Source: Parasedimentitalea maritima
GTDB lineage: Bacteria; Pseudomonadota; Alphaproteobacteria; Rhodobacterales; Rhodobacteraceae
Assembly: GCF_005771405.1 (NCBI RefSeq)
Contig: NZ_VAUA01000006.1
Span: 21,251-85,250, forward strand
DNA: 64,000 nt
Direction of reading: 5' to 3'
Shown here: positions 1 through 64,000 of the stretch, piece by piece
Position numbering within the stretch: position 1 is the first letter of the stretch
Layout of the letters: each line of letters opens with the position of its first letter
Made by a program: the position numbers and the translations under genes
The notes under the pieces: model-generated
What the model saw: the letters and a program-made list of their open reading frames with translations, nothing else
Databases searched by the model: none
Told to the model about the DNA's origin: nothing

Positions 1-1
1 A

Positions 2-2350
2 TTAAAAGTCCTGCCAAACCTTGGAGGATCCAAGGTCACCATTGGCAGCTGCGGCAAGGGGCTGCGTTTCGGGCTCCATGTCCCAATCCGAGCCATGTGC
101 CGATGGCGCGTTGAACTCGACGACGCTGTCCTCTGCAGGCGCTTGCTGGTTGCCGTCGATGTTAAAGTGCGACACCAGTTTGGCCAGTTTGTTGGCATCG
201 GTATTCAGCAGGTGACTGGCGGCGGTGGCCTCTTCCACCATGGCAGCGTTTTGTTGGGTCACCTGGTCCAGCTGTGTCACGCCGAGGTTAATCTCACCCA
301 GACCTGTGGACTGTTCAGATGTGCCAACTGCCATTTCGGACACCAGTTGCGAAATATGGCTCACCCGCTCCACAATGCTGTTCAGCGCTGTGCCGGCTTT
401 GCCAACCAGATCAACACCCTGTTCGACCTGTTTCGAGCTGTCGCCGATCAGTGTCTTGATCTCCATCGCGGCATCCGAGGAGCGCTGCGCCAGGGCGCGC
501 ACTTCGGAAGCCACCACGGCAAACCCACGGCCAGCTTCGCCCGCCCGGGCCGCCTCGACCCCAGCGTTTAGCGCCAGCAGATTGGTCTGGAAGGCAATAT
601 CATCAATGACGCTGATGATCTGGCTGATATGGCGGGCCGAGTCCTCAATTTCAGTCATCGCTGACACCGCGTTTTGCACCACTGTTCCACTGGCTTCTGC
701 TTCGGATTTAGCCTCGTTGACGATCCCTTCAACGCTGCGGGCCCCTTCTGACGCGGATTTGACGCTGGTGGTCATCTCCTCCAGTGCCGCGGCTGTCTGT
801 TCCAGCGTTGCCGCCTGACTTTCAGTCCGCTGAGACAGATCATCCGACGCCTGGCTGATCTCACCCGCGCCGTTGCGAATGCTGTCAGCAGAGTTGATCA
901 CCTCGATGATTGTTGAGCTGAGCGTTGTCAGGGTCCGGTTGAAGTCACTGCGCAGCTGTTCGTAGTCGGCTGGGAATGCCTTATTCAGTGGCTTTGAGAA
1001 GTCACCTTTAGACAGATCCACCAACCCATGGCTCAGCTGTTCGACTACCTCGTTTTGCTCGCGTTGCTGTTCGGCGCGGTCTTCCTCAGCACTTCGGGCA
1101 CGCTTTAAATCGTCCCTCAGGCTAACCAGAGTCTTGCCGATTTGACCCAGTTCGTCCCCTCGGCTTGCCGATGCAACTTCACCATCTAGATTGCCTGCGG
1201 CCACTTCGTCCATGTTTTCACAGATTTTTGCAATCGGTCGCGTGATACTGCGGGCAAACAACCACCCTAGCAAGGACATGACAGCACCTAAGATTACCGA
1301 AGCCATCAACAGAGTGTTCCGCTCGGCTATGACCGGAGCCAAGATCTCAGCCCAATCCTGCTCGGCAACCAAGGCCCAGTGACCCTCATGGAAATCGACG
1401 CTGCTAGAGAATGCAATGACGTGCTGACCCTCAAGACCTACTGCCTCATGGAAAAATTCCGTATTTCCATCGATGGCAGATTGGATCTGCTCACTAGGCG
1501 CCATTTCATCGAGAACCTGAAAACTCTCTTCAAAGCGGGACGTGGTCCGGGCGCGCAAATCTTCAGCGACCAGATAGATCTGAACAGTTTCACCCAAGCC
1601 TTCTGTGCTGTTTGTGATGTTGGTCAACAATTGCACAGGTAGTTGGAATGCCAGAACGCCGACGGTTTCACCGATTTCATTTGCAATCGTCATAGAGACA
1701 AAAGCAGCGGCATCACCGTTGCTGGGGGCGTAACCCTCAAGATCAGAAAAATGCACCTCGCCTGAAGCGCCATTTTTGGCAGCGCGGAAAACTACGCCCA
1801 ATCCAGAATCTTTGTAGGGCCCGGTCATCAGGCTGGTGCCATAGTCGGCCTCTTTGAACACTGAATAGATAATGTCACCGTCCATGTTCATCAAAAAGAC
1901 ATCATAGTAACCCTTGGTTTCCATCAGAGTGCGAAACCCTGGGTGAAACCCTTCGTGGTGCATGTGATACGAAGATTTACCTTCTGCCCGGTCCAGCAAG
2001 TGCTTTTGACCCAATGGGTTTGGATTTCCGCTGACATAGGCCTGACGCAGGGTTTCGCCCGGATCGCCGTCAATGCCATTCCAGCTCATCGAAAACCGTT
2101 CAATTGCTGTAGCCGTCGACGGTGAGGCAGCCATGGTCATGATGTCGGAATCTACGCTAGCGAAAAAAGTTTTTAGCGCTCTGTCACGATCAGCGACTAA
2201 AGACTTGAAATGCTCTTCAGCACTGGCAATCGTGTTGTTTTTGAAGCTCACAGTACTGAGCGTAACAAGAATGACAGTCACAAGAAGACCGAAGCTAACG
2301 ACGAATACTGGCAATTTATGCGCCAACTGCAGAGATCTAAGTAGTTTCAT
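2..2350 (-). CDS. methyl-accepting chemotaxis protein
   Basis: Transmembrane chemoreceptor of 782 residues that senses a periplasmic ligand and controls CheA through CheW. A first membrane helix at about residues 13-35 is followed by a periplasmic region of about 310 residues (probably a Cache-type sensor), a second helix at about 345-365 and a HAMP domain directly after it. A second HAMP-like stretch follows at about 435-490. The signalling tip (about 585-620) includes DIAFQTNLLALNAGVEAARA. The protein ends in WQDF, which fits the WxxF tether that docks CheR/CheB on receptors. The start is supported by an AGGAGG ribosome site about 6 nt upstream. The gene is divergent from the che operon. 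The stop codon lies at positions 2-4, so the gene is complete. The ligand cannot be named. Confidence 0.95.
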   Translation of the reverse strand: MKLLRSLQLAHKLPVFVVSFGLLVTVILVTLSTVSFKNNTIASAEEHFKSLVADRDRALKTFFASVDSDIMTMAASPSTATAIERFSMSWNGIDGDPGETLRQAYVSGNPNPLGQKHLLDRAEGKSSYHMHHEGFHPGFRTLMETKGYYDVFLMNMDGDIIYSVFKEADYGTSLMTGPYKDSGLGVVFRAAKNGASGEVHFSDLEGYAPSNGDAAAFVSMTIANEIGETVGVLAFQLPVQLLTNITNSTEGLGETVQIYLVAEDLRARTTSRFEESFQVLDEMAPSEQIQSAIDGNTEFFHEAVGLEGQHVIAFSSSVDFHEGHWALVAEQDWAEILAPVIAERNTLLMASVILGAVMSLLGWLFARSITRPIAKICENMDEVAAGNLDGEVASASRGDELGQIGKTLVSLRDDLKRARSAEEDRAEQQREQNEVVEQLSHGLVDLSKGDFSKPLNKAFPADYEQLRSDFNRTLTTLSSTIIEVINSADSIRNGAGEISQASDDLSQRTESQAATLEQTAAALEEMTTSVKSASEGARSVEGIVNEAKSEAEASGTVVQNAVSAMTEIEDSARHISQIISVIDDIAFQTNLLALNAGVEAARAGEAGRGFAVVASEVRALAQRSSDAAMEIKTLIGDSSKQVEQGVDLVGKAGTALNSIVERVSHISQLVSEMAVGTSEQSTGLGEINLGVTQLDQVTQQNAAMVEEATAASHLLNTDANKLAKLVSHFNIDGNQQAPAEDSVVEFNAPSAHGSDWDMEPETQPLAAAANGDLGSSKVWQDF

Positions 2351-2778
2351 TATGCCCTCCTAAGGAAACGCGGCCTGGTTCGCCGTGTTGGAACTGACAC
2401 CCTTGATCTCCCATTGAGAGTTAATTTGAACCTTACAAACGACATGTTTTTTCATATTTTGAAATTTAGCCAGTCGAATTCTGGCTTTCATTGGCGTCAC
2501 TGCCTTACTGAAATGCTTAAGCTAGGGTGGGTGAATTCAGGCCCTATAGTATAAAGTACATTCTCTTTGCCGCCTGAGTACACTTTGACCAGCGCCAAAC
2601 CTCCTTTCGATATTGCCGCAATAATTCTTATAAAATGCAGGGAAAACTGTCTGCTTTCTAGGGCGGTTGTTTTTTGAAAACAGGTGGATCTCGGCAATCA
2701 ATTATTAAGGCACGCCGCATATGTATTTTGCATCGAAGTCCAACACGTCACCAACAACGGGGGTGCGAATCGCTCAAT
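2351..2778. other. divergent intergenic region, chemoreceptor / che operon
   Basis: About 430 bases without a credible gene. It must carry the promoters for the chemoreceptor (leftward) and the STAS-che operon (rightward). A weak rightward sigma-70-like pair can be read as TTGACC at 2585-2590 and GATATT at 2609-2614, with an 18-nt spacer. This is a guess from eye inspection. Short open frames here show no family resemblance or ribosome site. Confidence 0.4.
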
Positions 2779-3066
2779 ATGACGACAGAACCACAAACGC
2801 ATGTTTTGGATTTGCCAAATGCATTTGCCGAGCTGACACCATTGATCTCATTTCTAAATGGGGCACGTTCCCAACCGATCGAGATTGATTGCAACAAGGT
2901 GGCAATGATGCCGTCGCGTTGTCTCCAGGTGTTGCTTGGAGCCGAACAACAATGGCGATCCGAAGGCCTAGGCTTTTCGGTCACCAATATCAACGACGGC
3001 TGCCGCCGGGCCCTGTCCCTACTGGGATTGGAAACCAACCGATTTGAAGATGAGGACACAGCATGA
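2779..3066 (+). CDS. STAS-domain protein
   Basis: Small cytoplasmic protein of 95 residues with the STAS (anti-sigma-factor-antagonist-like) fold, first gene of the che operon. The segment MPSRCLQVLL aligns with the STAS loop where a Ser/Thr is normally phosphorylated, so the Ser there is the candidate site. The start ATG at 2779 was preferred to an upstream in-frame ATG because the extra N-terminal residues are basic and low in similarity to any STAS domain. The stop codon overlaps the cheY start by four bases (ATGA), so the two are translationally coupled. STAS proteins in such operons are thought to modulate receptor/CheA signalling. The exact role here is inferred only from context. Confidence 0.75.
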   Translation: MTTEPQTHVLDLPNAFAELTPLISFLNGARSQPIEIDCNKVAMMPSRCLQVLLGAEQQWRSEGLGFSVTNINDGCRRALSLLGLETNRFEDEDTA

Positions 3067-3437
3067 AAACCAAAGTTCTGGCGATAGATGATTCCCGTAC
3101 AATCCGGAATTTGCTAGCGGCCTGTCTCGAAGAGGCTGGATTTGAATACTTTAGCGCGGTTGATGGCCGCGAAGGTGTAGACAAGTATTCGGACATTGAT
3201 CCGGACGTTGTGATTACCGATATCAACATGCCCAACCTGGATGGGTTCGGAGTGCTGGAAGAGCTGCGTGGCGACGGTATCAATTCAAAGGTACCTATCC
3301 TGGTGCTGACCACCGAGAGTGCCGCCGACATGAAGGCCCGTGCTCGTGCCGCTGGTGCCACCGGCTGGATCACCAAACCATTTGATGATGAGTCGCTAAT
3401 CTTTGCACTTAAGCGAGTTACAGGGGCGGCCGCATAA
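3063..3437 (+). CDS. cheY: CheY-like response regulator
   Basis: Single receiver domain of 124 residues. The acidic pocket (DD in AIDDSRT), the phospho-acceptor Asp in VVITDINMPNLDGF, the Thr in VLTTES and the Lys in ITKPFDD are all present, as in CheY. It should be phosphorylated by the CheA encoded next door and either bind the flagellar switch or act as a phosphate sink. It overlaps the STAS gene by four bases and ends one base before the CheA start. A second receiver gene lies at the end of the operon, so the division of labour between the two cannot be read from the sequence. Confidence 0.92.
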   Translation: MKTKVLAIDDSRTIRNLLAACLEEAGFEYFSAVDGREGVDKYSDIDPDVVITDINMPNLDGFGVLEELRGDGINSKVPILVLTTESAADMKARARAAGATGWITKPFDDESLIFALKRVTGAAA

Positions 3438-3438
3438 A

Positions 3439-5625
3439 ATGACTGGTTCGATCATGGATACATTCTTTGAGGAGTGCGAAGAACTCCTCGAAGCAATGGA
3501 TGCGGGTCTGGCTGCCATCGAAGAGGGCGACCAGGACGCTGAGACCGTCAATGCGGTGTTTCGTGCAGTACACTCAATCAAGGGCGGCGCTGGTGCGTTT
3601 GGCCTTGATGAACTGGTGGCCTTTGCACATAATTTTGAAACCGTGTTTGACGACGTTCGTTCAAACAAACTGGAGCTGGATGAAAAACTGATTCAGCTGC
3701 TGTTCCGCGCCAGTGATCATCTGTCAGATCTGGTGACCTGCGCGCGTGACGGCGGTCAGGTTGATTCAGCACATCATGATGTGCTGATCAAAGCACTGGC
3801 GGAGTACATAGACGAAGACGAAGAGGAATTGGTATTTGAGCCCATGGGCGTAGGCGCGGCGTTTGAGCCTGCTGCCCTCCCTCTGTTGGACGCGGTGGAA
3901 GAAGAGGTCACCTATGACATCCGCTTTCATCCGCTCAAAGAAATGTATGCCACGGGCAACGAGCCCTACTTCTTGTTTCAGGCACTGTCTGATTTAGGTG
4001 AGCTTTCAGTTTCACTGGACGAAAATGAGCTGCCTGGGTTCGACGCCATGGAAGATGGTGAAAACTATCTGTCATGGGAACTGTCCCTAACAACTACGAA
4101 ACCACGGTCCTCTATCGAAGCCGTCTTTGAGTTCGTCGAAGGCCTCTGTGAGTTGTCAATAACAACTGACGGCGATGCCGAAGCCGAAGTTGACGCTTTG
4201 GCTGCTCTGAACGCAGCCTTTGGTGTTGGCTCAGCAGAAGAGGAAAACGTGGTGGATGTCCCTTTAGAGCAACCGGCACCTGAACCAGTCGAAGCGCCCG
4301 CACTAGCGGAAGTTGAGACTGTTGAGGTGCCGGAAGTAAAATCAGATCCAGCCAGTGAAAATACGCCTGTTGCAAAAAAGGATGCCGCAAAAGCCAAGTC
4401 TGCGGGTCCAAAGCCAACATTACGGGTAGAATTGGACCGCGTGGACAAACTGATCAACGCGGTAGGTGAGCTGATCATCAACCATTCTATGTTGGCGCAG
4501 CAAATTGCCAATCTAGATGCCAGCGATACCCGCGATGTAGAGACTGAACTGGAAGGTTTTAAGACCTTAGCCCGTGACATCCAAGAAGGTGTTATGGCAA
4601 TCCGAGCCCAACCAGTGAAACCTTTGTTTCAGCGCATGGCCCGTATCGTTCGCGAGGCCTCCGCTGCCACAGGAAAATCTGCCAAGTTGGTCACGGTGGG
4701 CGAAGCCACTGAGGTTGATAAGACTGTCATCGAACGACTGGCTGATCCTCTGACACATATTCTGCGCAATGCAGTTGATCATGGGATTGAAACCCCCGAA
4801 GATCGGGCAGCTACAGGTAAAGAGAAGGCCGGCGAAATTCGGCTGACGGCGGCTCATCGTTCGGGCTCGGTCTGTATCGAAGTTAAGGATGACGGTGCGG
4901 GTCTTAACCGCAAGAAAATCCGGCAGATTGCGATCGACAAAGGGCTGATTCCTGAAAACGCTGAGCTAAACGACAATGAGATCGATAATCTCTTGTTCTT
5001 GCCTGGGTTTTCCACGGCCTCTGAAATCTCGAACCTTTCGGGTCGAGGCGTTGGCATGGACGTTGTTAAAAATGCGGTGACCAAACTGGGGGGACGGGTC
5101 AATATTGCCTCAACTCCAGGCCGGGGATCGACCTTTTCGATTATCCTGCCGCTGACACTTGCGGTTATGGACGGCATGGTTGTTTCCGTTGCAGGGCATA
5201 CCATGGTGGTACCAATTACCGCCATTGTTGAAACCATGCGTGGCAACGATGACATGATCAACAACCTGGGCGCCGATGGCACTTTGTTATCCATTCGCGG
5301 TAGCTTTGTGCCGATTTGTGACGTTGCAAGCAGTCTGGGACTGCGCAGAGACACAACCAATGAGCCGGCAGGTGTCTACCTTTTGGTAGAAACCGAAAAC
5401 GGTGATCGGTGTGCCCTTGCAGTGGACGACATTCATGATCAGCGCCAAGTGGTGATCAAAAGTCTGGATGGCGTCTGTGGCAATGTTCCTGGCGTTTCCG
5501 CCGCAACCATTCTGGGAGATGGCAAAATCGCCATGATCCTGGATCCTGAAAGCATCGTAACGGCGTCGTCCTCGGCAGCCGTCTTTGACACCGACCGGAG
5601 GATGAGCAATGCAATTGCAAGCTGA
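3439..5625 (+). CDS. cheA: chemotaxis sensor histidine kinase CheA
   Basis: CheA of 728 residues. The N-terminal Hpt domain carries the phosphorylated His (H45, in AVHSIKGGAGAF). A region of low similarity with an Ala/Pro/Glu-rich linker follows, then the dimerisation helices (RVDKLINAVGELIINHS), the ATP-binding domain with its N box (ILRNAVDHGIETPED), the G1 box (DDGAGLN) and the G2 box (GRGVGMDVV), and a C-terminal CheW-like domain. The start at 3439 is one base after the cheY stop. An upstream ATG inside cheY adds 12 residues without homology. The 3' end overlaps cheW by 17 bases. It phosphorylates the CheY proteins encoded on either side. Confidence 0.95.
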   Translation: MTGSIMDTFFEECEELLEAMDAGLAAIEEGDQDAETVNAVFRAVHSIKGGAGAFGLDELVAFAHNFETVFDDVRSNKLELDEKLIQLLFRASDHLSDLVTCARDGGQVDSAHHDVLIKALAEYIDEDEEELVFEPMGVGAAFEPAALPLLDAVEEEVTYDIRFHPLKEMYATGNEPYFLFQALSDLGELSVSLDENELPGFDAMEDGENYLSWELSLTTTKPRSSIEAVFEFVEGLCELSITTDGDAEAEVDALAALNAAFGVGSAEEENVVDVPLEQPAPEPVEAPALAEVETVEVPEVKSDPASENTPVAKKDAAKAKSAGPKPTLRVELDRVDKLINAVGELIINHSMLAQQIANLDASDTRDVETELEGFKTLARDIQEGVMAIRAQPVKPLFQRMARIVREASAATGKSAKLVTVGEATEVDKTVIERLADPLTHILRNAVDHGIETPEDRAATGKEKAGEIRLTAAHRSGSVCIEVKDDGAGLNRKKIRQIAIDKGLIPENAELNDNEIDNLLFLPGFSTASEISNLSGRGVGMDVVKNAVTKLGGRVNIASTPGRGSTFSIILPLTLAVMDGMVVSVAGHTMVVPITAIVETMRGNDDMINNLGADGTLLSIRGSFVPICDVASSLGLRRDTTNEPAGVYLLVETENGDRCALAVDDIHDQRQVVIKSLDGVCGNVPGVSAATILGDGKIAMILDPESIVTASSSAAVFDTDRRMSNAIAS

Positions 5626-6076
5626 AGCCAAACATGTTGACCACAGTGAATTCGTCAGTTTCACAGTGGCAGGTCAAGCATTCTGCCTGAAAATAACCCA
5701 GATCCGCGAGATCCGGCGTTGGCAGCCTGTGACAGTCCTGCCCCATGCCCCAGCAGATGTGCTGGGCGTGATGAACCTGCGAGGAGCGGTGATTCCTATT
5801 TACGATCTGTCCGCTCGCTTTGGACTGGAACAGACGGATGCCAGCGAACGCAACGTGGTGATCGTGGTCTCTGTGCATGACAAGCCGGTTGGCCTTCTGG
5901 CGGAATCAGTGTCCGAAATCATTTCGATTGACCCTGATGACATTCAGGAAACCCCGCAGGTGGATAGCCGCAACACCATGGATTTCATCCAGGGTATCAT
6001 CTCGCAGAATGATGAAATGGTACGGATCATCAATCTTGATGCGGTGATCTCATCACCAGAACAGGTGGCCCAGTGA
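5609..6076 (+). CDS. cheW: chemotaxis coupling protein CheW
   Basis: CheW of 155 residues that links receptors to CheA. The conserved core is visible as EFVSFTVAGQAFCL, the IREIRRW segment, the LGVMNLRGAVIPIYDL strand-turn-strand and the GLLAESVSEIISI region. The length matches stand-alone CheW proteins. The gene overlaps the end of cheA by 17 bases, and its TGA overlaps the GTG start of cheR, so translation of all three is coupled. Confidence 0.95.
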   Translation: MQLQAEAKHVDHSEFVSFTVAGQAFCLKITQIREIRRWQPVTVLPHAPADVLGVMNLRGAVIPIYDLSARFGLEQTDASERNVVIVVSVHDKPVGLLAESVSEIISIDPDDIQETPQVDSRNTMDFIQGIISQNDEMVRIINLDAVISSPEQVAQ

Positions 6077-6924
6077 CCATAGCCCATTCGATTGAACCCA
6101 GCGCGGGTCAGTTCATTCTGTCGGATCAGGATTTCGAAGCTGTCGCCAAGTTTGCCCATAAGAATTTCGGGCTGGCTCTGTCGAGCAGTAAGAAACCCTT
6201 GGTCTCATCGCGTTTATCACGCCGTTTGAATCGGCTAAATGTGCGTGACTTTAAGAGCTACCTAAGCAACCTGGACACTCCAGGTGGTGAAGGAGAACGC
6301 AGTGAACTTCTCTCACTGCTGACCACCAATGTTACGCAGTTCTTTCGCGAACCGCATCACTTTGAAACTCTTCGCGAAGACGTGCTGCCACCACTGATCG
6401 AAAAGGCGCGAAGTGGCGGACGGGTACGGTTGTGGTCGGCGGGTTGTTCGAACGGGCAAGAACCCTATACGATGGCTATGGTTCTTAACCAGTTGTGCCC
6501 CGACGCGGCACGTCTGGATATAAAGATCCTAGGCACCGACATTGACCCGGTGGTGGTTCGCACCGCTCAGGCGGCGCAATATCCCGCTGATGAGCTGGCG
6601 CAAATCCCTGCGAAATATCGGGCCAAAGGCGCAGGCGATCAATTGCCCGATGAGATCCTCTCGCTGGTCAGCTTTGGGGTGTTGAACCTAATCGAACCGT
6701 TCCCCTTTAAGGGGAAGTTCGACGCCATCTTCTGCCGCAATGTGGCGATCTATTTTGACACACCGACTCAACAACATGTCTGGTCGGCGTTTCAGAAATC
6801 GCTCAATCCGGGTGGCTACCTGTTTATTGGTCATTCGGAACGCATGTCCGGTCCCGCAGCAACGCACCTGCAAACGTCCGGGATTACAACCTACATCAAC
6901 TCTTCTGCCGGCCTAAGCACTTAA
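6073..6924 (+). CDS. cheR: chemoreceptor glutamate methyltransferase CheR
   Basis: SAM-dependent methyltransferase of 283 residues that methylates receptor glutamates during adaptation. It has the all-helical N-terminal CheR domain (SRLSRRLNRL, then LLTTNVTQFFREPHHF) and the Rossmann-type catalytic domain with the SAM motif (LWSAGCSNGQEPYTMAM), ILGTDID and IFCRNVAIYFD. It begins with GTG at 6073 inside a GTGA overlap with cheW. The upstream chemoreceptor ends in a WxxF peptide, the tether to which CheR binds. No cheB methylesterase is in the window, so demethylation must be encoded elsewhere. Confidence 0.95.
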   Translation: MTIAHSIEPSAGQFILSDQDFEAVAKFAHKNFGLALSSSKKPLVSSRLSRRLNRLNVRDFKSYLSNLDTPGGEGERSELLSLLTTNVTQFFREPHHFETLREDVLPPLIEKARSGGRVRLWSAGCSNGQEPYTMAMVLNQLCPDAARLDIKILGTDIDPVVVRTAQAAQYPADELAQIPAKYRAKGAGDQLPDEILSLVSFGVLNLIEPFPFKGKFDAIFCRNVAIYFDTPTQQHVWSAFQKSLNPGGYLFIGHSERMSGPAATHLQTSGITTYINSSAGLST

Positions 6925-6960
6925 ATTTTCGGCAAAGACAGAACTACAAGGAACTTAAAA

Positions 6961-7347
6961 ATGAGCCTCAAAGACTCGCTGCGCGTTATGGTTGTTGATG
7001 ACATGTCCACCAGTCGTGGAATCCTGACACAGTGTCTGGATGAACTTGGCATTAAAAACTATATGGTCGAAAACAACGGGCAATCAGCCTTTCAGAAGAT
7101 CACGACCAATCCGGTGCATCTGGTTCTGTCGGATTACAACATGCCTGGCATGGACGGTCTGGGATTGCTGAAACATATGCGAGAAAACCGGGTAACACAG
7201 CGAACCGGGTTTATTTTGGTTACCGGCAAACCGACACCAGAAGTGGTTGAAGTTGGCCGTCGCCTTGCGATGAATAACATCATCCGTAAACCGTTTACGG
7301 TGGCCACAATGAAGCAGGCTATCGAACAAGTTGTAGGGCGTCTGTAA
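6961..7347 (+). CDS. second CheY-like response regulator
   Basis: Receiver-only protein of 128 residues with the acidic pair in VVDDMST, the phospho-acceptor Asp in LVLSDYNMPGMDGL, the Thr in LVTGKP and the Lys in IRKPFT. It diverges clearly from the first CheY of the operon, so the two are old paralogues. A ribosome site (AAGGAAC) lies before the start. It is followed three bases later by a small gene with a CheZ-like motif, which suggests that it is the partner and possible substrate of that protein. Confidence 0.9.
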   Translation: MSLKDSLRVMVVDDMSTSRGILTQCLDELGIKNYMVENNGQSAFQKITTNPVHLVLSDYNMPGMDGLGLLKHMRENRVTQRTGFILVTGKPTPEVVEVGRRLAMNNIIRKPFTVATMKQAIEQVVGRL

Positions 7348-7349
7348 TC

Positions 7350-7676
7350 ATGGATCAGAATGGCAACTCTCTGACCAATCTTTGCGCGGTGTCCGCCCGT
7401 GAGATGACGCAGCTTCAAGCCCAGGTACAGGGCCTTGAAGACGCGGTGTTCAGCATTCTCGAAAGCGACTCCGGACCGACAAGCAAGGATCGACAGGCGT
7501 TGCAGGATTTTGATTTGGTGGCGCAAACGCTGGCGGGTTTGGCTGGGTTTTTCCAGCGCGTACAAGTGCAAAACGAAGACACCGGCCGACCGGATCTGGT
7601 ACTCGCTTCTGAACAGGTCACTCTACAAAAGCTGCGCGACCGACTGCGCGGCCCTATTGATATGAACACTGCCTGA
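7350..7676 (+). CDS. small CheZ-like protein of the che operon
   Basis: Predicted helical cytoplasmic protein of 108 residues, last gene of the che operon, two bases after the second CheY. No whole-length family is recognised with certainty. The segment QDFDLVAQTL keeps the Asp-x3-Gln spacing of the CheZ catalytic motif (QDFQDLTGQ, where Asp143 and Gln147 of the E. coli protein act on CheY-P). Together with its place beside a receiver gene, this suggests a reduced CheY-P phosphatase. It is half the length of classical CheZ, so it may dimerise differently or be a regulator without phosphatase activity. Confidence 0.6.
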   Translation: MDQNGNSLTNLCAVSAREMTQLQAQVQGLEDAVFSILESDSGPTSKDRQALQDFDLVAQTLAGLAGFFQRVQVQNEDTGRPDLVLASEQVTLQKLRDRLRGPIDMNTA

Positions 7677-7701
7677 TAGTGGATAAATGAAGAACCAAAG
7701 T

Positions 7702-7734
7702 CGCGTCGCCCTGTCTGGGGCGGTGCGGCTTTTG
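7702..7734 (+). terminator. probable rho-independent terminator of the che operon
   Basis: A GC-rich hairpin lies 25 bases after the last che gene. Its arms are CGCGTCGCCC (7702-7711) and GGGCGGTGCG (7718-7727), with two G-T wobble pairs and a 6-nt loop. It is followed by GCTTTTG. The T-run is short (four), so efficiency is uncertain. Confidence 0.55.
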
Positions 7735-7853
7735 TCGTTTGGTTGACTGCATCAAATAAAATGTGACCTGCCCGGCAGCAATTTTCCTTTCTCTTTGTAG
7801 ACTTGACACGATAGACTGCTCCACATTGGTAGCTGGTTTGTTGGGTTCAGGAT

Positions 7854-9353
7854 ATGACTGCGTTTTTGCGGATTTTCGGAATATTGTTTTTGGCACTTGC
7901 CCCGGCCCTAAGCCAGGCAGACACGCGCCGCATTGCCCTTGTAATGGGCATGTCTGAATATCAAACTCTACCTTCGTTAGAGAATACCAAAAATGATGCA
8001 ACTGCCATGGCCGCGATGCTTAGCAGTATCGGGTTTGATGTTACCCTGTCCGTTGACGCAGGAGTGGCTGAGATTGATCAGCTACTGGATGATTTTGCCT
8101 TCCGTTCAGAAGTTGCCGATCTGGCGCTGATCTATTTTGCGGGCCACGGAATCGAGGTCCAGGGTGAAAACTTCCTCATCCCAGTGGATGCAGCAGTGCA
8201 AAGTAACCTCGACGTGCAGCGACAATCGATGTCCCTGAAGCGCTTGTTAGGGGCCGTGGATCGCGCCAGAAAAATGCGCATCGTTATTCTGGACAGTTGC
8301 CGTAACAACCCGCTTGGCGATGACATCGCATTGGATGGCGGCGCAATTGATACCACAAGTGTCGATGGCACCCGCGGGACCGGTGGTGGGATGGCAGCAG
8401 CAGATCCTGAGCGCGGAACACTGGTGGCTTTTGCCGCACGTGATGGGCAGGTCGCGCTTGATGGAACCGGCGTCAACAGCCCTTATGCCCTTGCTCTTAT
8501 GGACAAAATGGCTCAGCCAGGCCTAGAAATCAGCCTGATGTTTCGGCAGGTCCGTGATCAAGTTCTAAACCAAACAGGCAACCTACAAGAGCCACATACC
8601 TATGGGTCACTGACCGGGGTCCCTTTCTATCTGGCCGGTGCGGCTGAAGGTCAGGTTGATGTGGCTTCGTCCGCTGCGATTGATGCTTGGGCCGCCTTGC
8701 GTCCCGATCAAGAGGATCAGTTGCTGGCGCTAGCGGATTTGGGCGACACCCGTTCGATGTTAGGCTTGGCCTATATTCGCTTGAACCCCAATGAAGGACG
8801 ATTTGATCCGAAAGCTGCGGTATCATTCTTACAACGTGCCGCTGATGCCGGCTCCCCGGAAGCTCAGTTTGAATTGGCCAAGCTATACGAACGCGGAACA
8901 GGGGTGAACGAGGATCATACTCGTGCTCTGAAACTGTATCAGACTGCTGCTGAACAAGACTTTGCTGACGCGATCAACGATCTTGGTTTTCTGCACTATC
9001 AGGGTGGGTTAGGTCTGCCTGCTAATCCACAGAAAGCGCTAGAATTTTTCGAACGCGCTGCAGATCTACGCCACCCGCAGGCTCAGTTCAATTTCGCCGC
9101 GTTGATTGATGATGGGCTGATTGCGGACAAAGGCCCAGACGATTCGGCGTATTATCTTTATCAAGCGCTTCGCACAGGAAGCTCGGATGTGCTTACCTTG
9201 CTAAGCGAACGGCCCACAATGTTTACGGACCAAACCCGACGTGCATTGCAGGCCAGGCTAAAAGATAACAGTTTCTATCAGGGTGCCATTGATGGTGACT
9301 TTGGCCCTGGCACACAGCGTGGTATTCGCCGGGCCTATGGAATTGAAGAATAA
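7854..9353 (+). CDS. secreted caspase-fold protein with Sel1 repeats
   Basis: Exported protein of 499 residues. A signal peptide (about 1-22, ending LSQA) precedes a peptidase C14 (caspase-like) domain at about 25-265 with the His in IYFAGHGIE (H98) and the Cys in LDSCRNNP (C149), so the catalytic pair is intact. Sel1/TPR-like repeats follow at about 295-440 (for example AQFELAKLYERGTGVNEDHT). The C-terminus (about 460-499) resembles a peptidoglycan-binding-like segment (GAIDGDFGPGTQRGI). It is a periplasmic protease or a protein-interaction scaffold; substrates are unknown. A second caspase-fold protein lies on the other side of the T6SS operon. Confidence 0.85.
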   Translation: MTAFLRIFGILFLALAPALSQADTRRIALVMGMSEYQTLPSLENTKNDATAMAAMLSSIGFDVTLSVDAGVAEIDQLLDDFAFRSEVADLALIYFAGHGIEVQGENFLIPVDAAVQSNLDVQRQSMSLKRLLGAVDRARKMRIVILDSCRNNPLGDDIALDGGAIDTTSVDGTRGTGGGMAAADPERGTLVAFAARDGQVALDGTGVNSPYALALMDKMAQPGLEISLMFRQVRDQVLNQTGNLQEPHTYGSLTGVPFYLAGAAEGQVDVASSAAIDAWAALRPDQEDQLLALADLGDTRSMLGLAYIRLNPNEGRFDPKAAVSFLQRAADAGSPEAQFELAKLYERGTGVNEDHTRALKLYQTAAEQDFADAINDLGFLHYQGGLGLPANPQKALEFFERAADLRHPQAQFNFAALIDDGLIADKGPDDSAYYLYQALRTGSSDVLTLLSERPTMFTDQTRRALQARLKDNSFYQGAIDGDFGPGTQRGIRRAYGIEE

Positions 9354-9375
9354 CTATTGCTTGGTAACATATTGG

Positions 9376-9981
9376 ATGAACCAAATGGCATTGCTACGTC
9401 TCTTGCTTTTGTCACTTCTAGTGACGGTGTTTTTGCCTCAAGCCGGATGGACGCAAACGGAGGGTCCTTCTCAGGAGACCAGTGAATATGGTGACAAAGG
9501 TCCCGACAATGAGGCGCATGATGACGATGTTCCTGGGCTACGCGATGCAAGTCAGGTGGTAGCACAACTGGCTGATATTTCAGCACTATGTAAGGGGGCC
9601 GATGTCTATGCAATCGATTGTCTCGCAGAGCGCTTGGAAGCGCTAGAAAAGGAGATGCACTCTTTGGGTGGATTTGGCGAAGCGCGGCGCATTCTCAGGG
9701 AGACCGCGTCGCAACTGGAACAAATTACGCAGGACAATTTAGACCAAGACCAATCCAGGGCCCGAATGCAAACAGCAGATGGAAGCCAGCGTTCAACACG
9801 GCCGTTGGCTGCTGTATCCCCTACCCGGCAACGCCAAGCGCTATCACAAGCAGTCGCAGTGCTGGCTGAGGCCGAAACCCAACTATTGCGTGCGGCTGAA
9901 ACGTCAGCACGACGCGCGGTGCAATATCAACAAATTGCTGCGGCGCTAGGGTCTAACAAAGTTCTGTTACGCTCCAGCTGA
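9376..9981 (+). CDS. small secreted coiled-coil protein, function unknown
   Basis: Protein of about 201 residues with an N-terminal signal peptide (LLRLLLLSLLVTVFLPQAGW). The mature part is acidic at first and then helical, with coiled-coil character (the region ERLEALEKEMHSLGGFGEAR and an Ala/Glu/Gln-rich C-terminus). The start at 9376 was chosen because it leaves a normal signal peptide; an ATG at 9385 would do equally well. It follows the caspase-fold gene by 22 bases on the same strand and is probably co-transcribed. It converges with the M15 peptidase gene. No family is recognised. Confidence 0.65.
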   Translation: MNQMALLRLLLLSLLVTVFLPQAGWTQTEGPSQETSEYGDKGPDNEAHDDDVPGLRDASQVVAQLADISALCKGADVYAIDCLAERLEALEKEMHSLGGFGEARRILRETASQLEQITQDNLDQDQSRARMQTADGSQRSTRPLAAVSPTRQRQALSQAVAVLAEAETQLLRAAETSARRAVQYQQIAAALGSNKVLLRSS

Positions 9982-9987
9982 ACCGTG

Positions 9988-10824
9988 CTAAAGCTTTCCT
10001 TCTGCCAGCCATTGATCCAATTGGCGGCGACTGATTTCAAAATGCATGCTATCTTCACGCCGGAAACCAGCGCCCCAAACCCAGCCTTCATCGTTGAAAA
10101 AATCGGCGATGATGGTCAGGCCCAGTTGCGTTTTACCATCTGTAAAATTGTCCAATTGCCCGTCAATATTAAGATCAACTGCAAGTCCATAACTGTGCGT
10201 CGATAGCGAATTTTGTGTGCCACGAATACGACGCACGCAAAGCGCGCCAGCAGTGTTGATGCGGCTATACAAGTCGGGGTCAGCTGAGCGGATATTTTCA
10301 AACACCACTTGCAGGCTGGTGATTGCAGGTTGCAGCATACTAACGCGAATGGGCCCAACCTGGGTTGTGACCAGCTTTTCCTTCAGTTCAGGGTTGGTCA
10401 TGGGCTGACAGTTGTCATTCAAATCTGGGCGCGGACGGCCCAATTTTTCAGACAAGTAAGACCCCCCCGCGACACGTAATCCGTGATTGACGTTCAATCG
10501 GTCGGCAATCAGCACCACCTGTGCATAATCCAGATCGGCACCTTCGGTCTGGTCCCAGATTGCGCGTTCACCATCCTCATCTGCTGTGGCTGGTGCCCCA
10601 CCGCCGCCACCAATAGGCAACCGAGCCACCTCACTTTTCAACTCAGATAGACGCCCCTGCAAATCTTCGATTTGCTGGCGCAGCATTTCTATTTCAATCC
10701 GAGCGGTAGAATCGACCGCCGCTCCTTCAAACCCTTCTTCAGACAATGCCCATTTCAAGGCAAACCAGATGCCAGGCAATAACATCAGGGCAACGGCAAT
10801 AATAATTGCAGGTAAAACGCGCAT
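9988..10824 (-). CDS. membrane-anchored M15-family peptidoglycan peptidase
   Basis: Protein of 278 residues with one N-terminal membrane helix (about 5-24), a short coiled coil (EIEMLRQQIEDLQGRLSELK) and a C-terminal M15 (VanY/CwlK-like) zinc peptidase domain. The zinc site is intact: STHSYGLAVDLN gives the SxHxxGxAxD motif and DSMHFE gives the second His. Such enzymes cut peptide stems of peptidoglycan, so the likely role is wall remodelling in the periplasm, perhaps to let the T6SS or the OmpA proteins through. The start is backed by a GAGGA ribosome site. It is divergent from the OmpA-ppkA pair and converges with the small secreted protein gene. Confidence 0.8.
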   Translation of the reverse strand: MRVLPAIIIAVALMLLPGIWFALKWALSEEGFEGAAVDSTARIEIEMLRQQIEDLQGRLSELKSEVARLPIGGGGGAPATADEDGERAIWDQTEGADLDYAQVVLIADRLNVNHGLRVAGGSYLSEKLGRPRPDLNDNCQPMTNPELKEKLVTTQVGPIRVSMLQPAITSLQVVFENIRSADPDLYSRINTAGALCVRRIRGTQNSLSTHSYGLAVDLNIDGQLDNFTDGKTQLGLTIIADFFNDEGWVWGAGFRREDSMHFEISRRQLDQWLAEGKL

Positions 10825-11004
10825 AGGGTCCTCACACTTAATATTGCCAATTCAGCCCGTTTCAGCGTTGCGAGTAAAGCCTTTCGTGAGAATACGGAAA
10901 AAAACCTTGCCTTTGGAAATTGCAACTACCTCGTCAAAGGCATTGGCAGGGTCCCGGTGGTGGTATAAGCTGATGATTGTAACTTTTTTAGTGGGAGATG
11001 TGTT

Positions 11005-11586
11005 GTGGTCCGTCTCAACGTCTTATTTTCTAGTTTACTAATAGCCGGCCTTGGATCCGCTCCTATCGCCCTGGCTCAAACTGCGAGTGAACTTTCAGTC
11101 GAAGAAATCACTGCCGCCTTCAAAAAGCAAAAAACCCGTGGGCTGATCATCGTACCAGCAACGACAGACGCTGGCGTCACTGAGGCCAATACGGAGGAAA
11201 CGGCAACTGTCGCCGCCGCTGCCTCAGAAGACTATGAACCGGTTGATCGGCAATCCCAGATCAACGTGCAGATCTCTTTTGATTTTGACAGCGCTGCCTT
11301 GCGCCCCGATCAACAACCAAAATTGGTCAATATGTGCAAATCCATGCAACTTCTGGAAGGTACAGTGTTTCAAATCATTGGCCATACAGACAGCTCAGGT
11401 TCAACCTCTTATAATGAACGACTTTCGTTGTTGCGGGCACAAGAAGTGCGGCGTCATCTAATTTCGTCCTGCGGGGTAGATGAGAATATGCTCAACGCAA
11501 TTGGCATGGGTGAAACGGCTCCATTTGATGATGCCGACCCACGTGGCGACATCAATCGTCGGGTTGAATTCCAAGCTCTTGGCTAG
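11005..11586 (+). CDS. OmpA-domain periplasmic protein
   Basis: Protein of 193 residues with a signal peptide (about 1-24, SAPIALAQ), a low-complexity Ala/Thr/Glu stretch and a C-terminal OmpA/MotB peptidoglycan-binding domain (about 85-192: SFDFDSAALRPDQ, IIGHTDSSGSTSYNERLS, NRRVEFQ). It lacks a beta-barrel, so it is a soluble peptidoglycan-associated protein. The start is GTG with a GGGAG ribosome site 7 bases upstream. The ppkA kinase gene follows 45 bases later, probably in the same transcript. OmpA-type proteins commonly accompany T6SS clusters as wall anchors. Confidence 0.85.
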   Translation: MVRLNVLFSSLLIAGLGSAPIALAQTASELSVEEITAAFKKQKTRGLIIVPATTDAGVTEANTEETATVAAAASEDYEPVDRQSQINVQISFDFDSAALRPDQQPKLVNMCKSMQLLEGTVFQIIGHTDSSGSTSYNERLSLLRAQEVRRHLISSCGVDENMLNAIGMGETAPFDDADPRGDINRRVEFQALG

Positions 11587-11631
11587 GCTCTCGCGCGTTA
11601 CTGACGCTATTTATACGCCGGGGAGGGCGTC

Positions 11632-13779
11632 ATGATGGATTCTCGCCCCGGTGACTTGTTTCAGCCTGGTGACTTGTTGAACAATACCTATCGCATCGAA
11701 GCCCTTTTGGGCCGCGGTGGGACATCAGATGTCTACAAGGCACGTTCGGAGATATCAGGAAATCTGGTAGCGCTGAAGGTTCTAAAACAGGAATTGGCCG
11801 GCAACGAAGACTTCACTGTGCTGATGGCCCGCGAAGAGAATATTCGCGAGATCCGCCATGATGCAGTTGTCAGGTATTCTGAAAACCACCGAACCCCGGA
11901 TGGTCACATCTATCTGTTGATGGACTTCATTGATGGTCCGGGCTTGGATAGGAAACTAAAGCAAGGCCCTATGTTGGCCGAGGATTTGCTTATTGTCTGT
12001 CGCCGGGTAGCCGAAGGGTTACAGGCAGCACACTCCCGCAACATTGTTCACCGAGACCTCAGTCCGGATAATATCATCCTGCGTGGCGGGGATCCCTCGC
12101 AAGCAGTGATTATTGATTTTGGTATCGCCAAAGACACTAACCCCGGCGCCCAAACCATCGTTGGCAATGAATTTGCCGGCAAATACTCTTATGCTGCTCC
12201 AGAACAGATGAGCGGCAACACTGACGCCCGTGCGGATATCTATTCTTTAGGGGCATTATTGCTGGCCAATTTTCGCGGAGCGGCTCCCAATCTGGGGTCC
12301 AACCCGATGGAGGTGGTTGAAAATAAACAGAAACCTCTGGACACTTCAGGCGTTCCGCAACCCCTTAAGGGGTTGATTGATCGAATGTGTGCCCCCGATG
12401 CAGATCAGCGTCTGGCAAGTGCAAGTGCCGTTTTGGCCTATCTTGATGAACCCCAATCCGAAGCGCCCATAGACATGGAAACTCCTGTCGAGGAGACACC
12501 AGACGAGGCAACAGTGATTGCTTTTCCCACAGAAAAGCCCGCTATCAAACCCTCTGCCCCTGCACCCAAACAACCCTCTCGCGGGCCAAAAATCGCGGTT
12601 GGTCTGGCGGCAGTTCTAATAGTCTCCGCCGCTGGCGGCTATTTCTCTGGCCTGTTTGATGATTTCCTTCCATCGCCATATCCCTCAGCAGACCCCTATA
12701 CACTGATCGTGGAAAAACTTCCGGAAAACGCCGCGCAGGCTGTTGGATATATGCCGTCCGAGAACACCCGCGAGGCACTGAGCAAACTGGCTGACAGTGA
12801 AGAGGTATCTCTGGCCTCTGGTGAGATTGCCGACAGCTGGGGGCAGGACGTGATTGCAAGCTTACAGCCGCTGGAAGAACTAGAAGAATGGCGTTTTGTG
12901 GTTTCCAACAATAAGGCCAGACTGACCGGCACAACTAATGATGCCGACTTATTGGCTCGACTAAATGCTGTTTTTAGATCGGGACTGCCCGGGGCTCTGG
13001 AAGGCAAAGCTGACATCTCTTTTGTGTTGCCAATTCTACCTGTGGACGATGTCCGCTCCATTTTGCAGACCCAATCGGATTGCGGTTTGTTGCAAGCCCC
13101 GCTGAGCGGTTCGGTCGAAGGATATGGCCCCAACGATTCAATCACCATTGCCGGCCAAGTAGCCGAGACCGCCACACGGGTTAATCTGTTTGACGCCCTG
13201 CGTGCCCTGGCTGGAGAACGTAAAGTGGTGTTGGATCTTGAGGTTTTGAACCCAACCCTTTGCCTGATCGAGCAACATTTGCCCAAGGCCCCATCTGGCG
13301 CCGCAACGGTGGCCTTTACCGTCGGCGATCGCAACGAGCCAAACCCTTCGGGACGGTTTTTTGTTGGTGAAAACCCGGTGATTGATGTGGTGTTGCCGCC
13401 TGAGATGACCTCTGGCTTCCTAACAGTGTCTATCCTTGATGTTTCGGGTAACGTGTTTCATTTGTTGCCAAATATATCGCGCCCTGACAGCTCTATCGAG
13501 ACATTGCGCAATGGACGTGACGGCGAAGTTCGAGTTCGGGTGGCATTTGGCTTGGATGCGTCGTCCACTGGAGGCGGTATTGCGTTTAGAGTCGATGACA
13601 GTTCACTTGGCAAAAGCAAAATCCTAGTTCTGCACTCGTCATTGCCACTGTTCGACGGTATGCGCCCAACATCCGAGAGCGCAGTGGGTTTTGCTGAAGC
13701 CTTGCAAACCAGTTTCGAAACGGATGCAGGTCGCATTTTGTCGCTGGATAGCAAGTTGCTGATTACGGCCCGTCCCTGA
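11632..13779 (+). CDS. ppkA: T6SS-type transmembrane Ser/Thr kinase with DUF4384-like ectodomain
   Basis: Protein of 715 residues. The N-terminal Hanks-type kinase (about 15-275) has a Gly loop (LGRGGTSDVYK), the VALK Lys (K49), HRDLSPDN (D142, N147) and DFG (D162), so it should be active. After a Pro-rich linker there is one membrane helix (about 320-340) and a periplasmic region. That region holds a BON-like segment with two Cys (near CGLLQAPLSG and NPTLCLIEQHL) and a C-terminal DUF4384-like domain (NVFHLLPN to LRPT-like SESAVGF). PpkA kinases trigger T6SS firing by phosphorylating FHA proteins in Pseudomonas; the FHA protein and the opposing phosphatase are both encoded nearby. The same two periplasmic modules recur in the TonB-position protein of the right flank. 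Confidence 0.88.
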   Translation: MMDSRPGDLFQPGDLLNNTYRIEALLGRGGTSDVYKARSEISGNLVALKVLKQELAGNEDFTVLMAREENIREIRHDAVVRYSENHRTPDGHIYLLMDFIDGPGLDRKLKQGPMLAEDLLIVCRRVAEGLQAAHSRNIVHRDLSPDNIILRGGDPSQAVIIDFGIAKDTNPGAQTIVGNEFAGKYSYAAPEQMSGNTDARADIYSLGALLLANFRGAAPNLGSNPMEVVENKQKPLDTSGVPQPLKGLIDRMCAPDADQRLASASAVLAYLDEPQSEAPIDMETPVEETPDEATVIAFPTEKPAIKPSAPAPKQPSRGPKIAVGLAAVLIVSAAGGYFSGLFDDFLPSPYPSADPYTLIVEKLPENAAQAVGYMPSENTREALSKLADSEEVSLASGEIADSWGQDVIASLQPLEELEEWRFVVSNNKARLTGTTNDADLLARLNAVFRSGLPGALEGKADISFVLPILPVDDVRSILQTQSDCGLLQAPLSGSVEGYGPNDSITIAGQVAETATRVNLFDALRALAGERKVVLDLEVLNPTLCLIEQHLPKAPSGAATVAFTVGDRNEPNPSGRFFVGENPVIDVVLPPEMTSGFLTVSILDVSGNVFHLLPNISRPDSSIETLRNGRDGEVRVRVAFGLDASSTGGGIAFRVDDSSLGKSKILVLHSSLPLFDGMRPTSESAVGFAEALQTSFETDAGRILSLDSKLLITARP

Positions 13780-13805
13780 CGCGGAACGTGTTTGAAATTA
13801 TCGTG

Positions 13806-14528
13806 TTACAACACATCCACGACAATGGCCGAAATATTGTCAGCACCACCGCCCGCTAGAGCGACCTGCACCAGCCTCTCAACCACGGTTTCAATTGGGG
13901 TCGTACCAAGAATATCCTGCAACATAGCAAATGTAGCATATTTGGTTAACCCATCCGAACAGATCAGAAACCGATCTCCAGATTGAGCTTGACCGCGGAT
14001 TTTGTCCAATTCCAGTTCATCACCAACGCCCACTGCGCGGGTTATTGCGTTGGATTGCGGATGCTGTTCGGCTTCGTCCCAGGTCATTCTACCGGCCAGT
14101 ACATATTCGGCCACAGATGAATGATCCGTAGTCAGCATTTCAATGAGGCCATTTCGCAACCGATAAATGCGACTGTCACCGGCCCAAAGCCCGACGAAAT
14201 GCCCATTTGCCATCATCAGTGCTACAACCGTCGCTCCAATCACTCCAGAACCGCGCGCTTCAGCTTCGGCTCGGATTAACCGATGAGCCCCACAAATAGC
14301 ATCACGCAGGGCATGCATACGCGCGGCGGGATCTAGCCCCAGCGGAATCATTGCCACTGCATCGGCCACCGCCTGACTGGCAAAGTCGCCAGCCTGATGC
14401 CCCCCCATGCCATCTGCAACCAACCATATGTTGTGATCCGGAAGCGCCAGAACGGCGTCTTCGTTTACTTTACGCTTCAGCCCCACATGTGTCTGCACTG
14501 TGTAGCGATAGTTGTGCGATTGGCTCAT
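13806..14528 (-). CDS. pppA: PP2C-type Ser/Thr phosphatase of the T6SS
   Basis: Protein phosphatase of 240 residues (PPM/PP2C family) expected to reverse PpkA phosphorylation and silence the T6SS. The metal-binding residues are visible in NEDAVLAL, WLVADGMGGHQAGD, LICSDGLTKY and GGADNISAIVV. It is the last gene of the T6SS operon, overlaps tagF by four bases (ATGA) and converges with ppkA with only about 26 bases between stop codons. TagF and PppA together form the usual post-translational brake of the system. Confidence 0.93.
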   Translation of the reverse strand: MSQSHNYRYTVQTHVGLKRKVNEDAVLALPDHNIWLVADGMGGHQAGDFASQAVADAVAMIPLGLDPAARMHALRDAICGAHRLIRAEAEARGSGVIGATVVALMMANGHFVGLWAGDSRIYRLRNGLIEMLTTDHSSVAEYVLAGRMTWDEAEQHPQSNAITRAVGVGDELELDKIRGQAQSGDRFLICSDGLTKYATFAMLQDILGTTPIETVVERLVQVALAGGGADNISAIVVDVL

Positions 14529-15211
14529 AGCGGTCGTGCCTCGCTCCAGATTGGCGCCGCCAGATCGAACAGCCCCATCGCGGCGTTTCCGCGAGGCAAT
14601 CCCTGACTAATCATCAAGCGCGGGACGCCGTCCAAAATGGTTGTCCAAAGACTGGCACCGCTGAACTTTTGCCCCAACAAATCCCCAGCCAAAAGGCTGG
14701 GTAACGCCGCCGTACTGTCTGCTCCCGTCATGACCATACAGCCCTCGGCCCCACGCAAAGGTGGATGCACGCGCGGTGCGGGAATAGGTATTTCGGCCAG
14801 ATCGCTGGCCAGTTTATCACGTGTCATACTGTCCTCCAGTGCTGCCAGTGCCAGATCTTCCAACCTTTCAAAAAGTGCAGATTCAGCCAAGTGTGCCAAT
14901 GCGGCCGGCCCTGGTGTGGGTAAGGCAGCCATCAACGTCAGCGGAAATCGCCGCCCAACCCGATCAACCGACGGCATCAGCACGCCAATCACTTTTTCTA
15001 CCCCCGCCAAACCGGGTGACAAAGTAAACCGCCAAATTGGGGCCGACATATAGTAGCCATCCCAGTACGGCCCATGAGAACCCTGCCCGGCCAAAAGCAC
15101 GCCTTGCAACCAATCATCCCAAACCCGCACAAATCCAGGCGCCGGCGCAATCCGGAAAAAGTCGCCAACTGATGGCATCTTACCAAAAGCTCCAAACCCC
15201 ATGGCCATCAC
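14525..15211 (-). CDS. tagF: T6SS regulatory protein TagF (ImpM family)
   Basis: Cytoplasmic protein of 228 residues of the TagF/ImpM family, a post-translational repressor of T6SS assembly. The family signature is clear at the N-terminus (FGAFGKMPSVGDFFRI, then FVRVWDDWLQ) and in the SPGLAGVEKVIGVLMPSVDRVGRRFPL segment. It overlaps tssM by four bases upstream and pppA by four bases downstream. In some Proteobacteria TagF and PppA are one polypeptide; here they are separate adjacent genes. Confidence 0.93.
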   Translation of the reverse strand: MMAMGFGAFGKMPSVGDFFRIAPAPGFVRVWDDWLQGVLLAGQGSHGPYWDGYYMSAPIWRFTLSPGLAGVEKVIGVLMPSVDRVGRRFPLTLMAALPTPGPAALAHLAESALFERLEDLALAALEDSMTRDKLASDLAEIPIPAPRVHPPLRGAEGCMVMTGADSTAALPSLLAGDLLGQKFSGASLWTTILDGVPRLMISQGLPRGNAAMGLFDLAAPIWSEARPL

Positions 15212-18200
15212 ATCGACTTGGGGCAGTTGAATTTTGCCATCGCTGGTAGCGCAAAGGGATTGATGACTGATCCCGACTGTAGCTCGAACAACGCCAGCCG
15301 ACCTCCTACGCGGAAATTGACCCGGCGACGGTCAGATACATTGGTGCGCCGCACCTCGGCTGCATCCAAAAGGCGGAACCAGGCCCAGGGTCCATCCCGT
15401 GACATGGTGTTTTCATTGTCACGTTTCTTGGGAGACAGCGTAATCCGCGCCAAGCCAACAGCCCCCGGCCAAGTCACGGCAACCGGAGTCGGCGCACCCG
15501 AGCGATGCCCATAGGCAACCTTTGACCCATCAATTTCCAGTAAAACCTCTTTGGCTTTGGGGTCCAGTGCTTTGGGCGTGATCTGAAATTGCACAGCAGG
15601 CGTTGGCCCTGTAGCAAAAAAGGCGTCGCGAATTTCAGCCGCATATTGCATCTGAACCAACACTGCGGGGCTGATCCCCAGATCAACGTCGTTGACCCGC
15701 TTCCAAGTCCAGGGACGAGTTCGAGTATCCACGTATTTCGCCAGGTTTTCATTGAAAAACCCATCGATCAGCCCACCGGGTGAAAACAGCTTGGCAAAAT
15801 CTGCCATTGCCACATCTGCCCTCGCCCGTCTGTTGAACGGATAACGATTGTCCAACGCTTGCGTGCAGAACGGTAGAACAGAGGCCTGCCATCGCGCATT
15901 GATCGACGCGCGGGTGCCCTCTGATGTGATACCCGACGACCCTGTAGAAATCTGCGAGGCCCAGCGTTGCACGGGACCGTCGACCCGAGAAGCGGATTGC
16001 TGAAACTGCAACAGCGCCTCACCACCAGTGGCGACACCACTAAACGACATTTTGTTCAGCTCTTGATAGACCAGTTGCAGCGTCACCATCAGGTCATCCA
16101 ACTGCGAAGGCTGTCCTTCTGGGCGTTGCACCAGATTGTGCAGCCATTGGAACCGCTCTTGAACATAGGATCCGGGCGGTTTTGGAGGAACGCCCCCAGT
16201 ATCGCCTGTGGATTTCACCAATGCTTCCAGCAGAATTTGACCCTGAATGGACAGATTTGACCGTGCTTCAATTGCGGCAACCTGTGAGGCCCCACCGGAC
16301 AGCGCCGAAGTATCCAGCGTCGCGCGTTCCGTAGCGAGGCTAGTTTCTTTGGACACCTCGGTCAGAATGTTGGTGATTGGTGACGTTGGTCCAGACAACA
16401 CATTGGTAACCTCAACCGCATGACTAAGGGATTCAAGAGGGATGATATCCACATCTCCCAAGAGTGTGTCATAGCGAGTGATGTAATCGTTGTAATACAG
16501 ATCCAACACGTCTCTGCTCAGTGCCAGTAACGCAGCGTTGCTCTGCTCCTCCTCGCTACGTTGTCCCAGCACCCAGGCTTCGCGTTGTACCCGTTCAGCA
16601 ACACTGACAGCTTCTGGCAGGAAGACATCGTGGAAGCCGTCATAAGTGAAAATTCCCTCAATACCTTCGTTCAAGGGCTTGCCCGAGCTCCGCACCAGCA
16701 CGCGCTTGACAGAAGGCCCACCAACTTCGGTTAGACGCCATTTTGGCAGGCTGGTTGCAGTGTTGGAATTGATGATGCCGTTGTAAACACGCTGTGCCAG
16801 CGGCAGCTCGGACAACAGTCCCTGAACCTGCGCAATCAGCGGCCCGTTCAGTGCCACTTCCTCCATCGGCTGCGTCAAGAGCGCGGTCATATGATCCATT
16901 AAATCGTTGCGGAGCTGCGCACGCGCAATGCCCGGATACGCCACCAGTTCCCAGTCGAGCCGCATCCATTCCTTAACCAGGTCCTGATTCATGGGGCCCT
17001 GCAGGCCCAGCATCAAATAGATTTTCAGTGCCTCATACAACAGATCAGGGTTGTTGATGTTGCCTGTAATCTGCTCCTCAAGGCGCACCAGTAACCTTGG
17101 CAGTAGTCGTTGGTTCAAGGCAGCACGGTAAGTCTGCGCTGCCTGAGTACCAACCACTTCGCCCTGATACAGCCCATAGGTCATTTCGCGTTCTGGTTTG
17201 GGGTCAGACAAAACTGGGTTGGCAGGCAGATCCCGCAACAAATTCAGCGCTGCAGCCACCGGAACCAGATCTGTATCCCCTACTGGGCTGGGTGGCAGCG
17301 TTGCTGCGGCGGCTTGGTAGGCCTCTACCTGGTCTTCGGCTTCCTCAATCAACTCTGCATTTTCGAGAAAAGAGTTCACCCACAAGCTACCCGTAGCCAA
17401 CGCAACCAGAATCGTTGCAGTGATTGCAATCCTCCGTGTCCAGCGATAGCGGCGTTCAACTTTGTCATCTGCGGACACTAGCCCCGCCTCGGGGAACATC
17501 ACACCTTCGAATAATCGGGTCAAAAAGAACGACCGCCCGGTGCCCTGCCCTGTCCCAATCGCCTGACGACCAATGCCAAAGGTCTGCGCCATGCCCAGCA
17601 TCAACCGGTCGATCGGCGTGCCTTCTTGCGTACCCGAGGCAAAATAAATCCCGCGCAACATCTGTCTTTGATCATAGCGATTATCCTGAAACACCTCGTT
17701 CAAGAAATCCCGGGCTACGGTCCGAACGGAGGCGACCTGAGCTGGGAAGCCAGCCACCAGCGCCCGGCGTTGATGATCTGTCTCGACCTGCATTTTTTCC
17801 AGCAGCTGCGCATTGAGTTGCCCTAGCAACAACGCAAATTCTTCGTCGAATCGGGCAATTGGAGGCTCGTCTTTCTTGCCCTTAGGCAAGGGCAGAGTGA
17901 ATCCCCACACCTGTTCACGGTCTTCTTTGCCCAATATGTCGTGAAATTCGCTGAACCCAGCAATCAGATCAGCCTTAGTGAACAACACATAGACCGGGAA
18001 CCGCACGCCCAGCTTTTCTCGCAGTTCAGACAATCGCCGCCTTACCGCCTGCGCATGCCCCTTTTGGGTAATCTCGTCCTGTAGTGATAGGTCCGACAGT
18101 GAAATCGCTATTATCGCCCCATTGATCGGCTGCCGCTTGCGGTACTTTTTGAGCAAGCCCAGAAAACCAATCCAGGCTGCATTATCCGCCTCAGCGTCGC

Positions 18201-18771
18201 TTTCCTGGGTGGTGTACCGGCCAGCGGTATCGATCAAGACTGCATCGTTGGTGAACCACCAATCGCAGTTTCGCGTGCCACCTACCCCGCCAATGGCTGC
18301 TTTGCCCAATTTTTCGGCCAGCGGAAACTGCAACCCGGAATTGACAATAGCCGTGGTCTTGCCTGCACCTGGTGGGCCGATCATCACATACCAGGGCAAA
18401 TCATTCAGGTGTCGTCTGCCATTTTTGGATTTGCGCAGCTCAACCATCGCCAGTTTGAACTTGCCGCGCAGCTCGCCGATTTCCTCGGCCAGCACGTCAT
18501 CTTCGCTAGTGTCCACAGACTCAGCAATTTCATCGGTCATCTCGCGGTCTTTGCGACGACGGCGCCAGAAAATTAGGATGATCAATAAAAGGAAGAACAC
18601 CCAGATCAAAGATATCGTGACAATGCGCGAAGTCACACTGTCAAATGGACGCCATGTTTCGCCACCAATTAGCGGGGCAAAGTACCAGACACAGGCAGAC
18701 AGAACCGCTGCAAAAATCAGTAACAACGAATAGATCGATTTGAACAGCGGTACGATATAACGGCGGATCAT
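15208..18771 (-). CDS. tssM: T6SS inner-membrane protein TssM (IcmF)
   Basis: Protein of 1187 residues of the IcmF/TssM family, the core of the T6SS membrane complex. Two N-terminal membrane helices (about 14-32 and 50-69) precede a cytoplasmic GTPase-like domain with an intact Walker A (GPPGAGKTT, residues 132-140). A third helix at about 438-458 leads into the long periplasmic part that ends in the IcmF/DUF1215 and C-terminal beta domains. It overlaps tssL by four bases and tagF by four bases. No tssJ lipoprotein gene exists in the cluster, so the periplasmic tip must contact the outer membrane in another way, as in other alphaproteobacterial systems. Confidence 0.95.
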   Translation of the reverse strand: MIRRYIVPLFKSIYSLLLIFAAVLSACVWYFAPLIGGETWRPFDSVTSRIVTISLIWVFFLLLIILIFWRRRRKDREMTDEIAESVDTSEDDVLAEEIGELRGKFKLAMVELRKSKNGRRHLNDLPWYVMIGPPGAGKTTAIVNSGLQFPLAEKLGKAAIGGVGGTRNCDWWFTNDAVLIDTAGRYTTQESDAEADNAAWIGFLGLLKKYRKRQPINGAIIAISLSDLSLQDEITQKGHAQAVRRRLSELREKLGVRFPVYVLFTKADLIAGFSEFHDILGKEDREQVWGFTLPLPKGKKDEPPIARFDEEFALLLGQLNAQLLEKMQVETDHQRRALVAGFPAQVASVRTVARDFLNEVFQDNRYDQRQMLRGIYFASGTQEGTPIDRLMLGMAQTFGIGRQAIGTGQGTGRSFFLTRLFEGVMFPEAGLVSADDKVERRYRWTRRIAITATILVALATGSLWVNSFLENAELIEEAEDQVEAYQAAAATLPPSPVGDTDLVPVAAALNLLRDLPANPVLSDPKPEREMTYGLYQGEVVGTQAAQTYRAALNQRLLPRLLVRLEEQITGNINNPDLLYEALKIYLMLGLQGPMNQDLVKEWMRLDWELVAYPGIARAQLRNDLMDHMTALLTQPMEEVALNGPLIAQVQGLLSELPLAQRVYNGIINSNTATSLPKWRLTEVGGPSVKRVLVRSSGKPLNEGIEGIFTYDGFHDVFLPEAVSVAERVQREAWVLGQRSEEEQSNAALLALSRDVLDLYYNDYITRYDTLLGDVDIIPLESLSHAVEVTNVLSGPTSPITNILTEVSKETSLATERATLDTSALSGGASQVAAIEARSNLSIQGQILLEALVKSTGDTGGVPPKPPGSYVQERFQWLHNLVQRPEGQPSQLDDLMVTLQLVYQELNKMSFSGVATGGEALLQFQQSASRVDGPVQRWASQISTGSSGITSEGTRASINARWQASVLPFCTQALDNRYPFNRRARADVAMADFAKLFSPGGLIDGFFNENLAKYVDTRTRPWTWKRVNDVDLGISPAVLVQMQYAAEIRDAFFATGPTPAVQFQITPKALDPKAKEVLLEIDGSKVAYGHRSGAPTPVAVTWPGAVGLARITLSPKKRDNENTMSRDGPWAWFRLLDAAEVRRTNVSDRRRVNFRVGGRLALFELQSGSVINPFALPAMAKFNCPKSM

Positions 18772-20180
18772 TGGTCACTCTCCTGCACCAGCAGTATTTC
18801 GATACGCCGATTGCGGGCGCGACCCTCGCGGGTACCATTATCTTCCAGCTGTTCTTTGTCAGCGCGGCCCTCTGCGGACAGACGGCTTGGATCAGTCAGA
18901 ACCGCCGCCATACCCGCCATCACCGATTTAGCGCGCGCAAGCGACAGGTGCATATTCGACGGAAAGCGGGACGACCGGATTGGTACATTGTCCGAATGAC
19001 CAACCACAATCAGTTTGCCTTTTTCTTCATTCAGAGCCAGCGCCAGACGGTCTATCCGAGGCACAAAATCGGCAGCGAGTTTGTCCGATCCCGACCCAAA
19101 CATTCCAGACCCGGCCACCCGGATGATCAACGTGTTCCCCTTTTGGAAAACTTCGACAATACCTTCGCTAATTTCCGGTTCCAGAAATCCAGACACCTTA
19201 GCAATTTGGTCCTCAACGGTGGGTGGAGGTGGCGGCGGAGGTGGGGGTGGAGCGCGCCGTTCCAATTCGGCTACCGGCCCGGAATCTACAATGGACAGCT
19301 GACCAATCACCCGCTCTGTCTGGTTCGACAGGGCCCAGGACAAACCAACAAACTGCATCCCCAGCAACATTATGGTCACGGTCAATGCAATCCAGACCAA
19401 TCGCCACGCCGACAAGGCTTTAAACGGTCTTTTCAGGCCTTCCCAATGTGGTGCAAGATCGCGTTCAACTGGCCCGCGTTGTGCCCGAATGATCCGCGCC
19501 AATGCCCCCCGGATTTGCATGTGTTTTTCCGGCCCGCCTTGTTCAACCCGCAGTCGGCCCTCAAATCCCAGCGACATGCACATATAGAGGAATTCCAACA
19601 TATCGATATTGCTGCCCGGCTCTTTCTCCAACCGTGCCAACAAGTCATAAAAACGGTCACCGCCAACGGTTTCGCGGTGAAAAGTGCCAACCATCGACTG
19701 CAAACCCCAGCTGGACTGGCCTCCCCATGGGGTATTTAGCACCACATCATCCAGCGTTGCGCACATCGCATAGCGGGCAATTTTAACCGTCTGCGCGGTG
19801 ATCCCGGCCTGAAGGGCACGGTTTTCAAACCCGCGCACCTCAGCCACTACACTTTGGCGGAGTTTATCCGGGTCCATGTGCTGGGCGCGGTTGCGAATGC
19901 GGCTGATCAAAGCAAACAACGTTGATGCACAGGCCGTCAGTTGGTTCATCCCTGTCAGGGCCATCTGCGATGTTTTGCCGGATGTCGGCGAAGCCGCTGC
20001 AGGCTGGGTCGGAGTAGCCTGAGGCACACCAAAGGCATCGCCGCCTGCAACTGGTGCCGGTGCTTCCGGCGTCATTGGCGAAGGTTGTGGCGTCGCAGTT
20101 CTACGACCCCCGGGATTGGGTCGGATGACCGTTTTATCGGTGTCATTCGGTTCCGCAAACGGGTCGTCGTGATCAGCCAT
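18768..20180 (-). CDS. tssL: T6SS inner-membrane protein TssL with C-terminal OmpA domain
   Basis: Protein of 470 residues of the DotU/TssL family, partner of TssM. A Pro/Thr/Ala-rich cytoplasmic N-terminus (about 1-60) precedes the DotU helical domain (about 70-255), one membrane helix (about 258-280) and a periplasmic OmpA-type peptidoglycan-binding domain (about 345-465: KLIVVGHSDNVPIRS, GRARNRRIEI). Between helix and OmpA domain is a run of ten consecutive prolines (after ERRA), which probably needs EF-P for translation. The OmpA extension makes it a specialised TssL that anchors the complex to the wall directly. That fits the absence of TssJ and of a separate TagL. Confidence 0.95.
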   Translation of the reverse strand: MADHDDPFAEPNDTDKTVIRPNPGGRRTATPQPSPMTPEAPAPVAGGDAFGVPQATPTQPAAASPTSGKTSQMALTGMNQLTACASTLFALISRIRNRAQHMDPDKLRQSVVAEVRGFENRALQAGITAQTVKIARYAMCATLDDVVLNTPWGGQSSWGLQSMVGTFHRETVGGDRFYDLLARLEKEPGSNIDMLEFLYMCMSLGFEGRLRVEQGGPEKHMQIRGALARIIRAQRGPVERDLAPHWEGLKRPFKALSAWRLVWIALTVTIMLLGMQFVGLSWALSNQTERVIGQLSIVDSGPVAELERRAPPPPPPPPPPTVEDQIAKVSGFLEPEISEGIVEVFQKGNTLIIRVAGSGMFGSGSDKLAADFVPRIDRLALALNEEKGKLIVVGHSDNVPIRSSRFPSNMHLSLARAKSVMAGMAAVLTDPSRLSAEGRADKEQLEDNGTREGRARNRRIEILLVQESDQ

Positions 20181-20193
20181 GTCTTATCCCCGT

Positions 20194-21534
20194 TTAAGTG
20201 TTGCGAATGGCCCAAAGTTCCATCTTCAGCCCCGGATATTGCCCCGACACATGCACAGCGATACCACCCGAAGTGGTCATCTTGCGCCAATAGGGACTGT
20301 CACCATCCATCTCAAAGTAAACCACGCCGGCGTGGTAAGGTATTTGGCGCGGCGCCACTGGCAAAGGTCGCAAGGTGATCCCCGGCAGCGCAGAGTTGAC
20401 CAACTGTCGAATTTCTTCGACAGGACCAATTTTTGCCTGACCTGCAAAATGACGACGCACATCTTCCGCTGGGATGTCGGCGTTCACAGCCAGTACGAAA
20501 CCTGCATTGCCCAACAGTTTGCGGTCGGCGATTACCCCTACCGAAATGCCATACTTGCGCGCTTCCAGCGGGATAGAAATTGCCGTCTGTTCCAGCACAG
20601 AACTGAGGTATTGCCGCAGTGTGCGGATCAAAGGTGCAAAACACGCGCTTAGATTGTCATGAGTATATGGTGGGAATTCGGGTACTTGTTTGTCGGTCGA
20701 CATCAGTACTGACAACTCCCCTGCCAGCGCCGCGCACGTGACAAACAAAGTCTCCGGATGCAGATTTTCGATGTTTGCCATATGGCGAACCACCGGCAAC
20801 ATCCGGTTGACCACCATTAGCAACATGAAATCTGAAACCTCGGCCGCCCCACGGGTTGTCCCCCCTTCGGCCAACCGGCCCGAGAGCGCCTCCATCCGAT
20901 GTGCTAACAACCCCTCCAGTTCGCGCAAAAAGCCGGAAAGTGCGGGGGCTGCTCGGACATCCAAACAGGACGGAATATAGGCCTGATCAAGGATGATTTC
21001 CTTATCCGGACGAACCTCGATAATGCGGGCAACGGGCACTGACAGCCGGTCGGCAAGATCATCCACCTCAAGCGCAAACTGCAATCGCATTTTGCCCACA
21101 TCAAGATCTACTGGCTTGCGTTCGCTGCTGGTAACATCGCTGACCTCTTGCTTGGACGGGCGCAAACGGCTGGCAGACATTTCCGCCCCGGACAGATCCA
21201 CTTCAACAGCGCCTTGACGCCGTTGAGGAACGGTCAAATAAACCACGCAATCTTTGATTGTTGTTGGCACTTCCAGTGCAGGCGGGTGTGGATCAGCCAT
21301 TGGCACCCGAAACACGGTGCCGTCATGGGTCAGGCCTTCACAGCTTTTTAGTGCAAACTGTCCAATTTTCAGGGCCTCATGGTCGATTTCCAGCCCGTTT
21401 ACGCCCCAGGCATAGGGGCGCATCCGACGCGCCAACCCAGTCACCAAAGCCTCGGTATAGCGATCAGATTGCTGGAAATGATGCGGTTGCAAAAACAACC
21501 CCTCGGTCCAAAGCACTTTACTGTCCCAGGACAC
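20194..21534 (-). CDS. tssK: T6SS baseplate protein TssK
   Basis: Protein of 446 residues of the TssK (ImpJ/VasE) family, which links the baseplate wedges to the TssL/TssM membrane complex. The N-terminus is typical (VLWTEGLFLQPHHFQQSDRY) and the length matches the family. The start is GTG with an AGGAGA ribosome site five bases upstream. It is followed 13 bases later by tssL and preceded by tagH, as in many T6SS clusters. Confidence 0.95.
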   Translation of the reverse strand: MSWDSKVLWTEGLFLQPHHFQQSDRYTEALVTGLARRMRPYAWGVNGLEIDHEALKIGQFALKSCEGLTHDGTVFRVPMADPHPPALEVPTTIKDCVVYLTVPQRRQGAVEVDLSGAEMSASRLRPSKQEVSDVTSSERKPVDLDVGKMRLQFALEVDDLADRLSVPVARIIEVRPDKEIILDQAYIPSCLDVRAAPALSGFLRELEGLLAHRMEALSGRLAEGGTTRGAAEVSDFMLLMVVNRMLPVVRHMANIENLHPETLFVTCAALAGELSVLMSTDKQVPEFPPYTHDNLSACFAPLIRTLRQYLSSVLEQTAISIPLEARKYGISVGVIADRKLLGNAGFVLAVNADIPAEDVRRHFAGQAKIGPVEEIRQLVNSALPGITLRPLPVAPRQIPYHAGVVYFEMDGDSPYWRKMTTSGGIAVHVSGQYPGLKMELWAIRNT

Positions 21535-21573
21535 CTGGTTCTCCTCATTCTAGTTCGGCGTAAATGGCGCCGC

Positions 21574-23097
21574 TTATTCTTTTAGCCTGTCCAGCTGCTG
21601 CTTGTAGGCACGCGAAAATTCACGGCTGAACAAATCATGAAAATCATTTTCCGCCTGGTCTGAAATCTCGGTATACAGTTGTTCATAGACGTCCCAATAG
21701 CGCGCCTTCTTGCCCTTAAGCAGCCCACCCAGCCCACTTTTTTTCTCGATCTGTGTTTCCAGTGTTTTGGGATCTAACCGTTTCAAGACACCTTTCAGCG
21801 CTGCTTCCATGCCGGTCAGCATTGCCACCTCATGCGCCTTGATATCGTTCAGCGCCTGTTCGGCGGCAGTTTCCGGACTCAGATATCCCTTGGTGGCTGG
21901 GCGTACCATGGCCTCTACCGCTTGCTCCGGCGTGATAGAAAACTTAAGCGGATTGTTCCCCCCGGAAGAAATCATTGTCTGCTCGATGCGGAACTCTGAC
22001 TTGATCGAGGCGCGGGTCATCAAGATTTCGCGCAGCCCAGTGACGAGAGTACGCATTACCCGCCCCATACGTGCCAGCGTATTGTGATGGTCTTCAGCAT
22101 CCAGCTTCAGATCTTCGGCCCCTAAACCACGTAAGAAGGACTCGATCGCATCAGACTGTTCGGCACTGGACGGCGATGTTGGGGGCGATTTTGTTTCTGG
22201 TGCCTCTTCGACCTCAACAGGTCGAGTAGCAGGCTGAAGCGTTACAGAATCGTCGGGTGCAACCTCGAGTTCAGAGACGTCTTCTGGAAGGGCTTCCTCA
22301 ATCAGAGATCCCGCTGCCGGTAGTTCCTCCGCTGGCGACGGTGCACTGGGGGGTAGCGTTGTTTCTGGCTGGCGATCAGGTTCTTCGCCAATACCGGACA
22401 AAAAGTCATCATCCCAGTCGTCAGGAATTGCCGCGGTAGACTGTGCCATCTGCGGCGCAAATGCGTCCTGCGCTGACGGATTGTGGGTCGGCAGACTGGC
22501 GCCCTCTCCTTCCCGCCCATCAACAGGCTTTTGGAAAAATGGATCCTCTTCCTGCCCCATCGGCGGCAGTAAGTCGTCGATGGGATCCACTGGGTTTATC
22601 TGCGACGGTCCGGTTGGTGTAGGCGTCCCCAGAAGATCATCAAGAAAATCTCCACCAGGCCCAGCATCATCCAACAGTTTCATCGGGTCCGGCGCGTTTT
22701 CCGCCATTCCGTGTGATGCAGAAGCCTGCGCAGCCGGGGCCGCGATCATATCGCCGACCTCAGCCAACTCACTGCGGATCTCCACCACCATTTCATAATT
22801 GCCAACACACAATACATCCCCGTTGTTCAACGGGGTTGGCGTACGGCCTAACGGGATTTTGGAATAGTTTAAGAAAGTACCGTTTGAACTGAGATCAACC
22901 ACGACCAGATTGCCGTTGTGGTCCTCGATCACACAGTGATTGCGTGACAACAATTGGTCGGGATCGGGTAACACCAGATCATTGCTGTCGCCACGCCCAA
23001 TCGTCAGGCTGGGACCACGCATTGGAACTGGAGCGGCATCACCGGGAATGGTGCCCGAACTCTGGAATTTTAGTGTCACTGCCATTGGTGGCGTCAT
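21574..23097 (-). CDS. tagH: T6SS FHA-domain protein TagH
   Basis: Protein of 507 residues. The N-terminal FHA domain (about 8-110) contains the phosphothreonine-binding signature (LTIGRGDSNDLVLPD, LLSRNHCVIED and LSSNGTFLNY). A long acidic, Pro-rich, probably disordered middle (about 120-320) connects to a conserved C-terminal domain of T6SS FHA proteins (about 330-505: FRIEQTMISSGGNNPLKFS, ending SREFSRAYKQQL). By analogy with Fha1 it should be phosphorylated by PpkA and dephosphorylated by PppA to gate assembly. It overlaps the PAAR gene by four bases. Confidence 0.93.
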   Translation of the reverse strand: MTPPMAVTLKFQSSGTIPGDAAPVPMRGPSLTIGRGDSNDLVLPDPDQLLSRNHCVIEDHNGNLVVVDLSSNGTFLNYSKIPLGRTPTPLNNGDVLCVGNYEMVVEIRSELAEVGDMIAAPAAQASASHGMAENAPDPMKLLDDAGPGGDFLDDLLGTPTPTGPSQINPVDPIDDLLPPMGQEEDPFFQKPVDGREGEGASLPTHNPSAQDAFAPQMAQSTAAIPDDWDDDFLSGIGEEPDRQPETTLPPSAPSPAEELPAAGSLIEEALPEDVSELEVAPDDSVTLQPATRPVEVEEAPETKSPPTSPSSAEQSDAIESFLRGLGAEDLKLDAEDHHNTLARMGRVMRTLVTGLREILMTRASIKSEFRIEQTMISSGGNNPLKFSITPEQAVEAMVRPATKGYLSPETAAEQALNDIKAHEVAMLTGMEAALKGVLKRLDPKTLETQIEKKSGLGGLLKGKKARYWDVYEQLYTEISDQAENDFHDLFSREFSRAYKQQLDRLKE

Positions 23098-23393
23098 CCT
23101 CCAACCAAAACCGTGAACTCGCCTTTGACGATCATACCCCCGCAGGCGGCATTATCCATGATCCGTGCCGCAGGCAGACCACAGATCAATACCGTCATTG
23201 ACCCTTTGATAATGGGATGCGGTGGCGCCGCGGTACACATATCCGTCAACCGTGCTGCAGGCAACTTTCCGACTAGCACAGTAACTGCACAGGGCGGTAG
23301 AATCGGTGTCGGCACTGGAAGCACCGGTGGAGGTGGAATCGACGGCAACATGCAGGCATGCAGGTCCGATACGCGAGCTTGGGGCATTCCCAT
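23094..23393 (-). CDS. PAAR spike-tip protein
   Basis: Protein of 99 residues made only of a PAAR domain, which caps the VgrG spike and sharpens the needle. The repeated hydrophobic strands and Gly-Lys/Leu-Pro-Ala-Ala-Arg turns are obvious (VLVGKLPAARLTDMC and LICGLPAARIMDNA), as are the Pro-rich loop (IPPPPVLPVPTPILPPC) and the metal-ligand His/Cys residues. It carries no toxin extension, so effectors must be delivered by another route (Hcp, VgrG or adaptor bound). It overlaps tagH by four bases. Confidence 0.93.
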   Translation of the reverse strand: MGMPQARVSDLHACMLPSIPPPPVLPVPTPILPPCAVTVLVGKLPAARLTDMCTAAPPHPIIKGSMTVLICGLPAARIMDNAACGGMIVKGEFTVLVGG

Positions 23394-23411
23394 ATCTTAA
23401 CCTTCTCCTCG

Positions 23412-24023
23412 TTACGCTTGGTCGTCCATGGCATGAACCGGTTCCATCTGCCCATTACCACCACGCCCAATATTCAGCGCGCGCTCGACCAGAACACGGC
23501 CATGCTCTTCAAACTTATCAGACAATTCCGATAAGGCTACCATATTCATGGCAAAAGCCGCTGTTTCCGATGCCCCTGCCGGAGCAGGATATTGTTTCAA
23601 ATCTCCCGGACCAAGGGTGCCATCGCTATACAACACGGCCAGTGCACAATTCACCGTGTCATCATCGACATAGGCATTGTCCAACGTGATCCGAGCCGCA
23701 TCGCGGTTTTCTTCCGAAGGCTCATAAACCCAAGCCTCGGCAGCCGTTAACGACGGCGGATCTTTATCTGAGCGCGGCCCGATGTAATCGCGTGCGGCCA
23801 TGCAAGCCCACCAGACCCGTTCACGTGGTGGCAACAGAATTGCCAATAATCTCAGCAGATCCACCAGTGCACCTTTGTCGTTCAACTCTTTCAGCACCAC
23901 AGAAGCCTCTGCCGTCGGCGGTGACTGAAGCGGGGTTTTCAACAAAACATTGGCACGCGACAAAAGCTTTGCCACGGGGTCAGCAGGCATTTTCACCAGG
24001 TCATTGAACATCATTGTTGTCAT
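23412..24023 (-). CDS. DUF6931-like protein of the T6SS operon
   Basis: Cytoplasmic protein of about 203 residues. It resembles the family catalogued as DUF6931, which is found with T6SS genes; the shared core is LPPRERVWWACMAARDY followed by an Ala-rich helical region. The function is unknown. The position between vgrG and the PAAR gene suggests an adaptor or chaperone for spike loading. The start at 24023 (ATG) was chosen because AGGTGG, overlapping the vgrG stop codon, sits five bases upstream. A GTG at 24032 is also in frame. The family name is from memory and moderately certain. Confidence 0.7.
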   Translation of the reverse strand: MTTMMFNDLVKMPADPVAKLLSRANVLLKTPLQSPPTAEASVVLKELNDKGALVDLLRLLAILLPPRERVWWACMAARDYIGPRSDKDPPSLTAAEAWVYEPSEENRDAARITLDNAYVDDDTVNCALAVLYSDGTLGPGDLKQYPAPAGASETAAFAMNMVALSELSDKFEEHGRVLVERALNIGRGGNGQMEPVHAMDDQA

Positions 24024-24032
24024 TATTTCCAC

Positions 24033-26132
24033 CTAGTTGATCAGCGTCAGACCGCCCTTAAGGGTCAGCATGCCATCACCCTTGACAGTTGTCATCGGTG
24101 ACTTGGCTTCAACCATTCCAGAGCCTTCGATTTTGATCATTGGTCCTTTGATTGTCACCCCAGAATTATCGATCTTAATCGAAGATCCGCCAACCGTAAG
24201 CAAAATTTCAATGGCCGCTGTCATCTCGATTTTTCCAGAACTGACATCCACTGTCATGTTGCCCGTTTTTACAGTAGTCGCATCATTCCCAGTAATGGTC
24301 TTGGTGTGCTTGCCTTCGATGGTCTGAGTCTTGTCAGTCTTGATCTCGATTTCCTGAGACCCTGTTTCGATGGTGAAGTAATGATCTCCTTCTAGCAACG
24401 TTTCCGTGACGTGCTGTTTGACCACTTTGCTTTCACAGCCGTCCTCGTCATGTGCTCCGGCATCAATCTCATCCAGACCTATTGTCACCACCGATTTATT
24501 CTTAACCAGTCTTTGGTGATCTTTTTGCGCTTGCACGCGCATCAACTCAGCGTCTTTTTTGTCCTCGAACATCCATTCATTGTAACCGCCACCGCCTTTG
24601 GATGAGTTGGTTTTGAATCCCATCTGCGTCTGATTATCGGGGAGTGCGTAGGGCGGCATTGTATCTTTGTTGTACAACATGCCGGTGCAGATTGGCCGGT
24701 CCGGGTCCCCTTCCTCAAACTGGATAACCACTTCTTGGCCCATACGCGGCACCGCTACCATACCCCAGCCTTTGCCTGACCATGGCGTTACCACACGCAC
24801 AAAGCACGAAGATTTCTCGTCATCTTCGCCTTCCCGATCCCAATGAAACTGCACCTTGATGCGTCCATGTTCATCGGTCCAAATCTCTTCGCCACTTTGC
24901 CCCACAACGGTGGCCGTATGCAGCCCGGCAATTTCAGGCCAGGCGGTATTCAGTGGTGCGCGGAACTGATCTTGCTTGGGAATAGCTCCAAAAGTAGAGG
25001 CATAGGCATCGCCTTTCATTTCTTCCGGGAAGTCCATATTTTTGGCCTTCAGGTCATGGCGCATCTCTTTTCCATCAGGACCCTTCCTACGCCGGCTCTC
25101 TCGCTCAGAAAAGTCGCTGGCCACCTGCAAATAGTGAACTGTATCCACCACCAAATACTCGGCATTTGCTTCGCGTTCAGGATGGTTTTTCAGTTTGAAC
25201 GTATATCCCGTTCCCATAGTCCGCACACTTGTCGCCCCACGCCAGCGTTTATGCCGGATCGCTTCAGCTTCCATCCGGACCCGGGCCTGCGTGTTTCCCA
25301 ACCCCGAATTTTTGCGATAATGGCCAGGGTAGTCATAGACCTCGTAATCCTTGTGCGGGTGGGTCCCTTTTTCAATCTTGTTGTTGACCTTAAGATCCGC
25401 TGTAGGTGACAGGAAATCAAAATCGTTCAACGTTACCTTTCCTTTGGTCAGAACCTCTTCTTTGCCCCATTCGGCGACGTGGTCCTTGCGCCGTCGGTCC
25501 GCATCATCACGCGCATGAAATTCAACGGTCGAGTTACCGTTAATAGGGGAATGACCGCTAATGCCATCACAGAGAAGCAGTTTCTCGGGCGCGTTCTTAT
25601 CGCTGGTGCTATCAAAGTAATAATAGATCCCCTCCTCCTCCATCAGGCGGCAGAGAAAATCAAAATCGCTTTCCCGGTATTGCAGGCAATATTCGCGTTC
25701 TTCATAGCTGCCGCTTGTCCGGTCACGAAAATCGTTGAGCCCATATTCCCCAAAAAGCTGTTTGATGATGTCGAGCGCTGAAATGTTCTGAAACACCCGA
25801 CAATCCTGTGTGCGGGTCAGCAGCCAGAACCATGGGCGCACTTCGGCGACGTAATGACCATACCCATCGCGCATCCCCAGGTTTTCAACCGAAATGCACA
25901 GGCCAGAAAACTTCTGATCAGTACCATCTTCGGTCTGCACATGCAGATTCATAGTATGGCCAACAATCTGATCCAGCTTCTCGGACTTGTTCTTAGACTG
26001 GAATTCGACCGTGGTTTCGGTCAGCTTGCTCAACCCCTCACGCACGATGGCGCGCTTCAACAGCAGTTCGCGAGCTTTATAGCTACCTGACATCCAAACC
26101 AGGCTATGCTCATGTGGTTTACTTTCGGCCAT
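24033..26132 (-). CDS. vgrG: T6SS spike protein VgrG (TssI)
   Basis: Protein of 699 residues. It has the gp27-like N-terminal part (about 1-380, including YCLQYRESDFDFLCRLMEEE), the gp5 OB-fold (FHWDREGEDDEKSSCFVRV, WSGKGWGMVAVPRMGQEV) and the trimeric beta-helix with short hydrophobic repeats to the end (KIEMTAAIEILLTVGGSSI). There is no C-terminal toxin domain, so this is a structural VgrG. The start at 26132 follows an AAAGGAGG ribosome site; an in-frame GTG 15 bases upstream lies before that site and is unlikely. The gene follows the TssB-TssC fusion gene after a 63-base gap. Confidence 0.95.
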   Translation of the reverse strand: MAESKPHEHSLVWMSGSYKARELLLKRAIVREGLSKLTETTVEFQSKNKSEKLDQIVGHTMNLHVQTEDGTDQKFSGLCISVENLGMRDGYGHYVAEVRPWFWLLTRTQDCRVFQNISALDIIKQLFGEYGLNDFRDRTSGSYEEREYCLQYRESDFDFLCRLMEEEGIYYYFDSTSDKNAPEKLLLCDGISGHSPINGNSTVEFHARDDADRRRKDHVAEWGKEEVLTKGKVTLNDFDFLSPTADLKVNNKIEKGTHPHKDYEVYDYPGHYRKNSGLGNTQARVRMEAEAIRHKRWRGATSVRTMGTGYTFKLKNHPEREANAEYLVVDTVHYLQVASDFSERESRRRKGPDGKEMRHDLKAKNMDFPEEMKGDAYASTFGAIPKQDQFRAPLNTAWPEIAGLHTATVVGQSGEEIWTDEHGRIKVQFHWDREGEDDEKSSCFVRVVTPWSGKGWGMVAVPRMGQEVVIQFEEGDPDRPICTGMLYNKDTMPPYALPDNQTQMGFKTNSSKGGGGYNEWMFEDKKDAELMRVQAQKDHQRLVKNKSVVTIGLDEIDAGAHDEDGCESKVVKQHVTETLLEGDHYFTIETGSQEIEIKTDKTQTIEGKHTKTITGNDATTVKTGNMTVDVSSGKIEMTAAIEILLTVGGSSIKIDNSGVTIKGPMIKIEGSGMVEAKSPMTTVKGDGMLTLKGGLTLIN

Positions 26133-26195
26133 GGCGCCTCCTTTCACCGGGGAAAACCGGGCGCAAAAAATATGTTAACTCATCAATCACTGACA

Positions 26196-29100
26196 TCATA
26201 AATCATCCAATAAGGCGGCCAGGTCTTCGTCCATGTCGCCGTCGTCATCGTCATCATCACCGCCAAAGCCGGCGAGAAGATCATCCAGGTCGCCGTCACC
26301 GCCTCCCAGATCCAAATCGTCTAACCCCAGATCATCTTTATCATCCCCCTCCGCGTCCGCAGACGCAACAGGCTTTGGATTCGGTGGTGAGGGTTTCGGC
26401 GCGGGCACCCCGGTCCAAGGGCCTAGAATTTCTCCTCCGGCAAGCGACGCAAAGGAGGTCAGACGGATTTCATCCCGTCCTTTGACCGAAGAAACAGCCA
26501 TGAAACCACGCTCTTGTGCCAGAGCAATCTTATCCAAGTTGATGTTACGCTCTGTGCAGGGCAAGGCCACCTGATCGCCGTAACGATCATTGACATAGTG
26601 GAACGGAATCTCGCCCAGCGACATAATTTTCCCCAGTCCCATCGAAGCGCCGTTTTGCTTGAAAGACCTCGCCAGAAGAATTGCCACCAGCACCACCGGA
26701 TTGGCCCAAAGCATTCCACGCAGCCCTTCAGCCTCGGTGAACTCCTCAAATTCAAACTCGTAGATGGGTTCACTTTTGGCCCCATAAGGGCGGCGCAGCA
26801 TAAACCGTGGAGATATCAGCCCCAGATGTCCTGCCTCTGCCATACCGCGCAGCGTATCCCAGGCCGACGCTACCAGGGCAGGCAGTTTGGCTTTTTCCGT
26901 ATCCAGGAACCCGGGTGAAATACCTGCAAAGAATGGCGCATCAACATGCGCCGCAACCCGCGCAATCCGGCCCAACAGTTCAGCATGTGGCGGCGTTTCC
27001 TCAAACTGATACAGCCCGATCAACGCCGAATATCCGCCTCGGCCATTTTCCTCGTCCAGTGGTTCACCTGTCAGCAGTCGAACAAACCCACTTTCTGTCA
27101 GGTCTTCGGCTGCAGCCAGATCGGCGGCAAGCTCTTCGGCGGAGATGTCGTACAACATCACTTCCAGCGTGTCATCGACCTCAACCGAACGTGCGATCAG
27201 ATCAAGCGAGCGCCACTGCCCCTCAAGCGACTGAAATTCGGGGTGATGCAACACCATACGCATCGCATCCGAGAGGGCCTCGTCCACCGCGCCAACCATC
27301 GCCGTCGCATCGGCATCCGGCAGCGCCCGGATATGCGGGCCAACCACACGGGCCAACAAATCCTGCACCGGCGAAGCCTGCCCCAGCTGATTTTCAGCAT
27401 CTCCGATTAGCTGTTGAAAGGCGCTAAGGCGACGATCGGCTGGCACTGCATTACCACCGGATCGTGGTTTGGGTGGCTTGACGCGATTGCCATGCTTTTC
27501 ACCCCATGCGCGCAGGGTCTTGGCCGCATGATCCGCCGTTACTCCGCTTTGCAATTGTTTGCGCAGCCCCACCAGTTCTGAAAACAACTCAACGTTTTCA
27601 TACAACTCATCCGGATGCAGGTCGTCCAGCCCGCCCAGCTTAACAGCTATCCCAGTGCCATCTTTACCAATTGGCAACAGCAATTCAGTGACAAAACTCT
27701 CGATGACATCTTCAACCGTATCCGGATCCAGTAGGATTGCGCGGCGGGCCGCCAGTGCGTCACCTGTTTCAATCTGCCCTTTGGCAGCGCGGCCTGAAAA
27801 ATCCCCCAGAATTGCTAGCCGGAATCTCTTGCGCACCAGTTTTTGAGGCTCTGGTCTGTCGCCGCTAATTGTCCCGTAAGCGAGTTCTGGTTCCTCATTC
27901 TGGTTGGGCTCAGCAGTGGCGGCTTTGTCGGTGTCACCACCACTGTCCAAATCCCCCAGCAAATCGTCCAGATCACTGCCCCCATCGTCGCTGACGTCAT
28001 CCAATCCGCCAAGCAGATCATCCAGATCACCGCCCCCATCGTCGCTGACGTCATCCAATCCGCCAAGCAGATCATCCAGATCACCGCCCCCATCGTCGCT
28101 GACGTCATCCAATCCGCCAAGCAGATCATCCAGTTCACCGCCCTCATCGTCGCTGACGTCATCTAATCCACCAAGCAGATCATCAAGATCCACCTCGGCA
28201 TCATCCTCTTCAGCACCTAATAGTGCATCCAGATCCGAGTCATCCCCCTCCAGATCCCCCAGCAAATCATCCAATTCACTTCCAGTGTCTTGAGCGTCCT
28301 CCGCCTCTGACGTAGCTTCTTCCTCCAATCCAGAAAACAACCCATCCAGATCGTCATCTTCTGCGTCTTCAGCCAGATCCAGATCACCCAACAAATCATC
28401 CAGATCCGAAGCCGCGGAATCATCTTCACTATCGCTAGACGTGGGCTCATCCGCTTCCATCGCAGTGTTTGTATCCTCAGCGTCAATATCAGCCAGAAGT
28501 GCGTCCAACCCGTCACCGTCAGTTGGTGTAGCTGGAGGCTCTTCCTCCGTTAGCCCACTTAGAACATCATCTAGATTCAATCCCTCCGAACCGTCCTCTT
28601 CAGGGGAATCCAATCCTTCCAACATATCTTCCAACGAATTTTCTTCCGACGTAGGGTCGGCTGCCTCAGGCAAACTGCCCAATGCCTCAGCAACAGGATC
28701 AATTGCCTGCTCTTCAGGTACCACATCCAAATCGCCAAGTAGATCCGCTAGGTCATCTACTGGCGCGTCTGCAATATCCTCTGCCACCTCAAGCGCAGCG
28801 AGGTCGCCAAGCACATCAGCGCTGTCATCCTCTTCTGGCGCGTCGATCTCAACTGCCGCCAAACTGTCCAAGGCGTCTGACGCGGCAGTGTCTTCTTCCT
28901 CAGTGGCCTCTAGCGCGGCGAGGTCGCCCAGCACATCGGCGTTGTCGTCCTCTTCAGGCGTGTCGATCTCCACTGCAGCCAAACTGTCCAAGGCATCCGA
29001 CGCGGCAGTGTCTTCCTCCTCGGTCACCTCCAGCGCGGCGAGGTCGCCCAGCACGTCTGCACTGTCGTCCTCCACTGGCCTGTCGATCTCCACTGCGGCC

Positions 29101-30941
29101 AGACTGTCCAAGGCATCCGACGCGGCTGTATCTTCCTCCTCGGTCACCTCCAGCGCGGCGAGGTCGTCCAGCACGTCTGCACTGTCGTCCTCCACTGGCG
29201 TGTCGATCTCCACTACAGCCAAACTGTCCAAGGCATCCGACGCGGCAGTGTCTTCCTCCTCAGTGACCTCCAGCGCGGCGAGGTCGCCCAGCACATCGGC
29301 GCTGTCGTCCTCTTCAGGCGCGTCGATCTCCACTGCAGCCAAACTGTCCAAGGCATCCGACGCGGCAGTGTCTTCCTCCTCGGTCACTTCCAGCGCAGCG
29401 AGGTCGCCGAGCACATCAGCGCTGTCATCCTCTTCAGGTGCATCGATTTCCACTGCAGCCAGACTGTCCAAAGCATCCGACGCGGCTGTATTTTCTTCCT
29501 CAGTGACCTCTAGCGCGGCGAGGTTGCCCAGCACATCGGCGTTGTCATCCTCTTCTGGCGTGTCGATCTCAACTGCAGCCAAACTGTCCAAGGCATCCGA
29601 CGCGGCAGTGTCTTCTTCCTCAGTGACCTCTAGCGCGGCGAGGTCGCCGAGCACATCAGCGCTGTCATCCTCTTCATGTGCATCGATTTCCACTGCAGCC
29701 AGACTTTCCAAAGCGTCCGACGCGGCGGTGTCTTCTTCCTCAGTCACCTCCAGCGCGGCGAGGTCGCCCAGCACATCGGCGCTGTCGTCCTCTTCTGGCG
29801 TGTCGATTTCCACTGCAGCCAGACTTTCCAAGGCATCCGACGCGGTGGTGTCTTCCTCCTCGGTCACCTCCTGCGCGGCGAGGTCGCCCAGCACATCGGC
29901 GCTGTCATCCTCTTCTGGCGTGTCGATTTCCGCTGCAGCCAGACTTTCCAAGGCATCCGACGCGGCAGTGTCTTCCTCCTCGGTCACCTCCAGCGCCGCA
30001 AGGTCGCCGAGCACATCGGCGTTGTCATCCTCTTCAGGCGTGTCGATTTCCACTGCTGCCAGACTTTCCAAAGCGTCCGACGCGGCGGTGTCGTCTTCCT
30101 CAGTGACCTCTAGCGCCGCAAGGTCGCCCAGCACATCGGCGCTGTCATCCTCTTCTGGCGTGTCGATTTCCACTGCAGCCAAACTGTCCAAGGCATCGGA
30201 CGCCGCAGTGTCAACTTCTATAGCAACTTCCTGTGCAGAAAGGGCATCCAGTACTCCGACACTCATATCTTGTGGTACAGGCGCAATTTCGACCGCCGCC
30301 AGGCTGGCCAAGGCCGATGCAGAAGTGTCTTTTTCTGGTAAATTTTCAGGGGCCTGCGCACTCAGATTTGCCAGGATATCACTGCTTGTATCCGCTTCAG
30401 GTTCTGCCAACGCAACACCACGCAGACTTTCCAGCGCGTCCTCCATATCCGCACCGGGGACTTCTGACGACAGCGCTGACAACAAATTAGTATCGCCTAA
30501 AACCTTCTCGATCAGTGCTTCAGCCCCGGACTTCCCATCCATATAGGCCATCAGATTGCTCAACTGGCTACGCGCCTCCAGCAAGGGCTGCAGCGCATCC
30601 ACTTTGGCGGCGATGGCACCCGGGGAAAAATCCGCCATCTTTTCAAAAGTCAGGTCAATCGCCAGATTGCCCTCACCCGTCAGCGTATTAGGCACCGAGA
30701 ATGCAGCTCTGGGTGCCATTGCCCTCATCCGGTCGTCAAAATTGTCAACGTCAATTTCAAGAAACTTACGATCCGCCACCGCCGGCTGCGCCACCTTGGA
30801 TTTACCAGCAAGGTCGCTCATCACACCCATGACAAATGGCAGTTGAACTTTCTTTTCGGCACCGTACAGCTCGACATCATATTCAATCTGCACACGCGGT
30901 GCCCGGTTGCGGGCAATAAATTTTTGTGAACTATCAGCCAT
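26196..30941 (-). CDS. giant TssB - repeat linker - TssB-like/TssC-like sheath fusion protein
   Basis: Protein of 1581 residues with no normal T6SS counterpart. Residues 1-150 are a TssB domain about four-fifths identical by eye to the stand-alone TssB of this cluster (both have SQKFIARNRAPRVQIEYDVE). Residues about 165-243 hold two degenerate repeats; 244-723 hold twelve 40-residue repeats; 724-1030 are an Asp/Leu-rich linker including 18-residue repeats. A second TssB-like segment follows (FRLAILGDFSGRA to GGLDDLHPDEL, about 1030-1130), then a TssC-like domain (about 1170-1515: EFQSLEGQWRSLDLI, FMLRRPYGAKSEPI). The last 120 or so residues of normal TssC are absent, replaced by an acidic tail (1520-1581) repeating DLDDLL. 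The start at 30941 has an AGGGGAGA site and overlaps the channel gene by 8 bases. The gene may encode a baseplate, cap or tether part; it cannot be a normal sheath protomer. Known: TssB and TssC form the sheath. Inferred: everything about its role. Confidence 0.85.
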   Translation of the reverse strand: MADSSQKFIARNRAPRVQIEYDVELYGAEKKVQLPFVMGVMSDLAGKSKVAQPAVADRKFLEIDVDNFDDRMRAMAPRAAFSVPNTLTGEGNLAIDLTFEKMADFSPGAIAAKVDALQPLLEARSQLSNLMAYMDGKSGAEALIEKVLGDTNLLSALSSEVPGADMEDALESLRGVALAEPEADTSSDILANLSAQAPENLPEKDTSASALASLAAVEIAPVPQDMSVGVLDALSAQEVAIEVDTAASDALDSLAAVEIDTPEEDDSADVLGDLAALEVTEEDDTAASDALESLAAVEIDTPEEDDNADVLGDLAALEVTEEEDTAASDALESLAAAEIDTPEEDDSADVLGDLAAQEVTEEEDTTASDALESLAAVEIDTPEEDDSADVLGDLAALEVTEEEDTAASDALESLAAVEIDAHEEDDSADVLGDLAALEVTEEEDTAASDALDSLAAVEIDTPEEDDNADVLGNLAALEVTEEENTAASDALDSLAAVEIDAPEEDDSADVLGDLAALEVTEEEDTAASDALDSLAAVEIDAPEEDDSADVLGDLAALEVTEEEDTAASDALDSLAVVEIDTPVEDDSADVLDDLAALEVTEEEDTAASDALDSLAAVEIDRPVEDDSADVLGDLAALEVTEEEDTAASDALDSLAAVEIDTPEEDDNADVLGDLAALEATEEEDTAASDALDSLAAVEIDAPEEDDSADVLGDLAALEVAEDIADAPVDDLADLLGDLDVVPEEQAIDPVAEALGSLPEAADPTSEENSLEDMLEGLDSPEEDGSEGLNLDDVLSGLTEEEPPATPTDGDGLDALLADIDAEDTNTAMEADEPTSSDSEDDSAASDLDDLLGDLDLAEDAEDDDLDGLFSGLEEEATSEAEDAQDTGSELDDLLGDLEGDDSDLDALLGAEEDDAEVDLDDLLGGLDDVSDDEGGELDDLLGGLDDVSDDGGGDLDDLLGGLDDVSDDGGGDLDDLLGGLDDVSDDGGSDLDDLLGDLDSGGDTDKAATAEPNQNEEPELAYGTISGDRPEPQKLVRKRFRLAILGDFSGRAAKGQIETGDALAARRAILLDPDTVEDVIESFVTELLLPIGKDGTGIAVKLGGLDDLHPDELYENVELFSELVGLRKQLQSGVTADHAAKTLRAWGEKHGNRVKPPKPRSGGNAVPADRRLSAFQQLIGDAENQLGQASPVQDLLARVVGPHIRALPDADATAMVGAVDEALSDAMRMVLHHPEFQSLEGQWRSLDLIARSVEVDDTLEVMLYDISAEELAADLAAAEDLTESGFVRLLTGEPLDEENGRGGYSALIGLYQFEETPPHAELLGRIARVAAHVDAPFFAGISPGFLDTEKAKLPALVASAWDTLRGMAEAGHLGLISPRFMLRRPYGAKSEPIYEFEFEEFTEAEGLRGMLWANPVVLVAILLARSFKQNGASMGLGKIMSLGEIPFHYVNDRYGDQVALPCTERNINLDKIALAQERGFMAVSSVKGRDEIRLTSFASLAGGEILGPWTGVPAPKPSPPNPKPVASADAEGDDKDDLGLDDLDLGGGDGDLDDLLAGFGGDDDDDDGDMDEDLAALLDDL
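27960..28175 (-). repeat. tandem array, 4 x 54 bp (18-residue units)
   Basis: Four copies of a 54-bp unit, nearly identical in the middle copies. They encode DLDDLLGGLDDVSDDGG-type units in the linker just before the second TssB-like segment. More divergent units of the same kind (LDDLLGDLE, LDALLGAEE) lie beyond the array. Confidence 0.93.
28773..30212 (-). repeat. tandem array, 12 x 120 bp (40-residue units)
   Basis: Twelve in-frame copies of a 120-bp unit with no spacing and no length change. They encode alternating half-units of about 20 residues, ASDALDSLAAVEID and SADVLGDLAALEVTEEE, joined by short acidic Thr/Pro segments. Copies differ by scattered substitutions (for example Asp or Glu before SLAAVEI, and TPEE, APEE, AHEE or RPVE in the joint). 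Two degenerate units precede the array at its protein N-terminal side. Such an array should be prone to copy-number change by recombination or slippage. Confidence 0.97.
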
Positions 30942-31782
30942 CGGTCTCTCCCCTTGCTGCCGCAAGTTCTGCGCGTAACGCGCGGATTTCACCGTGCAGT
31001 TCTTTCACATGCTCATCGATTATATCTGTTTCTGACCGTACCAAATTGCGCAGCTGTTCAAATTCTGCTTCGGCGTCATCTTCCACAGCTGTCTGCATCG
31101 TGTTGACCAACAAGCCGATGAACAGGTTCAACACGGAAAAAGCAGTTATGATGATAAACGGGACAAAGAATGCCCAGGCCATTGGAAACTCTATCATCAC
31201 TGGCCGCACAATGCCCATCGACCAACTTTCCAACGTCATGATTTGGAACAACGAGTAGAGTGACCGCCCAAGAGTCCCAAACCATTCGTCGAATGTAGCG
31301 CCGTACATCAGTGTCGCCATGACGGCGAAGACGTAATAAACAATTGACAACATCACGATGACTGCGCCCATGCCGGGCAAGGCATCCAGCAGAGCCTGCA
31401 CAACGGCTCGCATCTGCGGCACCACCGACAATAGCCGCAAGGCGCGCAATACGCGCAGCCCCCGCAACGCTGACAGCCCCCGTGTGTCAGGCAAAAAGCC
31501 GATCGAAACCACAACAAAATCAAAAATATTCCAGGCCGATGCAAAGAACCGCCAGCCATAGGCAAAAAGCTTTAGCGCCAACTCAGCAACAAAAATCGCC
31601 AACACGGCGCGGTCAATCACTGATAGCAACCCGCCGATCTGATCAGTCACCATTGATGACGTACTAAGCCCGAGCGTAATCGCATTGAAAATGATAACGC
31701 CAAGGATCGTATTCCTGACGCTATCCTGCTCGACAAAGGCCCGAGCACGGTCTCTCATACCTATCTCTGGCTTGGCTTCCAT
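30934..31782 (-). CDS. voltage-gated sodium channel (BacNav family)
   Basis: Six-helix ion channel of about 282 residues. The voltage sensor S4 has Arg at every third position (RGLSALRGLRVLRALRLL). The pore loop carries the filter TLESWSM (codons 31216-31236), identical to that of NavAb and characteristic of sodium-selective bacterial channels. After S6 (FSVLNLFIGLLVNTMQTAV) comes an acidic neck and a C-terminal coiled coil (about 245-280) expected to hold the tetramer together, as in NaChBac. The ATG at 31782 was chosen; an in-frame GTG at 31794 is closer to a GGAG site and is possible. The last eight bases overlap the start of the sheath fusion gene, so translation is coupled. A sodium channel inside a T6SS operon is unexpected. 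Confidence 0.92.
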   Translation of the reverse strand: MEAKPEIGMRDRARAFVEQDSVRNTILGVIIFNAITLGLSTSSMVTDQIGGLLSVIDRAVLAIFVAELALKLFAYGWRFFASAWNIFDFVVVSIGFLPDTRGLSALRGLRVLRALRLLSVVPQMRAVVQALLDALPGMGAVIVMLSIVYYVFAVMATLMYGATFDEWFGTLGRSLYSLFQIMTLESWSMGIVRPVMIEFPMAWAFFVPFIIITAFSVLNLFIGLLVNTMQTAVEDDAEAEFEQLRNLVRSETDIIDEHVKELHGEIRALRAELAAARGETDG

Positions 31783-31821
31783 TTGGTGTTGCACTCTCCG
31801 AGGGTTCCCTTTGTTGCAGCT

Positions 31822-32919
31822 TCAGAAAGCTTTGGCCGCGCTGGAGGTCACATCAGCAGCATTTTTGAAGAAATCAGCCCATTTGTTTGAAGTATCCAGA
31901 TTTGCCACTTTCTTGGGCTGTGCCTTGACCAAATCACCCTTGGCCTTTTTCAACGCCGCCAGTACATCGGCAGGCTTGCCGCCTAGCTGGGTTTCGAACT
32001 TCACGAGGTCAGCCTTGCCGCTTTTCAGATCTTTCTGCGCCTGCTTGATGGTTTTATCGCCGCTTTTGTCGCCGTCGAGTTTGGACAGAGCAGTGTCAAA
32101 TTCCTGTTTCACCTGCCCCACCTTCAGGGTCATCGCCTCATGGTTTTTGTTCGCAGCCTCAATTGCAGTCAGCGCCTTGTCGATCGCCTTTTCCGCATTG
32201 CTCACTTCATCTGCAGCGATCAAAACATTGGCCCGATATTGCTTGGCGTATTCCGCGATATCCTTGGCGGTAGAAATCACCAACGATACCGACTTGGTCA
32301 ATAACGCCACCGCCCCAAGGATAGTCGCTACCAGCAATGGAGTCGCTGCACCCGCAGTGGCTACCGTCGCCACAACAGCAAAGGCGATGGCGGTTGCCAC
32401 CACGACAAACTTGATGACTGTCCAGATCAGCTTGCCGTGATCTTTCTTTAGCTTTGATCCTTCCTGGATCTTCTTACAGCCTGCGTCATGGGCTGGCTTG
32501 GTCAATTTACCGATAGCATCCTGATACATCTTTTGCGCTTCCGCCCCGATTTTCACCAACTCGTTCTTTTTGAACGCGTTCATCTCGTCCGAGGCTTGTT
32601 CCACCTCTTTTCCAGTTGGCGGAGTCTTGGCGTATTTCTTGGTAAATGCCTTCTCCATCGACATCATTTCTTTTTCGACGCCATCCAGAAGCTTTTGAAT
32701 CGCCTTCATGAGACCTGCCAGAGTCTTTTTATAGGCCTGCTGAATGGCCTTGCCGACAACCACAAGGTAGGAACTTTTACTGGTGTCACTGATCTTTGTC
32801 AGACCGGAGTTTGTCCAGCTGAAGGTGGCATCCCCCTTTAGCTCGACATATTTCTTCGAGCTGGTCATCTTCATTTTTTCAACGACTTTGTAGCCACTTG
32901 CTTCCATAACAAACTGCAT
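31822..32919 (-). CDS. lysine-rich membrane protein of the T6SS operon, function unknown
   Basis: Protein of 365 residues, not recognised. It is very rich in Lys and Ala. The N-terminal part (about 1-160) is largely helical and charged. A hydrophobic block at about 165-225 (WTVIKFVVVATAIAFAVVAT, then LLVATILGAVALLT) could form two membrane helices. The rest (about 230-365) is again amphipathic helix with coiled-coil character. No signal peptide is seen. A hydrophobic hairpin flanked by long charged helices is typical of colicin-like and other pore-forming toxins, so a T6SS effector is one possibility; a scaffold for the neighbouring channel is another. The start is backed by AGGGGG. It lies 17 bases after clpV and about 40 bases before the channel gene. 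Confidence 0.7.
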   Translation of the reverse strand: MQFVMEASGYKVVEKMKMTSSKKYVELKGDATFSWTNSGLTKISDTSKSSYLVVVGKAIQQAYKKTLAGLMKAIQKLLDGVEKEMMSMEKAFTKKYAKTPPTGKEVEQASDEMNAFKKNELVKIGAEAQKMYQDAIGKLTKPAHDAGCKKIQEGSKLKKDHGKLIWTVIKFVVVATAIAFAVVATVATAGAATPLLVATILGAVALLTKSVSLVISTAKDIAEYAKQYRANVLIAADEVSNAEKAIDKALTAIEAANKNHEAMTLKVGQVKQEFDTALSKLDGDKSGDKTIKQAQKDLKSGKADLVKFETQLGGKPADVLAALKKAKGDLVKAQPKKVANLDTSNKWADFFKNAADVTSSAAKAF

Positions 32920-32936
32920 TGGTTAACCCCCTGAAA

Positions 32937-35645
32937 TCAATCGAATGAATAGCTGAACTCACCGTCATCAATATCGATTTTGACCTTCTCAACCTCTTTG
33001 CCTTCCATCAGGCGGCGCAGGAATTCAGCTGAGATGTCAGGCAGCATCGTATTGGTCACAATTGCGTCGATCATCCGCCCACCAGATTCCAATTCCTGGC
33101 AACGCTCAACGATCTTATCGACCACCGCATCCGAATATTCGAACGGCACATTGTGTGACTCCATCACCCGCTTTTTGATCCGGTTCAGCTGCAGCACAGT
33201 GATCTTAGCAATCATGTCCGGGCTAAGTGGATAATACGGAATGGTGACCAAGCGACCCAGTAGCGCTGCTGGGAAGATTTTTAGCAGTGGGTCGCGCAGC
33301 GCCTTGGTGATGCCATCTGGATCGGGCAGCAGATCCGGATCACTGCACAGATCCATGATCAGTTCAGACCCAGCGTTTGAAGTCAGCAGGATAAGAGTGT
33401 TTTTGAAGTCAATCACCCGGCCCTCGCCATCCTCCATGACGCCTTTGTCAAAGACCTGGAAAAAGACCTCGTGCACATCGGGGTGGGCTTTTTCGACCTC
33501 GTCCAGCAGCACAACCGAATATGGTTTGCGCCGCACCGCCTCGGTCAACACACCGCCTTCGCCATACCCGACATATCCCGGAGGCGCACCTTTCAGGCTG
33601 CTGACGGTGTGGGCCTCTTGGTATTCGGACATATTAATGGTGATGACATTCTGTTCGCCACCATACAGCACTTCGGCCAGCGCCAGTGCGGTTTCAGTTT
33701 TACCCACGCCGCTGGTCCCGGCCAGAAGGAACACGCCAATGGGTTTCGACGGATTGTCCAACCCAGCACGGGATGTCTGAATGCGCTTGGCAATCATCTT
33801 CATCGCGTGATCCTGGCCGATCACCCGTTTGGCCAGATGCTCTTCCAGGTTCAGAATAGTTTCAATCTCATCGCTGACCATGCGGCCCACCGGAATACCA
33901 GTCCAGTCACCAACTACCGATGCCACCGCCTGGTGATCCACAATCGGCAGGATCAGCGGGCTTTCAGCCTGCAGGGTTTCCAGTTCAGCATTCTTGTCCT
34001 TGAGCTGCTGCATCAGATCAGCGCGAGCTTCATCGTCCAACGGACTATCACCAGCCTCTTCCTCGTTTTCGGCGGGAGCGTCCACTGGCGCCGCGCCTTC
34101 GCGTAGCTTGGCGCGCAGATCCAGGATCTCTTCGACAACGGCCTTTTCTGCATCCCAACGTTCGGTCAGGCCAACCAGCCTTTCTTCCTCGGCTGTTTTA
34201 GCAATCTCTACCGCTTCACGACGATCGCCGACCTCATAGCCTGCGGTTTCATCACGACCAATGATAAGCAATTCGGTAGTCAGAGCCTCAATCCGGCGCT
34301 GACAGTCATCTACCTCGGCTGGTACAGCGTGTTGACTAACCGCAACGCGGGCACAGGCAGTGTCCAATAGGCTGACTGATTTATCTGGCAGTTGCCGGGC
34401 TGGAATATAGCGTGCCGACAGGCTGACCGCTGCCTCGATGCCTTCGTCCAGCACCTGCACGCGGTGGTGCTTTTCCAACATTGACGCAATACCGCGCATC
34501 ATCAGGGTCGCTTTGGGGATGGAGGGTTCATCCACCTGCACCACCTGAAAGCGACGGGTCAGGGCCGGATCTTTTTCAATGTATTTTTTATATTCAGCCC
34601 AGGTGGTTGCGCCAATGGTGCGCAGGGTGCCACGCGCCAACGCCGGTTTCAGCAAGTTAGCCGCATCGCCGGTACCCGCAGCCCCCCCTGCCCCAACCAA
34701 AGTATGGGTTTCGTCAACAAACATCACAATCGGCGTAGCGCTGGACTGCACCTCATCAATCACCTGACGCAAACGATTTTCAAACTCGCCCTTCATGCTG
34801 GCCCCGGCCTGCAACAGGCCCACGTCCAACATCAGCAACCGAACATCATGCAGTGCTGGTGGCACGTCACCACGGGCAATGCGCAGAGCAAAGCCCTCGA
34901 CCACCGCTGTTTTACCAACGCCAGCCTCCCCGGTCAGGATCGGGTTATTCTGGCGACGGCGCATCAACACATCAACGATTTGGCGGATCTCTTCGTCCCG
35001 GCCAACAATCGGATCAATCTCACCATTGCGGGCCTGCTCGGTCATGTCAGTGCAGTACTGTTCCAGCGCCTCGCCCTTGCCCATGGCCGCCGGCGCCATC
35101 GCGTCTGACGCCTCGCCCGGAGCCGCACCACCGCCTGTGGTCGAACCATCCTGCGCGCCCATGGTTTCTTCGGGCGAACCATGGGTGATTGAGACAAAGT
35201 TGTCTGCCAGATCATCCGCCCCGATGCGTGCAAGTTCGGGCGTCATCGACGACAGGATATTGCGTAAGGCCGGGGTTTTCAGCATTCCCAGCAACAGATA
35301 GCCACTGCGCACCTGATTTGCCGAATACAACAGCGACCCCCAAACCCAGCCTCGCTCCATCGCGTCCATCAGGTGATCCGACAGATCTGAGATCGTCGAG
35401 GCCCCACGCGGCAGCATATCCAGCGCCCGCGTCATTTCAGCCGCGATTTTACCGGGATCAAGATCATAATGTTCAACAATCCGGTGCAAATCGCTGTCTT
35501 GCCCGGCAAGAATCTGATGCATCCAATGCACCAGTTCTACATAAGGGTTGCCCCGCATTTTGCAGAACACAGTAGCGCTTTCAACAGCTTGATACCCCAA
35601 TACATTCAACTTACCAAACAGGGCAACGCGGCTAATCTCAGTCAT
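32937..35645 (-). CDS. clpV: T6SS sheath-recycling ATPase ClpV (TssH)
   Basis: AAA+ protein of 902 residues that disassembles contracted TssB/TssC sheath. The N-terminal Clp-N domain (about 1-160) recognises sheath. The first ATPase has Walker [14 protein letters not shown], the middle coiled coil follows, and the second ATPase has [18 protein letters not shown] with the Walker [13 protein letters not shown]. The C-terminal D2-small domain closes the protein. Length and architecture are normal. It follows tssG after 19 bases. Downstream lie the three atypical genes before vgrG. Confidence 0.95.
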
Positions 35646-35664
35646 GTCAAATACCTTCCTCTAC

Positions 35665-36705
35665 TCATTCACCCTGTGCAGACCCAAGGCCGGGATACAG
35701 GTACAAATCATCTACATCTGGTCGTTTTGCATCGGGATCCGGCCGACTGCCTATCCAGCTGGTATGACCCAACCGAGTGCTGCCCCCCAAACTGGCGCGT
35801 GGCACTTGATCACCGGCCAGCACCAGATTGACATCCCAATCCAGCACATCCCCAACATAAGACCGCACAATGGACCGCAGGCGGGTCAGTGCTGCGCCTC
35901 CGGGCAGCAATCGTTCATAGTCCGCCAAAGTCAGGGGACCGATCCGCAGCCGGAACTTGGAACTCCGGCTCCATACTTTGTCACCAACGCTGGTGGATTG
36001 CCCAAGCCCTCCCGCATAGCCCAACTGCCAGCGGTCATCCGGCTCCAACTCCAGCCAACTGCCTATGAATTCCTGTAGCTGCACTGGCACATCAAAGAAC
36101 GCTGACAAGATGGACACCAAACCTTCGGGGTTTTTGGCGGCTTGTCCTAGGTGGCCGGCAAAATGCAGCTTGGCCATGTCAGGCATCGCGTCACGATTTT
36201 GCAAATGGTCACCATGGTACCCGCCCAATGCCGCCACCTGACGCGCCATCGGGTCGTCAGCCCGATCGAAACTCACCGATGGCTGACCCTGTCCCCAGGC
36301 CCGATACAACAAACCCATCAGTCGATGCGTAAGCATATCAGCAAAAGCCACCAAAGTTGGATCGCGGTGATTGCGTTTACGATCGCGGGCATACTCGGTC
36401 AAATGCAGCGGTAATGGACCCTGAGGGCCAAACAGACCAAAAAAACGATTGGTCAACCGCGCAGGCTGATCACCCTGTGGAGGCTTGAAATCGGCAATAG
36501 TACTTGGCGGAAACGCCAGTTCTGCCTCTTGCCCCAAGCGCACCTTATCCTGGCGCGGCCGTCGGCTTTCGCCCAAACGCGGAGCATCGGCATAATGTGC
36601 CTCCAACACTCTGAGCGCCTGGAAAACATGGTGCTTTCCAGGGGATTCGACCAGCTGGTCGAAATGGCTCAGATCATCCGGCCCAGACCTGTTTCCGGTC
36701 GCCAT
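35665..36705 (-). CDS. tssG: T6SS baseplate protein TssG
   Basis: Protein of 346 residues of the TssG (ImpH/VasB) family, part of the baseplate wedge with TssE, TssF and TssK. The typical segments are HHVFQALRVLEAHYADAPRLG near the N-terminus, RFFGLFGPQGPLPLHLTEYA, and GPLTLADYERLLPGG near the C-terminus. It overlaps the end of tssF by 37 bases, the usual coupled arrangement of this pair. Confidence 0.95.
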   Translation of the reverse strand: MATGNRSGPDDLSHFDQLVESPGKHHVFQALRVLEAHYADAPRLGESRRPRQDKVRLGQEAELAFPPSTIADFKPPQGDQPARLTNRFFGLFGPQGPLPLHLTEYARDRKRNHRDPTLVAFADMLTHRLMGLLYRAWGQGQPSVSFDRADDPMARQVAALGGYHGDHLQNRDAMPDMAKLHFAGHLGQAAKNPEGLVSILSAFFDVPVQLQEFIGSWLELEPDDRWQLGYAGGLGQSTSVGDKVWSRSSKFRLRIGPLTLADYERLLPGGAALTRLRSIVRSYVGDVLDWDVNLVLAGDQVPRASLGGSTRLGHTSWIGSRPDPDAKRPDVDDLYLYPGLGSAQGE

Positions 36706-38546
36706 CTGGCAATTTCCCCACGTTTTTCAGTTGTAAGAACAGTTTCGGTAAATGAATTTATGCTGGCATAGCGCCGCAAGAAACGCTCCAGCACCGCGCC
36801 AAGCGCATAGATATTGCTGCCTTCAAAAAAGCTTTCATCAAAGCCCAGAGTAATTTCCAATCCACGCACAGCGGTCGATAGGATCTCGTCGCTCATCCGG
36901 CGCACAATGGGCCGGGTTGAAATAGAAACGATGCCCTCAAGCTGCTTTTCGGTCACCCTATTGCCTAGTGGAGCGTATAACCCAACCAACTCGCGCAGTG
37001 CCTCCGCAGAATGCCCTTTGCCAGTTTCAGTAACTGAAACGTAGTTTAGACTAAGATGAGAAATCAGCCTCCAGGCGGTATCACCTTGAGCCAGTGTTGG
37101 ACGCGGCCGCGTAGGTGACACCGGCAAGCTGATCGAAGTAACAGGCCCGCCTTCAGGCAGGTGAAATACGTTCGCATCACCAGTGGCCAGCAACATGGGC
37201 AAGTCACGGTTGGTGCACAACGCCTTAACAGCCAGTTGTTCCAGATGTGGCGAGTACGGGGCCTGCGCCCGGTCCACCAATGTCACATAGGTTTCTGACC
37301 CGAGGTAAGAACTGCGCACCCCGCGCAGTCTTTCCTTTTCTGAACGTTGCCGCATCCTGCGCTTAAGCGTGTAATAGGCTGGAAATGTTTCACCCGCGGC
37401 AGTGAAATCCGTGGCGGAATAAAACGGACGAAATACCACATCGTCCTCCCCCTCGCCACTGATGCCAGCAACGGAACTCAAGCTGTATATCTCGAAATCC
37501 AGACCAGCAGTGCGATTGGGAACCACGTGGTGTTCAGTATCATGGGCCGTGATCTGAACCCGGTCACAGCGCTTTTCAAAGAGATTCACAGCTGGCACAG
37601 CATTTAGGGTAAAGACCTCAGGCGTCACCACTTGAGCAACTTCGCTCATGCCTTCGCGAAGCAGGATATATATATCGACCTCAGCGCCCTTTGCCCGCTG
37701 CAACGCTGGTAAAAGCCCCTGCAATTCGACAAACCGGAATCTTTCGGGCATTGCAAAAAATTCTTGCAACAGACGATAGCCATCAAACACCTGTCTTGGT
37801 GTAGGTAACAGGGCCTCTTCCGGATCAAAACCGCGCTGAACAACCCGGCCCTGCGGCAAAGAAATATGCCAATCTGCGCGTCGATCAGTGGACCGAGCAA
37901 CCAAGCCCTGTACCTGAGTACTCAGCAGTTCCAGCAGCGGCCAACTGTTGCCGCCTGCATTGCCCAGAAAAACCGTCAGCTTATCCATCGCCAAGTCAGA
38001 AATTGCTTCGCCATCTGAGCGTCGCAATCGCAATCTTATACCAGCCCGGGCATCAACACCGCCTGCCACCCCAGCGGCCACCAATTCACCACGCCCGTCA
38101 ATATAGTTGGCCTCTGTGATTTCAATGGGCCACATAGTCATTTCACTGGCAGTACGAAACTCGCAGGCAGTCTGTTCACCTTCTGTCAATCGACTGCGCA
38201 GCACTGAACCACGTGGCAGCACATACCCGCTTTTGACAGCTGAATTGGTAATATCAGGCGTTAGCGCAGCAATCATCATCGACGGGGTGGGCGCAAGGTA
38301 GTGAGGGTATATGATTTCCAGCAGGTTTGAGGTGAAGTTGGGATATTGCAACTGCAATTCCAACTGCACCCGCGCTGACAGGAACGCCACCCCTTCGAGA
38401 AGACGTTCAACGTAGGGGTCCAAAACCTCGACGCCCTCCATACCCAGACGCGAAGCAATCTTGGGATAGGCCTCTGCAAATTCACCACCCATATCGCGCA
38501 GGTAGTTTAGTTCGTTTTCATAGTGTTCAAGAAGACGTGTATCCAC
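36669..38546 (-). CDS. tssF: T6SS baseplate protein TssF
   Basis: Protein of about 625 residues of the TssF (ImpG/VasA) family. The N-terminus is diagnostic (RLLEHYENELNYLRDMGGEF) and the length is normal. The start was placed at GTG 38546, one base after the tssE stop, because this gives the standard family N-terminus (VDTRLLEHYENEL) and has a GGGG-type ribosome site. An in-frame ATG 30 bases further upstream lies inside tssE. TssF and TssG form the central wedge of the baseplate. Confidence 0.95.
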   Translation of the reverse strand: MDTRLLEHYENELNYLRDMGGEFAEAYPKIASRLGMEGVEVLDPYVERLLEGVAFLSARVQLELQLQYPNFTSNLLEIIYPHYLAPTPSMMIAALTPDITNSAVKSGYVLPRGSVLRSRLTEGEQTACEFRTASEMTMWPIEITEANYIDGRGELVAAGVAGGVDARAGIRLRLRRSDGEAISDLAMDKLTVFLGNAGGNSWPLLELLSTQVQGLVARSTDRRADWHISLPQGRVVQRGFDPEEALLPTPRQVFDGYRLLQEFFAMPERFRFVELQGLLPALQRAKGAEVDIYILLREGMSEVAQVVTPEVFTLNAVPAVNLFEKRCDRVQITAHDTEHHVVPNRTAGLDFEIYSLSSVAGISGEGEDDVVFRPFYSATDFTAAGETFPAYYTLKRRMRQRSEKERLRGVRSSYLGSETYVTLVDRAQAPYSPHLEQLAVKALCTNRDLPMLLATGDANVFHLPEGGPVTSISLPVSPTRPRPTLAQGDTAWRLISHLSLNYVSVTETGKGHSAEALRELVGLYAPLGNRVTEKQLEGIVSISTRPIVRRMSDEILSTAVRGLEITLGFDESFFEGSNIYALGAVLERFLRRYASINSFTETVLTTEKRGEIARWRPETGLGRMI

Positions 38547-38547
38547 G

Positions 38548-39045
38548 CTACACACCCCTTTCCACAGCGACTTCACCCGTGGTCAGATCAACCTTGCTGC
38601 GCAGGTACAATTCCAGCGGCATCGGCTGCGCCCACATATCGGCGCGTATATCCAGACCAACAGTCATTTCGGTCTCATCAGTCTCGCTCCGCAAAAGCAC
38701 GTCTACAGACCCTTCAATAATCCGCGGCTCGTAGGCCGTAACCGCCTGCTCGATCGAGCGGCGGATAGCTTCGGCTTTTTGGTTCGTCGAATATTCACCT
38801 GTCACTTCGGCCAAGCCATAGTTAAGTACCGATCGTGCCACTGCCGGATAGCGTTCAACATCAAAGTGAGACTCGGCGTTGTGGGTGTTCAACAGCCAGG
38901 ATAAATCCCGCTGAATAATTTCACGCAGGCGGTTCAAATCTATCACACGCGAATCTCGGGTTTCTTTCAAATCTCCTGGGTTTTGATCGCTCAGCCGGTC
39001 CAGCAATGAGGGCTGCAGGCGTTCGGCTAGTGTCTTGTCAGCCAT
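38548..39045 (-). CDS. tssE: T6SS baseplate protein TssE (gp25-like)
   Basis: Protein of 165 residues of the gp25/TssE family, which seeds sheath polymerisation at the baseplate. Typical segments are LAERLQPSLLDRLSD at the N-terminus, FDVERYPAVARSVLNYGL in the middle and YEPRIIEGSVDVLL toward the end. The start at 39045 is preceded by a GAGGAAG site. The first eight bases overlap the end of tagJ, the same ATGGCTGA overlap that joins the channel gene to the sheath fusion gene. Confidence 0.94.
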   Translation of the reverse strand: MADKTLAERLQPSLLDRLSDQNPGDLKETRDSRVIDLNRLREIIQRDLSWLLNTHNAESHFDVERYPAVARSVLNYGLAEVTGEYSTNQKAEAIRRSIEQAVTAYEPRIIEGSVDVLLRSETDETEMTVGLDIRADMWAQPMPLELYLRSKVDLTTGEVAVERGV

Positions 39046-39841
39046 CGTCTTCCTCAGACCCATCCATTTTCAGTGTACGCAGGTCCATCAGGGCAAAGTC
39101 AGCCTGATCGGTGGTCAGCAATCTTTGTCCAGTCCCAACAAAGGTGTCGTCACCAGCATCGGTCCACTCGGTAGCCCGCGCGAGCATCAGTGCAGGGTCC
39201 GCCTGTGTCGAACCGGGATATCGGGTGGGAATCAGCGCCGCCAGTTCACCACCATTTGACAAAGTCAGGGTACCCGCAGTCCAGACTGCATCTCGCAGAT
39301 CACTTGGCGCTTCGACTTCCAGCGCACTAATCTGTGCGAAGGGCAGCCAGAAATAGCGCCCATTTACAATGACCTCAAGGACTGGACCCAGCCGCATATC
39401 GGCATCCGCAATCCACTCAAACCGATCACCATTTAGTTCGCCGGTGCTGGCGGGGGCTCCGTCAAAAGCGCGGGCGCGCAGGTCTGCCGCCTCTCGCACT
39501 TTGCCTTGGGCCGATAACTTTTGTGCTTCAATCAACAGCGCCAGCCATTCGTCTGGCTCGCCAAAAATCAGCGGATCTTTTTCACCGGCAAAAACCTTTT
39601 CCCGGTAAACTTCGCAAATGATTGCCTCCCGATAGGCCTTGGCCATCATCGTTGCGCTTTCATCAAGTTCAGCGCTGAGTTTCAATTGTGCAATGGCACG
39701 TTTCCAATCGCCCAACACACAAAGCAATTGAAACAGAAAGATGCGCAATCTGGCATCAGAAGGATCAGCGCGCACCAGATCTTGCAGCGCCACAAGCGCA
39801 GCAGCGGGGTCACCGGATTTCAGATGCTCTTCGGGTGTCAT
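39038..39841 (-). CDS. tagJ: T6SS accessory protein TagJ (ImpE family)
   Basis: Protein of 267 residues of the TagJ/ImpE family, with an N-terminal TPR-like half (MTPEEHLKSGDPAAALVALQ, DWKRAIAQL) and the conserved C-terminal half (FEWIADADMRLGPVLEVIVNGRYFWLPF split over two motifs, and RYPGS). In other bacteria TagJ binds TssB and helps ClpV-mediated sheath recycling. Its presence next to tssE is normal. It lies about 75 bases after hcp, separated from it by a strong hairpin. Confidence 0.92.
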   Translation of the reverse strand: MTPEEHLKSGDPAAALVALQDLVRADPSDARLRIFLFQLLCVLGDWKRAIAQLKLSAELDESATMMAKAYREAIICEVYREKVFAGEKDPLIFGEPDEWLALLIEAQKLSAQGKVREAADLRARAFDGAPASTGELNGDRFEWIADADMRLGPVLEVIVNGRYFWLPFAQISALEVEAPSDLRDAVWTAGTLTLSNGGELAALIPTRYPGSTQADPALMLARATEWTDAGDDTFVGTGQRLLTTDQADFALMDLRTLKMDGSEEDDG

Positions 39842-39880
39842 TGCAATTCGCTCCGTCGTTTAATTCACAGCGCCAGATGT

Positions 39881-39903
39881 CTCCGGGCGTAAAACGCCCG
39901 GAG
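39881..39903 (-). terminator. strong hairpin between hcp and tagJ (attenuator or RNA stabiliser)
   Basis: Perfect 9-bp inverted repeat, CTCCGGGCG (39881-39889) and CGCCCGGAG (39895-39903), with a 5-nt loop. It starts 14 bases after the hcp stop on the minus strand. No T-run follows, so it is more likely to protect the 3' end of an hcp-containing transcript, or to attenuate partially, than to terminate fully. Hcp is needed in large excess over the downstream parts. Confidence 0.6.
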
Positions 39904-39916
39904 CAGCAATGCTGGA

Positions 39917-40417
39917 CTATTCGACTTTGCCAGTCTGAACATTCCACTTGAAGGTACCTTCGGTGGTCAGCTTACCAGTTTTCTGATCGGTCGATTTGTA
40001 CTCGATCTCAATTCCGGCATAGGCCAGTGACCAGGTCTCTTCTGGAATACCATCTTCGCTGGAAGACAGCGAATAGGTGTCAATCACAACGTCCTTCAAC
40101 TTCCAGATGCAATAGACCAACAAACCATCAGATGCACTGTCACCGGACCGGCACCAATGCATTTTGATTTCCGGACGCACGGTGCCGTTTGCAACAGACA
40201 GTGCAAGGTCATTTGACGCCTTGCCCATCTGTGAAGTCAGCTCGAGTTTACCAAAATTGGAATTCGCGTGCATCCGCTGGGTCGAGCCAAGGTCGGTCAT
40301 TTCTACCGCCCGCTCAACATTCCAGCTCGCAGATTGCACGACAATCCATTTTTTGTGTCCATCTTCCATTGCGTCGCCGTCAATGTCCGAAATGTCGACA
40401 AACATGTTAGCAGCCAT
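39917..40417 (-). CDS. hcp: T6SS tube protein Hcp (TssD)
   Basis: Protein of 166 residues of the Hcp family, which stacks as hexameric rings to form the inner tube. Family features are the N-terminal FVDISDIDGDAMEDGHKKWI, the beta-strands LELTSQMGKASNDLAL and the C-terminal LAYAGIEIEY. The ribosome site is AAAGGA. It follows tssC after 66 bases and is followed by a strong hairpin, an arrangement that would allow higher Hcp levels. No effector domain is fused to it. Confidence 0.95.
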   Translation of the reverse strand: MAANMFVDISDIDGDAMEDGHKKWIVVQSASWNVERAVEMTDLGSTQRMHANSNFGKLELTSQMGKASNDLALSVANGTVRPEIKMHWCRSGDSASDGLLVYCIWKLKDVVIDTYSLSSSEDGIPEETWSLAYAGIEIEYKSTDQKTGKLTTEGTFKWNVQTGKVE

Positions 40418-40483
40418 TTTTCTATCCTTTCAAATTCAACTACTCGTTACGTGTTTTGCTGGGTTAGCCTGATGAGTGGCAAA

Positions 40484-41980
40484 TCAGGCACCTTTTTCCG
40501 AGGGCAGCTTAGATACCAGCCGCAGCGAGACAGAAAGGCCTTCGAGCTGGTAATGCGGGCGCAGGAAAAACTTAGAGCTGTAATAGCCCGGATTGCCCTC
40601 GACCTCTTCCACCACCACTTGGGCGGCGGCGAGAGGCTTGCGCGCCTTTTCGTTCTCCGAGGAGATCTCGGCGTTGAAATCAACGTAATTGTTGATCCAA
40701 TCCTGCAGCCAGGATTCCATGGCCTGGCGGCTTTTGAATGATCCAACTTTGTCTCGGACCATACATTTCAGATAGTGTGCAAACCGACAGGTGGCGAACA
40801 AATAAGGCAGTCGCGCACCAAGGTTGGCGTTCGAAGTGGCATCCGGATCATCGTATTCAGCGGGTTTGTGCAGCGATTGCGCACCCATGAACGTAGCCAC
40901 GTCCGTATTCTTTCGGTGGAGCAGAGGCATCATGCCATTCTTTGCGAGCTCTGCTTCGCGCCGGTCATCAATAGCGATTTCCGTCGGACATTTCTGATCG
41001 ACACCACCATCGGTGGTCGGGAAAGTATGCGATGGCAGACCTTCCAATGTACCGCCACTTTCAACACCGCGAATACGCGAACACCAACCATAGGATTTGA
41101 ATGATCGGGTGATGTTCATTGCCATGCCATAGGCCGCATTGACCCAGGAATAATGACCACTGTCAGCGCTGCCTGTATCTTCTTCAAAGGCAAATTCTTC
41201 CACTGGATCAGTTTTCGACCCATAGGGCATACGACCGAGGAAGCGTGGCATGGCCAAACCAACATATTTGGCATCTTCACTTTCGCGCAGGCTGCGCCAT
41301 GCGGCGTATTCCGGCGTTTGAAAGATCTTGGTCAAATCGCGTGGGTTAGATAGTTCCGACCAGCTGTCCATCTGGAACAGCGATGGTTTCGCACCGGTGA
41401 TCAAAGGTGCATGGGATGCCGCTGCAATTTTGGACAGTTCTCCCAGCAATTCGATATCTGGTGGGGACTGGTCAAAATGATAATCGGCTACCAAAGATCC
41501 ATAGGGCTCACCGCCCAATTGGCTAAATTCTTCGGTGTAGATTTTCTTAAAGATCGGCGATTGATCCCAAGCGGTCCCTTTGAATTTCTTCAGGGTCTTG
41601 TGCATCTCTTTCTTTGAGATGCTCATCACACGGATTTTCAGCTGTTCGTCGGTCTCGGTATTGTTGACCAGATAATGCAGCCCGCGCCAGGCGCTTTCCA
41701 TCTGCTGAAATTCTTCATTGTGCAGAACCAGATTGACCTGTTCGGTCAGCTTCTTGTCGATCTCGGCAACAATGCTTTCGATAGAGCGCAGCGCGTCATC
41801 GCTGATTAACCCGGTATTGGCCAACGCCTGTTCCGCCAGCGTCTTAACTGCGGATTCCACCGCGGTCTTGGCTTGGTCCGATTTGGGCCGGAATTCTTTT
41901 TGCAGCAGGTTGGCAAATTCACTGGAGCCAAATGCTTCTTCACCACCAGCGGCTTCTGCTTCGAGTTGTTCTTCAGCCAT
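40484..41980 (-). CDS. tssC: T6SS sheath large subunit TssC
   Basis: Protein of 498 residues, a normal TssC (ImpC/VipB). Signature segments include FQQMESAWRGLHYLVNNTET, YGSLVADYHFDQSPPDIELL, FLGRMPYGSKTDPV and the C-terminal FFLRPHYQLEGLSVSLRLVS. The C-terminal region after residue 370 or so, missing from the fusion protein of this cluster, is present here. The start has an AAGGAGG site. It follows tssB after 11 bases, and the two should polymerise as the contractile sheath. Confidence 0.96.
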   Translation of the reverse strand: MAEEQLEAEAAGGEEAFGSSEFANLLQKEFRPKSDQAKTAVESAVKTLAEQALANTGLISDDALRSIESIVAEIDKKLTEQVNLVLHNEEFQQMESAWRGLHYLVNNTETDEQLKIRVMSISKKEMHKTLKKFKGTAWDQSPIFKKIYTEEFSQLGGEPYGSLVADYHFDQSPPDIELLGELSKIAAASHAPLITGAKPSLFQMDSWSELSNPRDLTKIFQTPEYAAWRSLRESEDAKYVGLAMPRFLGRMPYGSKTDPVEEFAFEEDTGSADSGHYSWVNAAYGMAMNITRSFKSYGWCSRIRGVESGGTLEGLPSHTFPTTDGGVDQKCPTEIAIDDRREAELAKNGMMPLLHRKNTDVATFMGAQSLHKPAEYDDPDATSNANLGARLPYLFATCRFAHYLKCMVRDKVGSFKSRQAMESWLQDWINNYVDFNAEISSENEKARKPLAAAQVVVEEVEGNPGYYSSKFFLRPHYQLEGLSVSLRLVSKLPSEKGA

Positions 41981-41991
41981 TGTTACCCTCC

Positions 41992-42507
41992 TTACTCTTC
42001 AGCGTCGCTACTGCCACCCGGCGCTGCCTGCGCCGCGAGGGTTTTCAACAGACTTGGATCCTGAATGATCTTTGCAATCAAATCTTCAGCACCAGTTTTA
42101 CCGTCCATATAGGTCATCAGGTTGGACAGCTGAGTACGCGCTTCAAGCAATTCACGCAGCGGCGCCACTTTGGCGGCAATTGCTGCTGGCTTGAAATCAT
42201 CCATGCTCTCAAAGGTGATATCGACCGCGAGATTGCCTTCACCCGTCAGGGTATTTGGCACCGTAAATGCCGCCCTTGGCGCCATTGATTTCATGCGGTC
42301 GTCAAAGTTGTCGACATCAATTTCCAAGAACTTACGATCGGCAACACTAGGCTGCTCGACCTCGGATTTGCCAACCAAATCGCTCACCACCCCCATCACA
42401 AAGGGAAGTTGAACTTTCTTTTCTGCACCATAAAGTTCGACATCATATTCGATCTGAACTCTGGGCGCCCGGTTTCGCGCTATGAATTTTTGTGAACTGC
42501 CGGCCAT
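41992..42507 (-). CDS. tssB: T6SS sheath small subunit TssB
   Basis: Protein of 171 residues, a normal TssB (ImpB/VipA). Key segments are FIARNRAPRVQIEYDVELYG, KKVQLPFVMGVVSDLVG and LLEARTQLSNLMTYMDGKTG. The start at 42507 is preceded by AAGGAG with 8-nt spacing. Most of the protein is nearly the same as the first 146 residues of the giant fusion protein encoded 11 kb downstream, which points to a gene duplication. Confidence 0.96.
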   Translation of the reverse strand: MAGSSQKFIARNRAPRVQIEYDVELYGAEKKVQLPFVMGVVSDLVGKSEVEQPSVADRKFLEIDVDNFDDRMKSMAPRAAFTVPNTLTGEGNLAVDITFESMDDFKPAAIAAKVAPLRELLEARTQLSNLMTYMDGKTGAEDLIAKIIQDPSLLKTLAAQAAPGGSSDAEE

Positions 42508-42573
42508 CTGGTACTCCTTACTCGTCAATCGTTACGCCACCACACCACAGAGAATGGGTGCGGGCGGCAAAAT

Positions 42574-43626
42574 TCAGTCGTCGTCGTCAATGCCCCCGAT
42601 CAAATGGACATTGCTGATGCCTTGCGGAGCCATGTCGGTAATGATGGCCAGAAAGTCTGCTCCCACCAATCGCTTGGCCCGCTCCAGCAAGACAGGTACC
42701 GGACTGGACGGTTCCGCGCGGCGATAATAGCCAATGATCCGGTCCAGGGCATTCGATACATCCGAAGGCGAATTGATTCCCGTCGTCCCGCCCCCTGATG
42801 CCGCCATCGCAACTGGGGCTTCGGAACCCGCCTCTGCCCCTTCGGTTTCAGCGCCCTCATCTGTTTCAGCCTCTTCCATGCTGGCATATTCACGCAGACG
42901 TTTTCCCATCTGCTGCAGCAATTTGACCAAGGGGTTCAGATCAGGTCCTTGCCCAGGCGTATGTTCATCGAAAGCCGCTGAAATAGCTTTGACGTTGGCT
43001 GTCGAAGTGTCGATCGCCTCCACGCGCAGAGCAAGTTCAGCATCATCGCTATCTTGGAATGCCGCGCTGACAGTGGCGGTATCCGGCACGCTCTCCATAT
43101 TGCTGGGCGCGGGCACCACTCCTTCTGCAACTTCTATATCGCGTAACGAAAACCGGCCAAAACCTCGGCTGTCACTTAATGGTGCACGACGCAGGCTACG
43201 ATAAACCGGTGAGGGACCTGCCATATCGTCAGGCTGGCCGCAAAGATCCTGCACTGCATTGATCCGCATTGTGGGATCACCGTCATCTTCGTCGAGCTCG
43301 GGATGGCAGGTCTCCCAGTATTGCTCCAAGCAGCCACGCAGAAAGGTGGTGGCATCAGCAAAACCGGTCAACCCTTCGGAATGAAGGATGGCATCCGACA
43401 GGAATACGGCTGCGCGAATATCGTGACTGCGCTCCAAGACCAGCAGCGCATTTTTCTGAACTTCGCGGTAATCAGGGTCCGAAGCTTCGGTGGTGGTGTC
43501 ACCCAGAACAATTTCCTCGCCGGGCAAAGCGGCCAGTTCCATGTCCGTGAACGTCGGATCATATTCGAGGTTCTCGCCACTTGGGGCGCCATCCTCTTTG
43601 GACTGCAATAGTACAGTCGGATCCAT
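42574..43626 (-). CDS. tssA: T6SS assembly protein TssA (ImpA family)
   Basis: Protein of 350 residues of the TssA/ImpA family, which coordinates baseplate and tube-sheath assembly. The N-terminal ImpA domain is clear (GENLEYDPTFTDMEL, FLRGCLEQYWETCHPELDEDDGDP). A Glu/Ala/Gly-rich linker at about 235-275 leads to a short C-terminal part with IGYYRRAEPSSPVPVLLERA, the VasL/ImpA end motif. It has a GGAGG ribosome site and is the first gene of the long minus-strand T6SS operon. Confidence 0.93.
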   Translation of the reverse strand: MDPTVLLQSKEDGAPSGENLEYDPTFTDMELAALPGEEIVLGDTTTEASDPDYREVQKNALLVLERSHDIRAAVFLSDAILHSEGLTGFADATTFLRGCLEQYWETCHPELDEDDGDPTMRINAVQDLCGQPDDMAGPSPVYRSLRRAPLSDSRGFGRFSLRDIEVAEGVVPAPSNMESVPDTATVSAAFQDSDDAELALRVEAIDTSTANVKAISAAFDEHTPGQGPDLNPLVKLLQQMGKRLREYASMEEAETDEGAETEGAEAGSEAPVAMAASGGGTTGINSPSDVSNALDRIIGYYRRAEPSSPVPVLLERAKRLVGADFLAIITDMAPQGISNVHLIGGIDDDD

Positions 43627-43799
43627 GCAAGCGACCTCCAGAAAATTGGTCTTCGCAGTCCAAGCTTTGCCATCAGGGTAGAGAAATACACCTCAGGAGA
43701 AGCTGGATTGCGAAACAATAAACAATAACTTGACCCCAAGTGAGCCTTATCGTTTTGTTAAAGTCAATTAGATTCACCTGTTTTTGTGGAGACCTCGTT
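43627..43799. promoter_or_regulatory. divergent promoter region, T6SS operon / right flank
   Basis: The 173 bases between tssA and the unknown basic protein gene must drive the 30-kb T6SS operon leftward and the ExbB/ExbD operon rightward. The middle (about 43705-43770) is AT-rich and holds a direct repeat (AACAATA twice, around 43714-43730). No convincing sigma-70 or sigma-54 promoter could be picked by eye. Confidence 0.4.
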
Positions 43800-44645
43800 A
43801 TGGTCGCAAGCCGCGTATTGGGCGAAGATGTTAGGTCAATGGTGCGCAAAGGCGCCCGTGAGCGGATGTGCTTTGGCTTTTGTTTGGACAAACAGAACGA
43901 CCCGTTATTGATGGTCGAGCCGGGTAAAAAGCCCGAAGCTCTGCGTGCTCCACTAAAAAACGAAGGTGGCGGTCCACCAATGATATGGGGCACCTATGTT
44001 GTGCGCTCAGATCAGATGGAGATGATCTGCGAGAAAGTATCTGCCAAAACAGTCACCGGGCTGAAAAAGTTTCTGCGCAAGAATCAGCCTAAGGTCAATG
44101 TGCTATTCTACGACAAAGGCGGCAACCTTCTGGACAGCCTCAAGCCAGAGAAGTCAGATGGTGTGGTTAGCGACGACAAGGTGTCAGATCTGGCCCCGCC
44201 GGGTGACAGCGGCAAGTCTGCACAGGAACTGGTGAAACGTCTGAAGAGGATCCATCCTCGCATCGCTCTGGCCCCTGGTCCATTGGAAATGAAGCTGAAA
44301 CGCGCGTTGGCCAGATCTGTAAAACTGGTCAACGACGGCAAACTGCAAGAGGCAGAGACGCTCATTACCATGATCGAAATGGCCTTGGCCAAAATAGGCA
44401 AGACCATTGAGAATGACAAACGCACCCAAGCCCGTGCGCAACAAAGTCGGGACCGTATGAGCCTGGGCGCAGGCGTAAAACGAGCCCAGGCCCTGCGTGC
44501 CAATGTTGCGCGCACCCCTGGCACGACACGCAGTAAATTGGATCGCGCGGTGCACAAGGCTGCCCAATTACTGAAGTCTCGTGACATGAACGGGGCAAAC
44601 AAAATGATGGACCGCATTGAAAAAGCACTGGCAACGATCAACTGA
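43800..44645 (+). CDS. unknown basic protein beside the T6SS operon
   Basis: Cytoplasmic protein of 281 residues, not recognised. The N-terminal half (about 1-105) looks globular with beta-strands (ERMCFGFCLDKQNDPLLMVE, KVNVLFYDKGGNLLDSL). The C-terminal half is helical and very rich in Lys, Arg and Ala, with a helix pattern seen twice (LKRALARSVKLVNDGKLQEA near residue 165 and LDRAVHKAAQLLKSRDMNGA near 245). The start at 43800 has GGAG 8 bases upstream; an in-frame GTG at 43740 has no ribosome site. First gene of the rightward operon and divergent from tssA, so a role tied to the T6SS, such as chaperone or regulator, is plausible but unproven. Confidence 0.7.
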   Translation: MVASRVLGEDVRSMVRKGARERMCFGFCLDKQNDPLLMVEPGKKPEALRAPLKNEGGGPPMIWGTYVVRSDQMEMICEKVSAKTVTGLKKFLRKNQPKVNVLFYDKGGNLLDSLKPEKSDGVVSDDKVSDLAPPGDSGKSAQELVKRLKRIHPRIALAPGPLEMKLKRALARSVKLVNDGKLQEAETLITMIEMALAKIGKTIENDKRTQARAQQSRDRMSLGAGVKRAQALRANVARTPGTTRSKLDRAVHKAAQLLKSRDMNGANKMMDRIEKALATIN

Positions 44646-44671
44646 ACAAAAACCGCAAACCGGAGATCCGA

Positions 44672-45091
44672 ATGACATTTAAACACATGGTTGCCGTCTT
44701 TTTATTGGCGGCACTGCCTTTGACTGGGCAGGCTGAAACCGGCCAATTGCAGGTCGAACTGAACAAGGTCGAAGAAATTGACGGCGGCGGATGTCGGGCG
44801 TTTTTTCTGTTTCGTAACCAGACCGGGAAAAGTTTCTCTGGATTTGAAATGTCATTGGCAATTCTGGATGGACAAGGCGTGATTGACCGTTTGTTGTCTA
44901 TCGATGCCGCACCATTACCTGTGCAACGCACCACCTTAAAACTGTTCGAAATCCCTGAAATCTCTTGCGGAAACATATCGGAAATACTGCTCCACGACGT
45001 GACCTCATGCCAGCCACAAAACGAGGAACAGATGGATTGCTTTCCGATCCTTAATCTGGGATCGAAAACCGCAGCCCAGTTGGTGAAATAG
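44672..45091 (+). CDS. small secreted protein ahead of exbB
   Basis: Protein of 139 residues with a signal peptide (about 1-21, AALPLTGQA). The mature domain is a compact beta-rich fold of about 115 residues with four Cys (in GGGCRAFF, EISCGN, VTSCQP and MDCFPI) that could form two disulfides in the periplasm. No named family is recognised. The start has a CGGAG site. It lies 26 bases after the unknown basic protein gene and two bases before exbB, so it is part of the same operon and probably a periplasmic partner of the ExbB/ExbD complex. Confidence 0.7.
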   Translation: MTFKHMVAVFLLAALPLTGQAETGQLQVELNKVEEIDGGGCRAFFLFRNQTGKSFSGFEMSLAILDGQGVIDRLLSIDAAPLPVQRTTLKLFEIPEISCGNISEILLHDVTSCQPQNEEQMDCFPILNLGSKTAAQLVK

Positions 45092-45093
45092 CG

Positions 45094-45711
45094 ATGACCG
45101 CATTTTGGGAACTGCTGGGCACCGGGGGACCGGTAATCGCACTGCTGGCGCTTATGTCTGCGATGTCGCTGACGCTTATTGGCGTGAAACTGGCGCAGTT
45201 GTGGCGGGTGCGATCAGGCGAAGATATGCGCACAAGTGCCCTAGAGCATTGGAAAGGCGGCGATCGCCACGCGGCAATGGCGGCCGTATCGGATGGCCGC
45301 TCTCCGGCCGACCGGGTGATGAGCTATGCCATGCAGGCACTGAACAGTGGACTGAAAGGGCCCCGTCTCGAAGGCGAATTACTGCGGCGGGGCAACGAAG
45401 AAGTGGCGCAGATGAACAGCCTGATCCGGTTGTTGGAACTGGTAGCCATGGTGTCGCCATTGCTGGGCCTCTTGGGCACCGTGTTAGGCATGATCCAGTC
45501 CTTTCAGGAGTTGGAGTTGGCACAGGGTGCGGCAAATGCCTCGGTGCTTGCGGGTGGTATCTGGCAAGCCCTTTTGACTACGGCTGCCGGGCTATTAGTG
45601 GCCATTCCTGCCGCCATTGCTGCTGGGTTGTTTGCTGCGCGAATTGAAGGCGCAGCGTTGCACATAGAAAGCGCGGTTGGGCAGTTGCTGCTGATAAACG
45701 AGACCAGCTAG
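45094..45711 (+). CDS. ExbB/TolQ/MotA-family proton-channel subunit
   Basis: Inner-membrane protein of 205 residues with three membrane helices (about 10-30, 110-135 and 150-178). The typical MotA/TolQ/ExbB core is present: LIRLLELVAMVSPLLGLLGT, VLGMIQSF and ALLTTAAGLLVAIPAAIAAG. Together with the two ExbD-like proteins encoded downstream it should form a proton-driven motor. The neighbouring protein in the TonB position has an atypical ectodomain, so the machine probably does not serve standard TonB-dependent uptake. Confidence 0.9.
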   Translation: MTAFWELLGTGGPVIALLALMSAMSLTLIGVKLAQLWRVRSGEDMRTSALEHWKGGDRHAAMAAVSDGRSPADRVMSYAMQALNSGLKGPRLEGELLRRGNEEVAQMNSLIRLLELVAMVSPLLGLLGTVLGMIQSFQELELAQGAANASVLAGGIWQALLTTAAGLLVAIPAAIAAGLFAARIEGAALHIESAVGQLLLINETS

Positions 45712-45727
45712 CCTAGGAGGCGGTGCG

Positions 45728-46144
45728 ATGAACCTCAAACGGCAAGCCCAGCCCCGCGCCCTGATTTCATTGGTGCCAATGATCGACGTGATGTTGATTT
45801 TGCTGGTGTTTTTCATGGTCACTTCGACCTATCTGAACCTCGATATGATCCCGGCTTTGCGACCGGATACAGACAGCGTATCAACGACCGTGAGTGCGCA
45901 ACCCGAAGGCTCGATCATAATCCGAATTGGTGCTGATGGCCACGCTGTGCTGCGCGGTCAGCAACTCGACGCTGACGCGGTGACAGACCATCTGACAACT
46001 GAGATTGCCCATGAGCCTTTGACACAAGTCCTAATCTTGCCGTCAGGCGCTGCCCCTATGCAGGCCCTCATTTCAGTAATGGACAGCGCAGCATTGGCCG
46101 GTGTGCAACGGCTGCGCGTTCTGAGACTGGAGGCCAGCCAATGA
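45728..46144 (+). CDS. ExbD/TolR-family subunit 1
   Basis: Protein of 138 residues with one N-terminal membrane helix that carries the proton-path Asp (LVPMIDVMLILLVFFMVTS) and a periplasmic ExbD/TolR domain (about 55-135). The start is backed by AGGAGG. It is followed by a second ExbD gene with a four-base overlap. Two different ExbD proteins per ExbB are known from other bacteria and suggest a heteromeric stator. Confidence 0.92.
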   Translation: MNLKRQAQPRALISLVPMIDVMLILLVFFMVTSTYLNLDMIPALRPDTDSVSTTVSAQPEGSIIIRIGADGHAVLRGQQLDADAVTDHLTTEIAHEPLTQVLILPSGAAPMQALISVMDSAALAGVQRLRVLRLEASQ

Positions 46145-46548
46145 AACTAAGTCGCCCCCCTCGCGCAGCACAATCTGAAACGATTATCGCCCTGATCGAT
46201 GTGGTGTTCTTCCTGCTGGTCTTTTTCATGTTGATCGGACGCATGGACGCCACCGCCCCGTTTGAAGTCCGCCCCCCGATGGCGCAATCAGGGCGCGACA
46301 TGCCAGCCGGGGGGGTGACCCTGGCCGTAGCCGCAAATGGCTCTCTGGCGTTGGATGGCGACGAAATCAGCACGCAAGACCTGGCAACCGCACTGACCAG
46401 CCAACTGACACAGCAACCCGATCTACGCCTACGTATCAACGCACATCGGGCCACCGAACTGCGCCATGTTCTGCCTTATGTGACACAGGCCGAACAATTG
46501 GGCGTGCGCGATGTCGTGCTGGTCGTCACTCCAGAGCGTGACGAGTGA
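46141..46548 (+). CDS. ExbD/TolR-family subunit 2
   Basis: Protein of 135 residues, paralogous to the preceding gene, with the membrane helix and conserved Asp (IALIDVVFFLLVFFMLIG) and a periplasmic domain with the family pattern (GGVTLAVAANGSLALDG, DLRLRINAH, VRDVVLVVTP). It overlaps the first exbD gene by four bases (ATGA) and its own TGA overlaps the GTG start of the next gene. Confidence 0.92.
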   Translation: MKLSRPPRAAQSETIIALIDVVFFLLVFFMLIGRMDATAPFEVRPPMAQSGRDMPAGGVTLAVAANGSLALDGDEISTQDLATALTSQLTQQPDLRLRINAHRATELRHVLPYVTQAEQLGVRDVVLVVTPERDE

Positions 46549-48107
46549 GGCTTCGTCCCGGCATATGGGCTGGCGGGATTTTAGGCTCGGCTTTGGCTCA
46601 TTTGGGATTTGCGGCGCTGCTGCTATGGTCGTTGCGGCCTGATACAGTTGAAAACCAACCCAGCCCTCAAAGCGAACTACAGCTCCAAGCCTACCGCATC
46701 CCGCGCAGCGAGGCAGTACCACAAGCTCCAACAGCGGATCCAGCCGCCCAAGCTGACACCCAAGGAGAAGGCCTTGCGACTGGAGAAATTCCTAAATCGA
46801 CAGCTTTTTCGATGGTGCCCCAAAGCGACCAGATCGAACCCGCTCGCCCCACCAGTACCACGCTCAACGCAGCCAGAGATCCGGCTCCGCAGGCTACACC
46901 TTTAGCACCGACCCCTGCCACACTGCTCCCCGCGCCTTCTCCAAGTGATCAAGTTGTTGCAACAGCGCCAGCGGTAACACCTCTTGTCGTAAGTGAAGCG
47001 ATGGTTGCAGACGTAACAGCGGCGGCTACGCCTGAAGTTTCTTTGACGAAAGCCGTGCCTCTGCCAGTTTTGCAGTCCTCCTCAATCGCCCAACCCTCAC
47101 CCGTACCGCTGGCCCAGGCTCCTACCACAGCAGACGCAGCACCGGTACTTGCCCCCGACGCGCAACCATTGGACAATACGCAACCCACGAGCACGCAAAG
47201 CTTGCAACAAACCCCGGATGCAACCGCTTTGACTGAACACCCTCCTGCCCCGGTTACTGCCTCACTGTCCAAGCCAGATGTGCCCCACATTAAGGCCGCG
47301 TTGGCTTTTTCTGGCGATGGGGCCGGTCAGGCTGACCCAGTGTCACTGGCTGCTTTCCAGAGCTTTATGCAGCCCGGTGACATCAGCGCAGCGGGTGATC
47401 CGTTGCGCGATGGGGTGTCAGGGATTCTGGCTGCGGTGCCATGTTCGCGTTTGCAAGTCGTGTTTGATCCTGAAACTGCAACACTCAATCTGCGCGGCCA
47501 TCTCCCAGAAACCGGATTACGCGCCCCGGTTCTGGCGGCTCTACAAGCGCAAATGGGAGCTGACATTCAAGTCTCGGATCAAATGAAAATTCTACCCCGC
47601 CCGCAATGTGGTGCACTGGCAGGAATTTCAAATGTCGGACTGCCCCAAAGTACCGACCAAATCACCAACCCCCGGCTAATTGGCGCTGACACCCACGCCC
47701 GAGTGCTGGATTACGTTGGCGGCGATCGTCTCTTTTTTGATCTGACTGCACCAGACTATGACGCTTATGTATATGTTGATTACTTTGATGCAGGCGGAGA
47801 TGTGCTGCACTTATCTCCCAATGCTGCAGCCCCTCTTTCGCTGACCCCGGCCCAAAACCGCTTGCGGGTAGGTGCCAAAGCCGCTTCAGATCCGGGACTG
47901 CAAATCACTGTAGGACCGCCCTATGGTCAGGAAATTGCTGTTGCTTTTGCTGCATCACACCCGCTGTATTCGGATTTACGTCCGATTAGCGAAGAGGCCG
48001 CGCCCTATTTGACCTGGCTGTCAGAACGCGTCAGCGAAGCACGCGCTGCACATGCCGATTTCAAAGGGGAATGGGTCTATTTCTTTGTGTCCACCACGAC
48101 GCAATAA
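46545..48107 (+). CDS. TonB-position protein with BON-like and DUF4384-like periplasmic domains
   Basis: Protein of 520 residues starting at GTG inside a GTGA overlap with exbD2. One membrane helix (about 7-27) is followed by a long Pro/Ala/Thr-rich stretch (about 30-245), as in TonB. Instead of a TonB C-terminal domain it has a BON-like segment with two Cys (VPCSRLQVVF and RPQCGALAG, about 295-360) and a C-terminal DUF4384-like domain (about 380-520: YVYVDYFDAGGDVLHLSPNA, SHPLYSDLRPISEEA). The same pair of modules forms the periplasmic part of the PpkA kinase. It may couple proton motive force to an envelope partner shared with PpkA. The function is inferred. Confidence 0.75.
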   Translation: MRLRPGIWAGGILGSALAHLGFAALLLWSLRPDTVENQPSPQSELQLQAYRIPRSEAVPQAPTADPAAQADTQGEGLATGEIPKSTAFSMVPQSDQIEPARPTSTTLNAARDPAPQATPLAPTPATLLPAPSPSDQVVATAPAVTPLVVSEAMVADVTAAATPEVSLTKAVPLPVLQSSSIAQPSPVPLAQAPTTADAAPVLAPDAQPLDNTQPTSTQSLQQTPDATALTEHPPAPVTASLSKPDVPHIKAALAFSGDGAGQADPVSLAAFQSFMQPGDISAAGDPLRDGVSGILAAVPCSRLQVVFDPETATLNLRGHLPETGLRAPVLAALQAQMGADIQVSDQMKILPRPQCGALAGISNVGLPQSTDQITNPRLIGADTHARVLDYVGGDRLFFDLTAPDYDAYVYVDYFDAGGDVLHLSPNAAAPLSLTPAQNRLRVGAKAASDPGLQITVGPPYGQEIAVAFAASHPLYSDLRPISEEAAPYLTWLSERVSEARAAHADFKGEWVYFFVSTTTQ

Positions 48108-48221
48108 GGGTACAAATGCTCCCCTTACGACCAGATCATACCTGTTGCAGCCGCCCCGAGGACATAGCTGCAATTGACCACATAGACTGGAGTGTCAGCA
48201 GTGCACGTCAAGAAGGTGGAT

Positions 48222-49709
48222 TTATTGACAACCACCGGAAGCCCAGCTTTTCAGGGCGCGTTTCATGACACCCCCATATGGGTGTTGCTTCGTCAGAGAC
48301 CGCTGCATGGTTAGATTGAGATAGGCATTTGCCTGGGTGCACAATCGTTCGCGGTTCCATTGATGGCAGTTGGAACAGGTCTGCCCCTTCCAGTATGCTT
48401 CGGGCAGTCCCTCAATGGGGGGAAATGCAGGCGAGCCTGTTATCAATTCTGCTAGCGATTTTCCAGACACAGGACCCAAATCAGACACCAGTGGGCTGGC
48501 AAAGGTAATTGGCCCCGCCTCAGGCGAATTGGGGGTCGATGTTGAGCTATCAAGCTCTTCAGCAACCTCCGTTTCGTCTTCGCCATCGGCCTCTGGGTCG
48601 GTACTGGTTCCGGCACTCAAAGAAATCACTTCGGCCCGAACCATTTCTGAGTAGGTCCCATTAGGATAGGCCTGAAGATACGCCTCATAGGCGGCTATGC
48701 TGCCATCCGCCTGGGCGGACTGGAACAGTTTGTTTTCTGCCTCGCCCGGTAGTGGCACAGGATCACTGGGTGGTGGCGCCAGTTCTTTTTCGATGATTTC
48801 AGCCAGCAACGTGCGTGCTTCATCCGCATACTCGCCATCAGGGTAACCGCGCAGATATAGGGTCAATTGCACCGGGTCACGCGTTGCTTGCACCGATTGC
48901 CACACCTGCAGCTCGCCTGCTGCGGCTGGCTTAGGGGGCTCAGGTTGATCGATAAACAAGAAATCACTCACGAGCGACGAGGCGTCCCAGGGCGTCTGCA
49001 ATCCATTGCTTTCTTTCAAAACAGCCCGACGCACCTGTTTAAACAATTGTTCGACAGGCTGACCAGGCACAGATATTTGGTCCACCACAGCCCGGGTAAA
49101 GGGACTATTTCCTTCCAGACCGTCTAGCGCGACGCCCCCGGGGGCGGTTGCATAGGCCAGGAACGTACCCGTCGGCGCTTTCATCTCGGCCAGGCCGTTA
49201 TCGTTCAGTTCGGGGATATCGCCAAACGGGTTGTTCCGGCAGGCATCCAGAATTACGATATTGGTGCGATTGCGCGCTGACGCCATCTGGCGCAAAACCG
49301 ACTGGGCCTCAACTGCAACAAGATCGAGATCTGCAGCGTCTTCTAGTGCGACATCCACAGGCAACAGGTAGTTGTTGCCAAAGCTCTGCACGCCATGTCC
49401 GGCATAATAGAACAGCCCGGTAGCATCACTGCCAGCCTTACGCAGGGCGCGGCCAAACTGGGCAATGGCCCTTTTCATCTCTAGCTGGGTGGCGTCACTC
49501 AGCAATGTTACTTCGAAACCCACCTGCGCCAGCGCATCCGCCATCAGCTTGGCGTCATGCACCGGATTGTCCAGTGGTGAAACGGAACCATAAGCGGAGT
49601 TGCCAAAAATAAGAGCAAGCCGCTCTTCAGCATTGGCTTTGGTACCCCAAGCCAGCGGCAGTGCAGCAAACAGTGCCAACAGGCAAAGCATATAGAAAAA
49701 TCGTTTCAC
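48222..49709 (-). CDS. secreted caspase-fold protein with C-terminal CXXCH motif
   Basis: Protein of about 495 residues. A signal peptide (about 1-27, KANA) precedes a peptidase C14 caspase-like domain (about 28-260) with the His in FYYAGHGVQ (H105) and the Cys in LDACRNNPFG (C157), so the catalytic pair is intact. The middle holds two short repeats (VQLTLYLRGYPDGEYADEA and GSIAAYEAYLQAYPNGTYSE) and an acidic Ser/Thr/Glu segment. The last 60 residues contain CSNCH (codons 48363-48377) and two further Cys, resembling a c-type haem or a metal site. The start was set at GTG 49709 because GGAG lies seven bases upstream. It is divergent from the YceI-OmpA gene. Confidence 0.83.
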   Translation of the reverse strand: MKRFFYMLCLLALFAALPLAWGTKANAEERLALIFGNSAYGSVSPLDNPVHDAKLMADALAQVGFEVTLLSDATQLEMKRAIAQFGRALRKAGSDATGLFYYAGHGVQSFGNNYLLPVDVALEDAADLDLVAVEAQSVLRQMASARNRTNIVILDACRNNPFGDIPELNDNGLAEMKAPTGTFLAYATAPGGVALDGLEGNSPFTRAVVDQISVPGQPVEQLFKQVRRAVLKESNGLQTPWDASSLVSDFLFIDQPEPPKPAAAGELQVWQSVQATRDPVQLTLYLRGYPDGEYADEARTLLAEIIEKELAPPPSDPVPLPGEAENKLFQSAQADGSIAAYEAYLQAYPNGTYSEMVRAEVISLSAGTSTDPEADGEDETEVAEELDSSTSTPNSPEAGPITFASPLVSDLGPVSGKSLAELITGSPAFPPIEGLPEAYWKGQTCSNCHQWNRERLCTQANAYLNLTMQRSLTKQHPYGGVMKRALKSWASGGCQ

Positions 49710-49898
49710 GCTCACACTCCAACCCAGCAACTAACCAACTAGCCGCAATAGGCATAGCTTAGCAGAAAACCGTTAGCAAACTATCGCGATACTTGCCTAA
49801 AGGTGCAAGTTTCCTGTTAGTATGTGAAAACCACACGAAGTTTTTGCTTCGGCCTTAGCGCCAAAGTTCCGTTTAATTGTTTTGAAAGTGGCTTTGCT

Positions 49899-50936
49899 AT
49901 GCGATTATTCCCTTCCCTGTCAGCGCTCTTACTGATGTGCCTACCCGGTTTTTTGTCGGCACAAAGCCCATTTGAAAACGGGTGGCAACTGGATCAGGTG
50001 GCGTCGAACATTACCTACATGTCGATTAAGAAAGGCCACATTGCTGAAACCAACAGTTTTGCCACAGTGAATGGTCAGATCAGCGAAGATGGCACTGCAG
50101 TGCTAACCATTGCATTGGATTCAGTCGATACCGCAGTCGATTTGCGCAACGTGCGAATGCGGTTCTTGTTTTTTGAAACATTCCTGCACCCTCAAGCTGT
50201 CATTACAACGCATCTGGACGCCGCAGATTTGGCAGACTTACCAAATCTGCGTCGCAAAGAGGTGACATTACCATTTTCGCTTTCTTTGCACGGCGTAAAG
50301 GCCGAGCTAAGCGCACCAGTCATCATTTCGCTAATAAGCAATGACCGGATCAATGTTGCGACCGTCAAACCAATTCCAATTCTGATGAAAGACTTCGGTC
50401 TCGAGGCTGGACGGGCCAAGCTGGAAGAGGCCGCTGGCGTGACCATCACCCCTCTGGCTATTGTTAGTCTGAATTTGACCTTTGACCGGACCACCCCTGG
50501 CACAGCCTTGCCTCAACCAACGCCTGTAGTTGCCGCTTCGGCCGCCTTAGAGACCGAAGGTAACTTTGACAGGGCCGCCTGTGTCGGTCGGTTCGAAATC
50601 TTGTCGAAAACTGGCAGCATTAATTTTGCCCCTGCCGGGTCACGGCTAGATCCAAGCTCTACTGCCCTGCTAGATACACTGTATGATGTCGTTAGCCGGT
50701 GTCCTGACCTCGTAATTGAAATTGGGGGCCATACCGACAGTCTCGGAAAAGCATCTCAAAACGTCCGGCTAAGTGAGCGGCGTGCAGACGCGGTGTCCGA
50801 ATATCTGCACGAAAAGGGAATACCTGAGACCCGTATGAAAGTGACCGGGTATGGTGAGACACAGCCTCTGGTTCCGAACAACACAGCACAAAACCGGGCT
50901 AAAAATCGGCGGATCGAGTTCTTGGTCGTAAACTAG
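49899..50936 (+). CDS. YceI-like / OmpA fusion protein
   Basis: Secreted protein of about 345 residues. A signal peptide (about 1-22, LPGFLSAQS) is followed by a YceI-like beta-barrel lipid-binding domain (about 28-195: WQLDQVASNITYMSIKKGH, ATVNGQISEDGTAVLTI, VTLPFSLSLHGVK). After a short linker comes an OmpA-type peptidoglycan-binding domain (about 235-345: GSRLDPSSTALLDTL, EIGGHTDSLGKASQNVRLS, NRAKNRRIEFLV). A periplasmic lipid- or isoprenoid-binding pocket tethered to the wall is an unusual combination. The start at ATG 49899 gives a clean signal peptide; upstream in-frame ATG codons do not. Confidence 0.82.
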   Translation: MRLFPSLSALLLMCLPGFLSAQSPFENGWQLDQVASNITYMSIKKGHIAETNSFATVNGQISEDGTAVLTIALDSVDTAVDLRNVRMRFLFFETFLHPQAVITTHLDAADLADLPNLRRKEVTLPFSLSLHGVKAELSAPVIISLISNDRINVATVKPIPILMKDFGLEAGRAKLEEAAGVTITPLAIVSLNLTFDRTTPGTALPQPTPVVAASAALETEGNFDRAACVGRFEILSKTGSINFAPAGSRLDPSSTALLDTLYDVVSRCPDLVIEIGGHTDSLGKASQNVRLSERRADAVSEYLHEKGIPETRMKVTGYGETQPLVPNNTAQNRAKNRRIEFLVVN

Positions 50937-50961
50937 CGCGCGAATCTACGAGAATTGTGAC

Positions 50962-50982
50962 GGTCAGCGAAGCTCGCTGACC
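50962..50982. other. hairpin between convergent genes
   Basis: Perfect 9-bp inverted repeat, GGTCAGCGA (50962-50970) and TCGCTGACC (50974-50982), with a 3-nt loop. It overlaps the last codons of the isochorismatase-like gene, and its left edge is about 25 bases past the YceI-OmpA stop codon. It could end transcription from either side, but neither side has a T-run. Confidence 0.45.
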
Positions 50983-51599
50983 AGTTCATCCGTCGTTACT
51001 TGTCGACAATACCCCTTAATCGTTCTCAGCGAATGATCATGCCGGTCCTGACTATATGTCATGCAGGCATCGGTTACCTGAGTGACAAGATATCCCAGGT
51101 CGCAGGCGTCCCGGATCGCGCCCTCTACACATTGGTCGGTAATAATTCCGCTGATCACCAGTTGCTTAACGCCAAGATTGCGCAAAACATAATCAATATG
51201 TGTGGAAACAAAGACCGAAGAGGACGACTTGGGGAAGACAATCTCATCATCGCCCGGTGCCAACTCGTCGATCATTTTGCCGTCCCAGGATCCCTTGGGG
51301 ACATTGAAACCGGTGATCTTATAATCAAGACTGCGATCCCGGCCATCTTTGGTCAGACTTTCAATTGTGGTGTAAAGCACCTCGCCACCCGCCTTGCGAA
51401 ACGCTGCCTGAAGCCTTTGCATATTCGGGACAATTGTTGATTTCATCTGCCCAAAGAACCAGCCATATTTGTCGTCGAACTCCGCATCACTTAGACCGGC
51501 AAACTCAGCGCCTTTGCGATGGGCTGCAAAGTTCTGCACGTCGATGAACAGCATCGCAGATTGGTCAAGTTGGAGCGGCACATTGCGGGTCAGGGTCAT
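50964..51599 (-). CDS. isochorismatase-family cysteine hydrolase
   Basis: Enzyme of 211 residues of the isochorismatase-like hydrolase family. The catalytic triad is visible: Asp in MLFIDVQNF, Lys in VFPKSSSSVF and Cys in IITDQCVEGAI. Family members hydrolyse amides (nicotinamide, N-carbamoyl compounds, ureidoacrylate) or isochorismate. An amide substrate is more likely here because the gene is the last of a transporter operon for amino compounds and overlaps the N-formylglutamate amidohydrolase-like gene by four bases. The exact substrate is unknown. Confidence 0.85.
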   Translation of the reverse strand: MTLTRNVPLQLDQSAMLFIDVQNFAAHRKGAEFAGLSDAEFDDKYGWFFGQMKSTIVPNMQRLQAAFRKAGGEVLYTTIESLTKDGRDRSLDYKITGFNVPKGSWDGKMIDELAPGDDEIVFPKSSSSVFVSTHIDYVLRNLGVKQLVISGIITDQCVEGAIRDACDLGYLVTQVTDACMTYSQDRHDHSLRTIKGYCRQVTTDELVSELR

Positions 51600-52381
51600 G
51601 AGTGGTCTTTCCTAAGTGAACGGGTGATTGCACAGGCGAGCCAGTCAGCCCATTTTTGTTGCCCGTCAGCTGTGGCGATCAGATCATTGCATATTTCAAT
51701 AAGGCTGTGAGGAAGCCCACTTGCCTCTCCATGCATCGGCACAAACCAATCAAACTCGTCATCTATTTGATAGGGCTGATTTAAACCGATCTTTTCTGGA
51801 GCAACAAATGCGCCAAATTCTACGGCAAGGTCTTGCGATGTTTTGCTATGCTTACGGTACAAAAATCCAACATCCCAGGGTCGTTTATAGCCAGCCATGG
51901 TGCGGGTATAGCTATGGATGGACAGAACCATCGCGCAAGAAGGTCGTCTGATCTGTGTACTGACCGCGTCCTGAAACGGGGTGAAAACCTCTGCAATCCG
52001 GGACTGTCTCTGCGGCGGCGACAGGTCATTGTTCGCAGGCACCAATATCCCGTCGCTGATTGGTGGCATAGCGTTTTCACTGTGGGGGGGCCGATTGCAG
52101 TCGACAACCAACCGGCTGTAACGTTGCAGGATCAGCGGCGCGTTGAGTTGGGCTGCAACAAGACGGGCAACCTTTTCAGCTCCGATGTCCCAAGCGATAT
52201 GCGCCTGCAAATCCTCGGGGGACAAACCCAAATCTCCCAAGGCCGCTGGGATTGCCCGTCCGGCATGTTCGCAAACCAGAACAACAGGAAAGATGCTGTC
52301 ACCGTTGAGGACTTCAACCGGCCCTACTTCGCCCTTGCCAAGCAGAGCCTCCATAGGGGCTACATTGGGACCACAACTCAT
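51596..52381 (-). CDS. N-formylglutamate amidohydrolase-family protein
   Basis: Protein of 261 residues of the N-formylglutamate amidohydrolase family (HutG-like, metal dependent). Typical segments are FPVVLVCEHAGRAIPAALG, HIAWDIGAEKVARLVA, SRLVVDCNRPP and VLSIHSYTR. Family enzymes release formate from N-formyl amino acids, or act on similar amides. There is no hut operon here, so histidine degradation is not implied. The gene overlaps livH by four bases and the isochorismatase-like gene by four bases. Together with the glutamine-synthetase-like ligase it may handle a glutamyl or formyl intermediate (inference). Confidence 0.85.
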   Translation of the reverse strand: MSCGPNVAPMEALLGKGEVGPVEVLNGDSIFPVVLVCEHAGRAIPAALGDLGLSPEDLQAHIAWDIGAEKVARLVAAQLNAPLILQRYSRLVVDCNRPPHSENAMPPISDGILVPANNDLSPPQRQSRIAEVFTPFQDAVSTQIRRPSCAMVLSIHSYTRTMAGYKRPWDVGFLYRKHSKTSQDLAVEFGAFVAPEKIGLNQPYQIDDEFDWFVPMHGEASGLPHSLIEICNDLIATADGQQKWADWLACAITRSLRKDHS

Positions 52382-53271
52382 ACTTTTTCGGCTTTCAATG
52401 TCGCTGACGGGATCAAGCCGTTAGGTCGGATCAGCAGAACCAAAACAACAATGCCAAGCCCGATCGGATCACGGAACTCCTGCATTTCAGGAGGCAGGAA
52501 TGCGGCAAGGTAGATTTCAATGAACCCCAGCAGAAAGCCACCTGCGACAGCGCCGCGCAGGCTTCCCAAACCGCCAAGAATGGCTGCGATAAAGGCCTTC
52601 AATACGGGCATAAAGCCCATGAGCGGATCAACCGAAGCCCGTTGTGAAACCCAGAGCACGGCTGCGACGCCGGCCAGCAAGCCTGACAGGGCAAAAGCCC
52701 CGGCAATCACCGTATTGGCGCGAATGCCCATCAGTCGAGCAACTGCGAAATCTTCAGCGGCGGCCCGCATCGCAACACCGGTTTTCTGATGCTTCATGAA
52801 CCAGTCCAGAAAGACCAGCATGACAATTGTAGACGCAATCGCGGCCAGTTTGTTTACACCGATCACCAGCCCAAACACACGAACGCTATCAGACAGTAAA
52901 GCGGGTAGAAGAACCGGTTGTGAGCGAGCTGAAATCAGGTTTTGGAACAGTACCTGCAGGATCATGGCCACCGCAAAGCTGGTCACCAGCATCGTAGCAC
53001 CAGATCCGTTGCGAACCGGACGAAAGGCGATCCGCTCCATTGCAACAGCGGCCAGGACTGAGGCCGTAATTGCCAACGGAACTGCGATGACGAAGGGCAC
53101 ACTGGCAATACCACAGTACATCAGTACATAGCCGGCAATGGTCATCAACTCACCGTGGGCAAAGTTGATCAAGCCCATGATCGAAAATACCACAGCCAGC
53201 CCCAGCGCCAGTAGGGCATATGTCCCACCCAAGGCCAGTGCATTTGCCGTCTGTTGAAGGAAAAGTTCCAT
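52378..53271 (-). CDS. livH: branched-chain amino-acid-type ABC permease (LivH)
   Basis: Permease of 297 residues with about eight membrane helices and the LivH family core (GLAVVFSIMGLINFAHGELM at the N-terminus, SALSGLLAGVAAVLWV-type segment, GFMPVLKAFIAAILGGLGS near the EAA loop). It pairs with the LivM half of the LivM-LivG fusion. It lies three bases after livF and overlaps the amidohydrolase gene. The Liv family transports many amides, amino acids and ureas, so the gene symbol marks the family and not the substrate. Confidence 0.92.
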   Translation of the reverse strand: MELFLQQTANALALGGTYALLALGLAVVFSIMGLINFAHGELMTIAGYVLMYCGIASVPFVIAVPLAITASVLAAVAMERIAFRPVRNGSGATMLVTSFAVAMILQVLFQNLISARSQPVLLPALLSDSVRVFGLVIGVNKLAAIASTIVMLVFLDWFMKHQKTGVAMRAAAEDFAVARLMGIRANTVIAGAFALSGLLAGVAAVLWVSQRASVDPLMGFMPVLKAFIAAILGGLGSLRGAVAGGFLLGFIEIYLAAFLPPEMQEFRDPIGLGIVVLVLLIRPNGLIPSATLKAEKV

Positions 53272-53274
53272 GTC

Positions 53275-53991
53275 TCAGTTCGCTCCCAGATAGGCGTCTT
53301 GCATGCTGCTGCTTTGAGTTAGCTCACTGGTCTTGCCTGCTTCGACAATTTCACCACTGACCAATATGTATCCACGGTCGGCAACCTGCAGAGTTTTGGC
53401 GACGTTCTGTTCGACCACCAACAAGGTCACACCTTGATCCCTAAGTTTGGCAATGAGCTCGAAGATCTGATCCATGATCAGCGGCGCCAACCCCAGCGAG
53501 GGTTCATCCAACAACAACAGCCGCGGGTTCGACATTAAGGCGCGGCCAACCGCAAGCATCTGCTGCTGACCACCGGACAGCGTCCCAGCATATTGATCTT
53601 TGCGTTCTTTCAGGATTGGAAACAGATCGTAAACCCTCTCCCAAGCCTCAGCTATCTCGTCTTTATCTGTTAGGCCAAACGCCCCCATGCGCAGGTTGTC
53701 TGAAACACTGAGTGTCCCAAACACGCGACGCCCTTCAGGTGACAGTGTCAGGCCCGAAGGGGCAAGCCCTTCTGGTGCGGCCCCGGTGATGTCCTTGCCA
53801 TCAAACATGACCTGACCGGATGCTGTTGGAACCAATCCAACAATGGCATTTAGAATAGACGATTTTCCGGCCCCGTTAGCGCCCAGCAAGGCGACGATCT
53901 CGCCTTGCTGAATTTCAAAACTTACACCACGCACCGCTTCTACTGCGCCGTATCTGACTTGGAGTCCCTGTGCTGATAGAAGGGGTGCCAT
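53275..53991 (-). CDS. livF: ABC transporter ATPase (LivF type)
   Basis: ATPase of 238 residues of the LivF subfamily. It has Walker A (GANGAGKSSILN), the signature (LSGGQQQMLAVGRAL), Walker B (LLLLDEPSLGLAP) and the switch His region (LLVVEQNV). It acts with the LivG half of the fusion protein as the second ATPase of the importer. The start has an AAGGA site that overlaps the stop codon of the binding-protein gene. Confidence 0.93.
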   Translation of the reverse strand: MAPLLSAQGLQVRYGAVEAVRGVSFEIQQGEIVALLGANGAGKSSILNAIVGLVPTASGQVMFDGKDITGAAPEGLAPSGLTLSPEGRRVFGTLSVSDNLRMGAFGLTDKDEIAEAWERVYDLFPILKERKDQYAGTLSGGQQQMLAVGRALMSNPRLLLLDEPSLGLAPLIMDQIFELIAKLRDQGVTLLVVEQNVAKTLQVADRGYILVSGEIVEAGKTSELTQSSSMQDAYLGAN

Positions 53992-54001
53992 GGCTGTTTC
54001 C

Positions 54002-55156
54002 TTACTGCATACGTGGTGCGGGGATCATCGCCGCATCCGGGCTGGGGGAGCCAAGGTATTCACGCTCTCCACCCTTTACCTGGATCAGCGCCACCTGACG
54101 CACTGGCATACCATTGGTGCCTTTGTAGGTGATTGTGCTGGTCGCACCCTGAATACCTTCAAGATTTGCAATCGCATCGCGAATTTTTTGAGGGTCAGTT
54201 GAACCCTCAGTGACAAGAACCGCAGCTTCAACAACCTTGATCAGGTCATAACCAACTGCGTTGAATACAGTTTCGGATTTGTTGCCTGTTGCCGCTTCAA
54301 ACTTGGTGTTGAACTCGGCCAGTGGATTGCCATCCAGCGCATGGCCAGCCGTGGTAAAGACCACACCTTCGCCCGCATCACCCAGCGAGAATGTTGTCGG
54401 GCTGTCGATGCCGTCTGAGCCGATGATCTGGCTAGTAACACCAGCGGCCCGCAGCGCCTTGAGCATGGATGGGAAGTCGGGCTCATATGCTGAGGTCATG
54501 ATCACATCGGGCTGATCTTCCAAAGATGCTATTCTGGTGGCAATCGCTGAAAAGTCCTGCTGGCCGATAGAGTGAGTATCTTGCCCCAAAACTGTGCCGC
54601 CAGATTTCTCAAAGACTTCTGCAAAATACAGCGGCATGGTCGTGTACTGGCTGTCAGGCGAATAGATGATGTAAGTGCTGTCATGGCCTTGCTCACGCGC
54701 CCAAGCGGCCGAAACCGTTGCCTGCACGTTGTCACCCGGGAAGTTGGCAAACATGTAATCACCGCCAATCATCGGCAGCGTCGGCGATGAGGCACAAGTT
54801 GAAATCGCCGGGATCTGGGCGGAGGACACGATGCCAATTGCCGCTAGGGATGGGTCCGCGTCACAGGGCAGCACCAGCACCGAAACGCCCGCATCTACCA
54901 GTTCCTGTGCCGCAATAGAGGTTTGCGCAGCGTCAGAGCGGACGTCTTTTTCGATCAGCTCGATCATGGTTGTTCCGCCAATACCACCGGCGGCATTAAT
55001 CTCGTCCACTGCGATGTGGACACCGTCGATCACCGGTGAATCATAGGTCGCAAGACCACCCGTTTGCGCGGTCGCCAGACCTACACGCAGGGTGTCAGCC
55101 ATGGCCGGTGCTGCCAGCAGCGCGCCTATGGCGGTCAATGTCAAAAATCGTTTCAT
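54002..55156 (-). CDS. periplasmic substrate-binding protein of the Liv-type transporter
   Basis: Protein of 384 residues with a signal peptide (about 1-20, LLAAPAMA) and a type I periplasmic binding fold of the Leu/Ile/Val-binding family (TLRVGLATAQTGGLATYDSP, VDEINAAGGIGG, LVLPCDADPSLAAIGI, AVGYDLIKVVEAAVL). The start at 55156 has a GGGAG site. It lies between the LivM-LivG gene and livF. The pocket residues do not tell the ligand; the nearby hydrolases and ligase suggest an amino acid, amine or amide. Confidence 0.9.
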   Translation of the reverse strand: MKRFLTLTAIGALLAAPAMADTLRVGLATAQTGGLATYDSPVIDGVHIAVDEINAAGGIGGTTMIELIEKDVRSDAAQTSIAAQELVDAGVSVLVLPCDADPSLAAIGIVSSAQIPAISTCASSPTLPMIGGDYMFANFPGDNVQATVSAAWAREQGHDSTYIIYSPDSQYTTMPLYFAEVFEKSGGTVLGQDTHSIGQQDFSAIATRIASLEDQPDVIMTSAYEPDFPSMLKALRAAGVTSQIIGSDGIDSPTTFSLGDAGEGVVFTTAGHALDGNPLAEFNTKFEAATGNKSETVFNAVGYDLIKVVEAAVLVTEGSTDPQKIRDAIANLEGIQGATSTITYKGTNGMPVRQVALIQVKGGEREYLGSPSPDAAMIPAPRMQ

Positions 55157-55185
55157 CTTAATCTCCCATTGGTCGGTTGGTTGGG

Positions 55186-56967
55186 TCACGAATGACCTAG
55201 ATAGGCTTCTATAACGGCCGGGTTTTTTCGAATTTCAGCAGGTGTTCCCTGGGCAATCAGCATGCCCTCATTCAAGACGATAATGCGGTCACATAGCTGG
55301 TTGATCAGTTTCAAATCATGGTCGACAATCAAAACACCCAGACCCAGCTCACCGGTGAGGTTTTGCAGGGTCTTCATCAGGTCGTCGGTCTCTTCGCGGT
55401 TCATGCCTGCGGCTGGTTCATCCAAAAACACCAGTGAAGGTTCGCAGGCCAATGCCCGGGCAATTTCAACCCGTCGCTGATCGCCGTAAGACAGAGTGTT
55501 GGCGTCGTTTTCTGCAAATTGTGCAACACCCATTGCAACAATCGCAGCCTCACAGCGTTCGGTTGCGCGTTTGCCGTCAAGGGTCGACAGCGCCGCCGTC
55601 AGCACATTTTGATAGACAGTCAGTTCATTGAACAAGCGAATGTTCTGAAATGTTCGGGCTATGCCATGGTTGGCAACATCATGTGGCGCTGCGTTGGTTA
55701 GAACCATGTCCCCTCGCTGAACGCTGCCATCGGTTGGGGTTAACACCCCCGACAGCATATTCAGTAATGTTGTTTTACCGGATCCGTTTGGCCCAATCAG
55801 TCCAACAATTTCGCCAGGCTTAACCTCAATCGACACATCGTTGACTGCGACCAGCCCCCCAAAACGCATTGTCAGATTATCCCCTGTTAGCGGTGTGGGA
55901 TCTGCGGCGGCAACGGACACATGTGTGTCTCTGGTTTTGGATTTAATACTGTGTCCAGACAGAAAGCGCTCTTCCAGCTCTTTCAGCCCGGCAAGCCCCT
56001 CGGGTTTTCGGAACATCGCAAACAGAATGATCAGGCCGATACCAATTTGAGTTGTCCCAAAGACAGCCGGGATTTCCATACCCGCGACGGAAAACCCACC
56101 TTCAAACCGGCGCAGAACTTCGGTCACGATGGTGATCGTCAGCGCCCCGGTGACCGCCCCCGTTACGGTGGTCATGCCGCCTACGATGAGCATCGCCAGC
56201 AAAAGAAACGTGTCAGTGAAATAAAATTTCTTGGGGCTGAACGCGCCTAGAAAATGCGCCATCAAAGCCCCGGATAGCGCCATGATGGCAGCACTCAGAA
56301 CCCAAGCGATCAGACGTTCGCGACGGATATGTACACCAACCGCACTTGCAGCAATGGCATTTTCACGCCCTGCCCGCAGCCTAAGCCCGGAAACAGAATC
56401 TCGATATAGCCGCGCCACAATTAGCGCGAGAATACAGAAAATCGCTGCCGACCAGAGCGTGGTGTCGCGTGGCACCCCAAAAAACGACTGAGATCCACGC
56501 GTTACATCCCGCCAGCCGATGGTAATCCCATGCACAATAATTAGCAGCCCAAGCGTCGCAATTGTCGCGGCCGATCCTTCAAGCCGGTTCAGAGCGAGCC
56601 CAATTATGAGGGCAACAAAGGAGGTGAACACTATGGCCACAGCGACAGCCGTAAGCAGCCCGGTCTCCGTCCCTGCCAGCCATTCAGGCAATTTGGGCAG
56701 GGTTGCGACCTTCATTTGCACAGGTAGCGTCAACAGCGCCGAGGCATAAGCGCCAATACCCATAAACGACAGATGTCCAAAGCTCAGAATGCCGCTATTG
56801 CCAGAATAAACACCCATGCCCACAACCGCGATCAAGGATATAAAGAAAACCGTCAGAATACGCTCACTTGCTGAACCAAGTGCGCTTGCAACCAAAGCTG
56901 ACCCAATGCAAAGGGCAACAATGCCAAGGATAGAGACGACTATGTGTTTCGGCGGTGACGTTATCAT
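55186..56967 (-). CDS. LivM-LivG fusion: ABC permease fused to ATPase
   Basis: Protein of about 593 residues that joins a LivM-type permease (about 1-315, roughly ten membrane helices: YSGNSGILSFGHLSFMGIGA, LRAGRENAIAASAVGVH) to a LivG-type ATPase (about 345-593: GPNGSGKTTLLNMLSGVL, LSYGDQRRVEIARAL, LVFLDEPAAGMNR). Such fusions are common in alphaproteobacterial Liv-type systems. It is the first gene of the operon that continues with the binding protein, livF, livH and two hydrolases. The ATG at 56967 has GGGA six bases upstream; an in-frame GTG at 56979 is less likely. Confidence 0.92.
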   Translation of the reverse strand: MITSPPKHIVVSILGIVALCIGSALVASALGSASERILTVFFISLIAVVGMGVYSGNSGILSFGHLSFMGIGAYASALLTLPVQMKVATLPKLPEWLAGTETGLLTAVAVAIVFTSFVALIIGLALNRLEGSAATIATLGLLIIVHGITIGWRDVTRGSQSFFGVPRDTTLWSAAIFCILALIVARLYRDSVSGLRLRAGRENAIAASAVGVHIRRERLIAWVLSAAIMALSGALMAHFLGAFSPKKFYFTDTFLLLAMLIVGGMTTVTGAVTGALTITIVTEVLRRFEGGFSVAGMEIPAVFGTTQIGIGLIILFAMFRKPEGLAGLKELEERFLSGHSIKSKTRDTHVSVAAADPTPLTGDNLTMRFGGLVAVNDVSIEVKPGEIVGLIGPNGSGKTTLLNMLSGVLTPTDGSVQRGDMVLTNAAPHDVANHGIARTFQNIRLFNELTVYQNVLTAALSTLDGKRATERCEAAIVAMGVAQFAENDANTLSYGDQRRVEIARALACEPSLVFLDEPAAGMNREETDDLMKTLQNLTGELGLGVLIVDHDLKLINQLCDRIIVLNEGMLIAQGTPAEIRKNPAVIEAYLGHS

Positions 56968-57001
56968 CAAGAATCCCACTTTCTGGATGCGCCCAGCATT
57001 G

Positions 57002-57041
57002 ATGAATTATTTTCATAGTCAATATTTTTTTCATTATTGAC
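57002..57041. promoter_or_regulatory. candidate RpiR-type operator with divergent promoter elements
   Basis: The gap between the livMG gene and the rpiR-type gene holds two inverted repeats. ATGAA-5 nt-TTCAT spans 57002-57016 and GTCAATA-10 nt-TATTGAC spans 57018-57041. The arms of the second one supply a TTGACA on the plus strand and a TTGACT on the minus strand, so they may simply be divergent -35 boxes. A regulator bound here would control both operons. Confidence 0.4.
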
Positions 57042-57083
57042 AAAAAACTTTCAACACGGCCAAATGATGGATAAGGAGAGATC

Positions 57084-57938
57084 ATGGACGTCAAAACCCG
57101 CCTCGAAAACATGTCACCCGAATTCACGGCAACAGAACGGCGCCTGAGCGCGCTGTTGCTGATGGACTATCCATTTGCTGGATTGCTCCCGATTCAGGAG
57201 CTGGCTTCAAACACCAAGACCTCTCCTCCGACAGTGTCGCGGTTTGTCTCCAAGTTGGGTTTTTCGGGGTTTCAAGAATTCCAACGTCAACTCATTGAAG
57301 AGTTGAAAGAGGGGCAGCGTTCTCCAGTTGATCTACAGAAAACCAGCGCCCCGGTGCAGGGCGCCTTTCTGGCTGGGTTTCTTGATCGCGCAGAAGACAT
57401 TTTGGAAACAACAAAGGCTTCGGTCACAGAAGTTCAGTTTGAAAAGGTCTGTGGCCTACTCAGCGATCCAAAGCGCAGCATCTACGTTATTGGCGGGCGG
57501 ATGAGCGACACGATAGCGTCGTACATTTCCCGCCATCTACGCCAAGTCCGTGTCAAAGTTTTCCAGCTCCCACCTGACCCCGAAGTCTGGCCGGAATATC
57601 TGCTGCGAATGCGCCCACGCGATATCCTGTTGGTGGTCGACTTTCGCCGCTATCAGGTCAGCCTCGCGAAGCTTGCAAACAAAGCCCATCGTGAGCGACA
57701 TGCGCAAATCGTGTTGATGACTGACCCATGGATGTCGCCAGTTGCAAAAAATGCCAGCGAAGTTTTGACTGTGCCCATTGATAGCGGAACGCTCTGGGAC
57801 AGTTACACTGGTGCGTTGGCGTTGATGGAGGCGATTGTCACGCGGGTCGCTGAAAACAACTGGGATCAAACAAAGGGGCGCATCGAAGCATGGGACGCCT
57901 CTCGAATTGAGTTTGGAGAGACCAATGAAGAAAACTGA
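57084..57938 (+). CDS. MurR/RpiR-family transcriptional regulator
   Basis: Regulator of 284 residues with an N-terminal helix-turn-helix (about 1-80: IQELASNTKTSPPTVSRFVS, KLGFSGFQEFQRQL) and a C-terminal SIS domain (about 125-265: IYVIGGRMSDTIASYISRH, DILLVVDFRRY). SIS domains bind phosphosugars in many members, but in others the ligand is a non-sugar metabolite. It should control the divergent transporter operon and the ligase gene, with which it overlaps by 14 bases. The start has a strong AAGGAGAG site. Confidence 0.9.
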   Translation: MDVKTRLENMSPEFTATERRLSALLLMDYPFAGLLPIQELASNTKTSPPTVSRFVSKLGFSGFQEFQRQLIEELKEGQRSPVDLQKTSAPVQGAFLAGFLDRAEDILETTKASVTEVQFEKVCGLLSDPKRSIYVIGGRMSDTIASYISRHLRQVRVKVFQLPPDPEVWPEYLLRMRPRDILLVVDFRRYQVSLAKLANKAHRERHAQIVLMTDPWMSPVAKNASEVLTVPIDSGTLWDSYTGALALMEAIVTRVAENNWDQTKGRIEAWDASRIEFGETNEEN

Positions 57939-59241
57939 CCCGCTTGTATTCGCTGCGACATCTGACCTTGCTGGCATCACCCGAGGCAAGGCCTTTCCCC
58001 TGTCCAAGCTGGACAGCCGCATGAAAAAGGGCGTTGGTTGGACCCCAACAAACGTCATGATCACCTGCTTCGATCACATCGCTCCCAGTCCGTTTGGCTC
58101 ATTAGGGGATCTGCTGTTAGTCCCCGACGCCACTACCGCCGTGGATCTGGAATTTGACGATAACGCGCCGGTTGAGCGTTTTGTTCTGGGGGACATCACC
58201 GATCTGGCTGGCGCCCCTTGGGATCTCTGTACGCGCTCACTGCTCAAGGCGGCACTGGACCGGTTGCAACAGGTTGGCGGCGTCAGCCTGCTTGGCGCCT
58301 TTGAACATGAGTTTCAATTCCACGGCGATGTGCCACCCGGTCCGCAAGGATATTCCCTCAACGGGTTTTCCCAACGTCGGGCCTTTGGTGAGACACTGAT
58401 GTCCGGTCTTGATCAGGGTGGCTTGGAGAATGATACTTTCATGAAGGAATACGGCGCCAACCAGTACGAAGTCACCAACGGGCCATCTAAAGGGGTGCGT
58501 GTTGCGGATGATGCAGTCATCCTGCGCGAAGTAACCCGGATGACCGCTCGCCACCATAACGAAAGCGTCACCTTCACGCCCATCCGTGATCCAGCCGGTG
58601 TGGGCAACGGTGTACATATTCACATGAGCTTTCTTGATGGCAACGGTGCGCCCGCCACATGGGACGCCGACGGTCCGTCAGGCATGTCTGCGGTGTCAGC
58701 CTCTTTTGTTGCAGGGATCTTGAAATATCTCGACAGTATCATTGCGCTAACCGCACCTTCAGCTGTGTCTTACCTGCGCCTGACGCCGCATCGCTGGAGC
58801 GCAGCCTACAACAACCTCGGGTTTCGCGATCGCGAAGCCTCGGTTCGCATTTGCCCGGTCACCTCTGATGATCCGGAAAAAATTGCACGTCAGTATAACT
58901 TTGAATATCGCGCAGCAGATGCAGCAGCCTCACCTTATCTGGCTCTTGCCGCAATTATTCATGCCGGCTGCCAAGGGATCGAAGACAACCTGCCCGCCCC
59001 TTCTGTTACCCAGGAGGATCTATCTCTGCTGTCCGCCAGTACGCTCGCGACCAAAGGATACGTTCGCCTGCCGCAATCGTTGGAAGAGGCGCTGGAACGT
59101 TTTGAAGGCAACGAAACGGTCTGCGGCTGGTTCCCCACGGAGTTTGCGCCAGTTTATGTGGCCCACAAAAAGGGTGAATTGAGCGTAGTTGCAAATATGG
59201 ATGAGGCTGAGCGCTGCGCGGCTTATGAGGCCGTATACTGA
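57925..59241 (+). CDS. glutamine-synthetase-family ligase
   Basis: Enzyme of 438 residues of the glutamine synthetase superfamily (GlnA3/PuuA-like, not the housekeeping GlnA). The N-terminal beta-grasp half (about 5-100) is divergent. The catalytic half has the Glu pair (LLGAFEHEFQFHG), the GVGNGVHIHMSFLDG loop with its His, and the substrate/ATP Arg region (LRLTPHRWSAAYNNLGFRD and REASVRICP). Such enzymes attach glutamate to amines or activate other carboxylates. The start at 57925 overlaps the regulator gene by 14 bases, so they are co-expressed. With the importer and two hydrolases it suggests a gamma-glutamylation-type catabolic route (inference). Confidence 0.88.
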   Translation: MKKTDPLVFAATSDLAGITRGKAFPLSKLDSRMKKGVGWTPTNVMITCFDHIAPSPFGSLGDLLLVPDATTAVDLEFDDNAPVERFVLGDITDLAGAPWDLCTRSLLKAALDRLQQVGGVSLLGAFEHEFQFHGDVPPGPQGYSLNGFSQRRAFGETLMSGLDQGGLENDTFMKEYGANQYEVTNGPSKGVRVADDAVILREVTRMTARHHNESVTFTPIRDPAGVGNGVHIHMSFLDGNGAPATWDADGPSGMSAVSASFVAGILKYLDSIIALTAPSAVSYLRLTPHRWSAAYNNLGFRDREASVRICPVTSDDPEKIARQYNFEYRAADAAASPYLALAAIIHAGCQGIEDNLPAPSVTQEDLSLLSASTLATKGYVRLPQSLEEALERFEGNETVCGWFPTEFAPVYVAHKKGELSVVANMDEAERCAAYEAVY

Positions 59242-59313
59242 CCAGACGACAGGATGTTTTCGATCTTTCAGCCCATTCGGTCGTTGAAACCGTTGTGAAA
59301 GTACCGATCAGGT

Positions 59314-59335
59314 GGCCAATCTTGGCGCATTGGCC
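59314..59335. other. inverted repeat between convergent genes
   Basis: A 7-bp inverted repeat, GGCCAAT (59314-59320) and ATTGGCC (59329-59335), with an 8-nt loop lies in the 135-base gap between the ligase gene and narK, which converge. It is a weak terminator candidate, with no T-run on either side. Confidence 0.3.
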
Positions 59336-59376
59336 GCCCCTAACCTAGCCATCTATGATCGTTCAGTCCCATAACC

Positions 59377-60660
59377 TCAGGTATAGGTCTCAATTGTAAG
59401 ATCCGGATTCTGTTTGCGCTCGATATTGCGGATCGCGAAGTGCATCCACAATGTGGAAACTGCTACCAATACAAACAACAACATAAAGGGGGCGGTCCAG
59501 ATCCCGGTAACGTCCAGCAATATACCAAATGCGATGGGCAGGATGAAGCCGCCAAGCCCCCCAATCATCCCCACCAAACCGCCAACCGATCCAACATGAT
59601 TTGGGTAATAATGCGGAATGTGCTTGTAAACTGCCGCTTTGCCAAGGCTCATCACAAAACCCAGAACGATGCTGAGCGTGACAAACAAGCTGAGCGACAC
59701 GCTGATGTCAAATTCGATCACACCATCGATACCCTGCACGATGTAGTGACTGTCGGGATAGGACATTAGAAACAACACCAGAAGCGACACAATAAAGGTC
59801 ATGTAGATGACAAAGCGCGCGCCCCACTTGTCCGACATCCAACCGCCGACAGCGCGAAAAATTGATCCGGGCAACGAATAAAGTCCGGCCAGAATCCCAG
59901 CCGTGGTTAGCTCCAGCCCATAAGCGCCGACATAGTAGCGCGGCAGGAAAGACGCGAGCGCCACAAATGCACCAAAAACAAAGAAATAGTAGATTGAAAA
60001 CCGCCAGACTTGCAGATTCTTCAGCGGCGCAAGTTGCGCAGCGACCGAAACGTGGACCTCACCCGACGCCTGACGTCGCTGGTGCTCAGGGTCCGGTTTG
60101 GCGAGGATATAGAACACCACGGCCGTGATCGCCAAGACCACCGCATAGACCTCCGCAGTGGCCTCCCACCCTAAAGCTACAACCAAAAACGGCGCAGCAA
60201 AATTGGTGACCGCGGCGCCCACATTGCCAACTCCAAAAACCCCCAGTGCGGTGCCCTGGTTTTTGTTCTCAAACCAGCGCGACACATAGGCGACGCCAAT
60301 AATAAACGATCCGCCAGCCAGACCTAACCCAAGCGCAACCACCAGGAACATTTCGTAAGTCTCGACAAATGTCATCATCCAAACCGCTGCCGCAGTGATC
60401 ATCATTTGCAGCGGAAACACGATTCGGCCACCAAATCGTTCTGTCCAAATACCCAGAAAAATCCGGCTGATCGACCCCGTTAAAACCGGCGTTGCAACAA
60501 GTAGGCCAAATTGGGTGTCCGTCAGGCCCAGATCCTGTTTGATCTGGATGCCGATGATCGAAAAAATAGTCCAAACCGCAAAACACACGGTAAAGGCAAA
60601 GGTGCTCAACCCCAAAGCCCGGTGCTGATCTGCGCGTACAAAGCTATCTGTGTGTTGCAT
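59377..60660 (-). CDS. narK: NarK-type nitrate/nitrite transporter
   Basis: Major facilitator protein of 427 residues with about twelve membrane helices and the nitrate/nitrite porter pattern (GLGLAGGSFIIGVAYVSRWF, then GTALGVFGVGNVGAAVTNFA; in the second half GSVGGLVGMIGGLGGFILPI). It imports nitrate, and perhaps exports nitrite, for the assimilatory pathway encoded upstream. The start at 60660 lies 11 bases after the nasA stop with an AAGGG site. An in-frame start 102 bases upstream would lie inside nasA and adds unrelated residues. Confidence 0.92.
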   Translation of the reverse strand: MQHTDSFVRADQHRALGLSTFAFTVCFAVWTIFSIIGIQIKQDLGLTDTQFGLLVATPVLTGSISRIFLGIWTERFGGRIVFPLQMMITAAAVWMMTFVETYEMFLVVALGLGLAGGSFIIGVAYVSRWFENKNQGTALGVFGVGNVGAAVTNFAAPFLVVALGWEATAEVYAVVLAITAVVFYILAKPDPEHQRRQASGEVHVSVAAQLAPLKNLQVWRFSIYYFFVFGAFVALASFLPRYYVGAYGLELTTAGILAGLYSLPGSIFRAVGGWMSDKWGARFVIYMTFIVSLLVLFLMSYPDSHYIVQGIDGVIEFDISVSLSLFVTLSIVLGFVMSLGKAAVYKHIPHYYPNHVGSVGGLVGMIGGLGGFILPIAFGILLDVTGIWTAPFMLLFVLVAVSTLWMHFAIRNIERKQNPDLTIETYT

Positions 60661-60671
60661 CGGTTCTGCCC

Positions 60672-63281
60672 TTATTCTGCTGCTGCTAAAACTGGCGCGG
60701 CGTTGATCATCATCTGCAATTCCGACTTGCAAGAGCCGCAATTTGTGCCCGCAGCGGTACAATTTCCTACGTCAACCAGGGTCGCTGCCCCTTGATGAAT
60801 TGCCGCACGGATGGTGTTGGAGCCAACGTTGAAACAGGCGCAGACCAAATGCCCAGGATCGGGTTGGCCTATGGGCGGCAGCCCTGCCAATGCCGTCAAC
60901 GCTTGCGCATTGCTGCCGACCTGTGAAGCCGCTCGCTGGCGATCTATGGTTATAGGTGTGCGTGCGACGAAAAACAGGCCCGTCAATCTCGCCCCCTCGT
61001 GGATGGCAACGCGTATGATGCCTTTTGCACTGTCGCGCACTTGGCTGATGCTGCCAGTTTTTAGGTTTAGAACCTTACGGGCCAGTTGCTCCCAACTGGT
61101 TGGGACATCTATCCCTGCAATCTCGCAACTCCAGCCACTTTCTGTACGGGCCACGGCACTGTAAGCGGATTGAGGCAATATCTGCGCAACTGAAACGGCA
61201 AACCCGTACCAAAGCGCATCAAACCGGCGCAACTTAACCTGGCCTCCCTTTAGGGCTGGTTGGCCAGAAAACGGGTCTAACACAGACGTAATAGCAACAT
61301 TTACTCGTCCAAAAGCAGAGTTGGCACCGCTCCAGTGCATCGGGGTAAAAACTGTATTTCGTGCAGTTCGATCTGTGATCCTTGCCCGTACCACTGCCCG
61401 TCCTGTTGCTGACTTGATCTCGAGCAATTCATCCGAACGCAGACCTAGTTCATCCGCGTCTTTGGGATGAATTTCGGCAAAGGGTTCGCTCTGATGTTGG
61501 CTTAGACGTGGTGACTTCCCACTACGGGTCATCATGTGCCACTGGTCCCGGATACGTCCGGTATTCAAGCGAAAGGTATTGCCGTGCTGTAGAATGTCAG
61601 GGGTAGCTTTGATTGGCACCATGCGCGCCCGTTTATCCGAATGAAAAAAGCCACCTGCCCCAAAGAAACGATCAGCACCCGGGCTTTCACTGGGTATCGG
61701 CCACTGAACGGGCTGGAAATCGGCATAGTTGGCATCACTGATCCCTGACAGCCCGCTGATGTCAAAATCACACCCCAAGGCAGCGGCCTGCCACGACAGA
61801 GCTGCGTACTCCCTGAAAATCTCGGCTGGCGAGTGGTACGAAAACGCCTCCGCCCATCCCATACGCCGCGCCACACCACAGATGATTTGCCAATCTGGCC
61901 GGGTCTCTCCAGGTGCGGGCAGAAATGCACGTTGTTGACTAATGCGGCGTTCCGAATTGGTGACGGTTCCGGTCTTTTCGCCCCATGCCGTGGCGGGCAA
62001 CTGAACATCTGTCATCACGCTGGTGTCGGTGTGTTCCACAACTTCGGATATGACACTGAAATCGACGGTCTTGATGGCTTGGCTAACGGCATCCGCATCC
62101 GGCATAGACACCGCCGGGTTTGTGCCCATGATCCAGAGCGCCTTGATCTGGCCGGAGGCACAGGCACGAAACAGATCCACTGCTTTCAAACCGGGCTTGG
62201 TGCAGATCGTCGGTGACCGCCACGCCTCTTGTACGGCCTTGCGGTGGTCGGCATTTTCTATATCCAAATGGCAGGCCAGCATGTTTGCCAACCCTCCGAC
62301 CTCACGCCCTCCCATCGCATTGGGTTGCCCCGTCACCGAGAGCGGTCCCATGCCAGTGCGGCCAATACGGCCCGTTGCCAGATGACAATTGAGAATGGCG
62401 TTTACCTTGTCGGTACCCCCGACAGATTGGTTTACCCCTTGGGAAAAGACAGTCACCACCTTTTCCGAACCGATCCACAGATCCTGGAACAGTTGCAGCT
62501 CATCTGCACTCAGCCCTGTATCCTCAGGGTCTGTTGCCTGTGCGGCACTTAGGGTTTGTTCGAAGCCATTGACATGAAAGTCGACATAGTTTTGATCCAC
62601 CCTGCCCTGCCGAGCGATTTCCGCCAACAGGCTGTTAAACAACGCAGCGTCGCCATCGGGACTGATGGACAGATGCAGATCAGAACCATCCGTTGTGGCG
62701 GTGCGACGCGGGTCAATAGTGATGATTTTCATCTCCGGGCGTTCGGCCTTGGCAGCCTGAATGCGCTGGAATAATACCGGATGACACCAGGCCAGGTTGG
62801 ATCCTACCAGCACAATCACATCCGCCAGATCAAGGTCTTCATAGTTGCCCGGCACCGTATCGTTGCCAAAGGCGCGTTTATGCCCGGCGACGGTTGACGC
62901 CATGCAAAGCCTTGAATTGGTGTCGATATTGGCCGACCCGATGAAGCCCTTCATCAGCTTATTGGCAACGTAATAGTCTTCGCTTAGCAGCTGCCCAGAC
63001 ACATAAAAGGCCACACTGTCAGGCCCATGATCGCGGATGGCCGCGCTGAATTTACCGGCCACCAGATCCAATGCACTGTCCCAATCCGTGGGAGCACCAT
63101 TCACCTGAGGCGACAAAAGCCGCCCTTCTAGCCCCAGCGTTTCCCCCAACGCCGCACCCTTGGAACAAAGGCGGCCAAAATTTGACGGATGATCCGGATC
63201 ACCCTTTATGCTACCGTCACCTGACGCCAGCAACCCGCAGCCAACACCGCAATAGGGACATGTGGTGCACACAGGTTTCAT
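60672..63281 (-). CDS. nasA: assimilatory nitrate reductase catalytic subunit NasA
   Basis: Molybdenum-bis-MGD oxidoreductase of 869 residues that reduces nitrate to nitrite in the cytoplasm. The N-terminal 4Fe-4S site (CPYCGVGC: C8, C11, C15, and C39 in RLCSKG), the Mo-ligand region (SRLCMASTVAGHKRAFG) and the C-terminal molydopterin dinucleotide domain (MTRSGKSPRLSQH, MHWSGANSAFGRVN) are in place. The last 60 residues are a BFD-like 2Fe-2S domain (VCACFNVGS, CGSCKSEL), which is part of many assimilatory enzymes. The gene overlaps nirD by four bases and is followed by narK. Confidence 0.95.
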   Translation of the reverse strand: MKPVCTTCPYCGVGCGLLASGDGSIKGDPDHPSNFGRLCSKGAALGETLGLEGRLLSPQVNGAPTDWDSALDLVAGKFSAAIRDHGPDSVAFYVSGQLLSEDYYVANKLMKGFIGSANIDTNSRLCMASTVAGHKRAFGNDTVPGNYEDLDLADVIVLVGSNLAWCHPVLFQRIQAAKAERPEMKIITIDPRRTATTDGSDLHLSISPDGDAALFNSLLAEIARQGRVDQNYVDFHVNGFEQTLSAAQATDPEDTGLSADELQLFQDLWIGSEKVVTVFSQGVNQSVGGTDKVNAILNCHLATGRIGRTGMGPLSVTGQPNAMGGREVGGLANMLACHLDIENADHRKAVQEAWRSPTICTKPGLKAVDLFRACASGQIKALWIMGTNPAVSMPDADAVSQAIKTVDFSVISEVVEHTDTSVMTDVQLPATAWGEKTGTVTNSERRISQQRAFLPAPGETRPDWQIICGVARRMGWAEAFSYHSPAEIFREYAALSWQAAALGCDFDISGLSGISDANYADFQPVQWPIPSESPGADRFFGAGGFFHSDKRARMVPIKATPDILQHGNTFRLNTGRIRDQWHMMTRSGKSPRLSQHQSEPFAEIHPKDADELGLRSDELLEIKSATGRAVVRARITDRTARNTVFTPMHWSGANSAFGRVNVAITSVLDPFSGQPALKGGQVKLRRFDALWYGFAVSVAQILPQSAYSAVARTESGWSCEIAGIDVPTSWEQLARKVLNLKTGSISQVRDSAKGIIRVAIHEGARLTGLFFVARTPITIDRQRAASQVGSNAQALTALAGLPPIGQPDPGHLVCACFNVGSNTIRAAIHQGAATLVDVGNCTAAGTNCGSCKSELQMMINAAPVLAAAE

Positions 63282-63613
63282 GCGGCCGACCGCGCAGCCA
63301 GACGGCTCGCATCCAGCATGATCCGCCCGTTCAAAACTTGAATGTCAAAGGTTGCGACTTGGCCAACATCCTCGCCCTGTGCCATCCCCGTTTCCAAGTC
63401 AAACACCCAGTTGTGCAGCGGGCAAGTGACGGATGCACCATGGACAATGCCCTCTGACAACGGCCCTTGTTTATGCGGACATGTATCGTCGATGGCATAA
63501 ACGCGGTCATCGTCAGTGCGGAAAATCGCAACACAGCCTAGGGCAGTTTTGACCACGCGCGCCCCGCGTTTGGGGATGTCGCTCAAATCGGCAATATCAA
63601 TCCAGGTTCTCAT
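63278..63613 (-). CDS. nirD: assimilatory nitrite reductase small subunit NirD
   Basis: Protein of 111 residues with a Rieske-type fold. Both halves of the 2Fe-2S site are present (CPHKQGPLS and CPLHNWVF), so the cluster is probably bound. It serves as the small subunit of the NADH-dependent nitrite reductase NirBD, which makes ammonium. It is overlapped by four bases by nirB upstream and overlaps nasA by four bases downstream. Confidence 0.93.
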   Translation of the reverse strand: MRTWIDIADLSDIPKRGARVVKTALGCVAIFRTDDDRVYAIDDTCPHKQGPLSEGIVHGASVTCPLHNWVFDLETGMAQGEDVGQVATFDIQVLNGRIMLDASRLAARSAA

Positions 63614-64000
63614 TCTGCGGCCTCCAAAGTCAGATCAGCCAGCGCCGACCATTTGTCGCGCTGAAAAGCTGGGGTTGCCTGTTCGGCCCAGGGGTCTTTG
63701 CGATAAACCGACTGGGAAAGCTCGAACCGATCACACAGGGCGGCGCGCTCGGCCAGATCCTCCACCACCCGCTCCTTGACCCAGTCGAGCCCAACCTTGG
63801 CGACCCATTTGTAAGCCCGGTCCAGATAGCGCGCATGTTCGCGGTACAGCTGGATAAAGGCCGCTGTCAGCTCAATTGCCTCTTGCTCGGTGGCAACCTT
63901 AGCCAGCGCCTCAGTCTGTTTCAGCTCCATTCCAGCGGCGCCACCGACACTGATCTCAAAGCCGCTTTCGACACAGATGATTCCAAGATCCTTACACGTC
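63610..64000 (-). CDS. nirB: assimilatory nitrite reductase large subunit NirB (3' part)
   Basis: C-terminal 129 residues of NirB, cut by the right edge of the window. The reading frame stays open to the edge. The visible part includes TCKDLGIICVESGFEISVGG, GMELKQTEALAKVATEQEA and the helical end YKWVAKVGLDWVKERVV, which match the C-terminus of sirohaem-containing NirB. The ferredoxin/FAD and sirohaem-ligand parts lie outside. It overlaps nirD by four bases (ATGA). Confidence 0.9.
   Translation of the reverse strand, partial: TCKDLGIICVESGFEISVGGAAGMELKQTEALAKVATEQEAIELTAAFIQLYREHARYLDRAYKWVAKVGLDWVKERVVEDLAERAALCDRFELSQSVYRKDPWAEQATPAFQRDKWSALADLTLEAAE

Follow-up and report, generated by a model that had tools for sequence, protein, structure and literature searches.

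What might a single protein with sheath-like domains at either end and a long acidic linker between them do in a type VI secretion system (T6SS) cluster that also encodes the normal sheath proteins? The question is raised by a 64,000-nucleotide stretch of the Parasedimentitalea maritima genome (the window), in which one frame of 1,581 residues, tssCL, encodes a TssB domain, an acidic repeat linker, a module that is first TssB-like and then TssC-like, and an acidic tail. This single frame, originally predicted from the window alone, is borne out by the open reading frame and by Pfam matches. It begins at an ATG (30941) preceded by an RBS-like GGGGAG, and it ends at a stop at 26196.

The tssCL observation is sound and the protein is odd, and its design is already in print. 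In the available text of Suria et al. 2022 (PMC9515649), TssCL of H1-type roseobacter clusters has a pair of VipA domains and a single VipB domain within one long frame; it is described there as what looks like a fusion of sheath genes, and normal tssB and tssC are present beside it. The window protein fits this definition (two VipA domains, one VipB domain, and normal tssB and tssC in the cluster), and the belief that no T6SS part of this design had been described is mistaken. According to the same text, four Tateyamaria clusters contain two tssC genes in place of TssCL (PMC9515649), a case that would fit the unfused form seen in the present set. The terms "linker", "repeat", "disordered", "sodium", "ion channel" and "ion trans" are absent from the main text of that paper, the available portions of which give no mechanism or function for TssCL, and among the matches listed it is the only source in which the name occurs. 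Added here are the unfused homologues, the occurrence of the motif in Fha, the lack of a handshake domain and of detected arms, the case against a ruler, the channel cassette, and the selection on TssB.

Anatomy of the tssCL frame

The features of the window used below are as follows.
26196..30941, minus strand: tssCL, whole frame (1581 aa)
30462..30941, minus strand: N-terminal TssB domain, residues 1-160 (first of the two PF05591 stretches; E 7.6e-63)
27894..30461, minus strand: acidic repeat linker, residues 161-1016, with 38 starts of an [LVI]xxL-type motif
28777..30212, minus strand: 12 tandem 120-bp (40-aa) units with the motif every 20 residues (TRF)
27950..28190, minus strand: 4.5 tandem 54-bp (18-aa) units, LDDLLGGLDD (TRF)
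27543..27845, minus strand: second, TssB-like part, residues ~1033-1133 (second PF05591 stretch)
26409..27308, minus strand: TssC-like part, residues ~1212-1511, ending at the point at which TssC would continue into its gpW/gp25-like domain
26199..26408, minus strand: acidic tail with LDDLLAGF and C-terminal DLAALLDDL
22627..22653, minus strand: GDFLDDLLG motif in Fha/TagH (gene 21574-23097)
30934..31794, minus strand: voltage-gated sodium-channel-like gene, 286 aa, filter TLESWSM (PF00520, E 1.1e-38)
32937..35645, minus strand: clpV/tssH, ClpV1 class (R6, F10, I85, D87, L88)
40484..41980, minus strand: standalone tssC with handshake domain (PF05943 and PF18945)
41992..42528, minus strand: standalone tssB (PF05591)

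The rest of the T6SS cluster comprises hcp, tagJ, tssE, tssF, tssG, vgrG, DUF6931, fha, tssK, tssL, tssM, tagF and tssA, and phosphatase and protein kinase genes also lie within it. On each side of the cluster there is one caspase-domain protein (7854-9353, plus strand; 48222-49730, minus strand). Near tssA are a MotA/TolQ/ExbB-family gene and a DUF4384 gene (45094-48107, plus strand); the matching neighbourhood of Leisingera sp. M527 has two ExbD genes, which together suggests a proton-driven accessory module. A 301-aa protein adjoining tssA (43740-44645, plus strand) has no Pfam or NCBIfam match. Between clpV and the channel gene lies a 365-aa protein (31822-32919, minus strand) with no family match over the cut-off; among the matches listed, weak relatives (29-33%) occupy the equivalent place at two other loci (L097, L106).

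Residues 1017-1511, which we call the C-module, resemble TssB and TssC, as had been proposed. The VipB N-domain (PF05943) is matched in TssCL at E 1e-42, and positions 17-117 of alignment A1 (sequences from the window and related loci, also used for fold prediction) align in hhalign with positions 29-130 of the cluster's own TssB (probability 70%, E 4e-5). No match to VipB_2 (PF18945), the gpW/gp25-like C-terminal domain, is obtained in TssCL even at E 1, while the cluster's own TssC has both domains. With 142.9 bits against a cut-off of 271.5 for TIGR03355, TssCL falls outside the TssC large-subunit family. Neither the N-arm of TssB nor that of TssC was detected in the C-module. The truncation originally predicted for the TssC-like end is thus present as a missing handshake domain. 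In sheaths, the arms and the handshake domain staple the structure together. The predicted fold of the C-module would be the body of a TssB-TssC protomer in a single chain and, because it shows neither the arms nor the handshake domain, it probably cannot polymerise.

Distribution and descent of the fused TssB

When at most five candidates per genome were scored, so that distant unfused homologues may be missed, 32 of 295 family genomes contained the C-module (identity at least 49%) and 36 others had a TssC-level match only (E 1e-20). A second TssB is present in 25 of the 32 and in none of the other 7; in 3 of the 25 (G231, G044, G089) it is on short frames and on a different contig from the C-module, and is presumed to be fused. 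A further scan, limited to one genome per species, yielded 50 loci. Both sets together hold 74 distinct C-module loci, of which 55 are fused, 9 unfused, 1 linker-only and 9 cut by a contig end; close relatives are counted in these totals, as in the other row counts. At two loci the fused TssB has been lost (L072, a linker without TssB) or is degenerate (L063, counted as fused). The fused form is therefore widespread in T6SS loci of the Rhodobacteraceae, and with 55 of the 65 classifiable loci fused and the full frame intact in 11 of 12 complete plasmids, an assembly join is excluded. In the twelfth plasmid, P. marina pW43D, tssCL is frameshifted, as are the neighbouring channel gene and vgrG. 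On the plasmid of L. aquaemixtae M597 (L188) the annotation splits fha and tssK into fragments, which may reflect a broken T6SS or a faulty assembly. Outside the Rhodobacteraceae, scoring of at most four candidates per genome gave a full-length match in G441 (among 385 genomes), scoring of at most three gave two more in G972 and G778 (among 398 genomes), and a plasmid search gave another (Eleftheria).

The N-terminal domain is a TssB by family score, the whole of TssCL reaching 201 bits against a cut-off of 97 for TIGR03358. It is 75-78% identical to the cluster's own TssB, which is short of the near identity first reported for it. The consensus of the fused TssBs is close to that of the standalone TssBs, and each of the 25 is nearer to the TssB of its own genome than to the mean of the others, to which shared descent may contribute. 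Over the 108 of 703 pairs with dS from 0.1 to 1, dN/dS has a median of 0.098 in the fused TssB and of 0.091 in the C-module; judged by these ratios, the fused TssB is under purifying selection. Its median dN is 0.167 versus 0.088 for the standalone copy, about twofold faster, at saturated dS. In the TssB tree, whose branches are long and forks weak, 23 of the 25 fused TssBs fall outside the standalone clade. The fused TssB of G026 is at the base of that clade, and that of G263 groups with the standalone TssB of the same genome, a placement that points to gene conversion or to a second fusion. Because the standalone consensus is kept under purifying selection, the fused TssB probably enters the sheath. 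Serratia TssB with a C-terminal mCherry is reported to work (PMC4594159, as far as its available text goes), so cargo at the C-terminus of TssB is compatible with a sheath. The suggestion that this domain is fit to pair with TssC is thereby strengthened. For each of the 11 plasmids whose frame is intact (L185-L193, L195, L196), the PLSDB gene table places the start of the tssCL coding sequence past the TssB domain or close to its end; thus the annotation hides the fused TssB, although the table is incomplete and a separate entry may exist.

A possible sheath-borne adaptor

An acidic linker had been predicted and is present, and the length given for it, roughly 880 residues, is slightly more than the 856 found. 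It contains 36% Asp+Glu and 0.5% Lys+Arg, with most motif starts 20 residues apart; across 56 linkers the acidic content is 33% and the basic content 1.6%, and LDxLL occurs 492 times versus 17.5 in shuffles. The linker is probably disordered. Similar strings close the protein: a C-terminal MDAELAALLxDL-like motif is found in 72 of the 74 loci and an inner LDDLLAGF-like motif before it in 68. The Eleftheria homologue ends in MDAELAALLASLD, and the TssCL-type tail is absent from the homologues of G441, G972 and G778.

The motif recurs in Fha/TagH. The core LD[DAE]LL was found in 64 of 75 Fha/TagH proteins versus 0 of 503 other cluster proteins tested, a set with one copy each of tssA and tssB, two each of tssC and hcp, and without tssM and tagF; some genomes entered the Fha counts twice. 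A profile of the distal linker ranks Fha first of 7,666 windows. The proximal-linker profile ranks Fha fourth, at 4.2 bits (tssL 5.0, tssB 4.7, tagF 4.3), and the second place of TssB there is a hint of an origin of the repeats from the TssB C-terminal helix, an idea that was set aside. A looser form of the motif is present in 6 of 7 Fha proteins from clusters without the C-module; thus, the Fha partner is independent of TssCL. The motif was not found between the Fha domains of G441, G778 or Rhizobium K102, and a literature search found no paper with both "type VI secretion" and "LDDLL".

The best explanation, a tentative one with rather less than an even chance, is that TssCL is a sheath-borne adaptor that brings Fha-type partners to the sheath. 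The N-terminal TssB would pair with ordinary TssC and enter the sheath in few copies, and from it an acidic leash would display dozens of the acidic-leucine motifs that Fha/TagH has once or twice and that may bind a common partner. The leash would end in a head, a single-chain and presumably non-polymerising mimic of the sheath, followed by the near-invariant C-terminal peptide. The motif array could then bring a protein that docks on Fha to the sheath. Head and tail would be the core, and TssB with its leash an addition, often lost, that raises the local concentration at the sheath. The putative partner would first be sought in ClpV, because ClpV1 foci need Fha1 in P. aeruginosa (PMC3953482, available text) and FLDDLL resembles the VipB motif LLDEII (PMC4239648, available text). 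However, the cluster's own ClpV has a charged groove (R6, D87), which blocks VipB-like helices in P. aeruginosa ClpV1, and direct VipB-like docking in that groove was rejected as a settled claim. In the available text on Acidovorax, a PpkA-TssW-Fha axis acts via membrane anchoring and phase separation (PMC12607579); by analogy, such phase separation would suit a multivalent TssCL array.

Several observations weigh against an adaptor. The loss or degeneration of TssB at two loci and the 9 unfused loci among 65 imply that the core function does without sheath anchoring. Acidic low-complexity bias can yield LDDLL-like strings, and the proximal profile does not favour Fha. Moreover, an adaptor leaves the strong association with a channel gene unexplained.

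The sodium-channel neighbour and other readings

The gene directly upstream of tssCL, its end overlapping the tssCL ATG by 8 bp, encodes an Ion_trans domain with a LESWS-type selectivity filter, which we take to mark a bacterial voltage-gated sodium channel, and by its sequence it belongs to that class. Neither this neighbour nor the motif shared with Fha formed part of the original prediction. One alternative to the adaptor is that TssCL serves the channel as a cytoplasmic partner: its head or tail would bind there while the leash connects channel and sheath, and membrane depolarisation (for example by an incoming attack) or sheath movement would be relayed between the two. A channel adjoins the C-module at 58 of 63 testable loci. 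Of the 55 pairs measured (some sharing a genome), 53 have frames that overlap by 4, 8 or 11 bp, and LESWSM is present in all 64 channels, a set in which some genomes appear twice. Among Rhodobacteraceae plasmid records, a full-length C-module and a channel match of at least 58% occur in the same 22. In all eight sister clusters inspected that lack the C-module but otherwise have the same gene order (read in 8 of the 36 T6SS genomes in which no C-module was detected), the channel is absent from the locus as well, and clpV is followed by vgrG, either directly or, in L235, after an unassigned stretch of ~1.3 kb. The host genome has a second channel, 51% identical, on another contig; the copy next to tssCL thus looks like a dedicated one. 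However, 7 of the 8 empty-slot genomes also have a channel elsewhere (47-54% identity), and a gene overlap suggests co-expression rather than binding. Five of the 63 loci (3 unfused, 2 fused) have no adjacent channel, and three genomes (G188, G077, G263) contain no channel gene at all at E 1e-20. Nor was a channel found in the stretches read around the four homologues outside the Rhodobacteraceae, although G441, G778 and G972 have one elsewhere in the genome. Adjacency holds for 51 of 53 fused and 6 of 9 unfused loci; thus, the channel is not tied to the TssB part. A channel partner is, on this balance, possible but unlikely. More doubtful is a two-gene cassette of channel and sheath-tethered Fha-like docking array, through which membrane potential or sodium entry would control the building, firing or recycling of the T6SS. 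No T6SS-sodium channel pairing was found among the literature matches listed. DUF6931 was rejected as a specific partner, being present in 37 of 45 searched genomes, including 29 of the 36 T6SS genomes with no C-module detected in the family scan.

Extracellular injection systems place special sheath paralogues at sheath ends. The C-module might likewise dock on the end of the sheath and stop its growth, with the fused TssB as a neighbouring anchor, as the missing handshake domain and the undetected arms would allow. Yet a C-module that shows no arms has nothing of that kind with which to bind the last ring, and its absence from 8 of 8 sister clusters indicates that this class of T6SS probably works without it; a cap is improbable. 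TssCL might also be a functionless remnant of duplication and fusion, now in decay. This would agree with the lost and the degenerate TssB and with at least 8 changes of the fused state on the C-module tree, which likewise has long branches and weak forks (cut rows left out; 14 if these are taken as not fused), but a dN/dS of about 0.1 in both domains and the near-invariant C-terminus make it very improbable. The notion that TssCL measures the sheath, suggested by the two sheath-like domains that flank a long linker, is hardly tenable. Linkers range over 346-1192 aa among 56, and on complete plasmids even strains of one species differ by repeat-unit steps: five L. aquaemixtae span 656-734 and four L. 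caerulea 785-892, where a ruler would keep a constant length. In addition, 9 of 65 loci have neither TssB nor a long linker.

The adaptor thus remains the preferred reading. The anatomy makes TssCL testable: nature supplies the fusion to TssB as well as unfused forms, clusters with an empty slot can serve as controls, the motif is otherwise confined to Fha among the proteins tested, and a channel gene is adjacent. If the link to the channel is true, it would give a role to a bacterial sodium channel and possibly an electrical input to the T6SS.

Among known systems, Fha/TagH has the LDDLL motif in common with TssCL, located between its two domains, but most have one or two copies whereas TssCL has dozens, and Pfam gives no match to the FHA domain in TssCL. 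Compared with the sheath proteins TssB/VipA and TssC/VipB, the N-domain of TssCL is a full TssB, and its C-module would correspond to the body of a TssB-TssC protomer with no sign of the handshake domain of TssC or of either arm. ImpD/TssC40 of Agrobacterium and Rhizobium is likewise a second TssC-like protein in a T6SS cluster, and it is needed for Hcp secretion in A. tumefaciens (PMC3702570, available text). Orthology was rejected after TssCL was compared with the Rhizobium sp. K102 protein that occupies the ImpD/TssC40 slot, between tssC and tagJ; this protein has no TssB-like part and extends beyond the end of the C-module, the opposite truncation. The single-chain sheath proteins of extracellular injection systems and R-pyocins also continue beyond the part that aligns with the C-module, and this continuation we take to be the handshake domain.
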